In this document: one piece after another, positions 1 through 64,000 of the stretch
Layout: the number at the start of each line of letters is the position of its first letter
Numbering within the stretch: position 1 is the stretch's first letter
DNA from: Comamonadaceae bacterium ALPHA2B
GTDB taxonomy: Bacteria; Pseudomonadota; Gammaproteobacteria; Burkholderiales; Burkholderiaceae_C
NCBI GenBank assembly: GCA_005503065.1
Contig: SCOE01000027.1
Location: forward strand, 1 to 64,000
Length of the DNA: 64,000 nt
Direction: 5' to 3'
Notes under the pieces: model-generated
What the model was told of the DNA's origin: nothing
Databases searched by the model: none
What the model saw: the letters and a program-made list of their open reading frames with translations, nothing else
Position numbers and translations under genes: made by a program

Positions 1-112
1 CATCCCACCATCAGAAGCCGAGGCAAACTACTACCGGCAACTCACCAGTCAGGCCACCACGGTGGCGGTCTGACTTAAACCAAACAGCCTCCGCGAATCC
101 CGGGGTGATTCA
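1..112 (+). mobile_element. 3' end of an IS3-family element (OrfB C-terminus plus right end)
   Basis: Bases 2-73 are open in one frame up to a TGA at 71-73. They encode a tail containing the motif EAEANYYRQL, which is typical of the C-terminus of IS3-family OrfB transposases. The stop is followed by about 40 bases ending in GGGGTGATTCA near 112, which looks like an IS3 right terminus (elements of this family end in CA). Only the extreme 3' end is in the window, so the state of the rest is unknown. It sits 25 bases beyond the stop of the GntR gene and marks the left border of the catabolic island. Confidence 0.6.
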
Positions 113-137
113 GGCATGCCCGTGAGCTGCTTTTTGA

Positions 138-851
138 TCAAGTTGCACCGAAAATCGCCTCAATGTCAACTTCGGTGTTGAGCCTGTCTGTGAGCTCCAG
201 GCTGCTCTGAATGTGATCTAGATGCTGGAGCATGAGCCGTGAGGCCTTCTCGGCATCGCCAGCGGCGACGGCGTCGACGATGAGAGTGTGCTCATCCGCC
301 CTGCAGCTTTCCGACAGGGCCGCGTCATAGAGCAAGATGATCAGGCAGGTCAGGCTCGTGAGTTCGCGCAGGCTGCGTGAGAACGCCGCATTGCCGGCAT
401 GGGTCGCACACAGGTTGTGAAACTCGCCGGAAAGGCGGATGACGGAGCGGCTGTCGTTGTTGCGTCTTGCAAGGTCCTCCAGCTCCAGGTGCTTGCGTAA
501 TGCCTCCAGCGCAGCCGAACTCTTGTTCTGCACCAGTCGCTGAACCACCGCCGGTTCGATGACTCGGCGCGCCTCGAAGACATCGCGCGCCTGCGCGACC
601 GTCGGACTCGCAATGAACGCACCCCGATTGGGAACGAGCTCCACGATCTTCTCGTAGGCGAGCCGAGAGAGCACTTCGCGAATGCGCGAACGGCTCACGT
701 TGAAGACCTTCGCCATCCTTTCTTCGGGCAGCTTGGATCCTGGCTGGAGCCGGTGTTCAAGGATCGCCACGTAGATGCGCTCGTAGATCTCCTCGTTGCC
801 CTCCTTGTCATGGCGGCTCGAAGGTATGGCGGTCGGGGCAGGCGTGCGCAT
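138..851 (-). CDS. GntR-family (FCD subfamily) transcriptional regulator
   Basis: Probable repressor of the divergent ureide operon. An N-terminal winged helix-turn-helix carries the GntR pattern LQPGSKLPEERMAKVF followed by SRSRIREVLSRL. The C-terminal FCD ligand domain contains an FHNLCATHAGN-type metal or ligand motif. The ATG at 851 gives 237 residues, normal for FadR/FCD regulators. An ATG at 911 and a TTG at 923 extend the frame, but they fall inside a palindrome and a probable -35 box, so the shorter form is preferred. The inducer is not evident, but a ureide or its breakdown product is likely from context. The gene is followed directly by an IS3 end. Confidence 0.85.
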   Translation of the reverse strand: MRTPAPTAIPSSRHDKEGNEEIYERIYVAILEHRLQPGSKLPEERMAKVFNVSRSRIREVLSRLAYEKIVELVPNRGAFIASPTVAQARDVFEARRVIEPAVVQRLVQNKSSAALEALRKHLELEDLARRNNDSRSVIRLSGEFHNLCATHAGNAAFSRSLRELTSLTCLIILLYDAALSESCRADEHTLIVDAVAAGDAEKASRLMLQHLDHIQSSLELTDRLNTEVDIEAIFGAT

Positions 852-890
852 CGTTGTTGTCCAGAACGTGTACCCAAATTCTACATCCAC

Positions 891-923
891 ATCTACGTTT
901 GTTGTTGACATGATTGTCAACAA
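891..923 (-). promoter_or_regulatory. gntR promoter with palindromic operator
   Basis: A perfect inverted repeat of 9-base arms, TTGTTGACA-N4-TGTCAACAA, spans 902-923. On the minus strand it contains TTGACA (915-920), followed after 18 bases by GTAGAT (891-896), a plausible sigma-70 promoter for the GntR gene. A dimer bound here would cover the -35 element, consistent with autoregulation. The palindrome is seen directly; its use is inferred. Confidence 0.55.
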
Positions 924-1085
924 ACACCGCGCAGATTGTGTCAGCTAGGTGGTGGTAGAGCGATGCGGATGGTGCTGTGCAGTATGTTTTGCCATTCAAT
1001 GGTCCAAGGGTTTGCACCCAATCACAGGACGGATTCCCTTGCCAAAATCCGTGTCGAGACCAGATTTGACAATCTGGCACGCAAA

Positions 1086-1119
1086 TTGCGACGTGCTGCC
1101 AGTGTTTTATATGTCGACA
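1086..1119 (+). promoter_or_regulatory. probable promoter and operator of the ureide operon
   Basis: TTGCGA (1086-1091) and TATATG (1108-1113) are spaced by 16 bases and lie just upstream of the amidohydrolase start at 1152. The 8-base palindrome TGTCGACA (1112-1119) overlaps the -10 region; in context TTGTCGACA on the minus strand differs by one base from the TTGTTGACA arm of the gntR operator. A further TTGACAAT stands at 1066-1073. The shared half-site suggests that the same GntR protein binds both promoters. Confidence 0.4.
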
Positions 1120-1151
1120 ATCAATTTGCTTTTTGTTAACTCCTTTGGTGC

Positions 1152-2618
1152 ATGGAGCCTGTTTTGAGTGCATATTCCTTTGACACGGTGGTGCGCGGCG
1201 GTCGCGTGGCGACGGCCTCGGATGTCTTCGAAGCCGACATCGGCATCCGTGACGGAACGATCGTGCAGCTTGGGTTGGCCCTGCCCCGCGGCGAGCGCGA
1301 GATTGACGCGTTGGGCCGAACGGTGACGCCAGGCGGGGTCGATGCGCACTGCCACCTCGACCAGCCCTCCCCGCCTCCGATCAAGATGGCTGACGACTTC
1401 GACAGCGGCACGCTGTCAGCGGCCTGCGGAGGCACGACGACGGTGATCCCGTTTGCCGCACAGCAAAAGGGCGGCAGCCTGGCGGCGGCGGTCAGCGACT
1501 ACCACCAGCGCGCCGATGGCCGTTCCCATGTCGACTACGCGTTCCACCTGATCGTGAGCGATCCGACCGCGCACGTGCTCCATGAGGAGTTGCCATCTCT
1601 TATCCGCGAAGGCTACACCTCGTTCAAGGCCTACATGACCTATGACGATCTGAAGCTCGACGATGGTCAGATCCTGGATGTGCTCGATGTTGCAAAGCGC
1701 CACGGCGCGATCGCGATGATCCATGCTGAGAACTCTGACTGCATTGAATGGCTGACGAAGCGTCTGGAGGGCATGGGGCGTACCGCGCCACGCTTCCATG
1801 CGCACTCGCGTCCCATGCTCGTCGAGCGCGAGGCCACGCATCGCGCGATCGCGCTCTCTGAACTCGTCGACGTGCCCATCCTGATCGTGCATGTCTCGGG
1901 GCGCGAGGCAATCGAACAAATCCGCTGGGGCCGTGCGCATGGGCTGAACATCTTCGCGGAAACCTGCCCTCAGTATCTGTTTCTCACCGCAGAGGACTTG
2001 GGCATCGATGACAGCTACCACGGGGCGAAATGCGTGTGCAGTCCGCCGCCGCGCGACAAGGCCAATCAACAGGTGATCTGGGACGGTCTGCGCGACGGCC
2101 TCTTCACGGTCTTCTCGTCCGACCATGCGCCTTACAACTTCGAAGGTGCCGAGGGCAAGCAGCCTGACAACCAACAGGTGGCGTTCCGGCACATCCCCAA
2201 CGGCATCCCGGGCCTGGAAACGCGCATGGCCCTGCTCTATTCGGAAGGCGTTCTCGGTGGTCGCCTGAGCCTCGAGAAATTTGTCGAGCTCACAGCCACC
2301 GGCCCGGCCAAGACCTACGGGCTCCACCCACGCAAGGGCGCGATCTGCATCGGCGCCGATGCCGATCTCGTCATCTGGGACGAGCGCGACGTCGTGATCG
2401 CCAACGCCGCGCTGCACCACAACGTCGACTACACGCCCTACGAGGGCATGCGCCTGAAAGCCTGGCCCGGTTGCACGCTGCTGCGCGGCGAGGTGATGTG
2501 GGACGGCCGGGCTTTCGTCGGCCGACGTCATCAGGGCCAGTTCCTGCCGGCCGGCCGGCCTTCGATCCTGCCCCGCGCGCCCAGCGGCGCGTCGTTTCTG
2601 ACTTCCATCAACCCTTGA
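1152..2618 (+). CDS. hydantoinase / dihydropyrimidinase-type amidohydrolase
   Basis: A cyclic amidohydrolase of the dihydropyrimidinase/hydantoinase/allantoinase group, 488 residues, expected to open a five- or six-membered cyclic ureide or imide ring in the cytoplasm. The binuclear metal site is complete: DAHCHLD (His66, His68), the carbamylated lysine in SFKAYMTYDD (Lys159), MIHAEN (His191), IVHVSG (His247) and SSDHAPYN (Asp324). The length fits the family (about 460-490). It is the first gene of a nine-gene operon and is followed 18 bases later by an ABC binding protein. No carbamoylase or hydantoin racemase gene is nearby, and allantoinase-pathway homologues lie downstream, so the true substrate may not be a classical hydantoin. 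Confidence 0.85.
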   Translation: MEPVLSAYSFDTVVRGGRVATASDVFEADIGIRDGTIVQLGLALPRGEREIDALGRTVTPGGVDAHCHLDQPSPPPIKMADDFDSGTLSAACGGTTTVIPFAAQQKGGSLAAAVSDYHQRADGRSHVDYAFHLIVSDPTAHVLHEELPSLIREGYTSFKAYMTYDDLKLDDGQILDVLDVAKRHGAIAMIHAENSDCIEWLTKRLEGMGRTAPRFHAHSRPMLVEREATHRAIALSELVDVPILIVHVSGREAIEQIRWGRAHGLNIFAETCPQYLFLTAEDLGIDDSYHGAKCVCSPPPRDKANQQVIWDGLRDGLFTVFSSDHAPYNFEGAEGKQPDNQQVAFRHIPNGIPGLETRMALLYSEGVLGGRLSLEKFVELTATGPAKTYGLHPRKGAICIGADADLVIWDERDVVIANAALHHNVDYTPYEGMRLKAWPGCTLLRGEVMWDGRAFVGRRHQGQFLPAGRPSILPRAPSGASFLTSINP

Positions 2619-2636
2619 GCCAACCTCGGAGCAACC

Positions 2637-4256
2637 ATGACCGTCCTCACCCTCACACGTTCCCAGCGCTTCCTGATGCCTGCCTGCCGCATCGCGCTGG
2701 CCACCGCCATCGCCTGCGGCGCGGTCTTCTCGCCAGCGCAGGCGCAAGACGCGAAATCGATCCTCGTCGTGGCGGGTCCGCGCACGCCCGAGTCGCTCGA
2801 CCAGGAGTACCCGCCGACCGAGGCGACCCACGAGGCCAAGCGCAACATCTATGAGCGCCTGCTCGCCTACGACACCAAGACGACCGAGGGCGTGCAGGTA
2901 GAGAACTTCGACAAGCTGGTGGGCGGACTTGCTGAAAAGTGGGACGTCTCCGCCGACAAGACCACGATCACCTTTACGCTGCGCAAGGGCGTGAAAAGCG
3001 CCGCCGGCAACGAGATGAAGGCCGACGACGTGATGTGGTCCTTCGCCCGCGGCTGGAACAAAAACGCCAACTTCCATTGGTACATGACGCAGATCCTCGG
3101 GGTCAAGAAGTTCGAGGACTCGTTCACGAAGGTGGACGATATGACGGTGAAAGTGACCTTGCCGAAGACCTCGCCGCTGATCGAGCGCATCTGGGTGAAC
3201 AACGACCTCGGCATCCTGGATGCGACCGAGGCCAAGAAGCATGTCCTGGCTGACGACCCGTGGGCCTCGCGCTGGCTCGCAAACCATTCGGCCTCCTTCG
3301 CTCCCTACCAGGTCACCAAGTTCCAGTCGGGTCAGGAGGTCGTGTATGAGGCAAACCCGAATTACTACCGCGGCGCGCCACGACTGAAGAAGATCATCTT
3401 CCGCGAGATGCCGACGTCCGCAAACCGACTCGCAGCGTTGCAGGGCGGTGCGGTTGACGTGGCCGAATGGCTGTCGCCGCGCGAACTCGCAACGCTGGAA
3501 AAGAATCCCCAGCTCAAGGTGTGGCAGGTCTACGGCAACTACATCCATCGCGTGGAGATGAACAACGCGGCAGCGCCCTTCGACAACGTCAAAGTACGCC
3601 AGGCGCTCAACTATCTGGTGCCGCGCGACGACATCCTGAAGGCCGTCTACTACGGCAAGGCCCGACCCACCAAGAGCCCGATCTCGGAGATCTACCCGTC
3701 CTTCACCGGTCAGTACTTCAGCTACACGCAGGACGTCGCGAAGGCCAAGGCGCTCCTGAAGGAGGCCGGTCTGGAGGCTGGCTTCAAGACCCAGCTGGGT
3801 TACCGCACTGGCGACCAGATCGAGGAGGAGATCGCCGTCATCCTGAAGACCGCCTTCGCTCGCGCGAACGTGGACGTCGAGTTGGTCAAACTGCCGGCCT
3901 CAACCCTGGTCGAGCGGTACTCGAAGGGCACGATCCCCATGTATTTCTTCCGCGACATGGCCATCGTCCCCGACGCCGCCTATGTGGCAAACCTCTGGCT
4001 CAACAGCGCCTCGCTGATCAACTATCCCAAGTTCAAGGATGCTGAGGTCGACAAGCTCATCAACGAGGGGCTGTCCAGCACCGACATGGCCAAGCGTGAT
4101 GCCGGCATGAAGCGCGTACAAGAGATCGTCATGGAGAAATCGCCCTGGGTGTTTCTCATGAACCCCGGCTACCAGCTTGCCACGCGCGCCAATGTCGCGG
4201 GCTACAGCTGGTACACGCCCAACAGCAACAGCTGGTACGACTTCTACAAGAAGTAA
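2637..4256 (+). CDS. ABC transporter substrate-binding protein, family 5 (DppA/OppA-like)
   Basis: Periplasmic solute-binding protein of the peptide/nickel/oligopeptide family, 539 residues. A signal peptide with hydrophobic core (LATAIACGAVF) ends in SPAQAQ near residue 36. The mature part has the family 5 layout, with VRQALNYLVPRDDILKAVYYG in the middle and a C-terminal YSWYTPNSNSWYDFYKK. GGAG lies five bases upstream of the ATG. The downstream permeases and fused ATPase complete an importer, and the enzymes around it suggest that the ligand is a ureide-like compound rather than a peptide. This is an inference from context. Confidence 0.88.
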   Translation: MTVLTLTRSQRFLMPACRIALATAIACGAVFSPAQAQDAKSILVVAGPRTPESLDQEYPPTEATHEAKRNIYERLLAYDTKTTEGVQVENFDKLVGGLAEKWDVSADKTTITFTLRKGVKSAAGNEMKADDVMWSFARGWNKNANFHWYMTQILGVKKFEDSFTKVDDMTVKVTLPKTSPLIERIWVNNDLGILDATEAKKHVLADDPWASRWLANHSASFAPYQVTKFQSGQEVVYEANPNYYRGAPRLKKIIFREMPTSANRLAALQGGAVDVAEWLSPRELATLEKNPQLKVWQVYGNYIHRVEMNNAAAPFDNVKVRQALNYLVPRDDILKAVYYGKARPTKSPISEIYPSFTGQYFSYTQDVAKAKALLKEAGLEAGFKTQLGYRTGDQIEEEIAVILKTAFARANVDVELVKLPASTLVERYSKGTIPMYFFRDMAIVPDAAYVANLWLNSASLINYPKFKDAEVDKLINEGLSSTDMAKRDAGMKRVQEIVMEKSPWVFLMNPGYQLATRANVAGYSWYTPNSNSWYDFYKK

Positions 4257-4321
4257 GACACCATCCGCTACGAAGGGGAGCTCCTTTGCGAGATCCCCGC
4301 CTCACCTCCAAGGAGTGAACC

Positions 4322-5365
4322 TTGCTCACCCTACGATCAAGCCTTCGTTCGTTACCCCGCCCGCTGCGGATCGTGATGTCGCGCCTTGCGATCTTGATAC
4401 CGCAAATGTTCGGCGTGCTGCTGGCAACCTTTCTTCTGATCCGCCTGCTCCCGGGCGATCCAGCCCTGCTGATGCTCGGCAACATGGCCACGCCCGAGCA
4501 GATCGCGAACCTTCGCGAGCGGCTCGGCCTCACCGGCAGCCTGTGGACGCAGTTCACAAGCTATCTCTCGACCGTCATCCATGGCGACCTCGGGACGTCG
4601 ATGTTCACGGCCAATCCGGTCACAGTGGATCTCTTTGACCGCGTGCCGGCCACACTGGAACTCATCACCTACGCCATGCTGGTGACGATCGTCATTGGCA
4701 TCAGCCTGGCGATCGTTTCGGTGGTCCGTCCTCGCGGACTGGTTAACCGGCTGAGCAAGGTCTATGGGCTTGCAGCGGGTGCCGTCCCGGACTTCTGGGT
4801 CGGGCTGTTGCTCATCTACTTTCTGTTCTACCTCTTGGGCGTCGCACCCGCACCCTTTGGTCGCCTCGACGCCATCGTCTCGGCGCCCCCGGCTGTCACG
4901 GGATTCCTGACCATCGACTCTCTCATCGCGGGCGATCTCGCAGCCTTCAGCTCCGCCCTCGGACGGCTCGTGCTGCCGGTGCTGACTCTCGCGATCGTGA
5001 ATGCCGGCGCGCTGATGAAGATGACGCAGATGGTGTTCGCGGAGAACTACCGCAGCGAGTACATCCGGCACGCGCGCGCGAGCGGGCTCGCGGAATCGCA
5101 ACTCATCCGCAGTGCGCTGCGCAACAGCTTGCCTCCGATCATCACCATGGTCGGGTTTTTGTTCGGCTTCCTCCTGGGCGCTGCCGTGCTGGTGGAGACC
5201 ATCTTCGCCTGGGGCGGCCTCGGGCAATACGCGGTCTCGGCCGTCATGAACAGCGACTACCCCGCGCTGCAGGGCTTTGTGCTTGTGGCATCCGCCTTCA
5301 TCCTGATCGTCTACACGGTCGTGGATGTTTTGTACGGCCTTGCCGACCCGAGGATCGAGGTATGA
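4322..5365 (+). CDS. ABC transporter permease (DppB-like)
   Basis: Inner-membrane permease of the peptide/nickel importer family, 347 residues, with about six transmembrane segments. The N-terminal helix is MFGVLLATFLLIRLLPGDP, the usual start of DppB-type proteins, and the coupling-helix region (YRSEYIRHARASGL) is in the C-terminal half. A TTG start is chosen because AAGGAG stands six bases before it; an ATG at 4376 is the alternative. Its stop overlaps the start of the second permease (ATGA). Confidence 0.88.
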   Translation: MLTLRSSLRSLPRPLRIVMSRLAILIPQMFGVLLATFLLIRLLPGDPALLMLGNMATPEQIANLRERLGLTGSLWTQFTSYLSTVIHGDLGTSMFTANPVTVDLFDRVPATLELITYAMLVTIVIGISLAIVSVVRPRGLVNRLSKVYGLAAGAVPDFWVGLLLIYFLFYLLGVAPAPFGRLDAIVSAPPAVTGFLTIDSLIAGDLAAFSSALGRLVLPVLTLAIVNAGALMKMTQMVFAENYRSEYIRHARASGLAESQLIRSALRNSLPPIITMVGFLFGFLLGAAVLVETIFAWGGLGQYAVSAVMNSDYPALQGFVLVASAFILIVYTVVDVLYGLADPRIEV

Positions 5366-6207
5366 ACAGGTTCACCGCACTCTTTCGCGGCACGGGAGGT
5401 CGAGGCCTCGCCATCGGCTTCGCACTGCTGGCACTGCAGGTCGTCGCCATCATCTTCGCACCGTGGATCGCGCCCTACTCTCCGGTCACGGCAGACGCGC
5501 TCAATTCGCTGAAGCCGCCCTCCTGGGAGCACCTCTTCGGCACCGATGTGTCGGGGATGGACATCTTTTCCCGGGTCATCTATGCCACCCGCATCAACCT
5601 CCTCATCAGCGTCACGGCAGTCGCTGTCGCGTTCGCATTGGGCGTGCCCATCGGACTGGCGATCGGCTACTACAAGGGGTGGCTGAGCAGCCTCGCGATG
5701 CGCCTCTTTGACTTTGTGCAGTCCTTCCCGGTCTTCGTGCTCGGGATGGTTCTAGTGTCGGTCATGGGCCAGGAGATTTGGAACGTCGCGATCGTGCTGG
5801 CGGTGTTGTTCACCCCGGTGTTCGCGCGGCTCATCCGCGCAGAGGTGCTGTCACTGCGCGAGCGGCCCTTCATCGCTGCCGCGCGCTGCAGCGGTGCGAC
5901 GGACTTGGACATCATGTTCCGCCACATCCTGCCCAATGCGCTGACGCCGGCGATCGTGCAGATCTCCATCAGCATCGGCATGGCGATCCTGCTGACCGCC
6001 GGGCTCTCCTTCGTCGGCGCCGGCGTTCGCATGCCCGTGCCGGAATGGGGCCTGATGGTGAGCAATGGCGCCCAGCAAATGATCCTCGGGATCTGGTGGG
6101 TTGCCCTCTTCCCCGGTCTCGCCATCGTGCTGTCGGTGCTGACCTTCGCGTTGCTTGGCGATTCGGCCAAGCAGCGCTTCGATCCCCAATCGAGGACCCC
6201 ATCATGA
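5362..6207 (+). CDS. ABC transporter permease (DppC-like)
   Basis: Second permease of the same importer, 281 residues. It shows the DppC pattern: an N-terminal membrane segment, the FGTDVSGMDIFSRVIYATR signature, then the BPD transport domain with the coupling loop RPFIAAARCSGATDLDIMFR. ATG at 5362 overlaps the TGA of the previous gene, and its own TGA overlaps the ATG of the ATPase, so all three genes are probably translationally coupled. Confidence 0.88.
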   Translation: MNRFTALFRGTGGRGLAIGFALLALQVVAIIFAPWIAPYSPVTADALNSLKPPSWEHLFGTDVSGMDIFSRVIYATRINLLISVTAVAVAFALGVPIGLAIGYYKGWLSSLAMRLFDFVQSFPVFVLGMVLVSVMGQEIWNVAIVLAVLFTPVFARLIRAEVLSLRERPFIAAARCSGATDLDIMFRHILPNALTPAIVQISISIGMAILLTAGLSFVGAGVRMPVPEWGLMVSNGAQQMILGIWWVALFPGLAIVLSVLTFALLGDSAKQRFDPQSRTPS

Positions 6208-7865
6208 GCGACACACGCCCTACGCTGTTGGAGGTCCGCAATCTGTCGGTCTCGTTTCCGGGCGCTGCCACCCCTGCGTTGCAGGACGTCAGCTTTTCTC
6301 TGCGGGCCGGGGAGATCATCGGCATCGTCGGCGAGACCGGCGCGGGAAAATCCGTGCTTGCCCGCGCCATCATCGACATGCTGCCGGGCGCCGGATGGAT
6401 CAGCGGCGGCGAGATCGTCGTGGCCGGCCAGTCGGTGGCCACGATGACGCCGGCACAGAAGCGCACGTTGCGCGGCGCCGGTGTCGCACTGATCGGCACG
6501 AACGCAAAGGCTCTGCTGGATCCGGTCGTGCGCGTCGGTGACCAGATCGCGCGCGTGCTGCGCGCGCACCGAGGCATCGGCAAGGCCCAAGCGCGGCAGG
6601 AGGCCATCCGGCTCTTCGAGCAGGTCGGCATCGTGAATCCCGACGCACGGGCAGACGCCTATCCGCATGAGCTGTCGGGCGGTATGGCGCAGCGCGTCGT
6701 GATTGCGATGGCACTGATCGCGCAACCGAAGATCCTGCTCGCGGACGACGCCACCTTGGGGCTGGACGCCACGATCCAGCTGCAGGTGCTCGACCTGATG
6801 GTCCAAAAGGCCCGTGAGCTCGGCTTGGGCGTGGTCCTGGTCACCCACGACCTCGGCATGGTGGCGAACTATTGTGATCGGGTCGGCATCATGCGCCGAG
6901 GCCAGCTGATCGAGCTCGCGCCGGTGCGTTCATTCCTTAACGAAGGGCCGCGCCAAGGCTACAGCCGCGAGCTGTTGGAAGCCGCGAGCGTGCGGCCCAC
7001 GCCGATGGACGAATCGAGCGCCGCCAAGGCGGCGACGCGCTCCGCACCGTTACTCGACGTGGTCGATCTGGTGAAGATCTTCCGGACCGACGGCTCAAGA
7101 TCGGTGGTTCGAGCCGTCGATGGCGTCTCGCTGTCGATCCGCAAGGGCGAAACGCTGGCGCTGGTCGGCGAGAGTGGTTCCGGCAAGACCACCATGGGTC
7201 AATGCCTGGTGCGGCTGCTGGCCTCCGACTCGGGGGCGATCCGCTTCGATGGCCAGGACACTCTGCCCTTGTCGGACCGGGAATTCAGACCCATCCGCCG
7301 CCGAATGCAGATGGTGTTCCAGGAGCCGTACGTGGCGTTGAATCCGCGGTGGACGGTGCGCGATCTCGTGGCCGAGCCGCTCAAGCTCGGCGACCCGATG
7401 TCGCGTGCCGATCAGACGGCTCGGGTCATCGAGCTTCTGGACCTTGTTGGGATCTCACGTCAGCGCCTCCTCGCCTACCCACACGAGCTGACGGCCGGCG
7501 AGCAGAAGCGAATCGGCATCGCGAGAGCGCTTTCGGTGCGCCCGGACTTCGTCATCTTCGACGAGCCCACGACCGCGCTCGACATCCGAGTGCGCGCACA
7601 GATCATCGACCTGGTGCGCGACCTTCAGGCGCAGATGGGACTGTCGGCGCTCTTCATCACCCACGATCTCAATTCGGTCAGATCGCTTGCGCACTATGTC
7701 GCGGTGATGCGCCACGGCAAGATCGTGGAGCAAGGCGAAACCGAGCGCATCTTTGCCAATCCCACCGAGGACTACACGCGCAAGCTGCTCGCCGCCGAAC
7801 TGCCGATCGAAGTGGGCGCGAGGGTCGAGGCGATGCGCCCGAGCGCGGTGGAGACCGTCGCATGA
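6204..7865 (+). CDS. double ABC ATPase (fused DppD-DppF type) with one degenerate site
   Basis: Energises the importer. It has 553 residues and two nucleotide-binding domains in one chain. Domain 1 has Walker A GETGAGKS (43-50), signature LSGGM (157-161) and Walker B ILLADD (177-182), where Asp replaces the usual catalytic Glu; its Q-loop region (98-106) lacks the normal FQEP. Domain 2 has Walker A GESGSGKT (322-329), a normal Q-loop VFQEP, Walker B VIFDE (450-454), but signature LTAGE (429-433) instead of LSGGQ. In a head-to-tail dimer this gives one canonical and one degenerate ATP site. The start at 6204 overlaps the dppC-like stop; an open frame further upstream is antisense-free overlap with dppC and not credible. 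Confidence 0.9.
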   Translation: MSDTRPTLLEVRNLSVSFPGAATPALQDVSFSLRAGEIIGIVGETGAGKSVLARAIIDMLPGAGWISGGEIVVAGQSVATMTPAQKRTLRGAGVALIGTNAKALLDPVVRVGDQIARVLRAHRGIGKAQARQEAIRLFEQVGIVNPDARADAYPHELSGGMAQRVVIAMALIAQPKILLADDATLGLDATIQLQVLDLMVQKARELGLGVVLVTHDLGMVANYCDRVGIMRRGQLIELAPVRSFLNEGPRQGYSRELLEAASVRPTPMDESSAAKAATRSAPLLDVVDLVKIFRTDGSRSVVRAVDGVSLSIRKGETLALVGESGSGKTTMGQCLVRLLASDSGAIRFDGQDTLPLSDREFRPIRRRMQMVFQEPYVALNPRWTVRDLVAEPLKLGDPMSRADQTARVIELLDLVGISRQRLLAYPHELTAGEQKRIGIARALSVRPDFVIFDEPTTALDIRVRAQIIDLVRDLQAQMGLSALFITHDLNSVRSLAHYVAVMRHGKIVEQGETERIFANPTEDYTRKLLAAELPIEVGARVEAMRPSAVETVA

Positions 7866-8809
7866 CGGGCGCCGCGATGAAGCCAACGCTCAAGCCCACG
7901 CTCGTGACCGGCGCGGCCGGCCTGGTCGGGCAAGCGGTGGCGCGCAAGCTCCACGCGCTCGGCCGTCCGGTGATCGCCATGGATCGGGCTGCGCAGCAGT
8001 TGAGCGATGGCTTGGCGGTGCAGGCATGCGACCTCGGCGACGTCCATCGCCTGCATGCACTGGCCCAGGAGGGGATCGACGGCGTTGTCCACTGCGGCGC
8101 TTACTCCGGACCCATGGTCGCGCGCGACAGCCCCCACTCGATGGTCCAGGTGAACATCGTCGGAACCGCGAACATGCTCGAACTTGCACGGGTCCACGGC
8201 GCGCGACGTTTTGTCTACTGCTCGTCCACGAGTGCGTATGGCGTGACGCCCGACAGCGACGACTTGCCGGAGGACACGCTACTGAGACCCGGGAGTTTGT
8301 ACGGTGCCAGCAAAGTGGCCTCCGAGTACCTCGTGAGGGCGTATGCGCAACAGTATGGACTGTCGGGCGTGAACATCCGGCTCTCGTGGGTCTACGGACC
8401 GCGTCGCACCACCGACTGCGTCATTCGAACGATGATCGAGGACGCGCAGGCGCGGCGGCCGACCCGGATGACATTCGGCTTCGATTTTCCGAGGCAGTTC
8501 ATTCACGTGGACGACGCCGTCGCGGGCCTGATCCTCGCGCTGGACACCGAGGCGCCGCGGCAGCATGCGTACAACGTCACGGGCGGCTCGCGACTGACGC
8601 TCGGCGAAGTTGCGGCGCTCGTGCGCACCGCTCATCCCGGCGCGGACATCGAACTCCAAACGGGCGACGACCCGGTCGACGAACGGCAGGCTCGGTTCAG
8701 CATCGAGGCGGCGCGCCAAGACCTGGGTTATTCCCCCAAGGTGGGATTGCAAGAAGGCATCGCAAGTTACTCGGCATGGCTCTCGGACCCGCAAGGCCAG
8801 CGACCATGA
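7862..8809 (+). CDS. NAD(P)-dependent epimerase/dehydratase family protein (extended SDR)
   Basis: A 315-residue extended short-chain dehydrogenase. The N-terminal Rossmann motif is TGAAGLVG, the catalytic pair is in YGASK, with SSTSAYG supplying the Ser, and FIHVDDAV is typical of the sugar epimerase and uronate dehydrogenase branch. ATG at 7862 overlaps the ATPase stop. The substrate cannot be read from sequence; in this operon it may oxidise or epimerise a hydroxy acid or sugar-like part released from the imported compound. Confidence 0.8.
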   Translation: MTGAAMKPTLKPTLVTGAAGLVGQAVARKLHALGRPVIAMDRAAQQLSDGLAVQACDLGDVHRLHALAQEGIDGVVHCGAYSGPMVARDSPHSMVQVNIVGTANMLELARVHGARRFVYCSSTSAYGVTPDSDDLPEDTLLRPGSLYGASKVASEYLVRAYAQQYGLSGVNIRLSWVYGPRRTTDCVIRTMIEDAQARRPTRMTFGFDFPRQFIHVDDAVAGLILALDTEAPRQHAYNVTGGSRLTLGEVAALVRTAHPGADIELQTGDDPVDERQARFSIEAARQDLGYSPKVGLQEGIASYSAWLSDPQGQRP

Positions 8810-9318
8810 AGCGCATCGTGCCCGTCGACTTGGACGCCGAGCAATTCGCGCCGTACGGCGTCGTGCACACGTCTCCTGAGGGCTCCAGTCGCAGCTACTT
8901 CGATGCCGCGCTCACGGCGGCACGGCCAAACGCGTGGCCCTCGTTCTCTCTGGTGCGAAATGTGCCTATAGCCGGCGCCGAGCTGACGGTGACCGCGTTA
9001 GAGTGTCATGCGCATTCCTCGCAAACTTTCGTTCCGATGGTGACCTCGCGCTGGCTCGTCGTCGTCGCCCCCGACGATCGTGGACGCCCTGATGGCGACC
9101 GAATCCAGGCGTTCATTGCCACGCAGCACCAGGCGATCACCTACGCGGCGGGCACCTGGCACTTGGGGCTGCATGTGCTCGACCACGCCGCCACCCATGC
9201 GATCTTCATGTGGCGCGACGGCACGCAAGGCGACGAGACCTTCTGCGACATCGTGCCCGTCGTGCTCACCATTCCCGACATCCCCGCACTGCCCCACTAT
9301 GACCCATCTCGCGCGTGA
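8806..9318 (+). CDS. ureidoglycolate lyase family protein (AllA-like)
   Basis: A 170-residue protein of the ureidoglycolate lyase/hydrolase family, a cupin-like fold that in known members releases urea from ureidoglycolate to give glyoxylate. The family hallmarks are visible: FAPYGVV near the N-terminus, ECHAHSSQTFVPM (metal or active-site His cluster) and the region YAAGTWHLGLHVL. The start ATG overlaps the previous stop by four bases. It would act late in allantoin-type catabolism, but no allantoicase gene is nearby, so its substrate here may be another ureido acid. Confidence 0.8.
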   Translation: MKRIVPVDLDAEQFAPYGVVHTSPEGSSRSYFDAALTAARPNAWPSFSLVRNVPIAGAELTVTALECHAHSSQTFVPMVTSRWLVVVAPDDRGRPDGDRIQAFIATQHQAITYAAGTWHLGLHVLDHAATHAIFMWRDGTQGDETFCDIVPVVLTIPDIPALPHYDPSRA

Positions 9319-10213
9319 CTTCGTCGGCTACGGCCGCAATCCCCCGAACCCCCGATGGCCGGGACACGCCAGGCTGGCCCTGAACTTCGTCCTCAACTAC
9401 GAAGAGGGCTCCGAGCCATCGTTGCAGGACGGCGAAGCCGCAACCGAGACATGGTTTACCGAAGCCAGCGGTCTGAGCAGTGGTGTCGAGGGCCGAGATC
9501 TTGCGGCCGAGGGCCTCTTCGAATACGGCAGTCGCGTCGGATTCTGGCGGATCCTGCGCCTGCTGCAGGAGCGCCAGATGCCGGCAACGATCTATGGCTG
9601 CGCTCTGGCGCTGGAGCGCAACCCCGAGGCTTGCGACGCCATCCGAGAGTCGGGATTCGACGTGTGCTCTCACGGATGGCGCTGGATCAAGCACTACCTT
9701 TTGTCTGAGGTCGAGGAGCGCGAGCACATCCGTCGTGCTGTCGCCTCGATCGAGCGCACCGTCGGCGAACGGCCGCAAGGCTGGTATTGCCGGTATTCGC
9801 CGAGCGTGAACACGCGACGTCTGCTCAAGGAGGAAGGCGGCTTTCTCTACGACTCTGATTATTACGGCGACGAACTGCCCTTCTGGCAAGTCGTGCAGGG
9901 CTCTCCGCATCTGGTGATCCCCTATTCGCTCACGAACAACGATGGCCAGTTCGCTGCCGGCGTGAGCACCGGCGACCAGTGGTTCAGCTTCCTGCGCGAT
10001 GCATTCGACATTCTCTATCGGGAAGGCAAGACGCAGCCGAAGATGATGTCAGTCGGCCTGCACATGCGCCTAGTCGGGCATCCTGCGCGAGCAGCGGCCT
10101 TTGAGCGCTTTCTCGACCACGTGTCGCAGTTTCCGGATGTCTGGATCACTCGACGCATCGATATCGCCAAACATTGGCACCAGTTTCACCCCTACCATCC
10201 AGACTCCAAGTGA
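9299..10213 (+). CDS. polysaccharide-deacetylase-fold hydrolase, PuuE allantoinase-like
   Basis: A 304-residue member of the carbohydrate esterase 4/NodB fold group that includes PuuE, the metal-independent allantoinase of Pseudomonas. The N-terminal stretch FVGYGRNPPNPRWPGHARLA and the motifs LNFVLNYEEGSE, GFDVCSHGWRW and GWYCRYSPS are characteristic of the PuuE branch rather than of chitin deacetylases. ATG at 9299 overlaps the end of the AllA-like gene by 20 bases. No signal peptide is present, so it is cytoplasmic, in keeping with a ureide substrate. With the amidohydrolase at 1152 the operon would have two unrelated ring-opening enzymes. Confidence 0.82.
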   Translation: MTHLARDFVGYGRNPPNPRWPGHARLALNFVLNYEEGSEPSLQDGEAATETWFTEASGLSSGVEGRDLAAEGLFEYGSRVGFWRILRLLQERQMPATIYGCALALERNPEACDAIRESGFDVCSHGWRWIKHYLLSEVEEREHIRRAVASIERTVGERPQGWYCRYSPSVNTRRLLKEEGGFLYDSDYYGDELPFWQVVQGSPHLVIPYSLTNNDGQFAAGVSTGDQWFSFLRDAFDILYREGKTQPKMMSVGLHMRLVGHPARAAAFERFLDHVSQFPDVWITRRIDIAKHWHQFHPYHPDSK

Positions 10214-10971
10214 ACAAGACCTTTGACCTCTCCGGCCGGAGCGCCGTCATCACAGGCGGCAGCCGCGGCATTGGTGCGGCCATCGCCGAGCTCTTCGCGG
10301 CGCACGGCGCGAGGGTGGCGATCTGCCACCTCGGCGATGAGCGAGGTGCCGTCGCGCTGCAAGAGCGGCTGACCGAACGCGGCCATGTCCTGCATGCCAC
10401 CGAATGCGACGTATCCGATCCTCTGGCCGTCGAACGAATGAGCGGCTGGACGCAAGCGGTGATCGGCGACGTCGACATCGTGGTCAACTCCGCAGGCGTG
10501 GGCGGCGGCGATCGCCCGTTCGAGCAGACGAGCGACGCTGACTGGGATCGCATCGTCGGCATCAATCTGCGCGGCACGATGCAGGTCACGCGCGCGTACT
10601 TCGCAGGCATGATGGCGCGTCGCTACGGACGCGTGATCAACATCGCCTCGCAGCTGGCCTACAAGGGCGCGCCAGGCCTCGCGCACTACTGCGCTGCCAA
10701 GGCGGGCGTCGTGGGCTTCACGAGAGCGCTGGCTTACGAAGGTGCGCCCGTCGGCGTGATGGTCAACGCCATTGCACCCGGTCCGGTGGATACCGAGCTT
10801 CTGCGCAACCACAGCCCGCAATGGCTGGAGATGAAAAAGGGCCAGTTGCCGATCGGTCGATTCGGATTGGCCGATGAGATTGCGCCCACCGCCCTGCTTC
10901 TCGCCTCCGCGGCGGGCGCCTTCTACGCGGGACAGACCCTTTCGCCGAACGGCGGCGACGTGATGCTGTAA
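10210..10971 (+). CDS. short-chain dehydrogenase/reductase (classical SDR)
   Basis: A 253-residue classical SDR with cofactor motif TGGSRGIG, NSAG, and the catalytic Tyr-Lys in YCAAKAG. The GTG at 10210 forms a GTGA overlap with the preceding stop and is preferred over an upstream TTG. It resembles FabG-like oxidoreductases; the substrate is unknown. It is the last gene of the ureide operon. Confidence 0.85.
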   Translation: MNKTFDLSGRSAVITGGSRGIGAAIAELFAAHGARVAICHLGDERGAVALQERLTERGHVLHATECDVSDPLAVERMSGWTQAVIGDVDIVVNSAGVGGGDRPFEQTSDADWDRIVGINLRGTMQVTRAYFAGMMARRYGRVINIASQLAYKGAPGLAHYCAAKAGVVGFTRALAYEGAPVGVMVNAIAPGPVDTELLRNHSPQWLEMKKGQLPIGRFGLADEIAPTALLLASAAGAFYAGQTLSPNGGDVML

Positions 10972-11303
10972 ATCATCTGGCGCGCGGCAGCGAGCGCTCC
11001 AACGCTCGTCGCTACCGATTCAGCCAAGGGCCCAGGTCACTCTCCGGCGGCGAGCGCACTCCTACTCGCCGACCGCGGTGTAAGCGAAAGCCCAATCGCG
11101 ACACATTAGCCAGACGACTGCTTCGCAATGCGCCCGTGTTCAGGTGGCTTGCCCGATTCGCGAGCCGCGGGGGGTGAGGCCGAGCCGGTAGGGCGTGTGC
11201 TCTGTCGCTGGACGACGGCCAGCGCTGCGCTGTGTGGAGCACCCGAAGAATCGTTACTGCTCGCGCATCCTCGATGTAGACACGGATGCATTTGACAAGA
11301 GAC
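10972..11303. other. intergenic: operon end and IS110 flank
   Basis: No gene is supported. Just after the SDR stop a hairpin can form from CGAGCG (10991-10996) and CGCTCG (11003-11008), without a T-tract, possibly a weak terminator. The rest is the 3' non-coding flank of the broken IS110-family element; its terminus could not be located. Confidence 0.4.
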
Positions 11304-12114
11304 TCAGCTCGTCCCTCCTTGCGAAGCAGTCTTTTTTCTTTCGGTGGGTGGGTGTTCCCGCCAGTTGGCAACGAAGCTCCGGTAGTCCCGTTCAGCGCCG
11401 GCGAGTTTCGCGCGCTCCAGGTCTCGAATCGCCTTCACGCTGTAGTCGCGCGCCGGTCCCGGCTTGTTTCCGCCGCGTCGCGACGCGTAGCCAGCCGTCA
11501 ACTCGAGGCGCCTCATCTTGAACTGCAGCAGGGCAGGTCGCATCCACACATAGTCTTTCTGCTTCGTCAGCATGTGCCAGACGAGCACGGCCAGCTTGCG
11601 CGCCGTTGCGACCGCGGCGACCGACTTGCAACGCTTGATGCTGATGCGATGGAAGAAGGCACTCAGCGGCCCTGCACTCGATGCGATCGACCACGCTGCC
11701 TCCACCAGCATGCCGCGGGCATGTCCGCGACCTTGATGAGTGATGTGGCCGTGGTAAGCCGGGTGGTCCCCCGACTGGTGCACCGAGGGGTTCAGTCCGA
11801 GGTAGCTGACCAGCTTCTCGGGACTGGAGAACCTTCTGATGTCGCCAATGGCAGCCAGCACGCTGGCGGCGACGATTGCGTCGACACCACCGATGGTCAT
11901 GAGACGCTTGACGTCGGGATCGGCCAGCGCACGCCGCGCCATGTCTCGGTCGATGACGGCAAGCTCGGCGGCCAGGCGTGCGAGTTCATCATGGTGCCGC
12001 AGCGCCATCCGCATCTGGTCGGCTGGAAGCGGAAGTGCTTCCAGCCGCGAGCGGCCTCGCTTGCTGAAGATCTGGCCCGTCACCCTCGGAAGCAGGTTGG
12101 CATGCAGAATGGAC
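11304..12114 (-). pseudogene. IS110-family transposase, 5' part lost
   Basis: Encodes the C-terminal two thirds of an IS110/IS1111-type transposase. The transposase_20 region is present (LMTIGGVDAIVAASVLAAIG, then RFSSPEKLVSYLGLNPSVHQSG and GHARGMLVEAAWS). The N-terminal DEDD RuvC-like catalytic domain is missing. The reading frame stays open without a sensible start right up to base 12114, where the IS6 element begins, so the gene was cut by that element or by a deletion it caused. It is not functional. Confidence 0.85.
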
Positions 12115-12921
12115 GGTTCTGTCGCGATAAGGCCCGGCTGGTAACCTGTATTCGGTTAACGACCGGACGAAGACATGATCAAGGCTCTGCGCAAGGTGAT
12201 CGAGCGAATGCATTACCCGCTGGAGGTGATGCTCACGTGTGTTCGCTGGTACGCGGCCTATCCGCTGAGCCTGCGGCACATTGAGGAGATGATGGCCGAG
12301 CGCGGCGTTGTCGTTGATCACGCCACCGTGCACCGCTGGGCAATCAAGATCTTGCCGGTGCTGGCGGCCGCGTTCCGTCGGCGCAAACGCCCCATTGGCA
12401 AGAGCTGGCGAATGGATGAGACCTACATCAGGGTCGCTGGGCAGTGGAAGTATCTGTACCGGGCCGTCGATCGCGACGGCGATACGATCGACTTTCTGCT
12501 TCGCGCCAAGAGAGACCACGCAGCTGCCCGAAGATTTCTCGAACAGTCCATCGGCTTGCACGGTGTGCCCGAGAAGATCACCATCGACAAGAGCGGCGCC
12601 AACAGGGCGGCCATCTTGAGCATCAATTCCGACTCCGGCGCGGACATCGAACTGCGCCAGAGAAAATACCTCAATAACGTCGTCGAGCAGGACCACCGGG
12701 CGATCAAGCGCATCGTGCGACCGATGCTTGGATTCAAATCCTTTCGCTGCGCACGGATCCTGCTCGCCGGAATTGAACTCATGCACATGATCAAGAAGGG
12801 CCAGCTCGATCTCCCTCAAGGCCAAGTCTCGCCCGCAGCATCGAAGTTCTACTCGCTGGCCTTTTGAATACGGACGGCGCCCCAGCGTCACTGAACTCCT
12901 CGTCGTTACTGCGACAGAACC
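12115..12921 (+). mobile_element. complete IS6-family insertion sequence, 807 bp
   Basis: The terminal inverted repeats begin with GGTTCTGTCGC at 12115-12125 and its exact complement GCGACAGAACC at 12911-12921; similarity extends a few bases further inward. The length and one transposase are as expected for IS6/IS26-like elements. The eight bases outside the ends differ (gaatggac on the left, tcgggcgg on the right), so there is no target duplication. Both flanking genes are truncated at the exact borders (IS110 transposase, hutG), which is the usual sign of adjacent deletion or cointegrate activity of this family. Confidence 0.9.
12175..12867 (+). CDS. IS6-family DDE transposase
   Basis: A 230-residue transposase. 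The DDE triad is readable: MDETYIRVAGQWKYLYRAVD supplies the first Asp, ITIDKSGANRAAI the second, and YLNNVVEQDHRAIKR the Glu. The N-terminal half has the helix-turn-helix region SLRHIEEMMAERGVVVDHATV typical of the family. The frame is intact and the element has both ends, so it is probably active. Confidence 0.93.
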   Translation: MIKALRKVIERMHYPLEVMLTCVRWYAAYPLSLRHIEEMMAERGVVVDHATVHRWAIKILPVLAAAFRRRKRPIGKSWRMDETYIRVAGQWKYLYRAVDRDGDTIDFLLRAKRDHAAARRFLEQSIGLHGVPEKITIDKSGANRAAILSINSDSGADIELRQRKYLNNVVEQDHRAIKRIVRPMLGFKSFRCARILLAGIELMHMIKKGQLDLPQGQVSPAASKFYSLAF

Positions 12922-13169
12922 TCGGGCGGGCGGTTCAGGTCGATAACGTAGCGCGAGTGCGTGGCCGCCAGCACCGAGGCGCCCATGTCCTCGGCGAAGT
13001 CGTAGAGACATTCGAGGTGCCAGTCGGTGTCGGGCACGCGGCGCGCCTCATCGGTGAAGCGCGCGGCCAGCGCCGGCGGCACATGGGTGCCGACGTGCGG
13101 CATCGAGATCAGCAGTGGGCGCGTGCCTTGGCGGAAGCGGAAGGCAGGCTCGGTTGAGGTGAAGCTCAT
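12906..13169 (-). pseudogene. hutG: N-formylglutamate deformylase, truncated by IS6 (hutG')
   Basis: The first 82 codons match HutG: LLISMPHVGTHVPPALAARF, then DTDWHLECLYDFA and a truncated YVIDLNRPPE, where the normal enzyme continues for about 180 residues. The last few codons and the stop come from the IS6 end. The start ATG overlaps the hutF stop. HutG would convert N-formylglutamate to glutamate and formate, so this copy of the last step of the HutF route is lost. Confidence 0.88.
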
Positions 13170-14587
13170 GTCGGGGATTCCTGAAGCAGCTGGCGGCGCG
13201 CGGTAACGAAGCCGGCCTGCGCCGCATCATGGTCGGGATGGCGCGCCGCCGCCACGCGGGCGCGGCCGTTGACAAACACATCGTGCACGGCGCTGGTGCG
13301 ATGGCTGGCGAACACGTGGCCGGCTAGCTGCTGCGGCGCCGCCAGGCCGGCCAGCGCCGGGTGCGCGGCATCGAGCACGACGAAGTCGGCCTGCTGGCCC
13401 GGCGCCAGGCCGGCGATGTGGCGCCCCGCGGCCTGCGCGCCGCCGCGAACGGCGGCCAGCGTCATCGCGGTGGCGACCTCGGGCTGCTGCGCGTCGGCCG
13501 CCACGTTGCGCCGGCGCGTGGCCAGGCGCTGGCTGTATTCGAGCAGCATCAGCTCCTCGGCCGCGTTGACGCAGGCATGGCTGTCGGAGCCCACGCCCCA
13601 GGCGCCGCCATCCGCGGTCCAGCGGGGCAGGGCGAAGATGCCGTCGCCCAGGTTCGCCTCGGTGGTCGGGCACAGGCCAGCCACGGCGCCGCTGGCGGCC
13701 GCGCGGCGGTACTCGCCGGCGTCCATGTGGGTGGCGTGCACCAAGCACCAGCGCGCATCGACCGGCGCGTGGTCCAGCAGCCAGGCGACGGGGCGCTGGC
13801 CGCTCCAGGCGAGGCAGTCCTCCACCTCCTGCACCTGTTCGGCGATGTGGATGTGCACCGGTGCGGTGGAGTCGATGGCATCCAGCCCGGCCAACAGCTC
13901 GCGCAGCGCCTCGGGCGGCACTGCGCGCAGCGAATGGGGCGCCACGCCCAAACGCACCGCTGGGCCGCCTGCGGGGGCGTGTGCACCCTGCGCCTCGCAC
14001 AGCGGCTTCAGCCGTTCAAGCAGCCGCAGCATCGATTCCGTGCTGCGGATGAAGCGCCGCTGCCCCTCGCCCGGCGGCTTCGCGCCGAAGCCGCTGGTCT
14101 GGTACAGCACCGGCAGCAGCGTCAACCCGATGCCGGCGCGCTGCGCGGCGCGCATTACGGCCAGGGCCAGTTCGGCGTCGTCGGCGTAGGGGCGGCCATC
14201 GGCGTCGTGATGCACGTAGTGGAACTCGCACACCGCTGTGAAGCCGGCCTCCAGCATCTCGACGTACAGGCCGAAGGCGATGGCCTCCAGCTGCCCCGGC
14301 GTGAGCTTCAGCGCGAAGCGGTACATCAGGCTGCGCCAACTCCAGAAGCTGTCCTCGCCGCTGCCGCGGAACTCGGTCAGCCCGCCGATGCCGCGCTGGA
14401 AGGCGTGCGAGTGCAAGTTGGGCATGCCGGGGACCAGCGGGCCGGCCGCCGCGGGCACGCCGGCAGGCCGCGCGGCGCCGGGCCATACCTGCAACAGCGC
14501 ACCGCGCTCGTCCCAGGCCAGCAGCACGTCGCGCGCCCAGCCGGTGGGGAGCAACGCATCGGCGGCAAAGAGGATCTTTTCCGTCAT
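13166..14587 (-). CDS. hutF: formimidoylglutamate deiminase
   Basis: Amidohydrolase of 473 residues that converts N-formimino-L-glutamate to N-formyl-L-glutamate plus ammonia. The metal ligands are visible in [12 protein letters not shown] (His59, His61), [14 protein letters not shown] and [17 protein letters not shown] at 14587 overlaps the hutI stop by four bases; a frame that continues further upstream is a shadow of hutI. Its presence shows that the cell uses the five-step histidine route, which needs HutG next, but hutG is broken here. Confidence 0.92.
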
Positions 14588-15810
14588 GCGGCGTCCCCCA
14601 CGATGCGGCCTTGCCGCACCACGCGCTGCACCGGCCGCTGGCCGAACCAGTAAGCCAGCTCGGCCGGCTCCTTCACATTCCACAGCACGAAGTCGGCGTT
14701 GCGGCCAGCTTCGAGCGTACCGTGCCTGTCCGAGAGACCCAGCGCGCGCGCCGCATGCTCGGTTACGCCAGCCAGCGCCTCGGGTACGGTCAGGCGAAAC
14801 ACCGTGCAGGCCATGTTGACCATCAGCAGCAGGCTCAGCGCCGGCGAGGTGCCGGGGTTGTGGTCGGTCGAGACGGCCATCGGCACGCCGGCCGCACGCA
14901 GCGCCTCGATGGGCGGCAGGTGCGTGTCGCGAAGCGTGTAGTAGGCGCCGGGCAGCAGCACGGCGACGGTGCCGGCGGCTTTCATGGCGTCGATGCCCGC
15001 TTGCGACAGGTGCTCGATGTGGTCGCACGACAGGGCGCCGTAGCGCGCCGCCAGCGCCGCGCCGCCCATGTCGCTGAGCTGCTCGGCGTGCAGCTTCACC
15101 GGCAGGCCCAGCGCCCGGGCGGCCTGGAAGACGCGCTCGGTCTCGTCCAGCGAGAAGGCGATGCGCTCGCAGAACACGTCCGCCGCGTCGACCAGTCCCT
15201 CGGCGTGCAGCGCGGGCAGCATCTCGCGGCAGACGAGGTCGATGTACTCGCGGCTTCCGTGGGGGCGTCCGGCGTATTCCGGCGGCAGCGCGTGCGCGCC
15301 GAGGAAGGTGGTGCGCACCGTCACTCCGTGCGCCTCGGCCAGGCGGCGCGCCACGCGCAACTGCTTGCGCTCGTGTTCCAGCGCCAGGCCGTAGCCGGAC
15401 TTGATCTCGATGGCGCACACGCCCTCGGCCAGCAGGTTGCGCAGGCGCGCAGAGGCGCTGGCAAAGAGTTCGTCTTCGCTCGCCTCGCGCGTGGCGCGTA
15501 CGGTGGAGACGATGCCGCCACTGGCGCGCGCCACCTCCTCGTAGCTGGCGCCGGCCAAGCGCATCGCGAACTCGTTGGCGCGCTGGCCGCCGTAGACCAG
15601 GTGGGTGTGGCAATCGATCAAGCCGGGCGTGACGAGGGCGCCGCCGCCGTCATGGCGCGGCGCACCGGCATGTTCGGCGGGCACGGCTTCAGGGGCGCCG
15701 ATCCAGGCGATCCGGCCGGCGGCCACTGCGATGGCCGTCGACGCGCCATCGGGCTGGCGCAGATGCGTCCATAGGCCGTCGGCGGAAGGCAGGGCGTCGA
15801 AGGTTTGCAT
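14584..15810 (-). CDS. hutI: imidazolonepropionase
   Basis: A 408-residue amidohydrolase that hydrolyses 4-imidazolone-5-propanoate to formiminoglutamate, the third step of histidine degradation. The motifs are [19 protein letters not shown] (His68, His70), [21 protein letters not shown] and [11 protein letters not shown]. Full length. Eighteen bases separate it from hutD, and it overlaps hutF. Confidence 0.94.
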
Positions 15811-15828
15811 CGGGGCTCCAGGAATCAG

Positions 15829-16422
15829 TCAGGCCTTGGCCGGGTGCCAGGCGGCAGCGAGCAGCACCGCGTCGGCCTCGCTGCTTTGCAGCGGCCATGC
15901 GCGGTCCGCGCCCGCCCACCACAGGCCCTGCTGCGCGGCCAGCGCCTCGTCACCCGCCTGCCAGCGGCCGCGCAGCGCCAGCAGCAGGCCGTGGGGCGCG
16001 GCGGGCAGCTCGGTGTCCGCACACAGCACATGCAGCTCGGCGCGCACGCGGCCGCGCCGGCTCATCACGTTGAAATCGGTCGATGGTCCGCCAAGCAGCG
16101 TGCAGTCGATGGGCACGTCGCCGCTGAAGGCGAAGGGCTGCAGCGGCACATCGAGCCGGCGGGCGATGCCCGGCCCCTGCAACTGCACGCCGTCGCCTTC
16201 CAGCAGCGTGATGAGGCGGTCCACGCCCGCGAACACCGAGAACGGCCCGCTGGATACGATGGAGGCGATGGAGACGCGCCAGTCGAAGGCCTCGAAGCCG
16301 GCGCCCACGGGCCAGCACGCGACCTCGCACGTGCTGCCGCCGCCGTTCTTCCACGGCGCGGCCGGCAGCTGCGCGACATCAAAGCGCTGCAGCATGGATG
16401 CGGCGAGCGCGCCGGCCATCAT
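15829..16422 (-). CDS. hutD: HutD family protein
   Basis: A 197-residue protein of the HutD/Ves family, a bicupin fold found in hut operons and thought to limit the intracellular urocanate or formiminoglutamate level. Typical features are [16 protein letters not shown] near the N-terminus, [23 protein letters not shown] and [10 protein letters not shown]. The ATG at 16422 overlaps the hutU stop. Confidence 0.9.
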
Positions 16423-18116
16423 TTCACCATCGGCAGCTTGAGGCCGAACTTCTTCGCCTTCTCGATGGCGAGTTCGTAGCCGGCGTCGGCGTGGCGCATC
16501 ACGCCCGAGCCGCAGTCGTTGACCAGCACGCGGGCTAGGCGCTTCTCGGCGGCCTCGGTGCCGTCGCACACGATGACCATGCCCGAATGCTGCGAATAGC
16601 CCATGCCCACGCCGCCGCCGTGGTGCAGGCTGACCCAGGTGGCGCCGCCGGCCACGTTCAGCATGGCGTTGAGCAGCGGCCAGTCGCTCACGGCGTCGGT
16701 GCCGTCCTTCATGCTTTCGGTCTCGCGGTTCGGGCTGGCCACCGAGCCGGTGTCCAGGTGGTCGCGGCCGATCACGATCGGGCCCTTGAGTTCGCCGCTC
16801 TTCACCATCTCGTTGAAGGCCAGGCCGGCAATGTGGCGCTCGCCCAGGCCCAGCCAGCAGATGCGTGCAGGCAGTCCCTGGAAGGCGATGCGCTCGCGCG
16901 CCATGTCCAGCCAGCGGTGCGTATGCTTGTTGTCGGGGAACAGTTCCTTGATCTTGGCGTCGGTCTTGTAGATGTCCTCCGGGTCGCCCGAGAGCGCCAC
17001 CCAGCGGAACGGACCTTTGCCCTCGCAGAACAGCGGGCGGATGTAGGCGGGCACGAAGCCGGGGAAATCGAAGGCGTTCTTCACGCCTTCGTCGAAGGCG
17101 ACCTGGCGGATGTTGTTGCCGTAGTCCACCGTCGGGATGCCCATAGCCTGGAAGTCCAGCATGGCCTGCACGTGCACCGCGCAACCCTGGGCCGCGGCCT
17201 TCGTCAGTTCGGCATGCCGGGCCGGGTCGGCGGCAGCGGCGCGCCACTGCGCCACGGTCCAGCCCACGGGCAGGTAGCCGTTGATCAGGTCATGGGCGGA
17301 GGTCTGATCGGTCACGATGTCGGGCCGAGGGCCGCCGGCCTTCGCGCGCCGGACCAGCTCGGGCAGCACCTCGGCGGCATTGCCCAGCAGCGCGATGGAG
17401 ACGGCCTCGCCCTTGCCGGTGTGGTGCGCGATCAGCGCCAGCGCGTCGTCGATGTCCCTGGCCTGCTTGTCCACGTAGCGGGTGCGCAGGCGGAAGTCGA
17501 TGCTGGACTGCTGGCATTCGATGTTCAGCGAGCAGGCGCCCGCCAGCGTGGCGGCCAGGGGCTGCGCGCCGCCCATGCCGCCCAGGCCGGCCGTCAGGAT
17601 CCACTTGCCGGTCAGGTCGTTGCCGTAATGCTGGCGGCCGGCCTCGACGAACGTCTCGAAGGTGCCCTGCACGATGCCCTGGCTGCCGATGTAAATCCAG
17701 CTACCGGCGGTCATCTGGCCGTACATGAACAGGCCCTTGCGGTCCAGCTCGTTGAAGTGCTCCCAGTGGCCCCACTTGGGCACCAGGTTGGAGTTGGCGA
17801 TCAGCACGCGCGGGGCGTCGGCATGGGTCTTGAACACGCCGACGGGTTTGCCCGACTGCACCAGCAGCGTCTCGTCCTCTTCCAGGTCCTTGAGCGAGGC
17901 CAGGATTTGGTCGAAGCATGCCCAGTCGCGGGCGGCGCGGCCGATGCCGCCGTAGACCACCAGCGCCTGCGGGTTCTCGGCGACGTCGGGGTCCAGGTTG
18001 TTATGGATCATGCGGAAGGGCGCTTCCGTGAGCCAGCTCTTGCAGCTCAGTTCGCTGCCGCGCGGCGCGCGGATCACGCGGGTGGGATCGAAGCGGGGAT
18101 CGGTCAGGGTGGTCAT
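16419..18116 (-). CDS. hutU: urocanate hydratase
   Basis: A 565-residue urocanase that hydrates urocanate to imidazolonepropionate with tightly bound NAD+. Family motifs: [27 protein letters not shown], the conserved cysteine near CWLGLGERH, and [18 protein letters not shown]. It has full length. It is the first hut gene of the run; hutH and hutC are not in the window. A gap of 78 bases separates it from the fusion gene upstream on the same strand. Confidence 0.96.
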
Positions 18117-18194
18117 GCGAAAACCTCTTTCTGTTCGATGTAAAAACCGGGTTCACTCTGGGAGAGTGATGGGACGGCGTCTGAGGAGGGGGCA

Positions 18195-19214
18195 TCAAGT
18201 CCGTTCATGCCCGACACCGCTGTTTGCAAATTCCTCGAGTTGATCGAGATGGTCATTTCCCCAGAAGAGCTTGCCGTCGCAGAAGAAGCTTGGAGCACCG
18301 AATACGCCTCGCTCTTGCGCTTCCAGGGTGTTTGACTCAACTGTCTGCTTGAAGGCTGGAGCTTCAGCGGACGCACGCACCTTATGAGGATCCAGCCCCA
18401 CGGATGCGCCGAGCGACGCGAGTTCGTCTAGGTCGCTGATGTCCTTGGATTCGCTCCAGTAGGCGCGCATCACCGCGATGACGAAGGGCTCGGCTTTGCC
18501 TTGCTCGTCGGCATAAGCGGTCGCGCGCAAAGCACGAGAAGGCCGCAGCGGAAAATCCGGGTGGTAGCGGAACGCGATCCCGAGCCGCCCGGCGGCATCC
18601 AGCATGTCTGTCTTGAACCAGCGCACGAATGCGGCATTCGCATCGAGTGGTCGACGTCCGTCGATCCGCTCGATGAGCCGCGCCAGGTGCATCGGTCTCC
18701 AGACCAGCCTGCGTCCAAGCCGTCGGGCGATGGCGCCGATCCTCAGCGCAGCGAAGTAGCACCAAGGACTGTGGTAGTCGAAGAGGAACTCGATCGGCGT
18801 CCCGCCTGACGCCTCGGGCGCCGTGGGCGCCGAAAGCGTTCTGCCGCTCAGAAAACGCTTCAGATTGACGACCGCTCTTTCGTGCGTACCGCGCATGAGT
18901 TCGCGCCCATCCTGCGTCGCGCTCACGGCGAACCGCAGAAGCCGTCCATCCTGCCCTTCGAGCCGGGCGACGGCGGCGACCTCCCGGCCTGGAACGGCGG
19001 GTGCGAGATGGCGCACGTCGATGCGCGTGCCCACGGTCGCTTCATCGTCTTCGTATAGATCCCTCACGGCACGATGGCTGGCCTCTTCCAGCAATCCCAC
19101 AAGATAGGGGGACGAGACCACCACCACCCCCGTGTTGCCGATCGCTGCGGCCGTCGCGTCTTCGCCAGGCAAGACGGAGAAGACGCCTGTGCGCCCAATC
19201 AACGCCGCTCTCAT
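18195..19214 (-). CDS. fusion of a FlK-like thioesterase and a DsbA/HCCA-isomerase domain
   Basis: A 339-residue protein with two domains not normally joined. Residues 1-122 match fluoroacetyl-CoA-specific thioesterase-like hotdog proteins: VVVVSSPYLVGLLEEASH places Ser34/Ser35 and Glu43, and TRIDVRHLAPAVPG places His69, where FlK has its Thr, Glu and His. After a linker (about 123-139) residues 140-330 form a thioredoxin-like domain of the 2-hydroxychromene-2-carboxylate isomerase group: FLFDYHSPWCYFAALR with S-P-W-C rather than CxxC, and the cis-Pro segment GVFGAPSFFCDGKLFWGND. ATG overlaps the stop of the acyl-CoA ligase, so ligase and thioesterase are coupled. No signal peptide. The substrate is unknown; a CoA ester of an aromatic or halogenated acid is possible. 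Confidence 0.82.
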   Translation of the reverse strand: MRAALIGRTGVFSVLPGEDATAAAIGNTGVVVVSSPYLVGLLEEASHRAVRDLYEDDEATVGTRIDVRHLAPAVPGREVAAVARLEGQDGRLLRFAVSATQDGRELMRGTHERAVVNLKRFLSGRTLSAPTAPEASGGTPIEFLFDYHSPWCYFAALRIGAIARRLGRRLVWRPMHLARLIERIDGRRPLDANAAFVRWFKTDMLDAAGRLGIAFRYHPDFPLRPSRALRATAYADEQGKAEPFVIAVMRAYWSESKDISDLDELASLGASVGLDPHKVRASAEAPAFKQTVESNTLEAQERGVFGAPSFFCDGKLFWGNDHLDQLEEFANSGVGHERT

Positions 19215-20839
19215 GGCAGAAGATTAAGTGTGTTGGCGGCCGCGAACGCTTGCAGATCACGCTTCTTGATCTTGCCGCTCGACGTCATTGGCCAGTGCTT
19301 GACCTCAAAGTACCGGATGGGGTGCTTGAAGGCCGCCACTTTCCCTGCAAGGAATTGCTTGAGGTCTGCGGCAGACGTGCTGCCCGTCAGGCTGACGGCT
19401 GCTGCGACGATTTCGCCGTAGTAGGCATCCGGCAGACCAAACACGGCGACCTCGGCCACGTCCGGATGCTCGCGCAGAAGGTTCTCCACTTCGACCGGAT
19501 AGATGTTCTCTCCGCCGCGGATGATCATGTCGCGCAGCCGACCACCCGCGACGACCATGCGTCCGTCGGCGCGCAGATAGCCGAGATCTCCCGTCTGCAT
19601 CCAGCCATGGGCATCGATGGTTTCCGCAGTGGCCTCGGGCTGGTGCAGATACTCGAGCATGACCATGCGCCCCCTGACTTCAATCTGGCCCATGGCGAGG
19701 GGTGCCAGAACTTCACGCGTGTCGGGGTGCGTGACCCGCACTTCCATGCCATCGAGCGGCAGACCGCTCGTCTCCCAGCGCAAGGGGCTGTCGGGCCTGT
19801 CCAGTGCAATCAAAGTGCTGGCTTCGGTCTGGCCGTAGACCTGGACCAGTCCGGGCACGGGGAACTCGGCCGCGCACCTGGCGAGCACCGCTGGATCGCA
19901 GTCCGAGCCGCCGCAGGTGCCTGCCCGCAGCGAACTCAGGTCGTACGACTGCCGGGCGGGATGCTGAAGCATGCTCAGGTAGGAGGTAGGAACCCCCGTG
20001 AGCAAGGTGCAGCGCTCGCTTTCGACGATACGGAACATGTGTTCGGCATCAAAGGCCGGCACGCCGACATAGGTGGCGCCCGTGGCGAGACAACCCATCA
20101 GGTTCATGATGCATCCGGCGCAATGGAACAGCGGGATGATGGATGTCCAGCGATCCAGATGGGTGATTTCCAACCGCGCGGCAGTGGCTGCAGCGTTTGC
20201 CATCATGCCTTCGAATGAAAGGGCGGCACCCTTGGGCTGGCCAGTGGTCCCGGACGTATACTGGACGCTGCCAACCGCCCGCGCGCCCACCTCGGTCGCA
20301 GAGAATTCCTCGGACGCCTGGGCCAGGAGCGACTCATAGCGCAGGACACCGTGGACGTCGACCGGATCGAAGCAGATCACGTGCTGCAGGCAGGGCGCCT
20401 CATGCCGCTGGCTCTGGACCATTTGGAGATACTCGCTGGACCGGAACCGCTGCGAAAGAAGGATGGCCTTCGCCCGGCTGTGGTTGAGCACATGCCGCAG
20501 GTCGTTCTCGCGGAAGTGGGTGTTGATCGGCACCAGGACAGCGCCGAGCCCGGCCAGGGCTGTCTGCGTCACAGCCCATTCGAGCCGGTTCTCGGCCCAC
20601 AGCCCCACCGTATCGCCTTCGCCAATGCCCAACTGGCGCAAGGCGTTGGCCAGCCGCCGCGCTTGGCCAAGCCATTCGCTGAAGGAGAGGCGGACGTCGG
20701 AAAGCGGAAAGACGATGCCATCCTGATCGGGCCATTGCTCTGCGCAGGCTTGCAGTGCCGTGTACGAGTTGGCGGAATCGGTGCGGATATCGTTCGGCGC
20801 GGCGCGCGGTGCCGCCGCCTGCAGGTGGGCAGTTCTCAT
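19211..20839 (-). CDS. AMP-dependent acyl-CoA ligase
   Basis: A 542-residue member of the ANL adenylation family that would activate a carboxylic acid to its CoA thioester with ATP. Core motifs: YTSGTTGQPKG (about residues 194-204), YGQTEAS, the hinge region TGDLGYLRADG, RLRDMIIRGGENIYPVEVE and the C-terminal catalytic lysine in SSGKIKKRDL. The ATG at 20839 is chosen because GGAAG stands just before it; ATG at 20851 is the alternative. It lies between an ABC importer and the thioesterase-isomerase fusion, implying that it acts on the imported compound. Confidence 0.88.
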   Translation of the reverse strand: MRTAHLQAAAPRAAPNDIRTDSANSYTALQACAEQWPDQDGIVFPLSDVRLSFSEWLGQARRLANALRQLGIGEGDTVGLWAENRLEWAVTQTALAGLGAVLVPINTHFRENDLRHVLNHSRAKAILLSQRFRSSEYLQMVQSQRHEAPCLQHVICFDPVDVHGVLRYESLLAQASEEFSATEVGARAVGSVQYTSGTTGQPKGAALSFEGMMANAAATAARLEITHLDRWTSIIPLFHCAGCIMNLMGCLATGATYVGVPAFDAEHMFRIVESERCTLLTGVPTSYLSMLQHPARQSYDLSSLRAGTCGGSDCDPAVLARCAAEFPVPGLVQVYGQTEASTLIALDRPDSPLRWETSGLPLDGMEVRVTHPDTREVLAPLAMGQIEVRGRMVMLEYLHQPEATAETIDAHGWMQTGDLGYLRADGRMVVAGGRLRDMIIRGGENIYPVEVENLLREHPDVAEVAVFGLPDAYYGEIVAAAVSLTGSTSAADLKQFLAGKVAAFKHPIRYFEVKHWPMTSSGKIKKRDLQAFAAANTLNLLP

Positions 20840-20910
20840 GCTTGCTTCCATTGGGTTATGACCGCGCGAAGGCGGCATGGGCCGCGGCCGCAGCCGCGAA
20901 GGGCATCTGT

Positions 20911-21708
20911 CTATGCCGCGGAGGAGACCTGGATGTCCAGATCGCTCCAGATCCTGTCGAAGTGATCGTTGAACTGCCCGGAGCGGCGCAGGGCGATGGG
21001 ATCGTCCTCGTGGGTTCCGAGATCGATCTCGTAGACAGACTTGACGGTGCTGGGCCGGTGCGAAAGGACCAGAACCCTGTCCGCCATGGCAATGGCTTCG
21101 CCAATGTCGTGCGTCACCAGAATGGCGGACTTTCGGCGGTCGCGAATGATGCGCTTCACATCGCCTTGCAGGATCAGCCTCGTCTGGAAGTCCAGGGCGG
21201 AGAACGGCTCGTCCAGGAGTATGGCCTTGGGGTCGAGCGCCAGTGTCCTCATGAACGCCACGCGCTGGCGCATGCCCCCAGACAGCGCATTCGGCTTGGC
21301 GGATTCGAAGCCTGCCAGTCCATAGCTCTTGATGAGGCTTGCAGCCAGTTCTCTTGCAACGGCCGGCTCCGTGCCCTTCACTTCAAGGCCCAGCGTGACG
21401 TTTTCGAGAACGGTGCGCCAGGGGAGGAGCATGTCTTTCTGCAGCATGTATCCGACATGGCCCTTGGCACCATCGACCACCTCGCCATCGACGTACACGG
21501 CCCCCGACGTCGGTTCGAGAAGCCCCGCGATGATGTTGAAGAGCGTGGACTTTCCGCATCCGGAGGGACCGACGATCGCCAGGATCTCTCCTTCGCGCAG
21601 TTCGAAGCTGACGCGCTGGAAGACGACGACCTCGCGTTCGGTCCCAGTGTTGAACGACTTGGAGACGTTCCTGGCCTCGAGCGCAACGGCGTTTGACTTG
21701 TTTACCAT
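20911..21708 (-). CDS. ABC transporter ATP-binding protein (SsuB/TauB-like)
   Basis: A 265-residue ATPase of the nitrate/sulfonate/taurine importer group. Walker A GPSGCGKST (47-55), Q-loop MLQKD, signature LSGGMRQRV (142-150), Walker B ILLDEP (163-168) and switch His in VTHD. It overlaps the permease gene by seven bases. Organic anions, aromatic acids and pyrimidine precursors are known cargoes of the wider group; this one is not determined. Confidence 0.88.
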   Translation of the reverse strand: MVNKSNAVALEARNVSKSFNTGTEREVVVFQRVSFELREGEILAIVGPSGCGKSTLFNIIAGLLEPTSGAVYVDGEVVDGAKGHVGYMLQKDMLLPWRTVLENVTLGLEVKGTEPAVARELAASLIKSYGLAGFESAKPNALSGGMRQRVAFMRTLALDPKAILLDEPFSALDFQTRLILQGDVKRIIRDRRKSAILVTHDIGEAIAMADRVLVLSHRPSTVKSVYEIDLGTHEDDPIALRRSGQFNDHFDRIWSDLDIQVSSAA

Positions 21709-22511
21709 TTGAACCTCGCTTCGACCTTGAGCAGCAGGAAGTCCAGGATCAGCGCCAGGACCATTAGGCAGAAGATGCCGACGAACACTGCATTGATGTC
21801 ATAGAGCGCGCCGGCGTTGTAGATGAAGTAGCCGAGGCCCTTTTTGGCGGAGATGTACTCCCCGACGACTGCGCCGATCATGGCAAAGCCGATGTTCAGC
21901 CGCATGGTCGCCAGGATCCACGGCGTGGAGCCCGGGACAATGACCTTTCGCCAGATGGTTAGCGGCCGCGCACCCAGAGACCGCATCAGCTTCACGAGGT
22001 CCGGATCGACCTCCTGCGTTCCCTGGTACACCGAGATGAGCGCCACGATGAACGTGAGGCTTGCTGCGATGGCCACCTTGGCGCCGATGTCGACACCGAA
22101 CCACACGATGACCAGCGGCGCGAGCGCGATCTTCGGCACGCCATTGATGGCCACGATGATGGGGCGCAGGATGCGCGCGACCGTCTCCGAGAGCCAAAGC
22201 GCGAGGCCGACTCCGCTGCCCAGCGTCGTACCGATGATGAAGCCCGTCACGGCCTCGAATGCGGTGGCGCCCACATGGCTGAAGAGTTCTCCGTCGCGTG
22301 CGAGCGCAATGGCTTTCGAGAGGATCTCCGAGGGTTGGCCATAGAGATACTTGGGCGCGACGCCTGTCCTGACCAGGACTTCCCAAAGAATGAGAATGCC
22401 GAAGACGAGGAGGGTCTGGTACAGGGTGATGCGCATGCCATCACGTTTGCGCACAGGACTTGCCTGAGCGTGCGTGCCTAAGGTGGCGACGGGAGATGCG
22501 GTGCCGGCCAT
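21702..22511 (-). CDS. ABC transporter permease (SsuC/TauC-like)
   Basis: A 269-residue membrane protein with about six helices. The EAA loop of BPD-type permeases is seen in VKLMRSLGARPLTIWRKVIVPGSTP, and the family pattern NGVPKIALAPLVIVWFG is typical of the taurine/nitrate permeases. Four bases separate it from the binding protein gene and it overlaps the ATPase gene. Confidence 0.88.
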   Translation of the reverse strand: MAGTASPVATLGTHAQASPVRKRDGMRITLYQTLLVFGILILWEVLVRTGVAPKYLYGQPSEILSKAIALARDGELFSHVGATAFEAVTGFIIGTTLGSGVGLALWLSETVARILRPIIVAINGVPKIALAPLVIVWFGVDIGAKVAIAASLTFIVALISVYQGTQEVDPDLVKLMRSLGARPLTIWRKVIVPGSTPWILATMRLNIGFAMIGAVVGEYISAKKGLGYFIYNAGALYDINAVFVGIFCLMVLALILDFLLLKVEARFKW

Positions 22512-22515
22512 GTGC

Positions 22516-23553
22516 TCAACCTCGAATGCCGAAGGCCTCGGTGGCCTTCTGCGCGAAGCTGTTGTTCACCATTTCTTCGAACGGAAGCTGGCGGCGGATG
22601 GTTCCCGCGAGCAGGTCGTGCTCCATGCTGGCGTCCCATTCCGCCTTGGTGACGATCGGGTTGAGCGGCACGAAGCCCTGCGTTGCGAGCAACCGCGCAC
22701 AACCGGCGTCGACCACCTGGGGATCCAGGTTGGAAAACTCGGCCTTCATGGCGCTCACGTAGGCTGCGGTGTTTTCGCGCGTGAGTTTCATGGCCGCTGC
22801 GATGGCGTTGCAAAAGCGCTGGATCACTTCCGGATGGGATGTGATGTAGTCGTTCTTGACCATGACCGAGGTCAGCAGCATCGGACCGAGTTGCTCGGCG
22901 AAGCCGTACACAATCTGCAGACCCTGCTGAACCGCGATGCTTGCGTCCCATTCGAAAACGACTCCCACATCGGCTCTCTTGTCGCGAACGGCTCCGATGA
23001 TGGAGCCGGGCGGGCCTTCGAGAAACTCCACGCCTGCGGCCTTGGGGTCGAAGCCCGCGAACTTCTTCATCGCGAAAGTCGGCGATGTGACGGTATTGGA
23101 CGGGTAGCGCAGGCTGGCAACTTTCTTGCCTTTGAAGTCGGCGAGCGAAGTGAACGCTGTTCCCGGGCGGGCAACGGCCCACATGCCAAGGGTGCCGCAC
23201 ATTTTTGCGACGACCTTCATGTTTCCCCCCTCGACGGTGGAATTCACTGCCATGCCGGTGCCGGTCGCGGCGAATTGCGCCCGTCCGGACAGGGCGATCG
23301 AGACGGGCTCGACGACGGTTCCTCCAACGTTGATGGTGACGCTCAGCCCCTGCTTCTCAAAGAGGCCGCTGCGCGCGGCGACGTAGATGGGGCCATAGTT
23401 GGCCAGCTTCAGTCCGGTCGTCAGTGCGATCGGGATGGCCGCTTGACCGAAGGCATCGCGGACGGTTAGAGATACTAGCGTCGAAGACGCGCCAAGGACG
23501 CCGAGCGCCTTGATCGCGTTGCGCCGCCCCTTGCTGTCAACTGGGTGCTTCAT
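22516..23553 (-). CDS. ABC transporter substrate-binding protein (NMT1/THI5-like)
   Basis: A 345-residue periplasmic protein of the NMT1/SsuA group. The N-terminus has twin arginines (KGRRNAIKALG) before a hydrophobic stretch and a FGQA cleavage region, so Tat export is possible. The start of the mature domain, LKLANYGPIYVAARSGLFEK, is characteristic, and GVVFEWDASIAV lies in the ligand-binding half. ATG at 23553 has AGGA six bases upstream. It is the promoter-proximal gene of the operon controlled by the TetR-side promoter. Confidence 0.88.
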   Translation of the reverse strand: MKHPVDSKGRRNAIKALGVLGASSTLVSLTVRDAFGQAAIPIALTTGLKLANYGPIYVAARSGLFEKQGLSVTINVGGTVVEPVSIALSGRAQFAATGTGMAVNSTVEGGNMKVVAKMCGTLGMWAVARPGTAFTSLADFKGKKVASLRYPSNTVTSPTFAMKKFAGFDPKAAGVEFLEGPPGSIIGAVRDKRADVGVVFEWDASIAVQQGLQIVYGFAEQLGPMLLTSVMVKNDYITSHPEVIQRFCNAIAAAMKLTRENTAAYVSAMKAEFSNLDPQVVDAGCARLLATQGFVPLNPIVTKAEWDASMEHDLLAGTIRRQLPFEEMVNNSFAQKATEAFGIRG

Positions 23554-23724
23554 GGGAGTTCCTGTATTAAGAGATCGATATGACCAACACCTGCCCCTGC
23601 TTCGACCACGCTGCGTCTGGATGAGCAATCGGCAGGCTGTCGCAACTGCGTGATTGCGACCTGCCAGCCCCCTGGGTAGCGACGCATACGCGCCGAAACC
23701 CATGGCGTCCTCATGACCATACAT

Positions 23725-23775
23725 ATACGAGACGTATCGTTTCGATAATATAGTGCTAATTTCACGGCACTGCAA
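23725..23775 (-). promoter_or_regulatory. promoter of the ABC-ligase-fusion operon with two overlapping operators
   Basis: On the minus strand TTGCAG (23775-23770) and TATATT (23752-23747) are spaced by exactly 17 bases, a good sigma-70 promoter. Over and just after the -10 lie two perfect palindromes, TATCG-TTT-CGATA (23735-23747) and ATACG-AGA-CGTAT (23725-23737), sharing three bases. Such paired sites suit two TetR dimers. The divergent TetR gene begins at 23793, so the same protein probably represses this operon and itself. Confidence 0.6.
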
Positions 23776-23792
23776 CTACTTGAGACAATTGC

Positions 23793-24410
23793 ATGACCAC
23801 AGTACTTACCCCTACGCTCGGCACCGAGCCTGCACGCGGGCGACCACGCAACCAGCAGACCCACGGTGCGATCCTTGACGCGGCGCGCGACCTACTTCGT
23901 CAGGAAGGGGAGTCCCGCTTTTCCTTCGAACAGGTAGCGAGCGCCGCAGGCGTGTCCAAGGCTTCCATTTACCGCCGCTGGCCCACCAAGGGGGCACTGC
24001 TCATGGAGCTCTACATGGAAGGCTTTTCCGATGTCGTTCGCAAAGACGCGCAGTCCTTCCGCAGCGAGATCAAGCGCTACCTGCTGTCCACCGTCGAGCG
24101 GCTGAAGGATCCGCTGTGGAGAAGCATCCTGTGCTCGCTCATGGTCGAGGGGCAGCACGATCCAGTCACCGCAGAGTTGCTGCACTCCAAGGTGGTGGGG
24201 CCCAGGCGTGCAGCGGGTCTGGCGCTTCTCGCGCATGCCGCGAACAAGCGGCAAATTCCGGCAGGCCTCGATCACGAACTCGTCTTGGATCTTCTGTTCG
24301 GACCATTGTGGTATCGCGTGCTCTTCGGACATGCGCCGATCAACAACGACTTCGTTGAGCGCCTGCTCAAACAAGTAGAACCGGTGTTGTTCGCACACGA
24401 AAGCAGTTAG
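23793..24410 (+). CDS. TetR-family transcriptional regulator
   Basis: A 205-residue regulator. The N-terminal HTH reads ILDAARDLLRQEG, FEQVASAAGVSKASIYRRWPTKGALLMEL, the classical TetR pattern. The C-terminal ligand domain resembles the TetR_C_11-like group with LDLLFGPLWYRVLFGH. It is divergent from the importer-ligase operon; the overlapping palindromes between them are its likely binding sites. The natural inducer may be the imported acid or its CoA ester. Confidence 0.88.
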   Translation: MTTVLTPTLGTEPARGRPRNQQTHGAILDAARDLLRQEGESRFSFEQVASAAGVSKASIYRRWPTKGALLMELYMEGFSDVVRKDAQSFRSEIKRYLLSTVERLKDPLWRSILCSLMVEGQHDPVTAELLHSKVVGPRRAAGLALLAHAANKRQIPAGLDHELVLDLLFGPLWYRVLFGHAPINNDFVERLLKQVEPVLFAHESS

Positions 24411-24901
24411 CCGTGTACCTTCGCCAGCGAGTCGCTTGACTCAGATGCTCCACCCAAGTTGAGATTACTCTGGGCGCGGTGCTTTCTAGACGAGCGTCGA
24501 GCTTGCCGCACTCGACAACCGCCAAGCCAGTAAACCCATCATGATCGCTGGCGCAGAAGCGGCCGGAGCGGGTTCGGCCAAGGAGGTTTACGAGGGGCTG
24601 CTGCGCCGAAGTGAATGCTACAAAAGCTTCGGCTGACCTACTCCATCCCGTAGCACGCCGACGAAAGCGCAGCGCACGGGCTTCGATATCGGCACGTTGA
24701 GGGCAGATTCAAAAGGTTGAAGGCTACGACGATTCTGCGACTCAGCGCGCTTGGCCGCCCCCACGCTTGCCAATGGAACGCACCTATGTGGCACCCAAGC
24801 GAAAAATCCTGGGAAACACAGAAGTAGTCAATTTGTGACTATCCTGTTGTCCCACAAGACCTTTCAAGGCGAAAGTGCCCGTGTTGATTTCCATGCAATC
24901 C
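24411..24901. other. intergenic, possible gene remnant
   Basis: No complete gene is supported. From an in-frame TAG at 24487-24489 to a TGA at 24634-24636 the plus strand is open and reads like the tail of a protein (AALDNRQASKPIMIAGAEA, then EVYEGLLRRSECYKSFG). It may be the 3' remnant of a lost gene, but I do not recognise the family. The remainder shows nothing clear. Confidence 0.3.
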
Positions 24902-25344
24902 TGACCCGGGGGGGATGCGGCGGAAATCTTGGACAGGTTATGCAGCGATCCCGAGGGCCCTGCGGTACTCCACCGGGCTTCGGGCACCCAGCGACATCTT
25001 GATGCGTTGCTCGTTGTACCAACGAATGTATGCGTCCAGCGCCTGCGTGAACTGCTCAATGGTCGTGGCGCGCCAATCCCGGGCGTAGAACCATTCGGTC
25101 TTCAGGCGGCCGAAAAAGCCCTCACATGCTGCATTGTCCGGCGAATAGCCTTTGCGTGACATCGAGCGCACCAGCTTCGCATCGGCAATGCGCGTGAGCC
25201 ATCCTGGCCAGCGGTAATGGGCCCCGCGATCCGAGTGAACCACTGGACGGGCTTGCCCGCCCTGCACCGAAGCGATGGCCGCGTCCAGCATGGTGTTCAC
25301 AAGCTCAGCATCCGGCCTCGTGCTGATGGACCAGCTCACGACCA
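24902..25344 (-). mobile_element. truncated IS3-family element (OrfB C-terminal half)
   Basis: The stretch 24938-25344 encodes on the minus strand the C-terminal half of an IS3-family OrfB: SWSISTRPDAELVNTMLDAA, VHSDRGAHYRWPGW (second Asp of the DDE triad), DNAACEGFFGRLKTEWFY (Glu) and YIRWYNEQRIKMSLG. The first half is missing because a second IS3 element begins at 25345. The outer end is probably at the TGACCC near 24902. Not functional. Confidence 0.82.
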
Positions 25345-25407
25345 TGACCTTGCCTCGATTTCACGTACAGCAAGAAGTTGGAAACTTCGAAGGTACGGAG
25401 AATCGAG

Positions 25408-25731
25408 ATGAAAGAAGACAGGCTGCCCAAAAGGCAGTACACACAGGAATTCAAGGCCGAGGCTATCAGGCTTGCGGCGTCGGTCGGCGGGCACGAGGCC
25501 GCACGACGTCTTGGGGTGCCGGTGGCGACGTTGGGCAATTGGTCCAGAAAGGGCATTGCAGCGGCCGGCTCTGGCGGCGCGGCTGTGCCGCCCAGTGAGG
25601 GGCCCACTCGGCGCCCGGTGAGCGAACTGGAGGCAGAGAACAGCCGCCTGCGCAGAGAGTTGGCCGACGCGAAGCTGGACGTGGAAGTCCTTCGAAAAGC
25701 GACGGCGTACTTCGCCAAGGGGTCGCGATGA
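25408..25731 (+). CDS. IS3-family transposase OrfA
   Basis: A 107-residue protein with the HTH_Tnp_1 domain: KRQYTQEFKAEAIRLAASVG, then HEAARRLGVPVATLGNW. A C-terminal leucine-zipper-like helix follows (VSELEAENSRLRRELADAKL). It binds the element ends and is fused to OrfB by frameshifting in related elements. Its stop overlaps the orfB ATG (ATGA). Confidence 0.9.
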   Translation: MKEDRLPKRQYTQEFKAEAIRLAASVGGHEAARRLGVPVATLGNWSRKGIAAAGSGGAAVPPSEGPTRRPVSELEAENSRLRRELADAKLDVEVLRKATAYFAKGSR

Positions 25732-26591
25732 AGTACGCATGGATCGACGCGCATCGCGACCAGTACACCGTCAGCCGGCTGTGCCGCGTGCTGCAGGTGT
25801 CCCGCAGCGGCTACTGCCAATGGCGCGTGCGCCCGCCCAGTGCCGGCACACTCGCGAACCAGGCTTTGGACGCAAAGGTGGCGGCCATCCACGATGCAAG
25901 CCGCCGAAGCTATGGCCGCCCTCGGATCGTTCACAAGCTGCGCCAGCAGGGCGAAGTCGTCAGCGCCGAGCGGGTGCGAAAGAGCCTGCGGCGCCAGGGC
26001 CTGCGCCCGGTGTACAGAAGGGCGTTCGTGGTGACCACCGACTCAGCACATCGCCTGCCGGTGGCGGCGAATCTGCTGGATCGGCGCTTCGATGGCTGGC
26101 AGCCTGATCAGGCGTGGGTGGCAGACATAACGTATGTGGCCACCGGCGAGGGCTGGCTGTATCTGGCGGCGGTGATGGACCTGGCTGGCCGGCGGATCGT
26201 GGGCTGGTCGATGTCCGAGACCATCGACGCCACGCTGGTGTGTACTGCCTTGAAGTCGGCCTGGTGGCAGCGCAAGCCGCCCAAGGGCCTGCTGGTACAT
26301 AGCGACCGCGGAGCGCAATATGCGAGCGGGCGCTACCGGGCGCTGGTCGCCGAGTTGGGCATCACGATGTCCATGAGCAGGAAGGCCAACGCTTGGGACA
26401 ACGCGCCGATGGAAAGCTTCTTCAAGACGCTGAAGGTCGAGCGCATCTACCGGGTACGCTACGACACGCGGGCGCAGGCCAGGCTGGACATCGTCGACTG
26501 GATCGAGGGTTGGTACAACCGCCAGCGCCTGCACTCGGCCAACGGCTTCCTGCCCCCAGTGATCTGGGAGAACAACCGTTTGGCTGCATGA
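25728..26591 (+). CDS. IS3-family transposase OrfB (DDE)
   Basis: A 287-residue integrase-fold transposase. The HTH_21 region is SYGRPRIVHKLRQQG. The catalytic triad is in WVADITYV (Asp), VHSDRGAQYAS (Asp) and NAPMESFFKTLK (Glu). The frame is intact with both element ends present, so it may be active. Confidence 0.92.
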   Translation: MKYAWIDAHRDQYTVSRLCRVLQVSRSGYCQWRVRPPSAGTLANQALDAKVAAIHDASRRSYGRPRIVHKLRQQGEVVSAERVRKSLRRQGLRPVYRRAFVVTTDSAHRLPVAANLLDRRFDGWQPDQAWVADITYVATGEGWLYLAAVMDLAGRRIVGWSMSETIDATLVCTALKSAWWQRKPPKGLLVHSDRGAQYASGRYRALVAELGITMSMSRKANAWDNAPMESFFKTLKVERIYRVRYDTRAQARLDIVDWIEGWYNRQRLHSANGFLPPVIWENNRLAA

Positions 26592-26621
26592 CTTGATGTA
26601 CGTGGAAACGAGGCAGGGTCA

Positions 26622-27349
26622 GTCGATGTTCAGCTCGAACAGCACCCGCCCAAACTGCGTCACGCCCCGGCCAAAGTCGGTGGATTGCTGCATCGAGCGG
26701 AAGATGCTGGCCTTGTCGCTGTAGAACGCCACCGGCTTGCCGTGCTGCTCGATGTACGAGCGCGTCGCCTCGAAGTACGCAAACGCCGACTCGGTGGGCA
26801 CGAAGTGCAACTGCATCAGCCGGCCCGTCGCATCGTCGATGAACACCAACAGCGTGCAGGCCGCCGCGCGCTCCTCGAACCAGCGGTGGTCGCTGCCATC
26901 GATCTGGATCAGCTCGCCCAGGCAGTCCCTTCGATTGCGCGGCTGGTGAATCGCCGGCGCACGCTGCTTGCGTGGCTTCCACAGGCCAGCAGACATCATC
27001 AGCGCTCGAATCGTCTCCTTGCTCAGGATCAAGCCATGGCACTCGCGCAGCTTCTCGGCAGCCAGCGTCGGACCAAAGTCCGCGTAGCGCTGCCGGATGA
27101 TGGCAATCGCACGCTCAGCGACGCCTGGCGCCAACTGGTTGTTGCTGGGACGACCACAGCGCCTTGAGATCACTCCTGCGGTCCTTCGTCCTCGTAGCGC
27201 AGCACCAGTCGATGGACCTGTCGTCGGCTCATGCCCAGGCGCTCGGCAGCCTGACTGACCCGAAGCATCCGATCGGCCACGGCTTGCACCGTCTTGAGTC
27301 GGTCTAACTCGCGCATCGTCATGGTGATCGTTACCGCTCGTGACATCAT
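26622..27349 (-). pseudogene. ISNCY/IS1202-type transposase, frameshifted and truncated
   Basis: The N-terminal part (start ATG at 27349, MTMRELDRLKTVQAVADR, then the HTH region LGMSRRQVHRLVLRYEDEGPQ) runs into a TGA at 27170-27172. One base is missing there: in the next frame the protein goes on with VISRRCGRPSNNQL and the integrase core ELIQIDGSDHRWFEERAA, LLVFIDDATGRLM and VAFYSDKASIFR. It ends abruptly at the IS3 border at 26622, so about the last 40 percent is lost. Dead on two counts. Confidence 0.8.
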
Positions 27350-27384
27350 CGCCGTGCCTCCGACCCAGGGGGCGACGACTATGC

Positions 27385-27426
27385 GACATCTGAACTTTGC
27401 TGGATTGAGACATTACAACTTTGCTG
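27385..27426. repeat. terminal direct repeats of the ISNCY element
   Basis: Two 18-base units start at 27385 (GACATCTGAACTTTGCTG) and 27409 (GACATTACAACTTTGCTG), 24 bases apart and differing at four positions. They lie between the transposase start and the presumed element end near 27442, the usual place for transposase-binding sites. The pattern is seen directly; its role is inferred. Confidence 0.45.
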
Positions 27427-27458
27427 CGACATAGTTGCACAATACAACTTTTATTATG

Positions 27459-27818
27459 TCAAATCTGATGCCTACTGCACACTAGATCAAACAATTGCAG
27501 CGGCGGCCGCCGTGCGCGCTGCCGGGATGTCCATACGCAGGTAAGAACGAATGCAGTTGGCCGCGGCTGCAACGCTATCGACAACCAGTTCCAGTAGATC
27601 TCTGCGACGAAGCGCCCCCTCGTCATGCGCCGATGCGCCTTGGCGACCGCCTGCACCAGCAGGCCTAACATGCATCTGTCCGATGCGAAGTCGACCGCGG
27701 CGCCATAGCGTCTCCCAATCGCTATGAGTTCGGTCGCGATAAGGCAGGCCGCAATCAGTACGGTGTTCCCGATGACAAACCAGCCGCGAACTTGAGTCAA
27801 TTGGTCACGGCCCTTCAT
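27459..27818 (-). pseudogene. hypothetical membrane protein, probably frameshifted
   Basis: The first 65 residues read like a real protein with one transmembrane helix (GNTVLIAACLIATELIAIG, then FASDRCMLGLLVQAVAKAHRR). After that, sensible sequence appears in a neighbouring frame (LLELVVDSVAAAANCIRSYL, ending near 27487), while the original frame becomes arginine-rich and irregular. A frameshift around 27610-27640 is likely. The family is not recognised. It lies right beside the IS pile-up. Confidence 0.35.
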
Positions 27819-27920
27819 CTATCCTCGACGCAACTTTGCACGCTGTGTCGATTGGGAATCCAAACAGCCACAATTCCTGCTCATCATTGACGTGTCGTTC
27901 AACACGTCAAGGAGATCAGC

Positions 27921-28208
27921 ATGAAGTTCACCAAGCTCGCCGCCGTCGCGCTCGCTGCAGTACTCGGCCTTACCGCGGTAAGTGCGAGTGCCCAGGATCA
28001 CCGCAGTAGCCGGAGTCGAGATCATCGACCGGCCATGCCACAGCGTTTCGATGCGTCGCGTGGCCATCAGCCCACGGCGCTCCATAACGCCCCCAACCAA
28101 CATGGCCGACTCGTGCGCGAAGCCCATCGCTCCGCCCCGCACATGACCAACGGCGTCGGGCCACGTCAGAGCTTTCATCCCAATAGCCGTCAACACGCAG
28201 AGTACTGA
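27921..28208 (+). CDS. small exported basic/histidine-rich protein
   Basis: A 95-residue protein with a clear signal peptide: MKFTKLAAVALAAVLGLTAV followed by SASAQ cleavage. The mature part of about 70 residues is rich in His, Arg and Pro (RSSRSRDHRPAMPQRF, then HRSAPHMTNGVGPRQ). AAGGAG stands seven bases before the ATG. No known domain is recognised. His-rich periplasmic proteins near metal-resistance genes often bind cations; that is a guess here. Confidence 0.65.
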   Translation: MKFTKLAAVALAAVLGLTAVSASAQDHRSSRSRDHRPAMPQRFDASRGHQPTALHNAPNQHGRLVREAHRSAPHMTNGVGPRQSFHPNSRQHAEY

Positions 28209-28669
28209 ATAGCCAGACCGCAGCCCCGCACGATGACCGCATATGGCTTGCCCGGTAACGCGCTCTCACGTCGTGCGGGGTTTGACCTCATCTCCTCGCC
28301 GTACGCACCCAAACCACACGCCTGTCCACCTAACGGCCACACCGAACGTGAGTTCCACCTTCATGCTGTCATCCTGGCGAATACCACCTTCTCCGTGCGG
28401 CCCGGCTCATGGTGCAGACGATGCTCCGCGATCCGAACAGCAGGAAACCAAGAGCACGCGACGTCAGAACTGTCGATGGAACAACAAAATTCGCCCGCGT
28501 AAAGCCTGGCTCCGCCAATGCGTTGGCGGGAATACGAATCAACCTAATCCGCGCAGGGACGCTCTTGATGTGATTCTGGCCGTCGGACTGCACTTGCGAG
28601 TACTCACCTCATCTAGATCCAACGCATTCCGCAACCGACGTGCGCAATCGCAGATCAAAGCCGAGCCGT
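28209..28669. other. intergenic, no gene seen
   Basis: Short open frames occur on both strands, but none has a start with a ribosome site or recognisable content. Confidence 0.4.
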
Positions 28670-29038
28670 TCACGGAGGCGCGATGCTATCGCCAGGTGGT
28701 GGTCGCGCAGTGACAGACCTCCCGTCGGGCGAGACGATGTAATCCGACGCACTCGGCGGCGCTGGGGCACCAGGCGGCGTCATCACGATCGCCCTCCCGT
28801 CCGCCGAAGAACGCGGAACCAGTCGCGGCGGCGTACCGCCATTCAATCGATCCAGGCGCCGACCTGCGTCACGCACGCACGCGTTGCGCGCAGGCGCCGC
28901 CATAGAGGCGGCATTGCACGCTGCGATCTCGCGGTCGTATTCAGACTGCGCAGAACCTTGCTGGGCCCGCCCAAGACTGGGAGGCAAAAGCACAGTCGCG
29001 AAGGTCGTGGCCGCCACGACGAGGGTGCGGGCGGTCAT
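28670..29038 (-). CDS. hypothetical exported protein
   Basis: A 122-residue protein with an N-terminal signal peptide (MTARTLVVAATTFATVLLPP, then SLGRAQ). It is followed by a short cysteine-paired helix (YDREIAACNAASMAAPARNA, then CVRDAGRRLDRL) and a proline-rich tail. The two Cys are 16 residues apart and may form a disulfide. The pattern resembles uncharacterised periplasmic proteins common in Burkholderiales. The ATG at 29038 puts the signal peptide at the N-terminus; the frame also stays open upstream. Confidence 0.6.
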   Translation of the reverse strand: MTARTLVVAATTFATVLLPPSLGRAQQGSAQSEYDREIAACNAASMAAPARNACVRDAGRRLDRLNGGTPPRLVPRSSADGRAIVMTPPGAPAPPSASDYIVSPDGRSVTARPPPGDSIAPP

Positions 29039-29118
29039 GGTGCGATGGCCGGAGGCGCGGATTGCATCGAGTGAGACCGAAGCAGCGCATCGTGGCCAAG
29101 GAGGAGAACCATCGCCAA

Positions 29119-31731
29119 TCACTTTGCGCTGTCCCGATATGCGAGCAACCTCAAAGCATTGAACACCACCAACAAGGTAGACCCCTCATGCACTGCGACG
29201 GCCGGTCCGATGCCGAGGCCCAGAATCGTTGCCGGAACCAGAAATGCCACCACGCCAAGGCTTACAAAGACGTTCTGGCGGATGACGCCACGCGTATGGC
29301 GGCTCAAGCCTACGGCAAAAGGCAGATTGGCGAGGTCGTCGGCCATCAGGGCAACATCGGCCGTCTCCAAGGCGACGTCGGACCCGGCCGCGCCCATGGC
29401 AATACCGACCGTCGCGCTGGCCATCGCCGGCGCATCGTTGACGCCGTCTCCCACCATGGCAACTTTGTCTTCGCCAGCAAGCTTCTTGATCGACGCGACC
29501 TTGTCCTCGGGCATCAGGTCGCCCCACGCCTCGTCCAAGCCAACATCCTGCGCGATGGCATCCGCGACCTTCTGATGATCCCCGGAGATCATGATCATCC
29601 GGCTGATGCCGAGCGCATGGAGCTTGCGCAAAGCCTCCTTCGCCGCAGCGCGGGGCGTATCCATCAAGCCGATTGCGCCGAGATCCCTTTCACCCTGGCG
29701 CACCACCATGGTCGTACGACCGCCCTCCCGCAACTTGGCGATGGCTTCCAGTACACCAGATCCCAACGCCGGAATGCCGTCCTTGCCGAACATCTCCGCC
29801 TTGCCGATCCATACCGGCTCGTCGCCGACCCGTGCTTCCACGCCTTTGCCTGTCAGGCTCTTCAAATCCCCCGCACTCGGCAACTGCCGGTCGCCCAGTC
29901 GCTCGCGGCCGTCCTTCACGATCGCCTGCGCCAAGGGGTGGTCACTCATTGATTCGACTGCGACTGCGACGGCCAACAAGTCTTCTTCTGCCACACCCTG
30001 TGCCGGCACCACGTCCGTGATTCGAGGACGCCCCTCCGTGAGCGTGCCCGTCTTGTCAAACGCAATTGCTTTCAGCGAGCCGAGGTTCTCCAAAGGCGCT
30101 CCACCCTTGACGAGCACGCCACTGCGCGCTGCGCGCGCCACGCCCGAGAGCACGGCGCTCGGGGTCGCGATGGCCAGGGCACAGGGACTTGCTGCGACCA
30201 GAACCGCCATCGCTCGGTAGAAGCTATCGCGGAAAGGCTCGTCGACAACCACCCACGCAAACAACAGGATGAAGGCCAGCAAGAGGACGACCGGGACGAA
30301 CACGCGCTCAAACTTGTCGGTGAATCGTTGCGTCGGCGACTTCTGCGTCTCCGCCTCGCTCACCATCTTGACCACCTTTGCAAGGGCCGTTTCATTGGAG
30401 CGCCGAGTCACTTCTATCTCGATTGCCCCAGCGCCGTTGATTGTTCCCGCAAACACCCGACTCGACGCTTCCACTGCATCCGGGCGGCTCCGTGCAGCGG
30501 CGACATCCGTCACGGGCAACTTGTCCACCGGAATGCTCTCGCCCGTTACCGGAGCTTGATTGATGGAACTGTTTCCCTTGACCACGAATCCGTCTGCGGG
30601 GAGTCGCTCGTTAGGACGCACAATCGCGACATCTCCCAACTCAAGCTCTTCGACAGGTATCTCCACCATCTGACCTTCGCGGCGAACCGTTGCGGATTCC
30701 GGGGCCAGTTTGGCCAATGCCTCGATCGCTCGCTTGGCTCGGCCCATCGCATAGTGTTCCAGCGCGTGGCCCAAGCTGAACAGAAAGAGCAGCAGCGCGC
30801 CCTCGGCAAACTCTCCAAGCGCCGCCGCGCCCGCAGCGGCAACGAGCATCAGCGTATCGATCTCAAACTTGCGCAGCTTGAGGTTGTCGATGGCCTCACG
30901 AAGCGTGAAGAAGCCCCCGAACACATAGGCAATGACATAGCAGACGGTCGGGACCCATGTCGGCACCCCCGGCAATAGCTTTTCAACGGCAAACCCCGCG
31001 ACAAGCACTGCGCCGCAGGACAACGCAAAGATCAGCTCGGTGTTCGGCCCCAGAAATTCTGCGTGGCCATGGTCATGGCCGTCACCAGGACCATGCGCTG
31101 CCGAACTGTTCTGATCCGCACCCGATCCGTGACTGTGTTCATGCCCGTCACGCCGATCCTGCGTGTCGGACCGGTGGTCGTGCGAGTGGTCCCCATGGTC
31201 GTGTCGTCCTTGCTCACCTCCCATGTGTTGGTGATTTGAACGGCCCGCACTCGGTGAGTTCGTCGCGAGGACCCCCGTCGAAGTCCCAACGCGCTGCACC
31301 TTCAGTATCGCGAGCTGCGCAAGTATGTCCCGTTCAGTGATCCGCTCACGGTCGTACTCCACGCGAATCGATCCCGTTGCGCTCGCATCAGCCTCGAGGA
31401 CGCCGTCCATCGCGCCGATCGTCTCGCCGACTGTTCGGGCGCGCCGCTCGTGTGTGATCCCTTGAACTTGCCAATAGACGTGACCAAACTGCCCGGTAAT
31501 CTGCGCGCCGGCTGCACGCACCATCTCTCTAACGCGCTCTAGTGTCAATGCAACCGGGTCGAAGTGAATGCAAAGCTTCGCTGCGCCGCTCTGCGTCGCA
31601 GGCAACACGTGGACCTTGTCCACTCCGGACTTTGCCCCCAACGTTCGAAGCAGCCGCTGGACGCATGCGTCTGCCACGTCTGGAACCTCGGGAAGGACGA
31701 GTGGCAAATCGAGCTCGAGTTTGTTGCTCAT
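29119..31731 (-). CDS. czcP: P1B-4-type heavy-metal-exporting ATPase, CzcP-like
   Basis: An 870-residue cation exporter of the inner membrane. It has two HMA-like folds without CxxC (about 1-75 and 85-145), a His-rich cytoplasmic loop with 14 His (about 167-223), then the ATPase core: TGES (396-399), SPC in the membrane (515-517), DKTGT (phosphorylated Asp559), GDGVNDAP and a C-terminal HEGST (about 848-852). SPC plus HEGS/T marks subgroup P1B-4, which exports Zn, Cd or Co in Cupriavidus CzcP. GGAG lies eight bases before the ATG at 31731; longer forms upstream lack coding character. The ZIP gene lies 97 bases upstream on the same strand. Confidence 0.88.
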   Translation of the reverse strand: MSNKLELDLPLVLPEVPDVADACVQRLLRTLGAKSGVDKVHVLPATQSGAAKLCIHFDPVALTLERVREMVRAAGAQITGQFGHVYWQVQGITHERRARTVGETIGAMDGVLEADASATGSIRVEYDRERITERDILAQLAILKVQRVGTSTGVLATNSPSAGRSNHQHMGGEQGRHDHGDHSHDHRSDTQDRRDGHEHSHGSGADQNSSAAHGPGDGHDHGHAEFLGPNTELIFALSCGAVLVAGFAVEKLLPGVPTWVPTVCYVIAYVFGGFFTLREAIDNLKLRKFEIDTLMLVAAAGAAALGEFAEGALLLFLFSLGHALEHYAMGRAKRAIEALAKLAPESATVRREGQMVEIPVEELELGDVAIVRPNERLPADGFVVKGNSSINQAPVTGESIPVDKLPVTDVAAARSRPDAVEASSRVFAGTINGAGAIEIEVTRRSNETALAKVVKMVSEAETQKSPTQRFTDKFERVFVPVVLLLAFILLFAWVVVDEPFRDSFYRAMAVLVAASPCALAIATPSAVLSGVARAARSGVLVKGGAPLENLGSLKAIAFDKTGTLTEGRPRITDVVPAQGVAEEDLLAVAVAVESMSDHPLAQAIVKDGRERLGDRQLPSAGDLKSLTGKGVEARVGDEPVWIGKAEMFGKDGIPALGSGVLEAIAKLREGGRTTMVVRQGERDLGAIGLMDTPRAAAKEALRKLHALGISRMIMISGDHQKVADAIAQDVGLDEAWGDLMPEDKVASIKKLAGEDKVAMVGDGVNDAPAMASATVGIAMGAAGSDVALETADVALMADDLANLPFAVGLSRHTRGVIRQNVFVSLGVVAFLVPATILGLGIGPAVAVHEGSTLLVVFNALRLLAYRDSAK

Positions 31732-31828
31732 ACATGTTTCTCCGTTCAATCCAGTTTTGGGGCTCGATGTGGACGCCCGCACATGCCGAGTTCGCTCCGC
31801 CGACGTGGTTCGATCGTTTGGCACGACC

Positions 31829-32515
31829 TCATTGCATAACCTCTTCGAGCGCCAAGAGCGCGAGAAATCCGACGAAGAACATCGCGCTAACCCAGGGTGT
31901 GTCGGGTTGCTCATGCGCCTCGCTGAGCAACTCTTCTGTCACAAGATAGAGCAGGGCCATGAGCCCAAAACTCAGAAAGGAGGCGATTAAAACAGGTGAC
32001 AAAGTCGCCACAGGCCCGGCGATCAATGCCCCGACAGGCAGCAGCATCGACAAGAGCGTGACTGTCAAAACGCCACGCGCGCGCGAGGCAGCCTTCTCAA
32101 CCAACTCACTCGTGAGCGTCATACCTAGAAAAACCACCTCAAGGGTCAATGCCACGGTCAGCAACAAACCCGCCTTTGCACCTGCGATGAACGCGAGCCC
32201 CAGTACGACCCCGTCGATCAGGATGTCAATCCCGATAGCGGTCAGGAGCGCGGCAGGTCCTCTGAATCGGCTTTCAAAGCTCTTCAGTCCAAGCATCACG
32301 ACGACACCAGCGACTCCTCCGGCCAGCGTTGGCAAAGGATCGCTACCGTGCTTCACCTGAGGAAGAATTTCCGTTGCAGCGGCGGCGAAGACCACACCCG
32401 CAGCCAAATGCTGCATCGCGCTCACAAGCCGTGGCCCCGGTCGCCAAGCTGCCGCTGCCGCCGATCCCACAGCTACGGCGAGAACCGGGATGATTGTGTA
32501 GCTCAGAACTACCAC
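31829..32515 (-). CDS. ZIP-family metal transporter
   Basis: A 228-residue membrane protein with about seven or eight helices. The typical ZIP features are VSAMQHLAAGVVFAAAATEI in an early helix, LTAIGIDILIDGVVLGLAF (His-poor variant of the metal-binding helix 4) and TLEVVFLGMTLTSELVEK (helix 5 with Glu). ZIP proteins bring Zn or other divalent ions into the cytoplasm; some ZIP-like proteins in Burkholderiales lie beside exporters. A GTG at 32515 preceded by GAGGA is the likely start. Probably co-transcribed with the CzcP-like ATPase. Confidence 0.78.
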   Translation of the reverse strand: MVVLSYTIIPVLAVAVGSAAAAAWRPGPRLVSAMQHLAAGVVFAAAATEILPQVKHGSDPLPTLAGGVAGVVVMLGLKSFESRFRGPAALLTAIGIDILIDGVVLGLAFIAGAKAGLLLTVALTLEVVFLGMTLTSELVEKAASRARGVLTVTLLSMLLPVGALIAGPVATLSPVLIASFLSFGLMALLYLVTEELLSEAHEQPDTPWVSAMFFVGFLALLALEEVMQ

Positions 32516-32974
32516 GTCCTCACCCCTAGCCGCCAAGCTCTGTGCAGCGCGGACACCGCGACTGCACGGCAAAGTCCAAGCAGAAATGCCGCTTGCCCGT
32601 GATCAACACCCATGACTATTTCACCTGTTGTTATCCATGGCCCACGCACCAATCGCCTCTGCGTTGATTTGATGAGGTGCACATCCCAACTCTGACACAA
32701 CCTCGGTCCGACTGCGTCCCCTGCCGAGCTTCCGAGGCGTAGGACAGTCGCGCTCAAGTACAGGGCACGTATCACTGGTAGATGATTCAGAGCGGGCTGG
32801 CCGTTCTGCACGTGAGTTGCGCCAAAACGAGAGTCCGATTGCATGCATGTGTCCACGGGCCATTGAAGTTGGCCTGGATGACCAGATCGTGCCAAGGATG
32901 CCGCCTCATGCCGCTTCGACGCACAAACAACGTTCGTTTACTGCAGGATTACTGGAACATTACAAATTGAGTGT
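32516..32974. other. intergenic between the ZIP gene and the FlgB-like gene
   Basis: No supported gene. It should hold the promoters for both divergent genes, but no clear sigma-70 pair or palindrome was found. Confidence 0.35.
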
Positions 32975-33499
32975 GTGCGAAACAATGGCGTGTCCGCAGG
33001 TGACGCTCTCTCCATAATCTCAAAACTTATTCAACTCTGCAGCGAGGCCGTTGTGGGCAGTCTTGGTCTCAGCGTTTCCTCCGACAGTCACCTCAAGTCG
33101 GATTCTGGCGATAACTTTGCTGCGACGGCGCTGGAGTTTCGCGCGCGGCGCCAGGCGCTGATCGCGTCCAACATCGCCAATGCTGACGTACCGAACTACC
33201 AAGCCCGCGAGATCAGCTTTGCTGATCGCCTCAGCGCCGCGTCGAATTCGGCAACGCCTTTGAAGCTCAGTTCCACGAACGCGGGGCATTTGGCTGATCG
33301 CAGCGCGCCCACGCGCACCACGGTGGATTTCGCCGAGTACACCACCGCCGGCCAGCCAAGTGCAGACAACAACACCGTCGATATGAACTCGGAACGAGCA
33401 AAGTCTGCGCAGAACTCGATCTTGTATGAGTTCGCCACGCAAATGCTTGACGACGAGTTGAAAGAGTTCAAGCAGGCGGCATCCGATCCGCGACGCTGA
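32975..33499 (+). CDS. orphan FlgB-like flagellar rod protein
   Basis: Up to 174 residues. The core matches FlgB, the proximal rod subunit of the flagellar basal body: ALEFRARRQALIASNIANAD, then VPNYQAREISFADRL at the N-terminal side, and NTVDMNSERAKSAQNSILYE at the C-terminal side, which form the coiled-coil pair of rod proteins. A GTG at 32975 opens the frame, but FlgB proteins are near 130 residues, so a start near 33050 is equally possible. No flgC or other flagellar gene is present; it stands among metal and envelope genes. Confidence 0.7.
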   Translation: MRNNGVSAGDALSIISKLIQLCSEAVVGSLGLSVSSDSHLKSDSGDNFAATALEFRARRQALIASNIANADVPNYQAREISFADRLSAASNSATPLKLSSTNAGHLADRSAPTRTTVDFAEYTTAGQPSADNNTVDMNSERAKSAQNSILYEFATQMLDDELKEFKQAASDPRR

Positions 33500-33515
33500 T
33501 TCAACGCGTTTCCCC

Positions 33516-33540
33516 GCGCGGCGTATGCCGTAGGCCGCGC
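33516..33540 (+). terminator. hairpin after the FlgB-like gene
   Basis: GCGCGGC (33516-33522) pairs perfectly with GCCGCGC (33534-33540) around an 11-base loop. No T-tract follows, so it is only a possible terminator. Confidence 0.35.
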
Positions 33541-33568
33541 TTGCTGGTTGAAGTCATGGATACCGACT

Positions 33569-35056
33569 TCATTGTGGGTTGATGACACGGCGCGCCACTG
33601 GCACATGATGCCGCAGCCTTGACAGCAGGCCAGGTCTGCGTGTGGGCGCTTCAAACATTTCTTGCGGGCCTTCAGGATCAAGAAGTTTCGTGTCCGCCAA
33701 CCATTGTTCGACTGGTGACAGGGGCGGAATCTGATACTCCCGCAACGAACGACCAGCACACTGCAATGCCTCAATCGTCTTGATCAGAGATCCGGACTCA
33801 GCGAGTCGGCGCTCGATCGTTTGGCAATCAGTTCCTAGGTGTTCGGCCAGAAGAGAATTCCTGATCCCGCCAATCACCTCCCTGACGCCGCCCGCGGTTT
33901 CGCAATCCGCATCGAACGTCACATCACATTCGCTGTCCAGCCGCAAGGACCGGTTGTTGAAGTTGGACGAGCCAACCCTCAACACATCGTCATCGATCAC
34001 CGTCACTTTGGCATGGACGTAGATCGGCCGACCACCAGCGGTGAACGGGTGATACATGCGAAATCGCCCGTGCACGTCGCAATCGCGAAGGGCAGTCACC
34101 AGACGCGCGCGCGCCGTGTCCATCGCAATCGGCTCAAGCCAGCCATCCGCTGTCGTCGGATTGACGATCACCACTTCGGGCCCATGTTCCTCGTGCAGTC
34201 GCCTCGCGATCGCCTCGGCAATGTGGCGCGAGGCGAAATACTGACTCTCTGCATAGATCCACCGCTTTGCGCGCTGGATAAGCGCGACGTAAAGATCCTC
34301 GATTTCGTGGATCGTCTCGTGGTCCTGCATTGCCGGCAAGGTTCGCGAAACTCCCACCGAAACATCCTTGAAGTCGGGATGCAGTTGCTCGGGCCAACAG
34401 TCTGCTCCTTCGGGCACAGGCTCCATGCGGCGACCACCCGCCCCTTCCCACCGTTTACGGCACATCTCCCCCAATGCGCGCGCAACCGGTCCCTCCACCG
34501 CCGTGGTGGCGTCATGCCATGGTCCATAGGGTCTGCCGTTGGGATTGATGCGCCGCGGTTCAACGTCCAGATGGTCGCGCGTGTCCCACCGGTTGCGCGT
34601 CATGTCGATGCCCCCACAGAAAGCCAAGCTGTCGTCGATAACCGCCACTTTCTGATGGTGAGAGCCGGCAAACGGGTGATGCCCGTCGAGCTTTAAATGG
34701 ATGCGCGGATCTCGGATCCAGCGCAGGATCGTCAACAGAGTGCGACCGTGCGCCAAAGTCGCCCACGCGCCGGTGCCCCACCGCAGCACATAGACCTCGA
34801 GCTGCGGCTTGTTCTCGACCAGCCAACTGATGAACTTGCCGATGGTTTCCGGTCCATCGTCGTCTGCAGCCGTACCGAGTCTGACGCGCGCGTCGAAATC
34901 CCACCCGACCAAGACGATTCGCCGGTTCGCCTTGAGCATGGCAGCGCGCAAGTGGGAAAAGTAGTCGTCCGCATCGATGATGACCGCCGCCCGCGTCGCG
35001 CGTTCGACTCGCCAAAAAAGTGTGGCTTTGGAGGATGTAGGAGTTTTGTTCTTCAT
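33569..35056 (-). CDS. phospholipase D-family protein (cardiolipin synthase-like)
   Basis: A 495-residue protein with two HKD catalytic motifs, HHQKVAVIDDSLAFCGG (about residue 135) and HAKVTVIDDDVLRVGSSNF (about residue 360). N-terminally it has IIDADDYFSHLRAAMLKANR and VGWDFDARVRL, typical of the PLD proteins related to cardiolipin synthases and eukaryotic-like PLDs. No signal peptide or strong membrane helix. Likely acts on phospholipid head groups at the membrane. ATG at 35056 is chosen as the first start at which the homologous region begins. Confidence 0.82.
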   Translation of the reverse strand: MKNKTPTSSKATLFWRVERATRAAVIIDADDYFSHLRAAMLKANRRIVLVGWDFDARVRLGTAADDDGPETIGKFISWLVENKPQLEVYVLRWGTGAWATLAHGRTLLTILRWIRDPRIHLKLDGHHPFAGSHHQKVAVIDDSLAFCGGIDMTRNRWDTRDHLDVEPRRINPNGRPYGPWHDATTAVEGPVARALGEMCRKRWEGAGGRRMEPVPEGADCWPEQLHPDFKDVSVGVSRTLPAMQDHETIHEIEDLYVALIQRAKRWIYAESQYFASRHIAEAIARRLHEEHGPEVVIVNPTTADGWLEPIAMDTARARLVTALRDCDVHGRFRMYHPFTAGGRPIYVHAKVTVIDDDVLRVGSSNFNNRSLRLDSECDVTFDADCETAGGVREVIGGIRNSLLAEHLGTDCQTIERRLAESGSLIKTIEALQCAGRSLREYQIPPLSPVEQWLADTKLLDPEGPQEMFEAPTRRPGLLSRLRHHVPVARRVINPQ

Positions 35057-35907
35057 AAGCCGGTCATTGCAAATCAACGTGAACGATCCACCGCCACACG
35101 AGTTCGCCACCAGTTCGCTCGCCTATGCGCCTTATTCGTGAGCCTACATCACCATGCGCGTCGACGGCGCGACAACTCACTCCTGCGCCCACCGTTGAGC
35201 GACACATATAGCGCCTCGCGCGCCAAAGATGACGACTTTGTAATCTTCTCGTAGGGCAACTGACGAGTTTCGACCACATGATGAAACCATCGTGTACTTT
35301 GTCATATTGCACTCCCGAGCACGCGCGTCGAGTGGTCGCGTCAATGAAGTTGTGTGCAAGTCGACCGCTTGTGGCACGACACAGAGAAGCGCTGTGGCGT
35401 ATCGCGCGTGGTGATGCGCCAGAAGCTCTACGATGATGCGGGAGCAACATTGCAGCGACATTGGTCGACGTTGTCCGTTGCGCAGCAGCAAGTCCTTATC
35501 CTGAGAGCAGGGCTGACGCGAGCGCGACTCGTCGCCAAGACGAATGGCTCAGACCCCAACGTGGACCTGACATGCATGAAACTGCGAGCGGCGCTTCAGC
35601 AAGCCGAATGTTTGGCTCAACGCACGCCAGTCACTTGCCGCTCCTGAGTTAGGTCGTGGCAACCGCCCGCTTCGCATGCCCGAGAGGTCCCTCTGCGGCC
35701 ATCCAATCTTCAACCTGATTTTCTCCGTGCCTCTCGGACCAAGAGGGTGTGTGCCATGGCGCTCGCCTCGGTCGTCCACCGAGCATTCGGTCACGGTCGC
35801 ACGTGCAAATTGAAAACGAAAGTTGCAGCCTGACGCGCCGAATGCAAAAATGAAGCTGCACCAAAGGGATGCCTTGCACTAGGCCCCCAGTACTTGTGCA
35901 CGTCTTG
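35057..35907. other. long intergenic stretch with one doubtful small ORF
   Basis: One frame on the plus strand (35354-35647, listed separately) might be coding. Nothing else is supported. Confidence 0.35.
35354..35647 (+). CDS. hypothetical protein, doubtful
   Basis: A frame of 97 codons whose middle (TLQRHWSTLSVAQQQVLILR, then AGLTRARLVAK) could form amphipathic helices. There is no recognisable family, no convincing ribosome site, and the start is uncertain (an internal ATG at 35414 is possible). Kept only because it has protein-like composition in an otherwise empty stretch. Confidence 0.28.
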   Translation: MQVDRLWHDTEKRCGVSRVVMRQKLYDDAGATLQRHWSTLSVAQQQVLILRAGLTRARLVAKTNGSDPNVDLTCMKLRAALQQAECLAQRTPVTCRS

Positions 35908-36246
35908 ATGCTTCGCAGATCGCTTCTTGTTGTCGTGTTGCTGCTTACCTTGGTTTCGTCCTGGGTAGGCGGTGTCTACACGTCCTTTGCTGACGACGCG
36001 ATTGGGAGGGGCGATGGACTGTTGTTTGGTTTTCATCACCATCACGACATTGGCGACCCGGAATCCGAAGCCTCGGATGAGTCGTTGATGCATCAGGTGC
36101 TCGACCACGCCTCGCTGACGCCAACGATGTGCTCGGTCTACACCTTGGTCTGCGGAGCGCTTTGCTTCGACAGGCCAGTTGCTGTTCAGCATGAACGGGT
36201 CAGCCCACTCTTGGGCGGTTGGCGTCGCCCTCCAAAAGCCGTTTAG
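35908..36246 (+). CDS. small exported protein with His cluster, CzcI-like
   Basis: A 112-residue protein: an N-terminal hydrophobic signal or anchor (RRSLLVVVLLLTLVSSWVGG), then a loop with four consecutive His (FGFHHHHDIGD), a region with two Cys (TMCSVYTLVCGALCF) and a basic tail (GGWRRPPKAV). The layout recalls CzcI, the small periplasmic protein encoded in czc metal-resistance operons, but sequence identity cannot be judged here. No czcCBA genes are in the window. Confidence 0.5.
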   Translation: MLRRSLLVVVLLLTLVSSWVGGVYTSFADDAIGRGDGLLFGFHHHHDIGDPESEASDESLMHQVLDHASLTPTMCSVYTLVCGALCFDRPVAVQHERVSPLLGGWRRPPKAV

Positions 36247-36431
36247 TCGCGCCTTAGCTGGTCGTTCGTCCTGTCGCGTTTTCCAGCGACACGGTCCTTC
36301 GCTACGCGGCGCACGACACGACTCCGATCCCATCTAGCGCTTTCAGCGCTCGGCACCTCGTGCCACCACCCCATCTCGACATTTCCGTCGCGTTCGCCAA
36401 CGTGCGCGCGACGCTCAGCCAAGGACTATCT

Positions 36432-37220
36432 ATGTTCAGCCGCACACACGCCCCCAGCATTGAGAATGCGGACGCAGAAGCTGCCTACCTCAAGAAGTTT
36501 CTCAGCAACAAGGATGAGAACCTGTTCATGGGATCGTTCGAGAGCTTCCAGTCGGCCCAGGCCAACGCGCCCAAAGGCCTAAAAATTGGCTACGACGAGG
36601 CCGACTCGGCGGACGCGCTCTACAGCCATCAGATCTACAACTGGGACTACGCGCCCTTGTTCTGGCTAAGCGATGCCATGTCTGCTGGTCACACTTCCAT
36701 CTTCGATCTCGGCGGGCACGTCGGCATCAAGTACTACGCCTTCAAGCGCGTGTTGCGCTATCCCGAACAAATCCAATGGACCGTTTGCGACGTGCCCAGT
36801 GTGGTCAAGGCTGGCGAGCGCCTGGCACTGGAGCGAGGGGCGAGTGCCCAGCTGAACTTTTGCACCGACTTCGGCCGTGCAAGCGGCGCCGACGTCCTGA
36901 TGCTGTCCGGCAGCTTGCAGTATCTGCCCGAAACACTAGGGGAGATCTTGAGCCAGCTCGCGCACAAGCCCAAGCGCGTTTTGCTCAACATCACCGCCAC
37001 GCACAGCCACAAGACGATGTACACGCTCAACAGCATCGGCGATGCGGTGTGCCCCTATCGAATCCAGTTCCAGGACGAAATCCTCGCCGATATTCGACTC
37101 GCGGGCTACAAGCGGCGAGATGTGTGGCGCAACGACGGCAAGCCGATCCAGATTCCATTCGTCGAAGGCGGTGCAGATGCGTTCTACTTCGGCTGCTGCT
37201 TCGATCGGGTGAGCGCTTGA
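36432..37220 (+). CDS. putative methyltransferase, TIGR04325 family
   Basis: A 262-residue protein. The SAM-binding glycine-rich loop is in SIFDLGGHVGIKYYAFKRVL, with a second-strand acidic residue in WTVCDVPSV and a later strand DVLMLSGSLQYLPE. The pattern DLGGHxGIxYY is that of the TIGR04325 putative methyltransferases often found in polysaccharide loci. AAGGA stands before the ATG at 36432. No partner glycosyltransferases are near, so the substrate is unknown. Confidence 0.72.
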   Translation: MFSRTHAPSIENADAEAAYLKKFLSNKDENLFMGSFESFQSAQANAPKGLKIGYDEADSADALYSHQIYNWDYAPLFWLSDAMSAGHTSIFDLGGHVGIKYYAFKRVLRYPEQIQWTVCDVPSVVKAGERLALERGASAQLNFCTDFGRASGADVLMLSGSLQYLPETLGEILSQLAHKPKRVLLNITATHSHKTMYTLNSIGDAVCPYRIQFQDEILADIRLAGYKRRDVWRNDGKPIQIPFVEGGADAFYFGCCFDRVSA

Positions 37221-37308
37221 TTCGCACTTGCAGACCTCGCATGTCTCAAACTCATGCCCTTGCGGCAAAGTGCTGGCGTGACGTTGTCAAAGTATCTGAG
37301 GCGGCCGC

Positions 37309-37710
37309 ATGACACCACGGCCTGCCGCGCCACGCGCACAAGCCCCAAAGAGGCTGATCCCGCGGGTCGATGCGCTCGGCAACGCCAAGCGCCTCGATGA
37401 GATTCGGCGCGCCACCCAACGCAGTCAAGCCGAAGTTGCCGGAGCGATGGGCGTTGGGCAGAGCGCGATATCCCAGCTCGAAGGTCGCTCGGACATCCAG
37501 TTGTCTACTTTGGTTCGCTATCTAGAAGCCTTGGGGCTCGCTCTCGAGCTAACCGTCGTGCTGCCCAGTGGCCATCGCGTGGCCTTGAACGATTTCAAGC
37601 CAGACGCAGGCGTGACAGCGCGCGCCGCGAGCAGAACTACGCGTCGTCAATATCGGCGAACTGGAAGGTCCCTGCAGCGCGAGGACATCTCGCCCCTCCT
37701 GCCGAATTGA
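37309..37710 (+). CDS. XRE-family helix-turn-helix regulator
   Basis: A 133-residue DNA-binding protein. The HTH_3 domain is LDEIRRATQRSQAEVAGAMG followed by VGQSAISQLEGRSDIQLSTL, about residues 27-75. The C-terminal extension is basic and of low complexity. It is like the antitoxin partner of HigBA-type systems, but no toxin gene adjoins it on either side. It may be an orphan antitoxin or a free-standing regulator. Confidence 0.68.
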   Translation: MTPRPAAPRAQAPKRLIPRVDALGNAKRLDEIRRATQRSQAEVAGAMGVGQSAISQLEGRSDIQLSTLVRYLEALGLALELTVVLPSGHRVALNDFKPDAGVTARAASRTTRRQYRRTGRSLQREDISPLLPN

Positions 37711-38207
37711 CGCCAAGGCGCCGGGCAGCGCCCAACTGGCCCCGCAACGTTGCTGCACTGCCGAATCAGGATTGTGCGAGCGAAAGCCCGCACTCTGATC
37801 GGGTGCAGCATTGCGAGGCAAGGCCCACGAACGGAAATAAAAGAGGGCACTGGGACGCTGGACCAAAAGCCGACGCCAGAGCTTGCAGCACACTCCGTAC
37901 TGCCAATCTTGGACACGCTTGGCTTGGCAATGCTTCCAAGCTCAAGGGCTGATAGATCGCGTTATGTGATCTATGAAATTCAACTCGAATTTACCCAAAT
38001 TCCGATTCACGAATATATTTCCCGAAAATAACATTTAAATAACCTAAGGATTACATATTTGTTAGGTTGCACGAGCCGTTGTTTACGCCACGAACTCATT
38101 GGGTCTAGTCACAGAATTGTCATGGCCGAAATCAAAAATCTACTCCATCAGATCGCCTCTGAGGACGCAGAAATTTGCGTCAAGAATCAACCAACCCGGA
38201 GCTTAGT
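37711..38207. other. AT-rich leader region of the first porin
   Basis: No gene supported. From about 37970 to 38070 the base composition becomes markedly AT-rich compared with the surroundings, as in many outer-membrane gene promoters. It contains the inverted repeat at 38041-38068. Confidence 0.45.
38041..38068. promoter_or_regulatory. inverted repeat upstream of the porin gene
   Basis: AACCTAA (38041-38047) and TTAGGTT (38062-38068) are perfect complements separated by 14 bases, 140 bases before the porin start. It may be an operator or an RNA stem in the leader. Seen directly; function inferred. Confidence 0.4.
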
Positions 38208-39389
38208 GTGTTCAAAACTTGTATTGCCGCAGCTGTGGCGTCGCTGGCGTGCGTTTCCGCATTTGCACAATCCAACGTGACTCTTTTCGGTATCGTCGAC
38301 GCCTCTGTCAGATCCGTCTCGAACAAGAGTGATCGTGTTTCCGGTAGCCTCTTCACCCCCACCTCTTTCAAATCCAGCCGCACCGAATTGGCAACCGGCG
38401 GACTGAGTTCGAGCCGACTCGGGTTCCGGGGCGTTGAGGACCTTGGCGGTGGGTTGTACGCAAGCTTCTGGCTGGAGGCTCCTTTGCGCAATGACGACGG
38501 CAGTGAAGCGCTCGCATTCACCCGTCGCTCCATCGTCGCGGTGGGCGGCGCGTTCGGCGAGATTCGACTTGGCCGCGACAACACCCCGATCCACCTGAAT
38601 CATCTGCAGTGGGACCCCTTTCAAGACACTGGCCTGGGTGCCTCGCTGCTGATCGCTGCCAACGGTGCGTCGAATCCGAACAATGTTGCGGCCACGGGTG
38701 GTTTCGGCAGCAACAGCAACTACAAGCGCGCCAGCAACATGGTGCAGTATTTCCTGCCCCCGAATTTGGGCGGGTTTTACGGCAATATTGCCTATGGGTT
38801 TAGCGAGCAGAGTCGAATTGATTTCACTCAAAACGTAAACACCGGGCGCTATATCGGCGGTCGCGCGGGCTACAAGGCAGGGCCGCTCGATGCCGCCATC
38901 GCGTACGGCGAGAGCGACACCGCTTACAGCAATCGTCTCGGCAAAATCAAGACCTTCAATGTTGGTGCGTCGTACGATTTCGGTGTTGTCAAACTGTTTG
39001 GCGATTACACAACTTCGGCGGATCGTCGCGACAATGCGGTTGGCAGTTTCGTTTCGACCCCGAAGGTCGACATGAGCGGCTATTCCATCGCGGCAACGGT
39101 ACCAGTCGGCGTTGGCCAAATCCGGGCTTCGTATGCACAGGTCAAATATGACCTGAACAGCCCCTTGCTGTTCAACGCCGGAGATCCGTCGGCCCGCAAG
39201 TTCGTGATCGGCTATGTGCACAATCTGTCGAAGCGCACCGCCCTTTACACGAACGTGGCCCGAATCACCAACAAGAATGGCGCTGGCCTGAGCTTGGGCG
39301 GTCCGAGCTACGTCACGGCCCAATCAGGCGCTACTTACACTCCGAAAACTTCCACCGGCTACGAATTCGGCATTCGCCACTCTTTCTGA
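38208..39389 (+). CDS. outer-membrane porin (Burkholderiales trimeric type)
   Basis: A 393-residue porin. The GTG at 38208 has GGAG six bases upstream, giving a signal peptide TCIAAAVASLACVSAFAQ, then SNVTLFGIVDASVRSV, the usual first strand of porin_4/Gram-negative porins. Internal landmarks are SRLGFRGVEDLGGGLYASFW and RLGRDNTPIH. The C-terminus ends in GYEFGIRHSF, with the terminal Phe that the BAM complex recognises. A strong terminator follows. A paralogue lies at 48399. Confidence 0.92.
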   Translation: MFKTCIAAAVASLACVSAFAQSNVTLFGIVDASVRSVSNKSDRVSGSLFTPTSFKSSRTELATGGLSSSRLGFRGVEDLGGGLYASFWLEAPLRNDDGSEALAFTRRSIVAVGGAFGEIRLGRDNTPIHLNHLQWDPFQDTGLGASLLIAANGASNPNNVAATGGFGSNSNYKRASNMVQYFLPPNLGGFYGNIAYGFSEQSRIDFTQNVNTGRYIGGRAGYKAGPLDAAIAYGESDTAYSNRLGKIKTFNVGASYDFGVVKLFGDYTTSADRRDNAVGSFVSTPKVDMSGYSIAATVPVGVGQIRASYAQVKYDLNSPLLFNAGDPSARKFVIGYVHNLSKRTALYTNVARITNKNGAGLSLGGPSYVTAQSGATYTPKTSTGYEFGIRHSF

Positions 39390-39447
39390 TCCGCCGATCG
39401 CATTTTTTAGTTTTAACTCCAAGTGGGTTCCGCAGGGGCTCATTTTT

Positions 39448-39474
39448 TGCCCGCCTCGTGCGGGCATTTTTTTT
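39448..39474 (+). terminator. intrinsic terminator of the porin gene
   Basis: TGCCCGC (39448-39454) and GCGGGCA (39460-39466) form a perfect stem with loop CTCGT, followed by eight T residues. Confidence 0.9.
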
Positions 39475-39511
39475 ACGATCCTGCGATCAGTGCAGCAAAG
39501 GACGATGCACG

Positions 39512-39976
39512 TCAGGGGACAGTTGCCAGATAGCGCTCGATCATCTGCACCACGATCTCATCTACCATTCGCGAATTCACGCCACCGAGTTCGACGCTTT
39601 GCTGCGCGCGATGGACATCGTGCATGAAAGGTATGCGGGTCGAGACCACGACATTGCTGAGGTCATACTGCACCTCGAGCATCGCCTCTTGGCCTTGCGG
39701 CGTTCGCCGCGGATCGCGAAACCAAAATGCAAACCCACTGCCACGCGCTCCTGGAGTGCGATGAAGATGCAGGCCCGCCTCCAAGCCGTGATGCTGGATT
39801 GCTTCTTTGATTCGCTGCAGTCCCGGGAGTAACTCCAGGTCTGCCAAGTCCCAGAAGGCCGCGTGCAGGGCCTCGCTGGAAGCCGCGTCGAGAGTTGAGC
39901 GTGGGCCATCACCATGTGCCGCTTGGCCATACTGAACAAAAGCCGCAGTCATTCGGTTTTTGAGATCGTCGTTCAT
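39512..39976 (-). CDS. hypothetical protein
   Basis: A 154-residue soluble protein with coding-like composition and no recognised domain. Its middle (ELLPGLQRIKEAIQHHG) is helical, and GSGFAFWFRDPRRTPQGQEA is a distinctive segment. It converges with the porin gene and stops just past its terminator, which fits a real gene. Confidence 0.6.
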   Translation of the reverse strand: MNDDLKNRMTAAFVQYGQAAHGDGPRSTLDAASSEALHAAFWDLADLELLPGLQRIKEAIQHHGLEAGLHLHRTPGARGSGFAFWFRDPRRTPQGQEAMLEVQYDLSNVVVSTRIPFMHDVHRAQQSVELGGVNSRMVDEIVVQMIERYLATVP

Positions 39977-40170
39977 TCACACTCCATTGCTTGAGAAATG
40001 CCTCTCGCGCCAGTTTCGCTATCTTGAAAAATCAAGCGAACCGAGAGCCCATGCTACGCCGCGACGCACGAGCAATGCGAGGCCTCGGATCCGGCCTGAC
40101 GCTCTTGCATCACGTCGAGGCTCATCGCTTGTCGCGGCGCAGCAGTGTTCGACGCGGCGTGTGCTAGCCG

Positions 40171-41763
40171 CTACAACAAACTTTCGGGCGCGAGCGGACT
40201 GACCAGTTGAAGCCAAAGCCTCAGCATGCCGCCGGCATCAGGCTCCTGGTCATGTACATACTCTTCGTTGCCAACGGGGATGACCCATTCCAGATGCCCG
40301 TCTGCGCCAATCTGTACGCGGTTGGCCGCCTCCCGTTTGGCCAGGTTGAGCAACTGCGCTGCGTCTCGCGCGACCGCTGGAACGAGAATTGCCACGGCGT
40401 TCTCGGTGTTGTAGTGGTCTGAGCGCGGGTCGAAGTTCATCGAACCAATGAACACTTCCTGCCTATCGATGACCAAGCACTTCGTATGGAGTCCCGCCGC
40501 CGAAAGGCCGAAGAACCGGCGCCGATCATCGCGACCGGCATAGTTTGGACTGAGTTCATAAAGTTGGACCCCCGCCTGCAGCAAGGGCACGCGATATCGA
40601 CGGTACGCGCTATGGACCAGCGGCTGATCCGTTGACGCAAGCGAATTTGTGAGGACGGCAACGGCTACTGCTCGATCCGAAGCTTCCCGGAGTAACGAGA
40701 GGCCCGAAGGCCCCGGGATGAAATAGGGAGATGTCAGCAGAACTTCCTTGTCCGCGCTGCGAATGCGGTCGACAGCGTTCATGCGGATGCGGTTGACGCC
40801 ATAGTCTGAGCCAACGGGCCCTGCCAAACCCTTACCGGGTGGATCCGCGAACGACTGTCCGGTCCCCCAGGCCAGCTCCAACCGCCCTTCTCGCATGTCC
40901 ACCGATGGAGAACGATGCGCGAGTGCATCCCACTCGTTTTCATCCGAAAGGGCCGGGGATTCGGCAGCCCGGGTCATTGCATCAAAGCGCGCCTGCAACT
41001 GCTGTCGCGAAGCATCGCTGCGCACGATCTCCGTAACTGAAATCGCCAACGGGCTGTTCCAATACTGATCGAATTGAGACCCGATTTCTCGGACGATGGG
41101 ACCGGCTGCCAACACATCTAAATCAATGAAATTCCCAGCATCCCTGCGCGAAAAATACTCGTCGCCAATGTTGCGGCCACCCGTGATCGCCGTCACCCCG
41201 TCCGCAATGAACATCTTGTTGTGCATGCGATGATTCAAGCGCTCAAACCCGAATGGCTGAGCCAGATAGCGCGCGGCAACACCCGCATTGCGCAGCATGA
41301 AGGGGTTGAATAGGCGGACCTCGACATTGTCATGGGCAGCAAACGTACGCAATAGCTCATCGCTTCCCTGGGTGTACAGGTCGTCGATGAGAACCCGGAC
41401 GCGGACGTTTCGTGCGGCAGCGTCTCGTAGTTCCCGCAGCACTTCCTTGCCTGTCGCGTCGGGTTGCACTATGAAGTACTGAAGGTCAAGCGCGCTGTGC
41501 GCTGCCCTGATCAACGCCAGGCGTGTCGCCAACGCATGTCCGCCAGATGGCATCAGTCGAAAACCGCTCGAATGCGTATCGGGCCTCGATGCATCGACGG
41601 CTTGAACGATGCGACCTTGGCTCGCCGGCGGCAAGCTACGCGTTTCAACACGCATCGAGTCAACCTCGAAACTGGCACAACCGAGGAGCAAACCGGAAGC
41701 CACGGCCATCACGGCGCAGGCCAACCATCTCGCAACTGCCTCTCCTGTTCTCGCCACACGCAT
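40171..41763 (-). CDS. phospholipase D-family lipoprotein
   Basis: A 530-residue PLD protein with a lipoprotein signal: ARWLACAVMAVASGLLLGC with lipobox LLGC followed by Ala-Ser. The HKD motifs are MHNKMFIADGVTAITGGRN and LHTKCLVIDRQEVFIGSMNF. The layout (VDLQ-like YFIVQPDATGKEVLRELRDAA) matches the cardiolipin synthase/PLD-like phosphatidyl transferases tethered to the membrane. AGGAAGTAGG precedes the ATG at 41763; sequence further upstream in frame lacks coding character. It is the second PLD protein within 8 kb, not closely similar to the first. Confidence 0.85.
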   Translation of the reverse strand: MRVARTGEAVARWLACAVMAVASGLLLGCASFEVDSMRVETRSLPPASQGRIVQAVDASRPDTHSSGFRLMPSGGHALATRLALIRAAHSALDLQYFIVQPDATGKEVLRELRDAAARNVRVRVLIDDLYTQGSDELLRTFAAHDNVEVRLFNPFMLRNAGVAARYLAQPFGFERLNHRMHNKMFIADGVTAITGGRNIGDEYFSRRDAGNFIDLDVLAAGPIVREIGSQFDQYWNSPLAISVTEIVRSDASRQQLQARFDAMTRAAESPALSDENEWDALAHRSPSVDMREGRLELAWGTGQSFADPPGKGLAGPVGSDYGVNRIRMNAVDRIRSADKEVLLTSPYFIPGPSGLSLLREASDRAVAVAVLTNSLASTDQPLVHSAYRRYRVPLLQAGVQLYELSPNYAGRDDRRRFFGLSAAGLHTKCLVIDRQEVFIGSMNFDPRSDHYNTENAVAILVPAVARDAAQLLNLAKREAANRVQIGADGHLEWVIPVGNEEYVHDQEPDAGGMLRLWLQLVSPLAPESLL

Positions 41764-42148
41764 CCTACTTCCTCCTGTATTCCTATCCCCTACTACGAGC
41801 ATTGACGTTTCGTCAGCGGCCCGCGCGACGCTCTCAGCGCGCCCCAAACACATTTCACGAAACTTCGATCTCCATCGGACGATGCTTAAGCACCTTCGCC
41901 GCTTGCGTGGGCGACGAATGTGCGAGAAGTCAGCAGCCTCGCCTGAGACCAAAGCGATGCGCTCCGATAACACCCAGACGGTATGTGGGCTTGAACGACG
42001 AATAGAAACTTGCGCGCAGACAAGTCTGCGACTTTGGTGCTGACCAAATCTAGCTGATGCGACCACATCGACAACGCACCCTAGAAACCCTAGCCTTGCT
42101 CGGCTCGCAATCGATCATGATGCAAAGGTCTCCTGAAAGGAGCATCCG
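41764..42148. other. divergent intergenic region, no gene seen
   Basis: Lies between the PLD lipoprotein and the lipoprotein gene at 42149. Frames that remain open here are extensions of the PLD gene or shadows. Confidence 0.35.
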
Positions 42149-42757
42149 ATGCCGTCCGACTCCCGACCAAGCACTTTCTCTCGATACCCGTTCAAAATTC
42201 TTCCATTGACTTGCATTTTTGAGCGCGCGATGGCGCGTCGATGGCTTCCGGCCTACAACGCGGCGTCTCTAAGCTCCTTCGCTGCTGGCGGCATCCAGCG
42301 CATGCGCCGTCAATCCCAGACCCATTTGTCGACGGTCAAATGGCTGGTTGACGGGACACCTGTTCTCACCCGTCGACATGGAATCGACTATCGGGCAGCA
42401 GCCCGGATAGCGGGGATCTGTGCAGGCTTGATGCTGGTCACAGGATGCACATCCTTGAGTCTGCAACACGACCGGTTCGTAGCAGGGTGGCGCAGTGGCG
42501 TGGTGCTCGACACCGGAATGCACCACATCACCCCGGCAATACGCGCCGCCCGTGATTGTCGGACACACGGAGCGACCGCGCACACCGATGGTGCGCGTGA
42601 GGTGTTTGTGCGTTATGTGCGGGGACCGACGCGGTATTGGTACCAAGTGAGTAGTGTGCCCAGCCATTCGAGGGTCGGTGTTGGGGACGTCGTCATGATC
42701 AATGTGCAGCAATGCGAACTGCCTATTGTCGTCTTGCCGCCAAGAGTCACCTCGTAG
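42149..42757 (+). CDS. hypothetical lipoprotein
   Basis: The reading frame of up to 202 residues contains a lipobox region, ARIAGICAGLMLVTGCTSLS, about 100 residues after the first ATG. A good AGGAG stands before the ATG at 42149, yet a lipoprotein signal should be near the start, so an ATG at 42302 or a later start may be the real one, or the leader is unusual. The mature part of about 100 residues has GMHHITPAIRAARDC and YWYQVSSVPSHS. Family not recognised. Confidence 0.45.
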   Translation: MPSDSRPSTFSRYPFKILPLTCIFERAMARRWLPAYNAASLSSFAAGGIQRMRRQSQTHLSTVKWLVDGTPVLTRRHGIDYRAAARIAGICAGLMLVTGCTSLSLQHDRFVAGWRSGVVLDTGMHHITPAIRAARDCRTHGATAHTDGAREVFVRYVRGPTRYWYQVSSVPSHSRVGVGDVVMINVQQCELPIVVLPPRVTS

Positions 42758-42812
42758 AAATGTGTTCCGCATCAAGGATGCCTTGAAAACCGCCATCGCG
42801 CCTAGCGCCAAC

Positions 42813-42866
42813 ATTACGCATTTGTAATCTGACCGTTCGCGTGGGGACGGTTGCGCTCCCTACAGT
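42813..42866 (+). promoter_or_regulatory. metal-regulator box and -10 upstream of the small exported protein
   Basis: ATTAC-GCATTT-GTAAT (42813-42828) is a perfect inverted repeat of the ATTAC-N6-GTAAT kind resembling boxes of CopR/CusR/CzcR-type response regulators. A possible -10, TACAGT (42861-42866), lies 32 bases downstream, the same spacing as at the eptA box. Confidence 0.5.
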
Positions 42867-42932
42867 CTCGGTAACACTTGCGCATGTCGAAGACGAGGTG
42901 CGCAGGCCCATCGACTGTGAAAGGACACGGAA

Positions 42933-43316
42933 ATGCAAGGCACTCGTTTGAAACTCGCTCTGATGGCCACGGCCATTTGCGCGGCTACGCTACCGGCAGT
43001 CGCCGGCAATTCGACCACGGCCGCCCCGACGTCCAAGGTCGATGTCGCCCAAGGGATCGCCGTCGAGCGCCCCAACCCTGCAGCAGCACATGCCACCCCG
43101 TCCGCAGCGCATGACGCCAGCCATGTTCATGCCAGCGCGAACGCGCAAACGGGACAAAAGACTCGTGCCCAGGTCAACGCCGAAGCGATCGCCTGGGTGG
43201 CATCCGGAATGTCCCAACTGGCTTATGGTGAGGTTGGCATGGACAGCATGGGCCCGATCTACGGCCGGGCCGCCGAGAATTTTGGAGCCATGAGCGCTGG
43301 CACGCACCAGCACTGA
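42933..43316 (+). CDS. small exported protein with TRAQVNAE motif
   Basis: A 127-residue protein with a signal peptide (KLALMATAICAATLPAVAG) and a His-containing linker (AAHDASHVHASANAQ). The second half begins QKTRAQVNAEAIAWVASG, reminiscent of the TRAQV segment of DUF4148 proteins. The tail ends in GTHQH. It directly precedes the two-component system and has a perfect ATTAC-N6-GTAAT box upstream, so it is probably induced by that system. Possible role in periplasmic metal binding; inferred. Confidence 0.62.
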   Translation: MQGTRLKLALMATAICAATLPAVAGNSTTAAPTSKVDVAQGIAVERPNPAAAHATPSAAHDASHVHASANAQTGQKTRAQVNAEAIAWVASGMSQLAYGEVGMDSMGPIYGRAAENFGAMSAGTHQH

Positions 43317-43364
43317 CGCCATCACTCCTGACAGAAAATTTCGGTGCCCCCTGTGGCCCGTTCT

Positions 43365-43412
43365 ATAACAACACTGTAATCTCGGGTCCGCGGCGTCGCG
43401 GGCACCTACAAC
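43365..43412 (+). promoter_or_regulatory. imperfect regulator box before the response regulator
   Basis: ATAAC-AACACT-GTAAT (43365-43380) matches the ATTAC-N6-GTAAT box with one mismatch. TACAAC (43407-43412) could be the -10, which would put the transcript start at or next to the ATG at 43419. This suggests autoregulation. Confidence 0.42.
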
Positions 43413-43418
43413 ACACAA

Positions 43419-44102
43419 ATGCACCTTTTGGTCGTCGAGGACGAAGAGAAGCTTGGCGACTATTTGCGCAAGGGCTTGGTCGAGAGCGGGTTCAATGTTG
43501 ACCTCGCCCGAGAGGGCACACAAGGCTTGGCCTTGGCTCAGACGGGCAACTACGATGCCGTCATCCTGGACATCATGCTTCCTGGCATTGACGGCTTTCA
43601 AGTGCTGCAAGAGCTTCGCGTTTCCAGCAAGGTGCCAGTGTTGATGTTGACGGCCCGGGACGATGTGGAAGACCGTGTCCGAGGTCTTGAAAGCGGCGCA
43701 GACGACTACCTGGCGAAGCCATTTGCATTCACTGAGTTGCTCGCGCGCGTTCGTGCCCTGCTTCGACGCAGCCCCATGCAGGAGGCCAGCAGGTACGCAC
43801 TGGCAGACCTGCAACTGGATCTCACGACCCGTCGCGCTACACGCGCAGGGAAACGTCTTGACTTGACTGCCAAGGAGTTTTCTCTCCTGTCTCTGCTGTT
43901 GAGACGGCAGGGCCAGATTCTTTCGCGCGCCATCTTGGCTGATCAAGTTTGGGGCATGAATTTCGACAGTGAAACGAATGTCGTTGAAGTAGCGATACGG
44001 CGCCTGCGCAGCAAGATCGACGACCCATTCGACGACAAGCTGCTCCACACGGTGCGCGGCATGGGATACGTTCTGGAACATCGACCAGCTGTCGGCGGAT
44101 GA
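43419..44102 (+). CDS. heavy-metal response regulator (CzcR/CopR/CusR type)
   Basis: A 227-residue OmpR-class regulator. Receiver domain: acidic pocket at Glu7-Asp8-Glu9, phosphorylation site Asp51 in [16 protein letters not shown] and KPFAF. The C-terminal winged helix carries [19 protein letters not shown], then [15 protein letters not shown] and VRGMGYVLE. The branch is that of IrlR, CopR, CzcR and CusR. Its stop overlaps the sensor kinase start. No ribosome site is visible before the ATG. Confidence 0.88.
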
Positions 44103-45430
44103 GCATCGCCTCGATCCAGAGCTCCCTGTCGCGTTGGTTCGCGGTTCAGACGCTGATTGGACTAAGCCTCATCTGCGCTGGCGTCTATGCCGCAACGTTC
44201 TGGAGCTTTCAGCTTAAACATCAGGAAGAGTTCGTCCGGCACGCTGACATCGTCGAGCACGTCGTGCGCGAGACCGTACAGCCACTGAACCTGAACGCCC
44301 TGCGGCACAAGCTAGACGACTATTTCCAGTCCCACTCCGACGCTGGCATCTCGCTACGCGTAGGCAATCAGTCACTATACGTCACCGGTGCGCGACCTAC
44401 CGGGCGGAACTGGGAATTGAGGACCTCCACGTTGGCCGAGCTCCAGCTTGAAGGAAAGCCCATTGAGTTGGACATGAGCCTGGACATCGGCAGCGACAAT
44501 ATCCTGCTGATGCGGTTAGCGTGGACTTTGACGGGCTCGGCTGCCTTGGGAACCGCGGTCATCTCGCTGACGGGGGCGTTGTTGGTGCGTCGCGGGCTGC
44601 GGCCGCTGAAGCGGCTTGCACAGGAAACTGGAGCCGCCGGGCCCGATCACCCCGGACATCGCATCGAGCCCAATGGCTACGCGCGCGAATTGCAGCCTTG
44701 GATTGCGCAGTTCAACGGCTTGCTGGGGCGTGTCGAGGCTGCTTATGCGCAACTGGAGGCATTCAACGCAGATGTTGCGCATGAATTGCGTACCCCACTT
44801 TCCAACTTGATCGCACAGGCCGAGATCGAGCTCGGCAGAGATCGAACGCTTGAGGAGTTGAAAAACGTCCTCGAGTCGCAGTTGGAAGAGGCCAGGCGGC
44901 TCACCACGATTGTTACGGACATGTTGTTCTTGTCCAAGGCCGACCGTGGGGCGCAGGCCAGACGTGGTCAACCCGTCAGTCTTGCAGCGCAAGTGATGGC
45001 GGTTGCCGAATTCCAGGAAGCCGCACTGGAAGACGCGCATCTGAAAGTGGAGATCAGCGGCGAACGTGTGCTCTCCATGGACACAGGCCTGGTACGCCGA
45101 GCGGTCTCCAACCTGGTCAGCAATGCCACGCGGTATGCCACACGGGGGTCGGTGGTCCGTGTGACCATCGACTCACAGGGTGATCAGATCAGGCTCGTGG
45201 TGCAAAATGTAGGTCCCGACATCCCTTCAGAGGCCATACCGCGGTTGTTCGAGCGGTTCTATCGCGCTGAGCCTTCGCGCGCGGGATCGGCAACACACCA
45301 CGGGCTTGGCCTTGCCATTGTTGCGGCGATCGCTCGCATGCATGGCGGCCGCACATTTGCTGAGAGCCGCGAGGGCGTCACACGCATCGGCCTTACATTG
45401 CGAGCATCTGCTGGCCCAGGTAACTCGTAG
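44099..45430 (+). CDS. heavy-metal sensor histidine kinase (CzcS/CusS type)
   Basis: A 443-residue membrane kinase. Two transmembrane helices (about 13-38 and 137-163) flank a periplasmic domain of about 100 residues. Then come HAMP and the H-box [21 protein letters not shown]-box [10 protein letters not shown], and G-box [18 protein letters not shown]. The short periplasmic domain and branch fit sensors of Zn, Cd, Co, Cu or Ag. It is coupled to the response regulator by an ATGA overlap. Confidence 0.88.
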
Positions 45431-45535
45431 CAGCCCACCAGACCCCATAGCACTCCCGCATCACGATTCGGCAGGAACCTGAGCTCAGGAGGCATTGCCT
45501 CCTGATTCCTTGCAGTTACCCACTGACCGATGCGC

Positions 45536-45763
45536 TCAGCGAGTAGACGCTTGCGAGCCCGTCACCGCCGGCGTCGGCCATGGGGCCCCCAATCGGCCCA
45601 CACGATCCCAGGCGGGCGTCTTCATTGCAGCTTGCAGCTCCGCATTGACCTGTTCGCGCGTCAGGCCCGGACCGGTCTTTGCGATTGGCCACGGTGCACC
45701 GCGCGAGATCAGCGGCTGCCACGCGGGCAATTGGGTCGCTGCCACCAACGGCACACGTGACAC
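45536..45763 (-). CDS. small protein with LTREQVNAEL motif (DUF4148-like)
   Basis: A 75-residue frame starting with GTG. LTREQVNAELQAAMKTPAW resembles the DUF4148 core and shares the TRxQVNAE pattern with the exported protein at 42933. There is no signal peptide in this form, and the box at 45768-45783 sits right at its start, so it may be a partial or decayed copy rather than a working gene. Confidence 0.38.
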   Translation of the reverse strand: MSRVPLVAATQLPAWQPLISRGAPWPIAKTGPGLTREQVNAELQAAMKTPAWDRVGRLGAPWPTPAVTGSQASTR

Positions 45764-45767
45764 GCAG

Positions 45768-45821
45768 ATTACAGATAAGTAATGTTGCCGTTAGGCGAAC
45801 GCCAGTTTTACTTCGTACCCT
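45768..45821 (+). promoter_or_regulatory. metal-regulator box upstream of eptA
   Basis: ATTAC-AGATAA-GTAAT (45768-45783) is a perfect copy of the box found at 42813. TACCCT (45816-45821) lies exactly 32 bases after it, as at the first box. A transcript from here would reach eptA with a leader of roughly 270 bases. Confidence 0.5.
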
Positions 45822-45968
45822 CAAAGGTTGGGCTGTAGCGCGCAACAGCAATGGCGCAGATCAGCCGCAGCAGCCACGAACAGTGGCTGACTCACTCCTC
45901 AATGTCCGTGCGCGGCGGCGAATTGGCCTGAATCGTCCGCGGCAGCTCAGGACGGCCCGACCGGTGAA

Positions 45969-46112
45969 ATGAAGGGACTCGCCGTGCACGGCCTGCGGCT
46001 TGCCGTCACGATCTGCGCGCTGCTTCACGCCTCGAACGTGCCCACATATGAGCGACAAGCACCCCCAGGCCTTGCTCGCAGCCCCGCACTTGGTGCCACG
46101 CATGCCCAGTAA
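45969..46112 (+). CDS. possible leader peptide ORF before eptA
   Basis: ATG at 45969 opens 47 codons (beginning MKGLAVHGLRLAVTICALLH) with a hydrophobic, signal-like start. The stop at 46110-46112 overlaps the proposed eptA start at 46102. Such an arrangement could couple translation. No ribosome site is clear and no homologue is known to me. Confidence 0.25.
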   Translation: MKGLAVHGLRLAVTICALLHASNVPTYERQAPPGLARSPALGATHAQ

Positions 46113-47766
46113 ATCACCCCACATAACGCATCTCGCCACTGCCGGAACCTCGCCTCTGCTCCTGAGCCTAGCTGCCGCAGCTTGGCTGGTCCTTCTGGAC
46201 AACTTCGGCTTTTGGCGCACGTTCATGGCGGCCCGACCAGGCACGGCATTTCAGCAGATCGCCGCGGGCATGGGCGTCGCACTTGTTCTGGTATTGCTGT
46301 TTGGTGCCGCGCTACGCCCCCTGCTCTCCCACCGACTCGGCGCGGCGGTCGTCGCCCTGTTGATGATCGCGTCTGGCGGGATTGCTCACTACGTTGATGG
46401 CTGGGGCGTGCTGATCGACAAGAACATGGTGCGCAATGCCATTGAGACCGACACGCGGGAAGTCAGAGAACTTGTGTCTTGGTCGGCCCTCGCAGATCTC
46501 ACGATCCGCGGTCTCGTACCAGCCCTATTTCTCCTCCTCATCAGAACACGCAGAAGCGGCATTTGGGGAGCATCCAAACAGACAGTGGGTCTCGCAGTGG
46601 CCGGCCTCGCTGTGGCTGCACTACTGCTGACGACTTCGTATGGCACCCTCGCCACGACCTTCCGCAATCATCGCGAATTGCGTCTGCAACTCGTACCGAG
46701 CAACTACATCAACGCCGTGCTCGGCCACTTCAAGGGCGCCACGTCGGCGCCAGTCACATTGACCAAGGTCGCACCAGATGCCAAATTGGTACCCTCACCC
46801 GCGTCAAGGCCGCGCGTGCTTGTCCTCTTGGTCGGAGAGACCGCGCGGGCCGCGAATTTTTCGCTTGGCGGCTACGGCAGAGACACCAATCGTGACCTTG
46901 CGCAATCTGGGATCACCTATTTTCCTCGTGTGACATCTTGCGGAACAGACACGGCAACGTCCTTGCCTTGCATGTTCTCAAACATCGGCGCAGATACGTT
47001 TTCCGTGTCTCAAGCGCAGGCCCGTGAAAATGCGCTTGATGTACTCCAGCGGACGGGCGTGCAGGTAACGTGGCTGGAGAACAACTCTGGATGCAAAGGT
47101 GTCTGCGCCCGCGTGCCCACACGCGCGCCAGCGCCCACCCCCGATAGTGCCAGCCTGTGCTCTGAAAGCGGTTGTCATGATGGCATCTTGGTGCAGTCCC
47201 TGAAGGACGAGCTGCACGCGACAGATACCGATGCTCTTGTTGTGTTGCACATGATGGGCAGCCATGGGCCTTCCTATTTCAAACGCTACCCAGCGCCAGG
47301 CCGATTCACGCCCACTTGCGATACCAACCGCATCCAGCAATGTAGCCGCGAGGCTCTGGTGAACACCTACGACAACAGCATCGACTACACGAGCACGGTC
47401 ATTCGGCAGGTCGTCGACGTCGCACGCAACAACGCTGACAGGCTAGACATCGCCGTGATCTACGTGTCCGATCACGGAGAAAGCCTAGGCGAGAACAATA
47501 TCTACCTGCATGGCCTTCCTCCATCACTCGCCCCGCGCGAGCAGAAGGAGGTGCCGATGCTCGGATGGCTGTCACCGCCCGCCGCGAAAGCGCTTAAGCT
47601 TGCCGAAGGCTGCCTGAGTGCGATTTCGCAGGCGCAGTACTCACACGACAACCTGTTTCATACGCTGATCGGGTTCCATGGTGTCAGCACCACCGCTTAC
47701 AAGCCGGATTTGGACCTGATCGCGCGCGCGCGCGCCGCGCCGGGGTGCAGCCAAGCAGCGAATTGA
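46102..47766 (+). CDS. eptA: phosphoethanolamine transferase (EptA/MCR family)
   Basis: A 554-residue inner-membrane enzyme that adds phosphoethanolamine to lipid A and lowers polymyxin binding. The N-terminal half has about five helices; the periplasmic sulfatase-like domain follows. Active-site pieces: LLVGETARAANFSLGGYGR (Zn ligand Glu), SCGTDTATSLPCMFS (nucleophilic Thr, residue 284 from this start, close to Thr285 of MCR-1), HMMGSHGP and DHGESLGENNIYLHG. ATG at 46102 gives the family length; ATG 46048 and TTG 46000 are alternatives. Located beside the heavy-metal two-component system and behind an ATTAC-N6-GTAAT box. Confidence 0.9.
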   Translation: MPSKSPHITHLATAGTSPLLLSLAAAAWLVLLDNFGFWRTFMAARPGTAFQQIAAGMGVALVLVLLFGAALRPLLSHRLGAAVVALLMIASGGIAHYVDGWGVLIDKNMVRNAIETDTREVRELVSWSALADLTIRGLVPALFLLLIRTRRSGIWGASKQTVGLAVAGLAVAALLLTTSYGTLATTFRNHRELRLQLVPSNYINAVLGHFKGATSAPVTLTKVAPDAKLVPSPASRPRVLVLLVGETARAANFSLGGYGRDTNRDLAQSGITYFPRVTSCGTDTATSLPCMFSNIGADTFSVSQAQARENALDVLQRTGVQVTWLENNSGCKGVCARVPTRAPAPTPDSASLCSESGCHDGILVQSLKDELHATDTDALVVLHMMGSHGPSYFKRYPAPGRFTPTCDTNRIQQCSREALVNTYDNSIDYTSTVIRQVVDVARNNADRLDIAVIYVSDHGESLGENNIYLHGLPPSLAPREQKEVPMLGWLSPPAAKALKLAEGCLSAISQAQYSHDNLFHTLIGFHGVSTTAYKPDLDLIARARAAPGCSQAAN

Positions 47767-48326
47767 TCCAGCCCGGCTTGACTACTCGATTCTGCGAACA
47801 AAGACGTGTGCGGGCTGGCGGCAGACCGGCCTCGCGCAAGACTACCCGCACGCCACCGACCTGACAAGCTGCACGCATTCCGCGGCGGACATCGTCCGAG
47901 GGGTCCGCAGATCCCTCGCTCCCCGAGAGGATATGGGACGGCACGGAGACCAACCGCGTGCAGCACGAGCTCTCTGAACGGGTATGTTCGTGTCTCCAAT
48001 AGGAGCCGACCCGCTCAATCAGTGAGCGTTCATCGCGGCAAGCCGGACATCCCAGCTCGGTAGCGCCGTAGCTTCTGTATTGCGTTCACCTGAACGCCGA
48101 GCCTGGCCACCTCTTCGTGTACCCGGCTCCCACTCCCTACTCCCAGGTCTAAATTTAAAGGTCACCGCGGCCAGAACACTGCTGAGGCGCGCCGCGGCTG
48201 TCTGCCGTCCCGTGCAGGACTTCAGCAGCGCAACCACCCGCCCGGTCCCGGTTTAAAAGCCACCTAACAAGGCCAACCTAACGCCGCTAGACCAAGAGCG
48301 ACACCAATCCATGCTCGGCAGCAGAA
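47767..48326. other. intergenic, no gene seen
   Basis: Convergent space between eptA and the second porin. Scattered frames on both strands have no protein-like content or ribosome sites. Confidence 0.4.
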
Positions 48327-48361
48327 TAAAAAAAGCCATCCGACTCGCGTCGGATGGCTTT
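48327..48361 (-). terminator. intrinsic terminator of the second porin
   Basis: A 13-base perfect stem, AAAGCCATCCGAC (48332-48344) with its complement (48349-48361), loop TCGC, and on the minus strand a run of T residues after the stem. Confidence 0.92.
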
Positions 48362-48398
48362 GATCTCTCGATCGAGGCTGGCCGGAGCCAGCTGACGA

Positions 48399-49679
48399 TC
48401 AGAACGAGTGACGGATACCGAAGTCGTAGCCGATCGAGGTCTTCGGACGGTACACGCCTGCAACGCCGGTCAGCGCCGAGGTGTAACCCGTCACGAAGGG
48501 AGCGTCGATGTTGCCCGAACCGGCGGTGTAACCAGCGCCGTTCTTGTTGCGCACGTACGTGCCGGTGGCGTACAGAGCCGTACGCTTGGACAGGTTGTGC
48601 ACATAGCCGATGGCCAGCTGGTTAGCCTTCGGATCTTCGTAAGCCGGCGTGAACAGGCTCGGGAACAGAACCGCTTGCTGGTCGATCTTGGTCTTGACTT
48701 GGCCGTACGAAGCGCGGATCAGGCCAGCACCGACCGGAACCGTCACGCCCAGCAGGTAGCCGGTCATCTTGGTCGAGGGGTTGAACAGGGGCTCGTTGGA
48801 ACCCGAGTAGTCAACCTTCTGCTTGATCTGAGCATACTGCCCGAACAGCTTCACGACACCGAAGTCGTAGCTCGCGCCGACGTTGAAGTTCTTGGCGTTC
48901 GTGTCGGTACCGACCAGGTAGTTCGACGAATTGGCTTGCTGGCTGTAAGCCACGGCAACATCCAGGGGGCCGTTGGCGTAGCCGAAGCGGCCACCAACGT
49001 AACGGCCACCACGGCTGTTGTTGTTCAGAGCGCTTTGCAGGCCGTTGTCGTACTTGGTCTGCTCATGGAACGCGTACTGCACTTGACCGTAGAAGCCACC
49101 CAGGTTCGGGGGCAGGAAGTAGCCGATCGAGTTGCTGGCGCGAACGTTCGACGTTTCCAGACCAGCAGCCTTCTGGATCAGGGCGGTACCCGAACCCACG
49201 GTGCCGAACGGATCGAACACGGTCAGGTTCCAGAAGGTCGGCTTGTAGTCACGACCCAGACGCAGTTCACCGAAGCCGCCCGACAGGCTGACCGTCGAAC
49301 GACGGTTGAAGAAACCCGTGGAGCTGGAGCTGAAGGCCGTGCCGCCGCCGGTCGCGCCGTCATCGTTGCTCAGGGCAGCTTCCAGCCAGAAGCTGGCAGC
49401 CAGGCCACCGCCCAGGTCTTCCGTGCCACGGAAGCCGATACGGCTGGCGTTGTAAGCGGAGTTGTTCAGGCCGGTCTTGCTCGACTTGATCGAACCAGGC
49501 AGACCATAGAAGGCCAGCGGGTTGTTGATCAAAGCCAGCGGGTTGGCGACGTACAGCTCGCTCTTGTTCGACACGCTGCTGACGGAAGCGTCAACGATAC
49601 CGAACAGGGTCACCGACGACTGCGCCGAGGCAACGCCGGCAACAGCCAGGGCAGCCAGAGCAACGAGGGATTTTTTCAT
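48399..49679 (-). CDS. outer-membrane porin (Burkholderiales trimeric type)
   Basis: A 426-residue porin. The signal peptide is KKSLVALAALAVAGVASAQ, followed by SSVTLFGIVDASVSSVSNKS. Other landmarks are SRIGFRGTEDLGGGLAASFW, RLGRDYKPTF, KNFNVGASYDFGVVKLFG and the C-terminal GYDFGIRHSF with terminal Phe. GGAG lies about ten bases before ATG 49679. Clearly paralogous to the porin at 38208. Codon use is very regular (strongly GC-ending), suggesting high expression. The MarR gene lies divergently upstream. Confidence 0.94.
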   Translation of the reverse strand: MKKSLVALAALAVAGVASAQSSVTLFGIVDASVSSVSNKSELYVANPLALINNPLAFYGLPGSIKSSKTGLNNSAYNASRIGFRGTEDLGGGLAASFWLEAALSNDDGATGGGTAFSSSSTGFFNRRSTVSLSGGFGELRLGRDYKPTFWNLTVFDPFGTVGSGTALIQKAAGLETSNVRASNSIGYFLPPNLGGFYGQVQYAFHEQTKYDNGLQSALNNNSRGGRYVGGRFGYANGPLDVAVAYSQQANSSNYLVGTDTNAKNFNVGASYDFGVVKLFGQYAQIKQKVDYSGSNEPLFNPSTKMTGYLLGVTVPVGAGLIRASYGQVKTKIDQQAVLFPSLFTPAYEDPKANQLAIGYVHNLSKRTALYATGTYVRNKNGAGYTAGSGNIDAPFVTGYTSALTGVAGVYRPKTSIGYDFGIRHSF

Positions 49680-50020
49680 TGCAAGTTTCTCCAAGGTTAA
49701 GACATAGGGCGCCGGTGCGGAGGGCTCACTGTGCTGGGCACTTCTTTGTGCTCCCACCGGGCCCCGGGCCAACCTCCTTTTGGGAAGTTGCCTCTATTGC
49801 GCCAGACTCCGCGCTGAAGCGCAAAGCAAATCGGCCTGCGCTCGCGATTTTTCCAATTTTGCGTTGTTCGCGTGCAACGCTCGCCCTCTCAAGGGGCCGC
49901 CACTCCCCCCGGCCGCCCGGTCCGGGACACACCAAGACCTCGCCGCCTCACGTCGTCCATGACGAAATCTATCATCGCCGCAGAGGCCATACACACAATC
50001 ACTTCACCCCACCAAAGAAG
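49680..50020. other. divergent promoter region between porin and MarR genes
   Basis: No gene supported. It must hold the porin promoter and its leader. A small palindrome GCGCT-GA-AGCGC occurs near 49810-49825, but it is too short to call an operator. Confidence 0.35.
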
Positions 50021-50455
50021 ATGAACTCAAATTTCGATGAATCCACATTGTTCAAATGGGTCGCACACACAGGCACGCGAATTTCGTCTCTATATTCCGA
50101 ATATCTCGTTCAGGAATTTGGACTTGGCATTAATGAGTGGAGAATTCTTCTTTTTGCAAAGAAGCAAGAAAAAAGCACAATTGGAGAAATTTGCGCAGAC
50201 GCGCTCATCCACAAAAGTGTGGTCAGCCGAGCCGTGCAGCACCTGGAGGAGAAACACTTGCTCCGTGTAACGCGAACCAAACGCCATGTCAGCGTGGCGT
50301 TGACTGCGGCCGGAAAGTCATTCCTGATACAGACAGAGCCTTCCGTGCGAGAAAAGGAATGTGCACTGGTTCGTGGTGTTTCGTCAGAAGACGCCCGTAC
50401 AGTCGCCCGGGTGCTGGAACACATCGCCAGCCAGCTTGACGTCTTTGCGAACTGA
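50021..50455 (+). CDS. MarR-family transcriptional regulator
   Basis: A 144-residue winged-helix regulator. LVQEFGLGINEWRILLFAKK precedes the HTH (IGEICADALIHKSVVSRAVQ), and the wing is TRTKRHVSVALTAAGKSFL, the MarR pattern. ATG at 50021. It may control itself or the divergent porin; no operator was identified. Its coding sequence is AT-richer than its neighbours in the first 200 bases, a possible sign of transfer. Confidence 0.82.
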   Translation: MNSNFDESTLFKWVAHTGTRISSLYSEYLVQEFGLGINEWRILLFAKKQEKSTIGEICADALIHKSVVSRAVQHLEEKHLLRVTRTKRHVSVALTAAGKSFLIQTEPSVREKECALVRGVSSEDARTVARVLEHIASQLDVFAN

Positions 50456-50694
50456 TCCCGTCGATGGTCCCGCTCCCGCGCTTGCCTCTTGCGGCGAGGG
50501 GCGCGCCATCCCAAATTCAGGCGGTCCTCTGCGAGCGCCGTACCGAAACTACCCGGCGCCGACTGTGTCCGCAGGTCGGCAGAGGCATGCTTCCTCGACA
50601 AGCCTTCGCGGTCGTGAACGCTGATGCCCGCAAAACCTGCAGGTGGGCCAACCCATGACGCCAACCATCGCCATCTGCGTTCACACGACCGTTG

Positions 50695-51819
50695 TCATCG
50701 ATCGCCTTGCGCGTCCTCTTGGCTGATCACCCGAGCCGACACCCACGAACTGCCGGCGGTCCGTTCCGGACCTTCAGAGCTCTCAGCATCCACACGCAGC
50801 CGCGGCAGGCATTCGGGGTACTCGCGCTGCAAGAAGTCGATGACCCCCTCCCGCACTTTGCAGCGCAGATCAAATGCCAGACCCGATGACGCCGCGGTGC
50901 ACAGTATGCGAAGTTGCATGCTGCGCTCCGTAGCATCAGTGACCTGCAGACCGAAGAATCGACCATCCCACTCTGGGGCCGACCGAATCAGACGTTCTAC
51001 CTCCGCCCGCACCGGCGCCAGCGGCAGTCGGAAATCAACATAGATGAATACCGAGCCCAAAAGTTGCGCCGAGTTACGCGTCCAGTTCTGAAAAGGTTTG
51101 TCAATGAAATAGCTCAGCGGAAGGATCAGCCGCCGGTCGTCCCAAATTCGCAATACAACGAACGTTCCATTGATCTCCTCCACCCGACCCCATTCGCCTT
51201 CGACAACGAGCACGTCGTCCAGATGAATCGGCTGCGACAGCGCGATCTGGAGGCTGGCGATCAGGTTGCTAAACAAGGGCTTGGCCGCGAGACCCGCAAT
51301 GATCCCAATCAACCCCGCCGAAGCCAGCAAGCTGGCACCGAACTTCTTAGCCCCCGGAAAGGTCATGAGCATCAATGCGCCCCCAGCCAACAGCAGCATG
51401 GTGTTGGCGGTCCGTGCCAGCACACGCGCCTGGGTCAGCACGCGGCGAGCCTGGAGACTGTCTTGCGCATCGTCCGGCCGCCGGGCGAAGATTCCGTCAG
51501 CCAACCCGTTGACCGCCCGCACCGCCAACCAAGTCAACGCACCAATTAGCAACAACGCCGTCCCATGACGCAGCCCATCGATGAATCGCAGCTCATCGGG
51601 AGCTCCTTGCCATATCAACTGAAGCGCAATCAACGGCAGTGCGAATCGCACGGCCGGTGCCGCCGCCACAACCACCGAATTGAGTGCAAGCGCTCTTCTG
51701 GTCAGCCGCCGCAGCACCCCCCCCACGAGCCATTGAAGGCCCAATGAAAGGGGAACTGCAATCAACGCCGCTGCTGCTGGGATGAACCAAGGATGGGAAA
51801 GGATGGCCTGTTTATTCAT
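50695..51819 (-). CDS. MscS-family mechanosensitive channel
   Basis: A 374-residue inner-membrane protein. About four N-terminal helices precede the conserved pore and beta domain: GLIGIIAGLAAKPLFSNLIA, SLQIALSQPIHLDDVLVVEG, then EWGRVEEINGTFVVLRIWDD and RRLILPLSYF. It would release solutes on hypo-osmotic shock. Length is that of small MscS members. It stands alone. Confidence 0.87.
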   Translation of the reverse strand: MNKQAILSHPWFIPAAAALIAVPLSLGLQWLVGGVLRRLTRRALALNSVVVAAAPAVRFALPLIALQLIWQGAPDELRFIDGLRHGTALLLIGALTWLAVRAVNGLADGIFARRPDDAQDSLQARRVLTQARVLARTANTMLLLAGGALMLMTFPGAKKFGASLLASAGLIGIIAGLAAKPLFSNLIASLQIALSQPIHLDDVLVVEGEWGRVEEINGTFVVLRIWDDRRLILPLSYFIDKPFQNWTRNSAQLLGSVFIYVDFRLPLAPVRAEVERLIRSAPEWDGRFFGLQVTDATERSMQLRILCTAASSGLAFDLRCKVREGVIDFLQREYPECLPRLRVDAESSEGPERTAGSSWVSARVISQEDAQGDR

Positions 51820-52700
51820 TGTTGGTTCGTTGCTCGCGCATGCCGAGACTCCTTCGCCACACTACATCGACAGGAAAACTGCACAACCATGGGACGAAGC
51901 GACCCTAGGCCGCCAGGACCGAAAGCGTCGTACCTCGGGTGTTACCACATCGATAGGCCGGATCAATACCTAGTGGCGGATGCCGAGGTTCCACGAAAGG
52001 CACGGTATAGGCCATTGATCGCCTGACGCCACGCAAACATTGCGGTCCGGTAGTCAAAAAGGCTATCGCTGTCCCCGACACAAAGACCCACCCTCTGGTT
52101 GCCAAGCAGGAAGGTTTTGCTACTCGGCAGCGGCGGCATGACGATGCCAGCGCGCTTCAGAATTGCAACCTTCTGCGGCACGTTGATCTTGCGTTCCCAC
52201 AATTCACGCCTCGAGAGGAATCGACCCCTCAGCCAAAGCATGCCTTGGGAGGTTGGTAACTTCGGTGGGGCACTGCTACGGCCTCGGGCGGGAACCACTC
52301 GGCCGTGCGCCTTATTTATGTGGTTCGAGCACGCACATTCGCCGACTCGCCAAACCAAAAAATGGTCACCGGCACACGGCGCCGACCCGACCTGCGAGCG
52401 TTGATCGTTGATAGGCATGAGTCGACTTTAGGCGGCTATTCTGCCAAGAGCATTGCGTGGAGATTACGAAACACTCACCCCCAAGATAACGGCCACATTG
52501 CCACGTGATTACATCGTGATCATCCGGTGCACTGGACGCGCTTTTGACCGACATTCGCGCAGTCACGAAACATGGCCGTCACATCGGGCGAGAAGACTTG
52601 CAAGCACGGGATGGCAACTAGCCGCGAGGCCGCTTTGGTGCGCCAAGTTCTCATAGGCGCGCCTGCGAAAAGCCGTCTCCTAAAACCACCGCTCAACGCA
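51820..52700. other. intergenic, no convincing gene
   Basis: A minus-strand frame (51963-52418) of 151 codons exists but has no recognisable domain, no ribosome site and irregular composition. I do not call it a gene. Nothing else is seen. Confidence 0.35.
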
Positions 52701-53306
52701 ATGCCAATTCTCAACACGCTCGCTCGGCACCGCATTGCGGTGTGGCGAATTTTCTTCCTGACCATCGCCGCCATTTATCTGACAGGGCGGCCCGCTTGGG
52801 CGGGCACCTGGGTGTCCGACCTTCTGCGGCTCAGCGGCTTGCTCTGCGTGGCGTGTGCCGCCATGGGGCGCATGTGGTGCGCGCTGTATATCTCGGGCCG
52901 CAAGAACAAGGAACTTGTGGTGAACGGCCCCTACGCCATCTGTCGCCATCCCCTGTACTTTTTCAATTTCATCGGCTTCCTGGGAATCGCGGCGCTTACG
53001 GAGTCTCTGCTCATTTGCGCGATGATCGCAGCGCTATTCGCCCTGTACTACCCGTCTGTGCTGGCCTCCGAGGAGAGATTCTTGGCACAAAATTTTGCGG
53101 ATTTCGAGGCGTACAAGCTACAGACGCCGACGTTCTGGCCTCGGCTGTCGCTGCATCACGCACCCAAGACTTGGGAAGTCGACGTATCGGCCTTCATGCG
53201 CAACGTCGCTGACTCGATCTGGTTCTTGTTTTTCATTGGCATCGTCGAAATGCTCGACATCGCCCGAGCTCGAGGCATTATCGTGGGCTTATACAACCTC
53301 TACTAG
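52701..53306 (+). CDS. isoprenylcysteine carboxyl methyltransferase-like membrane protein
   Basis: A 201-residue membrane protein with four or five helices. The C-terminal half has the ICMT/PEMT pattern: LVVNGPYAICRHPLYFFNFIG (the RHPxY SAM-binding motif) and SEERFLAQNFADFEAYKLQT (the E-E-x-x-L pattern). Such bacterial proteins methylate lipids or small molecules at the membrane. ATG at 52701 is preferred because the membrane helix starts soon after; frames upstream look non-coding. Confidence 0.78.
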   Translation: MPILNTLARHRIAVWRIFFLTIAAIYLTGRPAWAGTWVSDLLRLSGLLCVACAAMGRMWCALYISGRKNKELVVNGPYAICRHPLYFFNFIGFLGIAALTESLLICAMIAALFALYYPSVLASEERFLAQNFADFEAYKLQTPTFWPRLSLHHAPKTWEVDVSAFMRNVADSIWFLFFIGIVEMLDIARARGIIVGLYNLY

Positions 53307-54223
53307 CAAAGCAGTGCCATAGACGGAACATGGTTGCGCGTGGCGTACTTGGCAGTGCCCCTGCTTGACTGCCTGCGGCGGCTGGGCTGAATCGCACAAG
53401 GCCGCCTCACAGCTCGCCGCGCGTCCCTCGCGGGCAACGCCTCAGTTGGACTGGCTGTTGGCAGGATCGCTGCGCTGGCCGGCGCAGGCGGGAGTGCTTG
53501 CCTGTTTCATTGTTGTGCCTGCGCGGCGCGCGCATGATTGACTCCACGGGCATGGTCAATGCCTCCGTCCCTGCCCATGGCTGTGGCCGGGACTCTCGTC
53601 TAGGCCGTCTTGGCTTCGCCTAAGGTATCGACCACGCGATACTTTGGGCGCATGGCCCTAGGCCACGTAGACCTTCGGGCTGTTGTGCTGCTGTCACCGG
53701 GCGCCTTCCTTGGCCTGCGGCTGGCGTCGCGCCACATCGGCCGCCTTCCCGATTGATATACACGCCGATGTCTAAAGAAGTCTTCTGGTGTTCGTAGTGT
53801 TCGCAAGTGATGTTGGACTGGAACGCGTCGCTATGCGAGTTCGTCGCGACAAAGTGATTGCAAGGATGGGATCGTCGTCGCACTTAAAGCTGCGCCATCT
53901 CTTCTGAAGCGAGGTTCCGACCGTCCTTGCCGGTTCGACGTTCCTTGATCGATCAGCGCGCCGCAAGCCGTGGCCCCCGCGTCAACGCGAGGTTTGAGTC
54001 AGATAGCCAGCACGAAAGTAGTCGAGATCGCCCTTCTGCGACCCAAGGGTTGGCCTTGGAGGGGGCCGCGAAATCGACGCGGGACAAGCTCAATGCTCTA
54101 CTCTCGCCGACGCTCTCACGAGCCCGTCCCGCTTCTATCAAGTTCCCGCTCTGAGGGCAAGCAGCGCGTCTTCAGGAAAGCAGGCCTTGCGCGCGCCTCT
54201 ACCAAGACATCGCGTGCCTCTGA
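53307..54223. other. long non-coding stretch, possibly decayed DNA
   Basis: No gene is supported on either strand. Around 53620-53890 the minus strand has protein-like pieces in more than one frame (for instance ITCEHYEHQKTSLDIGVYIN), which could be what remains of a gene broken by frameshifts. I do not recognise it. Confidence 0.35.
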
Positions 54224-55093
54224 ATGTCGCCCCATCGCAATGTTCACGCAATCTACGTTCCTAATCTGCGCGGAATGGAAAGCCAAGAGACTGCCCGCGC
54301 CGCTAGCATCTACCACTTGCCCGGCGTCAGCACGCCCGGATCGCAAACCTGGCTGCTGTTGCTCTGGCGCCGTGTGCGGCATCTGTGGCTTCTCAAGATG
54401 GTCGGGACGACCGTCGCCATCAGCGGCTTCTTCGTCCTGTACTTCTGGATCATGGAAGTCACGGCGCCGCGCGCCGTCGCAGTGCCGACGATGGCGCTTG
54501 ACAGGTGGATCACCCCACACCAATGGGCCGTTCTTCCCTACGGATCCCTGTGGCTATATGTCTCCCTGGCACCGGCCTTCTCCGCCAATCTGGGCGCCTT
54601 GCGGACGTACGTGGCCGGTGCAGGGATCATCGTTGTCTTGGCATTCGCGACCTATGGAGTCTTCCCAACGGCAACGCCGCCGCTCGAGGCTGACTGGTCG
54701 GTGTATCCCATGCTGCAGTTCCTGAAGTCGGCCGACGCGGGCGGAAATGCATTGCCGTCGTTGCATGTGGCGTTCGCCTCCTACACGGCTGTCGTCATCG
54801 CGAGCCAACTCAATAGCCTTCGTGCACCGCGCTGGGCCTGGCTGCTCAACTGGATCTGGTGTGTGGCCATCGTCTACTCGACGCTGGCCACGCATCAACA
54901 TGTCGCACTGGAAGTGCTCGGAGGCGTGCTGACCACGTGCCTGGCATTGAGATTGATCCGCATCGGGCGCTGGCTTGCATTGCGAGGGCGCCAGCGCATC
55001 CGCAGTCCGAGCGACGCCCTAGCCCTTGCCCGATTTGCCCGTGCGCAGACAATCGACCCACCACCAGCGAAGCCTGGCTTCGGAAAGGCATGA
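54224..55093 (+). CDS. PAP2-superfamily phosphatase
   Basis: Up to 289 residues with about five or six transmembrane helices. The PAP2 active-site motifs are seen as NALPSLHVAFASYTAVV (PSxH) and YSTLATHQHVALEVLGG (SxxxxxH-x5-D-like, with Glu in place of the usual Asp). The first motif K-x6-RP is not obvious. Such enzymes remove phosphate from lipid A, undecaprenyl diphosphate or phosphatidic acid at the periplasmic face. ATG 54275 is an alternative start. It is followed by a two-component system on the same strand after 40 bases. Confidence 0.8.
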   Translation: MSPHRNVHAIYVPNLRGMESQETARAASIYHLPGVSTPGSQTWLLLLWRRVRHLWLLKMVGTTVAISGFFVLYFWIMEVTAPRAVAVPTMALDRWITPHQWAVLPYGSLWLYVSLAPAFSANLGALRTYVAGAGIIVVLAFATYGVFPTATPPLEADWSVYPMLQFLKSADAGGNALPSLHVAFASYTAVVIASQLNSLRAPRWAWLLNWIWCVAIVYSTLATHQHVALEVLGGVLTTCLALRLIRIGRWLALRGRQRIRSPSDALALARFARAQTIDPPPAKPGFGKA

Positions 55094-55133
55094 AAAACCT
55101 CCAGCCCAGTGCCGTTCGCAAGGACGGTCGTCG

Positions 55134-55823
55134 GTGAAGATTCTCGTCGTCGAAGACGACGCCGATCTGGCACAGGCGTTGAGCTCCGCGCTGCGCGATC
55201 AATTCATGGTGGTGGATGTCGCTTCTTCGCTGCGCGAGGCCTCGGAACTGGCCTTTGCCGGCACCTACGATATCCTCGTGGTCGACCGAGGCCTGCCCGA
55301 CGGCGACGGGCTGTCGCTGATCGAGCAACTTCGCCACGTGCACGACCACACGCCGGCACTCGTCCTGACCGCGATGAGCGATGTGGTCGAGCGCGTGCGC
55401 AGCCTTGACTACGGCGCCGACGACTACCTCGCCAAGCCATTTTCCCGTGACGAGCTGATGGCCCGCCTTCGAGCGCTGGCACGCCGGCCCGCGGTGCGCG
55501 CGCAGCAGTTCAGCTCCGCAGGAGACTTGTCCCTCGACCACGACGTGCGACAGGTGTCTGTGCGCGACGAACAGCTGATCCTGCCGCGGCGCGAGCTCCT
55601 GGTGCTGGAGGCGCTTCTACTGTCCAAAGGACGCACGGTGCATCGCCAGCGACTGCTCGAGCGCGTGTACGGCGAGGGCGAGGACATCCATGCGAACTCG
55701 CTGGACTCCCATGTCTCGCGCCTGCGTGTCAAGCTAGAACACGCGCGGGCAGGCGTGGAGATCCATGCCGTGCGCGGCGTGGGCTACTTGCTGCGCGTGA
55801 CGCCCGGTCTCGACCAAGAATGA
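55134..55823 (+). CDS. OmpR-family response regulator
   Basis: A 229-residue regulator starting with GTG (AAGGA upstream). The receiver has the acidic pocket at Glu7-Asp8-Asp9, Asp51 in LVVDRGLPDGDG, VLTAMSD and KPFSRDELMARLRAL. The DNA-binding domain has ILPRRELLVLEALLLSKGRT and ANSLDSHVSRLRVKLEHA. It resembles the PmrA/QseB/TctD branch. Coupled by an ATGA overlap to the kinase that follows. Confidence 0.88.
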   Translation: MKILVVEDDADLAQALSSALRDQFMVVDVASSLREASELAFAGTYDILVVDRGLPDGDGLSLIEQLRHVHDHTPALVLTAMSDVVERVRSLDYGADDYLAKPFSRDELMARLRALARRPAVRAQQFSSAGDLSLDHDVRQVSVRDEQLILPRRELLVLEALLLSKGRTVHRQRLLERVYGEGEDIHANSLDSHVSRLRVKLEHARAGVEIHAVRGVGYLLRVTPGLDQE

Positions 55824-57175
55824 AAGCCGGCTCTCTCAGATGGCGCCTCGTGCGCAATCTGGTCATGTTGCAGGTTGCCGCCGGCGTGTTGGTCTTGGTC
55901 GGCGTGATCGCGCTGTATTGGGCCGTCGGTCGATTCGTCGACGAGGGCGGCGAACGAACGGCCGAAACGGTGGGCGCGGCGCTTGGACACTCGCCCCGAG
56001 GCCAGTTGGTGATGAGGGATGGAGAAGAGATCCGCTGGCTTCTGAAGGCTTCCCCCCAGCTGTGGTTCATCGCCCGAGACGCGCATGGCCACGAGCTGCG
56101 GTACGGCGACGTCCCGGAACGCTACGCCGAAGTCATACACGCACTCGACGGGGTCGCCCGCGCGTCACTGGACTTAGCCGATGCGAGCGCGCGGCCTGCG
56201 GCGCGTTTCGAGAAGATCGAGACGGCCAAGGGACCGATCAACCTGGTGGTGAAGACCGGATCGCCGTTCTCCATGACGAACAAGCTCAAGTGGTGGACGT
56301 TGGCCTTCTTGGTGTTGGTCGCGCCCACGATGCTGGTGACCTGCCTGGTGGTCGTGATCGCCACGCCCTTCGTGATCCGACGAGGTCTAAGGGGCGTGGT
56401 GGCCACGGCAGCGCAGGCCGAGAATGTCAACATCGACACGCTGGCAACTCGGCTCCCGGTACATGGCGTTCCCTTGGAGATCTTGTCGTTGGTCGAAGCC
56501 GTGAACCGCGCCTTTGATCGCCTGGACGAAGGCTATCGCCGGCAGGCCCGCTTCCTCGCGGATGCGGCGCACGAGCTTCGGACCCCGATCACCACGCTAA
56601 GGATTCAGGCGGACTCCCTGCCAGACACGGCGCACAAGGCGCCGCTCGTGCGTGCCACCACACGACTGATGACCCTGGCGGAGCAGTTGCTCGACCTACA
56701 GCGACTGCAGCACTCGACCGTGCCGAGCCAACAGGTGGACCTGCGGGAGATCTGCGAGCGCGTGCCTGCAGACCTGGCGCCCCTTGCGGTCATGAGTGGT
56801 TGCTCGATAGCCGTTGAGGCACCACAACCGGTATTCCTGCATGCGGACGCGTTCGCCATCGAGCGCGCGGTGGGCAACCTGGTGCAAAACGCGATCGAGC
56901 ACGGGGGCCGGCGCGCCGAGATACAGGTCCTCGTGCAACCGCCCGGCACCATCGTCGTGAATGATTCGGGACCAGGCATTCCGATTGTTGAGCGCGCGCG
57001 CGTGCTGGACCCATTTCACCGCATTCATCCGCGTGGCAGAGGTGCCGGCCTGGGCCTGCATCTTGTGTCGGAGGTAGCACGGATGCATAGAGGGCGCCTG
57101 GTTGTAGGGGAGTCTCCACGCGGCGGCGCCAGCATGCTCCTTGTCCTAGAGCAATGCCCTGACAGCACGGAATGA
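55820..57175 (+). CDS. sensor histidine kinase
   Basis: A 451-residue membrane kinase with an N-terminal helix (VMLQVAAGVLVLVGVIALYW), a periplasmic domain of about 120 residues and a second helix (WWTLAFLVLVAPTMLVTCLV). HAMP follows, then the H-box FLADAAHELRTPITTLRIQA, N-box NLVQNAIEHGG and G-box GRGAGLGLHLVSEVARMH. Together with the regulator and the PAP2 gene it forms a likely envelope-sensing operon of the PmrAB kind. Confidence 0.88.
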   Translation: MKAGSLRWRLVRNLVMLQVAAGVLVLVGVIALYWAVGRFVDEGGERTAETVGAALGHSPRGQLVMRDGEEIRWLLKASPQLWFIARDAHGHELRYGDVPERYAEVIHALDGVARASLDLADASARPAARFEKIETAKGPINLVVKTGSPFSMTNKLKWWTLAFLVLVAPTMLVTCLVVVIATPFVIRRGLRGVVATAAQAENVNIDTLATRLPVHGVPLEILSLVEAVNRAFDRLDEGYRRQARFLADAAHELRTPITTLRIQADSLPDTAHKAPLVRATTRLMTLAEQLLDLQRLQHSTVPSQQVDLREICERVPADLAPLAVMSGCSIAVEAPQPVFLHADAFAIERAVGNLVQNAIEHGGRRAEIQVLVQPPGTIVVNDSGPGIPIVERARVLDPFHRIHPRGRGAGLGLHLVSEVARMHRGRLVVGESPRGGASMLLVLEQCPDSTE

Positions 57176-57600
57176 CGCGGCCCAGAACTCGCTTTTCGCC
57201 CGGACGGGACTCGTTCATGAGCGGATGAAGGATGGCGCTGCGGAACAACAGTCCGTGTCGCACTCAGCGCCCGTTGCGCGTAGTTCGCCCATCGAGCTCG
57301 CGGAAACTTAACGCTCCTTGCGTATCGCGGTGCGCACAGGTCGGCGTTATAGAAGATCCTCGAAGTCCACATGGGGGCGTTGGATCACGTGCGCGATTCA
57401 CACTGCGCCGACCGTGACCTTCAAGGCACCGACGTCGCCACGGACCATGAAGGTGATGATCCCCCGCCAGGTTGCTGCACGGTTACGCGTTGGTGCCGTG
57501 GGTTGCGGGCTCCAGTGGTCATCTTCTTCTCGCCAATGGTTTGAACAGCGCCTTTGGCCCCGCCAAGAGCCCGGTCAGGGGCGATGCCGTCTCGGCGACG
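57176..57600. other. convergent intergenic region, no gene seen
   Basis: Between the sensor kinase stop and the GntR stop. Frames present are short and irregular; no clear terminator hairpin was found. Confidence 0.4.
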
Positions 57601-58347
57601 TCACGGTATCGAGATTTCCGAATGAAGAATGTGCGAAATGTCGTCGCGCGTCTCGTCGAGTTGCACCAGGGTAGCCTGGCGCGCGGCCAACGGGTCGCGG
57701 CTTTGTAACGCCGTCAGGATGGCCTTGTGCCGCGGCAGCGACAGCTGGTGCGTGTTGGGGTGCTGGCTGCTGAGGTTGATCGACTCGCGCAGCGCCAGCG
57801 ACAGCATGTTGCCGATGTAGGCCAGCAGGTCGTTGCCGGTGGCCTCGGCGATCCTGCGGTGGAAGGCGAGATCCGGCTCCAGCAGTTCCTCGGGCGTGGT
57901 GGCGGCCTCCATGCCGGCGTAGGCATCGGCGATGGCCTGAAGGTGCGTGGGGCTGGCCACCTTGGCCGCCAATGCAGCGGCCGCCGGTTCGAAGATGCGA
58001 CGCACCGTGAGCAGCGTCTCAACGAACTCCTTCTGCGGTTTGGACTGGACCAGCCAATACAGCACATCCGGGTCGAGCAAATGCCAATCGCTGCGCGGAC
58101 GCACGATCACACCAGCTCGCTGCCTGGACAGCACCAGTCCCTTGGCCGCGAGCACCCGAGTGGACTCGCGTAGCACGGACCTGCTAACGTCGTAGGCTTC
58201 ACAAAGAGACGACTCGCGCGGAAGCTTCTCTCCGGGCTTGTACTCGCCCGAAACGATCCGCGAACCAATATCGCGGACGATCTGCGGATGCATGCTATTG
58301 CCGGCAGGTGGTCGACGGTAGCCGAAATCTTGGTGCGAGGATTTCAT
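57601..58347 (-). CDS. GntR-family (FadR/FCD subfamily) regulator of the arabinoside operon
   Basis: A 248-residue regulator. HTH: YKPGEKLPRESSLCEAYDVS followed by RSVLRESTRVLAAKGLV. The FCD domain has VRRIFEPAAAALAA, DLAFHRRIAEATGND and PRHKAILTALQSRD (metal-binding Asp/His set). ATG at 58347 is chosen; an ATG at 58293 would also keep the HTH. It is the last gene of the arabinoside operon, 82 bases after abfA, and probably represses it in response to an arabinose-derived ligand. Confidence 0.85.
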   Translation of the reverse strand: MKSSHQDFGYRRPPAGNSMHPQIVRDIGSRIVSGEYKPGEKLPRESSLCEAYDVSRSVLRESTRVLAAKGLVLSRQRAGVIVRPRSDWHLLDPDVLYWLVQSKPQKEFVETLLTVRRIFEPAAAALAAKVASPTHLQAIADAYAGMEAATTPEELLEPDLAFHRRIAEATGNDLLAYIGNMLSLALRESINLSSQHPNTHQLSLPRHKAILTALQSRDPLAARQATLVQLDETRDDISHILHSEISIP

Positions 58348-58429
58348 CTCAAAGAATCGGTAATCCGGGTGATCTGGTGGTGAGTACAGCCACGGGATTG
58401 TCGTCCGTGGCTGTGGCCCCATTACCCGG

Positions 58430-59950
58430 TCAGCCCTTGGGGCCGGAGCGCGTAACGATGACGTTCCAGGAGCCGGGCTTCAGGCGTGCCGTTAGCCGAT
58501 GGCCGTCGATCTGCACATTGGCATTGCGGGCCGGCGACACGTTGTCCGGGTTGTCTCGTGTGTTGGTGGCCTGCATGTCCGCATGTACCAGTTCCGAAGC
58601 CTCGACCAGGTGCTGTACGTCGCCCAAGCCACGCAGCTCGATGCCGATCTCCTGCTCTTCGCTCAAGTGACGATTCAACGCGAAGATGGCTGTCTGGCCG
58701 GTCGCCTCGTCGTGCAACACACTTGCGCACAGATAAGGAACCTGCGGGACCGTCTTGGCGGCGTAGCCCGGCGAGTCGATGACCGTGCGCAGAACCCGGC
58801 CGTGCGCATACCTGGAGGCCTGTGCGAACGGATGGAAGATGGTCTGGCGCCAAGCCGGGCCACCCGGCTCGGTCATGATGGGGCCGATCACATTGACCAG
58901 TTGGGCCATGCAGGCGGTCTTCACGCGGTCGGCGTTGTTCATCAGCACGATCAGAGCGCCACCGACGGCCAGCGCATCCTCGTGGTTATACACCTCCTCG
59001 ATCAAGCGCGGCGCCTCGGGCCAGCCGGGCTTGCGCTTGTCGTCGATGGTGCGCGCCTTGTACCAGACGTTCCACTCGTCGAACGACAGCATGATGCGTT
59101 TGGACGAACGCTTGCGCGCGGCCACGCTGTCTGCCACGGCGACGATCTCCTTGATAAAGCTGTCCAGCTTGTCGATGTTGCCGAGGAACTCGGCGGTGGA
59201 GCCGTGCGGGTTCTCGAAGTAGTCGTGCAACGAGATGAAGTCGACGTTGTCGAAGCAATGCTCCAGCACCGTGTCCTCCCACTGGCCGAAGGTCGGCAGC
59301 GTCTGCTTGGACGAGCCACATGCAGCCAGCACGACCGTGGGGTCCACCAGGCGCATGAGCTTGGCCGTCTCCTGAGCGACGCGACCGTACTCGTCGGCAG
59401 TCTTGGCGCAGATCTGCCAGGGGCCGTCCATCTCGTTGCCCAGGCACCAGAACTTGATGTCGTGCGGCTCTTCGTAGCCATGCGCCTTGCGCAAGTCGGA
59501 CAGCGCCGTTCCGCCGGGATGGTTGCAGTATTCGAGGAAGTGGCGCGCTTCATCCGGCCCGCGAGTGCCCAAGTTCACGGCGAACATGGGCTCGACGTCC
59601 AGCTCATGGCACCAGTCCATGAACTCGTTGGTGCCGAACTGGTTGGTCTCGGTCGATAGCCAGGCCAGGTCCAACCGCTTCGGCCTGTCTTCCTTAGGAC
59701 CGACACCGTCTTCCCAGTTGTAGCCCGACAGGAAGTTTCCGCCGGGGTAGCGCACGATGGTCGGACCAAGCTCGCGCGTCAACTCCAACACGTCGCCGCG
59801 AAAGCCGCGCTCGTCGGCGCTCGGGTGGCCGGGTTCGTAGATGCCGGTATAGACGCAGCGGCCCATGTGCTCGACGAAGATACCGAACACGCGGCGGTCC
59901 AACTCGGAGATGACGAAGTCTTTGTCGACGACTAGTAGGGTAGAAAACAT
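58430..59950 (-). CDS. abfA: alpha-L-arabinofuranosidase, glycoside hydrolase family 51
   Basis: A 506-residue enzyme that removes terminal alpha-L-arabinofuranosyl residues from oligosaccharides. The GH51 catalytic residues are visible: acid/base Glu173 in WCLGNEMDGPW and nucleophile Glu292 in MLSFDEWNVWYK. The N-terminal DRRVFGIFVEHMGRCVYTGI and the region VRYPGGNFLSGYNWEDGVG are characteristic. No signal peptide, so it acts in the cytoplasm on imported arabino-oligosaccharides, in line with the ABC importer encoded upstream. Confidence 0.94.
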   Translation of the reverse strand: MFSTLLVVDKDFVISELDRRVFGIFVEHMGRCVYTGIYEPGHPSADERGFRGDVLELTRELGPTIVRYPGGNFLSGYNWEDGVGPKEDRPKRLDLAWLSTETNQFGTNEFMDWCHELDVEPMFAVNLGTRGPDEARHFLEYCNHPGGTALSDLRKAHGYEEPHDIKFWCLGNEMDGPWQICAKTADEYGRVAQETAKLMRLVDPTVVLAACGSSKQTLPTFGQWEDTVLEHCFDNVDFISLHDYFENPHGSTAEFLGNIDKLDSFIKEIVAVADSVAARKRSSKRIMLSFDEWNVWYKARTIDDKRKPGWPEAPRLIEEVYNHEDALAVGGALIVLMNNADRVKTACMAQLVNVIGPIMTEPGGPAWRQTIFHPFAQASRYAHGRVLRTVIDSPGYAAKTVPQVPYLCASVLHDEATGQTAIFALNRHLSEEQEIGIELRGLGDVQHLVEASELVHADMQATNTRDNPDNVSPARNANVQIDGHRLTARLKPGSWNVIVTRSGPKG

Positions 59951-59978
59951 GCTGTGCTCTCAGGTAGAGTGATGGGGG

Positions 59979-61316
59979 TCAGCGCACGCTGTCCAAGATC
60001 TTGTTGACGCGCGTCTGCGCACTGGCCTGGGCCTGGGCCACCGGCTTCTTGGTCTGCAGCATGGTCACCAGCTCTTCGTTCAGCGCCACTTGCACCGCCT
60101 GCTGTCGCGGCACCTCCTGCGGCAAGTTGCGGCCTGTTGCCGAGATCGCAGCGATGTTGCTCCGGTAAGGCATGGCCTTGAACTCCGCGCTGTCGATCAC
60201 GCTGCGGCGAGACGGCAGATGGCCAGTACGGGCCCATTCGATGTCGTTGTCCCACAGGAACTTCAAAAAGCTCAGAGCGGCCTTGCGCTCGCGCTCGTTC
60301 TTGGCTCCGCCGCGCACCATGACCCAACTGTGGCCATCAGCGTAGGTGCCCGGCCGCGCGAAGATCTTGGGCACCGGCATCACGGTGTAGCCCTTGTACA
60401 GCGGCGAGTCCGACTTCTCAGACTGCGCGAGGAAGTCGTCGATGCGCCAGGTGCCGTTGAACACGATGGGCACCTCGCCCTTGAAGAACAACTGATTGAT
60501 GCCAGCACTGTCCGCCCCCTGCACGGCCAATCCTTCGCTGTACAAGGTGTTGATCAGTTCCATCACAGCTGTCGTCTGAGGCGTGGCCAGGTTCAGGCGC
60601 GGCTTGGCAGCATCGGTGAACAGGCTGGTGTCCTGCTGCAGGCCCAGCGACAGGAAGGTCCAGGTCGTGATCGGAACCGTGCCCGAAGTAGCCCAGCCGA
60701 TGTACGGCTTGCCCGTGGCTTGCTTGTACTTGCGCGCTTGGTCCAACAGCTCCGCGGCGCTGCCAGGCACCACCGGACTTCCGTCAGGCTTGGTCAGCCC
60801 AGCCGCCTTCAGCCGGTTAGTGTTGACGTGCCAGAGCCAGGCGAAGGTGTCGAAGGGCAGGCCGTAGACCTTGCCGTCGACGTAGGAGCCGCCGCGCGCA
60901 TGCGCGGTGAAGTCAGCGACGTCGATGCCGGCCGCCTTGAAATCCTGGTCCAGCGGCTCCAACAGCTTGCGCGAGGCGAAGTCGCGCAGCGAGGTACGGT
61001 GCATAACCGCCACCGTCGGCACGTCGCGCGCCACAATGCGGGCGGACAGCTGGTCGTAGTACGGTCCCCATTCGCTGACCTGGGTCTTGACGGTGATGCC
61101 TTCCTTGTTGGTCGCGTTGAACTGGTTGACCAGAGTGGTGATGACGGCGCATTCGCCGCGCGCTCTCTTGACCTCGGTGGACTTTCCCCAATCCGCCTCG
61201 CAGGACCCGAAGAACCGCGCCAGGGTGATCTCCACCTTGTCCTGGGCTTGGGCGGGCGCGACCAGTGCGGTTGCCACTGCCGCCGCGGCAAAGATGCGTT
61301 GCATGCTGACTTTCAT
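59979..61316 (-). CDS. ABC transporter sugar-binding protein (family 1)
   Basis: A 445-residue periplasmic binding protein of the MalE/UgpB group. Signal peptide MQRIFAAAAVATALVAPAQA. Mature domain landmarks: VYGLPFDTFAWLWHVNTNRL, FKGEVPIVFNGTWRIDDFL and KAALSFLKFLWDNDIEWART. AGGAG precedes the ATG at 61316. With two permeases and an ATPase upstream it forms a CUT1 importer, most likely for arabinose-containing oligosaccharides because abfA follows. Confidence 0.9.
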   Translation of the reverse strand: MKVSMQRIFAAAAVATALVAPAQAQDKVEITLARFFGSCEADWGKSTEVKRARGECAVITTLVNQFNATNKEGITVKTQVSEWGPYYDQLSARIVARDVPTVAVMHRTSLRDFASRKLLEPLDQDFKAAGIDVADFTAHARGGSYVDGKVYGLPFDTFAWLWHVNTNRLKAAGLTKPDGSPVVPGSAAELLDQARKYKQATGKPYIGWATSGTVPITTWTFLSLGLQQDTSLFTDAAKPRLNLATPQTTAVMELINTLYSEGLAVQGADSAGINQLFFKGEVPIVFNGTWRIDDFLAQSEKSDSPLYKGYTVMPVPKIFARPGTYADGHSWVMVRGGAKNERERKAALSFLKFLWDNDIEWARTGHLPSRRSVIDSAEFKAMPYRSNIAAISATGRNLPQEVPRQQAVQVALNEELVTMLQTKKPVAQAQASAQTRVNKILDSVR

Positions 61317-61348
61317 AACCGGTTTGCTCCTGTGTTGTCGTGAATGAA

Positions 61349-62185
61349 CTAGCGTGTGGCCATCCCGGAAGCGGCGGCCACGATGTACTTCTGGAAGAAG
61401 AGGTACAGGATGAATACGGGCAGGCCCGCGAACACGGCCTGCGCCATCAGGTAGCCGATGCCTTCGGACTGGCTGAAGTTCGTCTGGGTCGATGCCAGGC
61501 CCAGCGTCAGCGTGTACATCTCTGGCTTGGAGGCGGAGATGACAGGCCAAAGGTAGTCGTTCCAGGCGTGCAGCACCGTGAAGATGCCCAACGTGGCCTG
61601 CGCCGGCAGCGTCAGAGGCAGCACCACGCGGAAGAAGATCTTCAGCCTCGACGCGTTGTCCAAGAGCGCAGCCTCCTCGATGTCTCGGGGAATGGCCTTG
61701 AAATACTGCGTCATCAGGAATACGCCGAACGGAGTCGCCAGCCGCGGAAGTACCAGTGCCGAGTACGTGTTGTGTAACTCCAGATCAGCAAACATGGCGT
61801 GCAATGGCACGATAACTGCCTGTTCTGGCACGGCCAGGCCGGCCAGAACCAACACGAACAGCACGTTCTTGCCGCGGAACTCGGTGCGCGCGAAGCCGTA
61901 GCCGGCCAGCGAGGCGATGGCCAGCATCAGTAACGTCTGCAAGCCGGCGACGATGACGCTATTGACTGTCCAGCGGAACACCGCGGAAGTGCCCAGGATG
62001 TCGGCGTAGTTCTTCAGCGTGAACGGCGGCGAAATCAGCACGTCAGTGCGTTGCGCGAGGAATTCGTTCGGCTTGAACGACAGCGCGAACACCCAAACGA
62101 GCGGGGCGATCCACAGAATCGCCAGCGCGATCACGGCGCCCAGGATCAGGCGGTCCGCAAAGCTGCGGCCTACGGAGTTGGACAT
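61349..62185 (-). CDS. ABC sugar permease, MalG/LacG-like
   Basis: A 278-residue CUT1 permease with six helices. The EAA loop reads FKAIPRDIEEAALLDNASRL, then KIFFRVVLPLTLPA. N-terminal LWIAPLVWVFALSFKPNEF is typical of the MalG type. The longer open frame upstream overlaps the first permease and is a shadow. Seventeen bases lie between it and the first permease. Confidence 0.9.
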   Translation of the reverse strand: MSNSVGRSFADRLILGAVIALAILWIAPLVWVFALSFKPNEFLAQRTDVLISPPFTLKNYADILGTSAVFRWTVNSVIVAGLQTLLMLAIASLAGYGFARTEFRGKNVLFVLVLAGLAVPEQAVIVPLHAMFADLELHNTYSALVLPRLATPFGVFLMTQYFKAIPRDIEEAALLDNASRLKIFFRVVLPLTLPAQATLGIFTVLHAWNDYLWPVISASKPEMYTLTLGLASTQTNFSQSEGIGYLMAQAVFAGLPVFILYLFFQKYIVAAASGMATR

Positions 62186-62202
62186 GGCTCTTGCTCCTGG
62201 GA

Positions 62203-63140
62203 TCAGAAGGATTGCTTGCGGCTGGACGCCCAGGCCTGCGCAGCCATGGCCACCAGCATGATGGCGAACAGCACCTGCGACGCGGCGGCGGCATAGCCCA
62301 GGGACCACTGCTGGAAGCCGACCTCGTAGATGAACTGCACCATGGGGCGCGAGCTGTTGTTGGGGCCGCCCTGCGTCAGCAGATGGGCCTGCCCGAACAG
62401 CTGGAACTGCAGGATCACCTCGATGATCGCGACCAGTACCACAGTGCGCCGGATCGAGGGCAACGTGATGTGGAACAACGTGCGCCAGCGGCCTGCGTTG
62501 TCGAGCTCGGCCGCCTCGTAGATCTCGCGCGGGATCTGCTGCAACGCCGCCAGGAACAGCATCATCGGCAGGCCGATGATCCACCAGACCGTGACAGCCG
62601 CAACAGTCGGCAGCGCCAGTGATTCCGTGGTCAACGGCATCAGCGTCGGCAAGCCCACGGAATTGGTAATGTTGGCGAGCATGCCGCCCTGCGGCATCAG
62701 CACCAGCTTCCAGACCAGCGTCACGATGGTGACCGACAACACGGACGAACCGAAGAAGATGGCACGCAATGCCGCCGCTGTGCGGCCTGGACGGTTGAGG
62801 GCCAACGCCAGCGCCAGGCCTAGGGCCACGAACACCGGCGTGGTCATGAGCACGAAGGCGAACGTGTTGCGCACCACCTGGTGAAAGTGCTCGTCGGCCC
62901 ACAGATCCCGGAAGTTTTTCAGACCGACGAACTCAGAGCTGCGCGACAGCAGGTCTACATCGTTCAGGCTCAACCAGATGCCGTGGAACAGCGGGATCAC
63001 GAGGAGCAGCAGGTAGACGATGAGGAAGGGCATGACGAACAGCGCGTTCGTCCAGCGCGGCCCGATCGGCGCACCTTGAGGTACGGCGCGGCTGGCAGGC
63101 CGGCGTGCGAGGGCGCCTGTGCTTGCTGTGGCCGACATGC

Positions 63141-63144
<4 letters not shown>
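62203..63144 (-). CDS. ABC sugar permease, MalF/LacF-like
   Basis: A 313-residue CUT1 permease. N-terminal FVMPFLIVYLLLLVIPLFHG, substrate-pore helices, and the EAA loop QQIPREIYEAAELDNAGRWR, then TLFHITLPSIRRT. The ATG at 63144 overlaps the ATPase stop (ATGA); ATG at 63138 is also possible. Confidence 0.9.

Positions 63145-64000
<856 letters not shown>

Follow-up and report, generated by a model that had tools for sequence, protein, structure and literature searches.

The urocanate hydratase HutU uses trans-urocanate as its substrate. The UV photoisomer of this compound, cis-urocanate, is an immunosuppressive photoproduct of skin urocanate, and we know of no other natural precursor that would need isomerisation alone. 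Urocanase-positive skin bacteria reportedly metabolise cis-urocanic acid (Patra 2025). Glutathione-dependent isomerisation of an alkene is performed by HCCA isomerase, the known member of its family for this reaction. Furthermore, routes in which an acid is activated to its CoA ester, modified and hydrolysed again are established for 4-chlorobenzoate (ligase, dehalogenase, thioesterase) and for the chiral inversion of ibuprofen. In the thioesterase FlK, the lid residue Phe36 gives the selectivity for the fluoroacetyl group. Passages of two articles cite Hug 1999 for bacteria that turn cis- into trans-urocanate, by a cis-urocanic acid isomerase activity of the skin bacterium Micrococcus luteus (PMC5988872, PMC8145394). 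For the hut locus of Pseudomonas fluorescens, the urocanate transporter HutTu is mentioned in passages of two further articles (PMC8871633, PMC7319117). Neither a gene for a cis-urocanate isomerase nor urocanoyl-CoA (urocanyl-CoA) esters were found in the open-licence literature searched.

Here, the window is the whole stretch of 64,000 nucleotides that was analysed. It harbors on the minus strand an operon in the order substrate-binding protein, permease, ATPase, acyl-CoA ligase, fusion protein, hutU, hutD, hutI, hutF and a hutG remnant. The features are the following:

23793..24410, plus strand: divergent TetR-family regulator, with a 75% identical relative in the corresponding position of the Acidovorax locus
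22516..23550, minus strand: NMT1/SsuA-type substrate-binding protein, by sequence comparison
21702..22511, minus strand: ABC transporter permease (SsuC/TauC-like), by sequence comparison
20911..21708, minus strand: ABC transporter ATPase (SsuB/TauB-like), by sequence comparison
19211..20878, minus strand: AMP-forming acyl-CoA ligase overlapping the start of the fusion by ATGA, by Pfam and relatives of 57–79% identity
18195..19214, minus strand: fusion of an FlK-type hotdog thioesterase (aa 19–117) with a DSBA/HCCA-isomerase (kappa-GST-like) domain (aa 141–328), by Pfam, solved-structure matches and alignment
16419..18116, minus strand: hutU, urocanate hydratase, the second hutU of the genome (TIGR01228, 941 bits, cut-off 375)
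15829..16416, minus strand: hutD-like gene, its product sharing 51% identity with the HutD-like counterpart in the hut operon of contig 11
14584..15810, minus strand: hutI, imidazolonepropionase (476 bits, cut-off 298)
13166..14587, minus strand: hutF, formimidoylglutamate deiminase (TIGR02022, 580 bits, cut-off 413)
12912..13160, minus strand: hutG remnant, the first 83 residues, truncated at an insertion sequence
12115..12921, plus strand: IS6-like element (family named by eye), transposase at 12175–12867, inverted ends at 12115–12130 and 12906–12921

Elsewhere in the window, a dihydropyrimidinase/ABC transporter/epimerase/PuuE-like/SDR operon is located on the plus strand (1152–10971). Counterparts of eight of its nine queried proteins, with 45–74% identity, lie in an operon beside the fusion on the K. 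michiganensis plasmid NZ_CP114157.1 (L051), so that this operon is a second neighbour shared by fusions. On the minus strand (29119–32572), frames resembling a heavy-metal P-type ATPase and a ZIP-like transporter were recognised by eye, and insertion sequences are present in the window.

The fusion is encoded by a single uninterrupted open frame of 339 aa (window positions 18195–19214, minus strand). Residues 19–117 match the FlK family PF22636 (E 4e-24, 85.1 bits against a cut-off of 27) and residues 141–328 the DSBA family PF01323 (E 5.3e-37, 127.9 bits against 25.6). Both domains are far above the Pfam cut-offs, in agreement with a preliminary description of this DNA, which had proposed one intact frame joining them. 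A sequence search of solved structures matched FlK (3kuv) to residues 32–123 and HCCA isomerase to residues 139–333 (3fz5) and 141–328 (2imd), and a profile built from eight aligned fusions additionally matched kappa GSTs. The catalytic residues S35, E43 and H69, already named in that description, indeed align with FlK chain positions 42, 50 and 76. Across the eight aligned fusions, which count the window's own and in which the Klebsiella and Pantoea rows are nearly identical (97%), position 35 is S or T and both E43 and H69 are invariant.

Likewise invariant are G62, S149-P-W-C152, P308, N320 and D321. Here, S149, P308, N320 and D321 align with Ser11, Pro169, Asn181 and Asp182 of 2imd. As in HCCA isomerases and kappa GSTs, a serine, S149, replaces the first Cys of the CxxC motif (SPWC, 8/8), at the position of the glutathione-activating Ser of HCCA isomerase. 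The residues of the cis-Pro loop and the GND motif, P308, N320 and D321, are kept throughout, and their equivalents in these enzymes contact glutathione. A DsbA dithiol oxidoreductase was ruled out, since the CxxC motif is absent and SPWC is found in all eight aligned fusions. Cys152, retained in all eight as well, may have a role beyond the mechanism proposed below. Both domains exceed the Pfam cut-offs in six of six relatives scanned. In each of 14 comparisons (seven relatives, two domains), the proportion of differing sites is lower for nonsynonymous than for synonymous positions (pN 0.17–0.47, pS 0.59–0.92, with the synonymous sites largely saturated).

Close relatives occur in an Acidovorax MAG (68% identity), in Neopusillimonas maritima (55%) and in a gammaproteobacterial MAG (44%), three of 28 candidate stretches being confirmed in a genome-contig scan with short peptides that reaches close relatives only. 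Among sampled whole genomes, the fusion was present in 1 of 399 of the family, 1 of 399 of the order, 2 of 369 of the class and 1 of 249 of the phylum, where the samples overlap and the window's genome is counted in each of the four. The second fusion of the class sample, G898, displays 49% identity. At E 1e-40 or 1e-50 this sampling returned the window itself and G898 only, and at E 1e-30 five further genomes matched, chiefly through the isomerase domain. Two of these five loci were read (L011, L012), and both were discarded as stand-alone isomerases of about 200 aa. Plasmids gave 197 matching records. In 57 of these the match covers 80% or more of the query, namely in 44 from Klebsiella, 11 from Raoultella and one each from Paraburkholderia and Pantoea. 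On the 55 Klebsiella and Raoultella records the protein is annotated 'DsbA family protein', sometimes '2-hydroxychromene-2-carboxylate isomerase', with no tested function. No megablast match to the Klebsiella unit was found in E. coli genomes. Within the samples covered, the architecture is rare yet recurrent, on plasmids and among insertion sequences. A description of an FlK-DsbA fusion enzyme was not found in the open-licence literature searched, and the preliminary description knew of none. As judged from sequence, the fusion is a real and recurrent bifunctional protein, undescribed within the literature searched.

An ATGA overlap between ligase and fusion is present in all six ligase-linked loci checked (the window, L006, L007, L014, L017 and L018), and the ligases of the five other loci are 57–79% identical to that of the window. 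The translational coupling to an acyl-CoA ligase was rightly recognised in the preliminary description. What that description missed is the remaining context, namely hutU-hutD-hutI-hutF, the absence of a histidase, the ABC transporter and the recurrence of the architecture, for the most part on plasmids of Klebsiella and Raoultella. A concordant divergence of fusion and ligase was considered and dropped, since their identities show no significant correlation over 15 pairs (Spearman 0.28, p 0.31). The linkage of the ligase-fusion pair to hut genes is found in three gene arrangements with two transporter types (the window, Neopusillimonas, and the Klebsiella/Raoultella plasmids), and hut genes are absent from the stretch read in three of the six ligase-linked loci (L006, L014, L017).

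No histidase was found within the window, which thus lacks the canonical combination of hutH and hutU in one operon. The genome holds a single hutH match, located on contig 11 along with another hutU. Here, a complete second hut operon is present (hutC-H-U-D-I-F-G, with other genes between hutU and hutD), which carries its own ABC genes including an NMT1-family binding protein. The NMT1-type binding proteins of window and contig 11 share only 30% identity over 93 residues; the two HutU proteins are 87% identical. Since the sole hutH lies in the contig 11 operon, the hut set of the window represents a second, histidase-free urocanate route. In Neopusillimonas maritima (L007), hutI-G-F-D-U, the ligase-fusion pair, the same type of ABC transporter and hutC are found together, and a second set, hutU-D-F-G-I with an ABC transporter of the Liv type (assigned by eye from the translations), lies about 20 kb away. 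A hutH match is absent from this genome, which is of unstated completeness, despite two hutU, and the second set is likewise without hutH. The two hut sets of Neopusillimonas (L036, L007) suggest that this organism scavenges urocanate and does not use the hut route for the breakdown of histidine. In the Acidovorax locus (L006), a TetR regulator, ABC genes, the ligase and the fusion have no hut genes nearby, and a complete hut operon with NCS1 and ABC genes is located on another contig. As the histidase is bypassed in the hut-linked loci, the position of the ligase-fusion pair appears to suit a supply of HutU with urocanate better than one with histidine.

On the Klebsiella and Raoultella plasmids, an NCS1 permease, the ligase and the fusion adjoin hutG-I-NCS1-U, hutD-C and hutF. 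The NCS1 transporter of the Acidovorax hut operon, located between hutH and hutU, is 44% identical to the fusion-linked NCS1 of Klebsiella, and that of the plasmid hut cluster is 51% identical. Among 56 enterobacterial plasmid records close to the Klebsiella fusion, 39 occur within the best 60 of the 275 plasmid records matching hutU. In 36 of these 39, hutU starts less than 20 kb from the fusion, in two it lies at 47.6 kb, and in one both genes are near opposite ends of the record. Six of the 17 fusion records outside these best 60 were read. One bears hutD-C-F and a partial hutU beside the fusion, at the record end; the other five, Pantoea included, show no hut gene in the stretch read. Three of these five have an interrupted or shortened ligase, which makes three of four if only the Klebsiella and Raoultella loci are counted. 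The Pantoea plasmid carries NCS1, ligase and fusion between IS elements, and the Paraburkholderia plasmid has LysR, NCS1, the ligase and the fusion in the vicinity of a Tn3 transposase; hutU was found on neither plasmid, the plasmid alone being covered in both cases. On the hut-bearing plasmid L026, hutU is broken.

On two K. pneumoniae plasmids (L047, L048), the annotation splits the ligase preceding the fusion into two CDS, and the 41 kb covered there showed no hut gene, which looks like decay of the ligase-fusion unit where hut is absent.

A different putative entry gene is present on the Klebsiella plasmid CP027603.1 (L052), the one read of the 21 fusion-less records among the best 60 of the 275 hutU matches. 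Here, a HutH-like lyase, which is intact, lies between hutD and hutU together with an ABC transporter of the betaine type, and the hut DNA around the L018 fusion is 94–97% identical to that of this plasmid. In the fusion-bearing loci L015, L018, L026 and L049, only a C-terminal remnant of the HutH-like lyase is left, as judged on the plasmid loci, and no match to the ABC binding protein of L052 was found. The Klebsiella chromosomes may supply a histidase. By gene content, a putative lyase entry and a putative fusion entry to urocanate both occur within one plasmid family. The lyase (L052:9623–11155, minus strand) shares 38% identity with HutH and does not reach the TIGR01225 cut-off. Its sequence is GGSVGYLIATAHIG at the place of GSVGASGDLAPLAH in the contig 11 HutH, so that the MIO-forming Ala-Ser-Gly is missing. 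By analogy, and with the betaine-type transporter adjoining, its substrate may be histidine betaine (hercynine), from which it may supply urocanate to the pathway; ergothionase does likewise for ergothioneine.

From the observed architecture, the residue conservation, the ligase coupling and the hut context without histidase, we infer the substrate, the use of glutathione and the order of steps as follows. The transporter would import cis-urocanate, which is supported, at the level of family likeness, by NMT1-type/ABC and NCS1 transporters that also sit in ordinary hut operons. The ligase would form cis-urocanoyl-CoA at the expense of ATP, which is converted to AMP, and this ester would accept a Michael addition far more readily than the free acid. 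Coupled to a thioesterase, the ligase would run a futile ATP cycle unless the CoA ester is altered, which leaves the isomerase domain as the step in between. Through Ser149, the HCCA-isomerase-like domain would add glutathione to the double bond, the bond would rotate in the adduct, and elimination of glutathione would yield trans-urocanoyl-CoA. The FlK-type hotdog (S/T35-E43-H69) would then hydrolyse the ester, and the trans-urocanate set free would be degraded by HutU, HutI and HutF. The combination of CoA-ester hydrolysis and thiol-dependent isomerisation on one chain, put forward in the preliminary description, is plausible chemistry.

The genomic pointer to urocanate as the target pathway is strong, as far as gene neighbourhood can indicate it. 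That ligase and fusion act as an 'activate, isomerise, hydrolyse' unit, which turns cis-urocanate into trans-urocanate for HutU, is a proposal for which we see the balance as even. The broader claim of an undescribed ATP-driven cis-to-trans route for an alkenoic acid, in which a CoA ligase and a bifunctional isomerase-thioesterase rescue cis-urocanate for Hut and which has spread between proteobacteria on plasmids and insertion-sequence islands, is held tentatively, at slightly less than even. The hut-less ligase-linked loci (three of six) and the hut-less plasmid records count against the cis-urocanate reading, and so do the many plasmid records with hutU and without the fusion (275 matching hutU against 56 with the fusion).

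These hut-less loci are also an argument for a role in detoxification or salvage, in which the fusion would be a general glutathione-dependent safety enzyme releasing CoA from esters of an unrelated acid, and the hut linkage would be incidental on catabolic islands. The ligase-fusion pair stands without hut in the stretch read at L006, L014, L017, L047, L048, L050 and L051, and the cassettes are mobile, with other catabolic operons around them. The outer relatives fit as well, since L008 and L016 adjoin 2-oxoglutarate dioxygenases (PhyH and TauD, respectively). Neither locus showed a close relative of the ligase, the acyl-CoA ligase of L008 being only 28–32% identical, and the architecture is therefore not confined to the proposed pathway; both genomes carry hutU on other contigs. 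These dioxygenase neighbours hint at a different substrate for that clade. Nevertheless, a hut linkage in three gene orders with two transporter types, true urocanases adjoining the pair, and the damaged ligase in three of the four hut-less Klebsiella/Raoultella loci read make this explanation unlikely, if one to be taken seriously.

Another imidazole acid might be converted to urocanate by the same logic via its CoA ester, for example a ring-substituted urocanate, imidazolepropionate or imidazolelactate. The hut context and the bypass of the histidase demand only that urocanate is the product. Imidazolepropionate would need a dehydrogenase and imidazolelactate a dehydratase, however, and neither was recognised beside the ligase-fusion pair in the loci read. 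For a thio-substituted precursor, the HutU of the window reaches 657 bits with the thiourocanate hydratase model (cut-off 930) and 677 bits with the S-methyl model (cut-off 880). Each of the three fusion-adjacent hutU tested scores above the urocanase cut-off but below both of these, and a route via ergothioneine and thiourocanate was rejected on this basis. We consider another precursor improbable.

The preliminary description had pointed toward fluoroacetyl-, aryl- and haloaryl-CoA. Here, the fusion would confer resistance by hydrolysis of fluoroacetyl-CoA, or dehalogenate haloacyl- or haloaryl-CoA with glutathione. The hotdog is a member of the FlK family in Pfam and has the catalytic triad, and operons of ligase, dehalogenase and thioesterase follow a known logic. 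In the loci read, neither a dehalogenase nor a halogen context was seen, the context being hut, and the Phe36 lid appears not to be conserved, its position falling on G29 in the window and on D in Acidovorax as placed by ungapped extension of the alignment only. A fluoroacetate or haloaryl substrate was set aside, and this direction is very improbable. A fusion of two ordinary genes by frameshift or misassembly, the objection raised from the start, is practically negligible, since the same architecture recurs in independently sequenced relatives and pN is lower than pS in both domains.

If the cis-urocanate reading holds true, it would represent a new biochemical logic, in which one ATP and a CoA cycle are spent on flipping a double bond, and would give a function to a protein annotated 'DsbA family protein' on 55 Klebsiella and Raoultella plasmid records. 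Fusion and ligase would provide a two-protein test system for the isomerisation of cis-urocanate.

Compared to known systems, the fusion resembles HCCA isomerase and kappa-class GSTs (2imd, 3fz5, 1r4w) in the DSBA fold domain and the counterparts of S149, P308, N320 and D321. In contrast to HCCA isomerase, it has an added hotdog, the Cys of SPWC where 2imd has Ser, and an acyl-CoA ligase instead of naphthalene genes as partner. With the fluoroacetyl-CoA thioesterase FlK (3kuv, 3kv7, 3p3f) it shares the PF22636 hotdog and the three catalytic positions, whereas the protein of the window is fused, has Gly as the Phe36 equivalent (Asp in Acidovorax, both by ungapped extension) and lies in loci where a fluoroacetate context was not seen. 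The likeness to the Hut operon lies in hutU, hutI and hutF, each above its cut-off, and in a HutD-like gene, all of which share an operon with the fusion; instead of a histidase, which was not found, ligase, fusion and transporter would form the entry step. Micrococcus luteus is not known to make glutathione, therefore its cis-urocanate enzyme is probably another one. As far as the passages citing Hug 1999 describe that activity, its net reaction is the same as the one predicted for ligase and fusion. Finally, the 4-chlorobenzoate and ibuprofen routes likewise take up and release a free acid and change it on the CoA ester, in contrast to which the isomerase and thioesterase of the fusion share one chain and the predicted change is from cis to trans.
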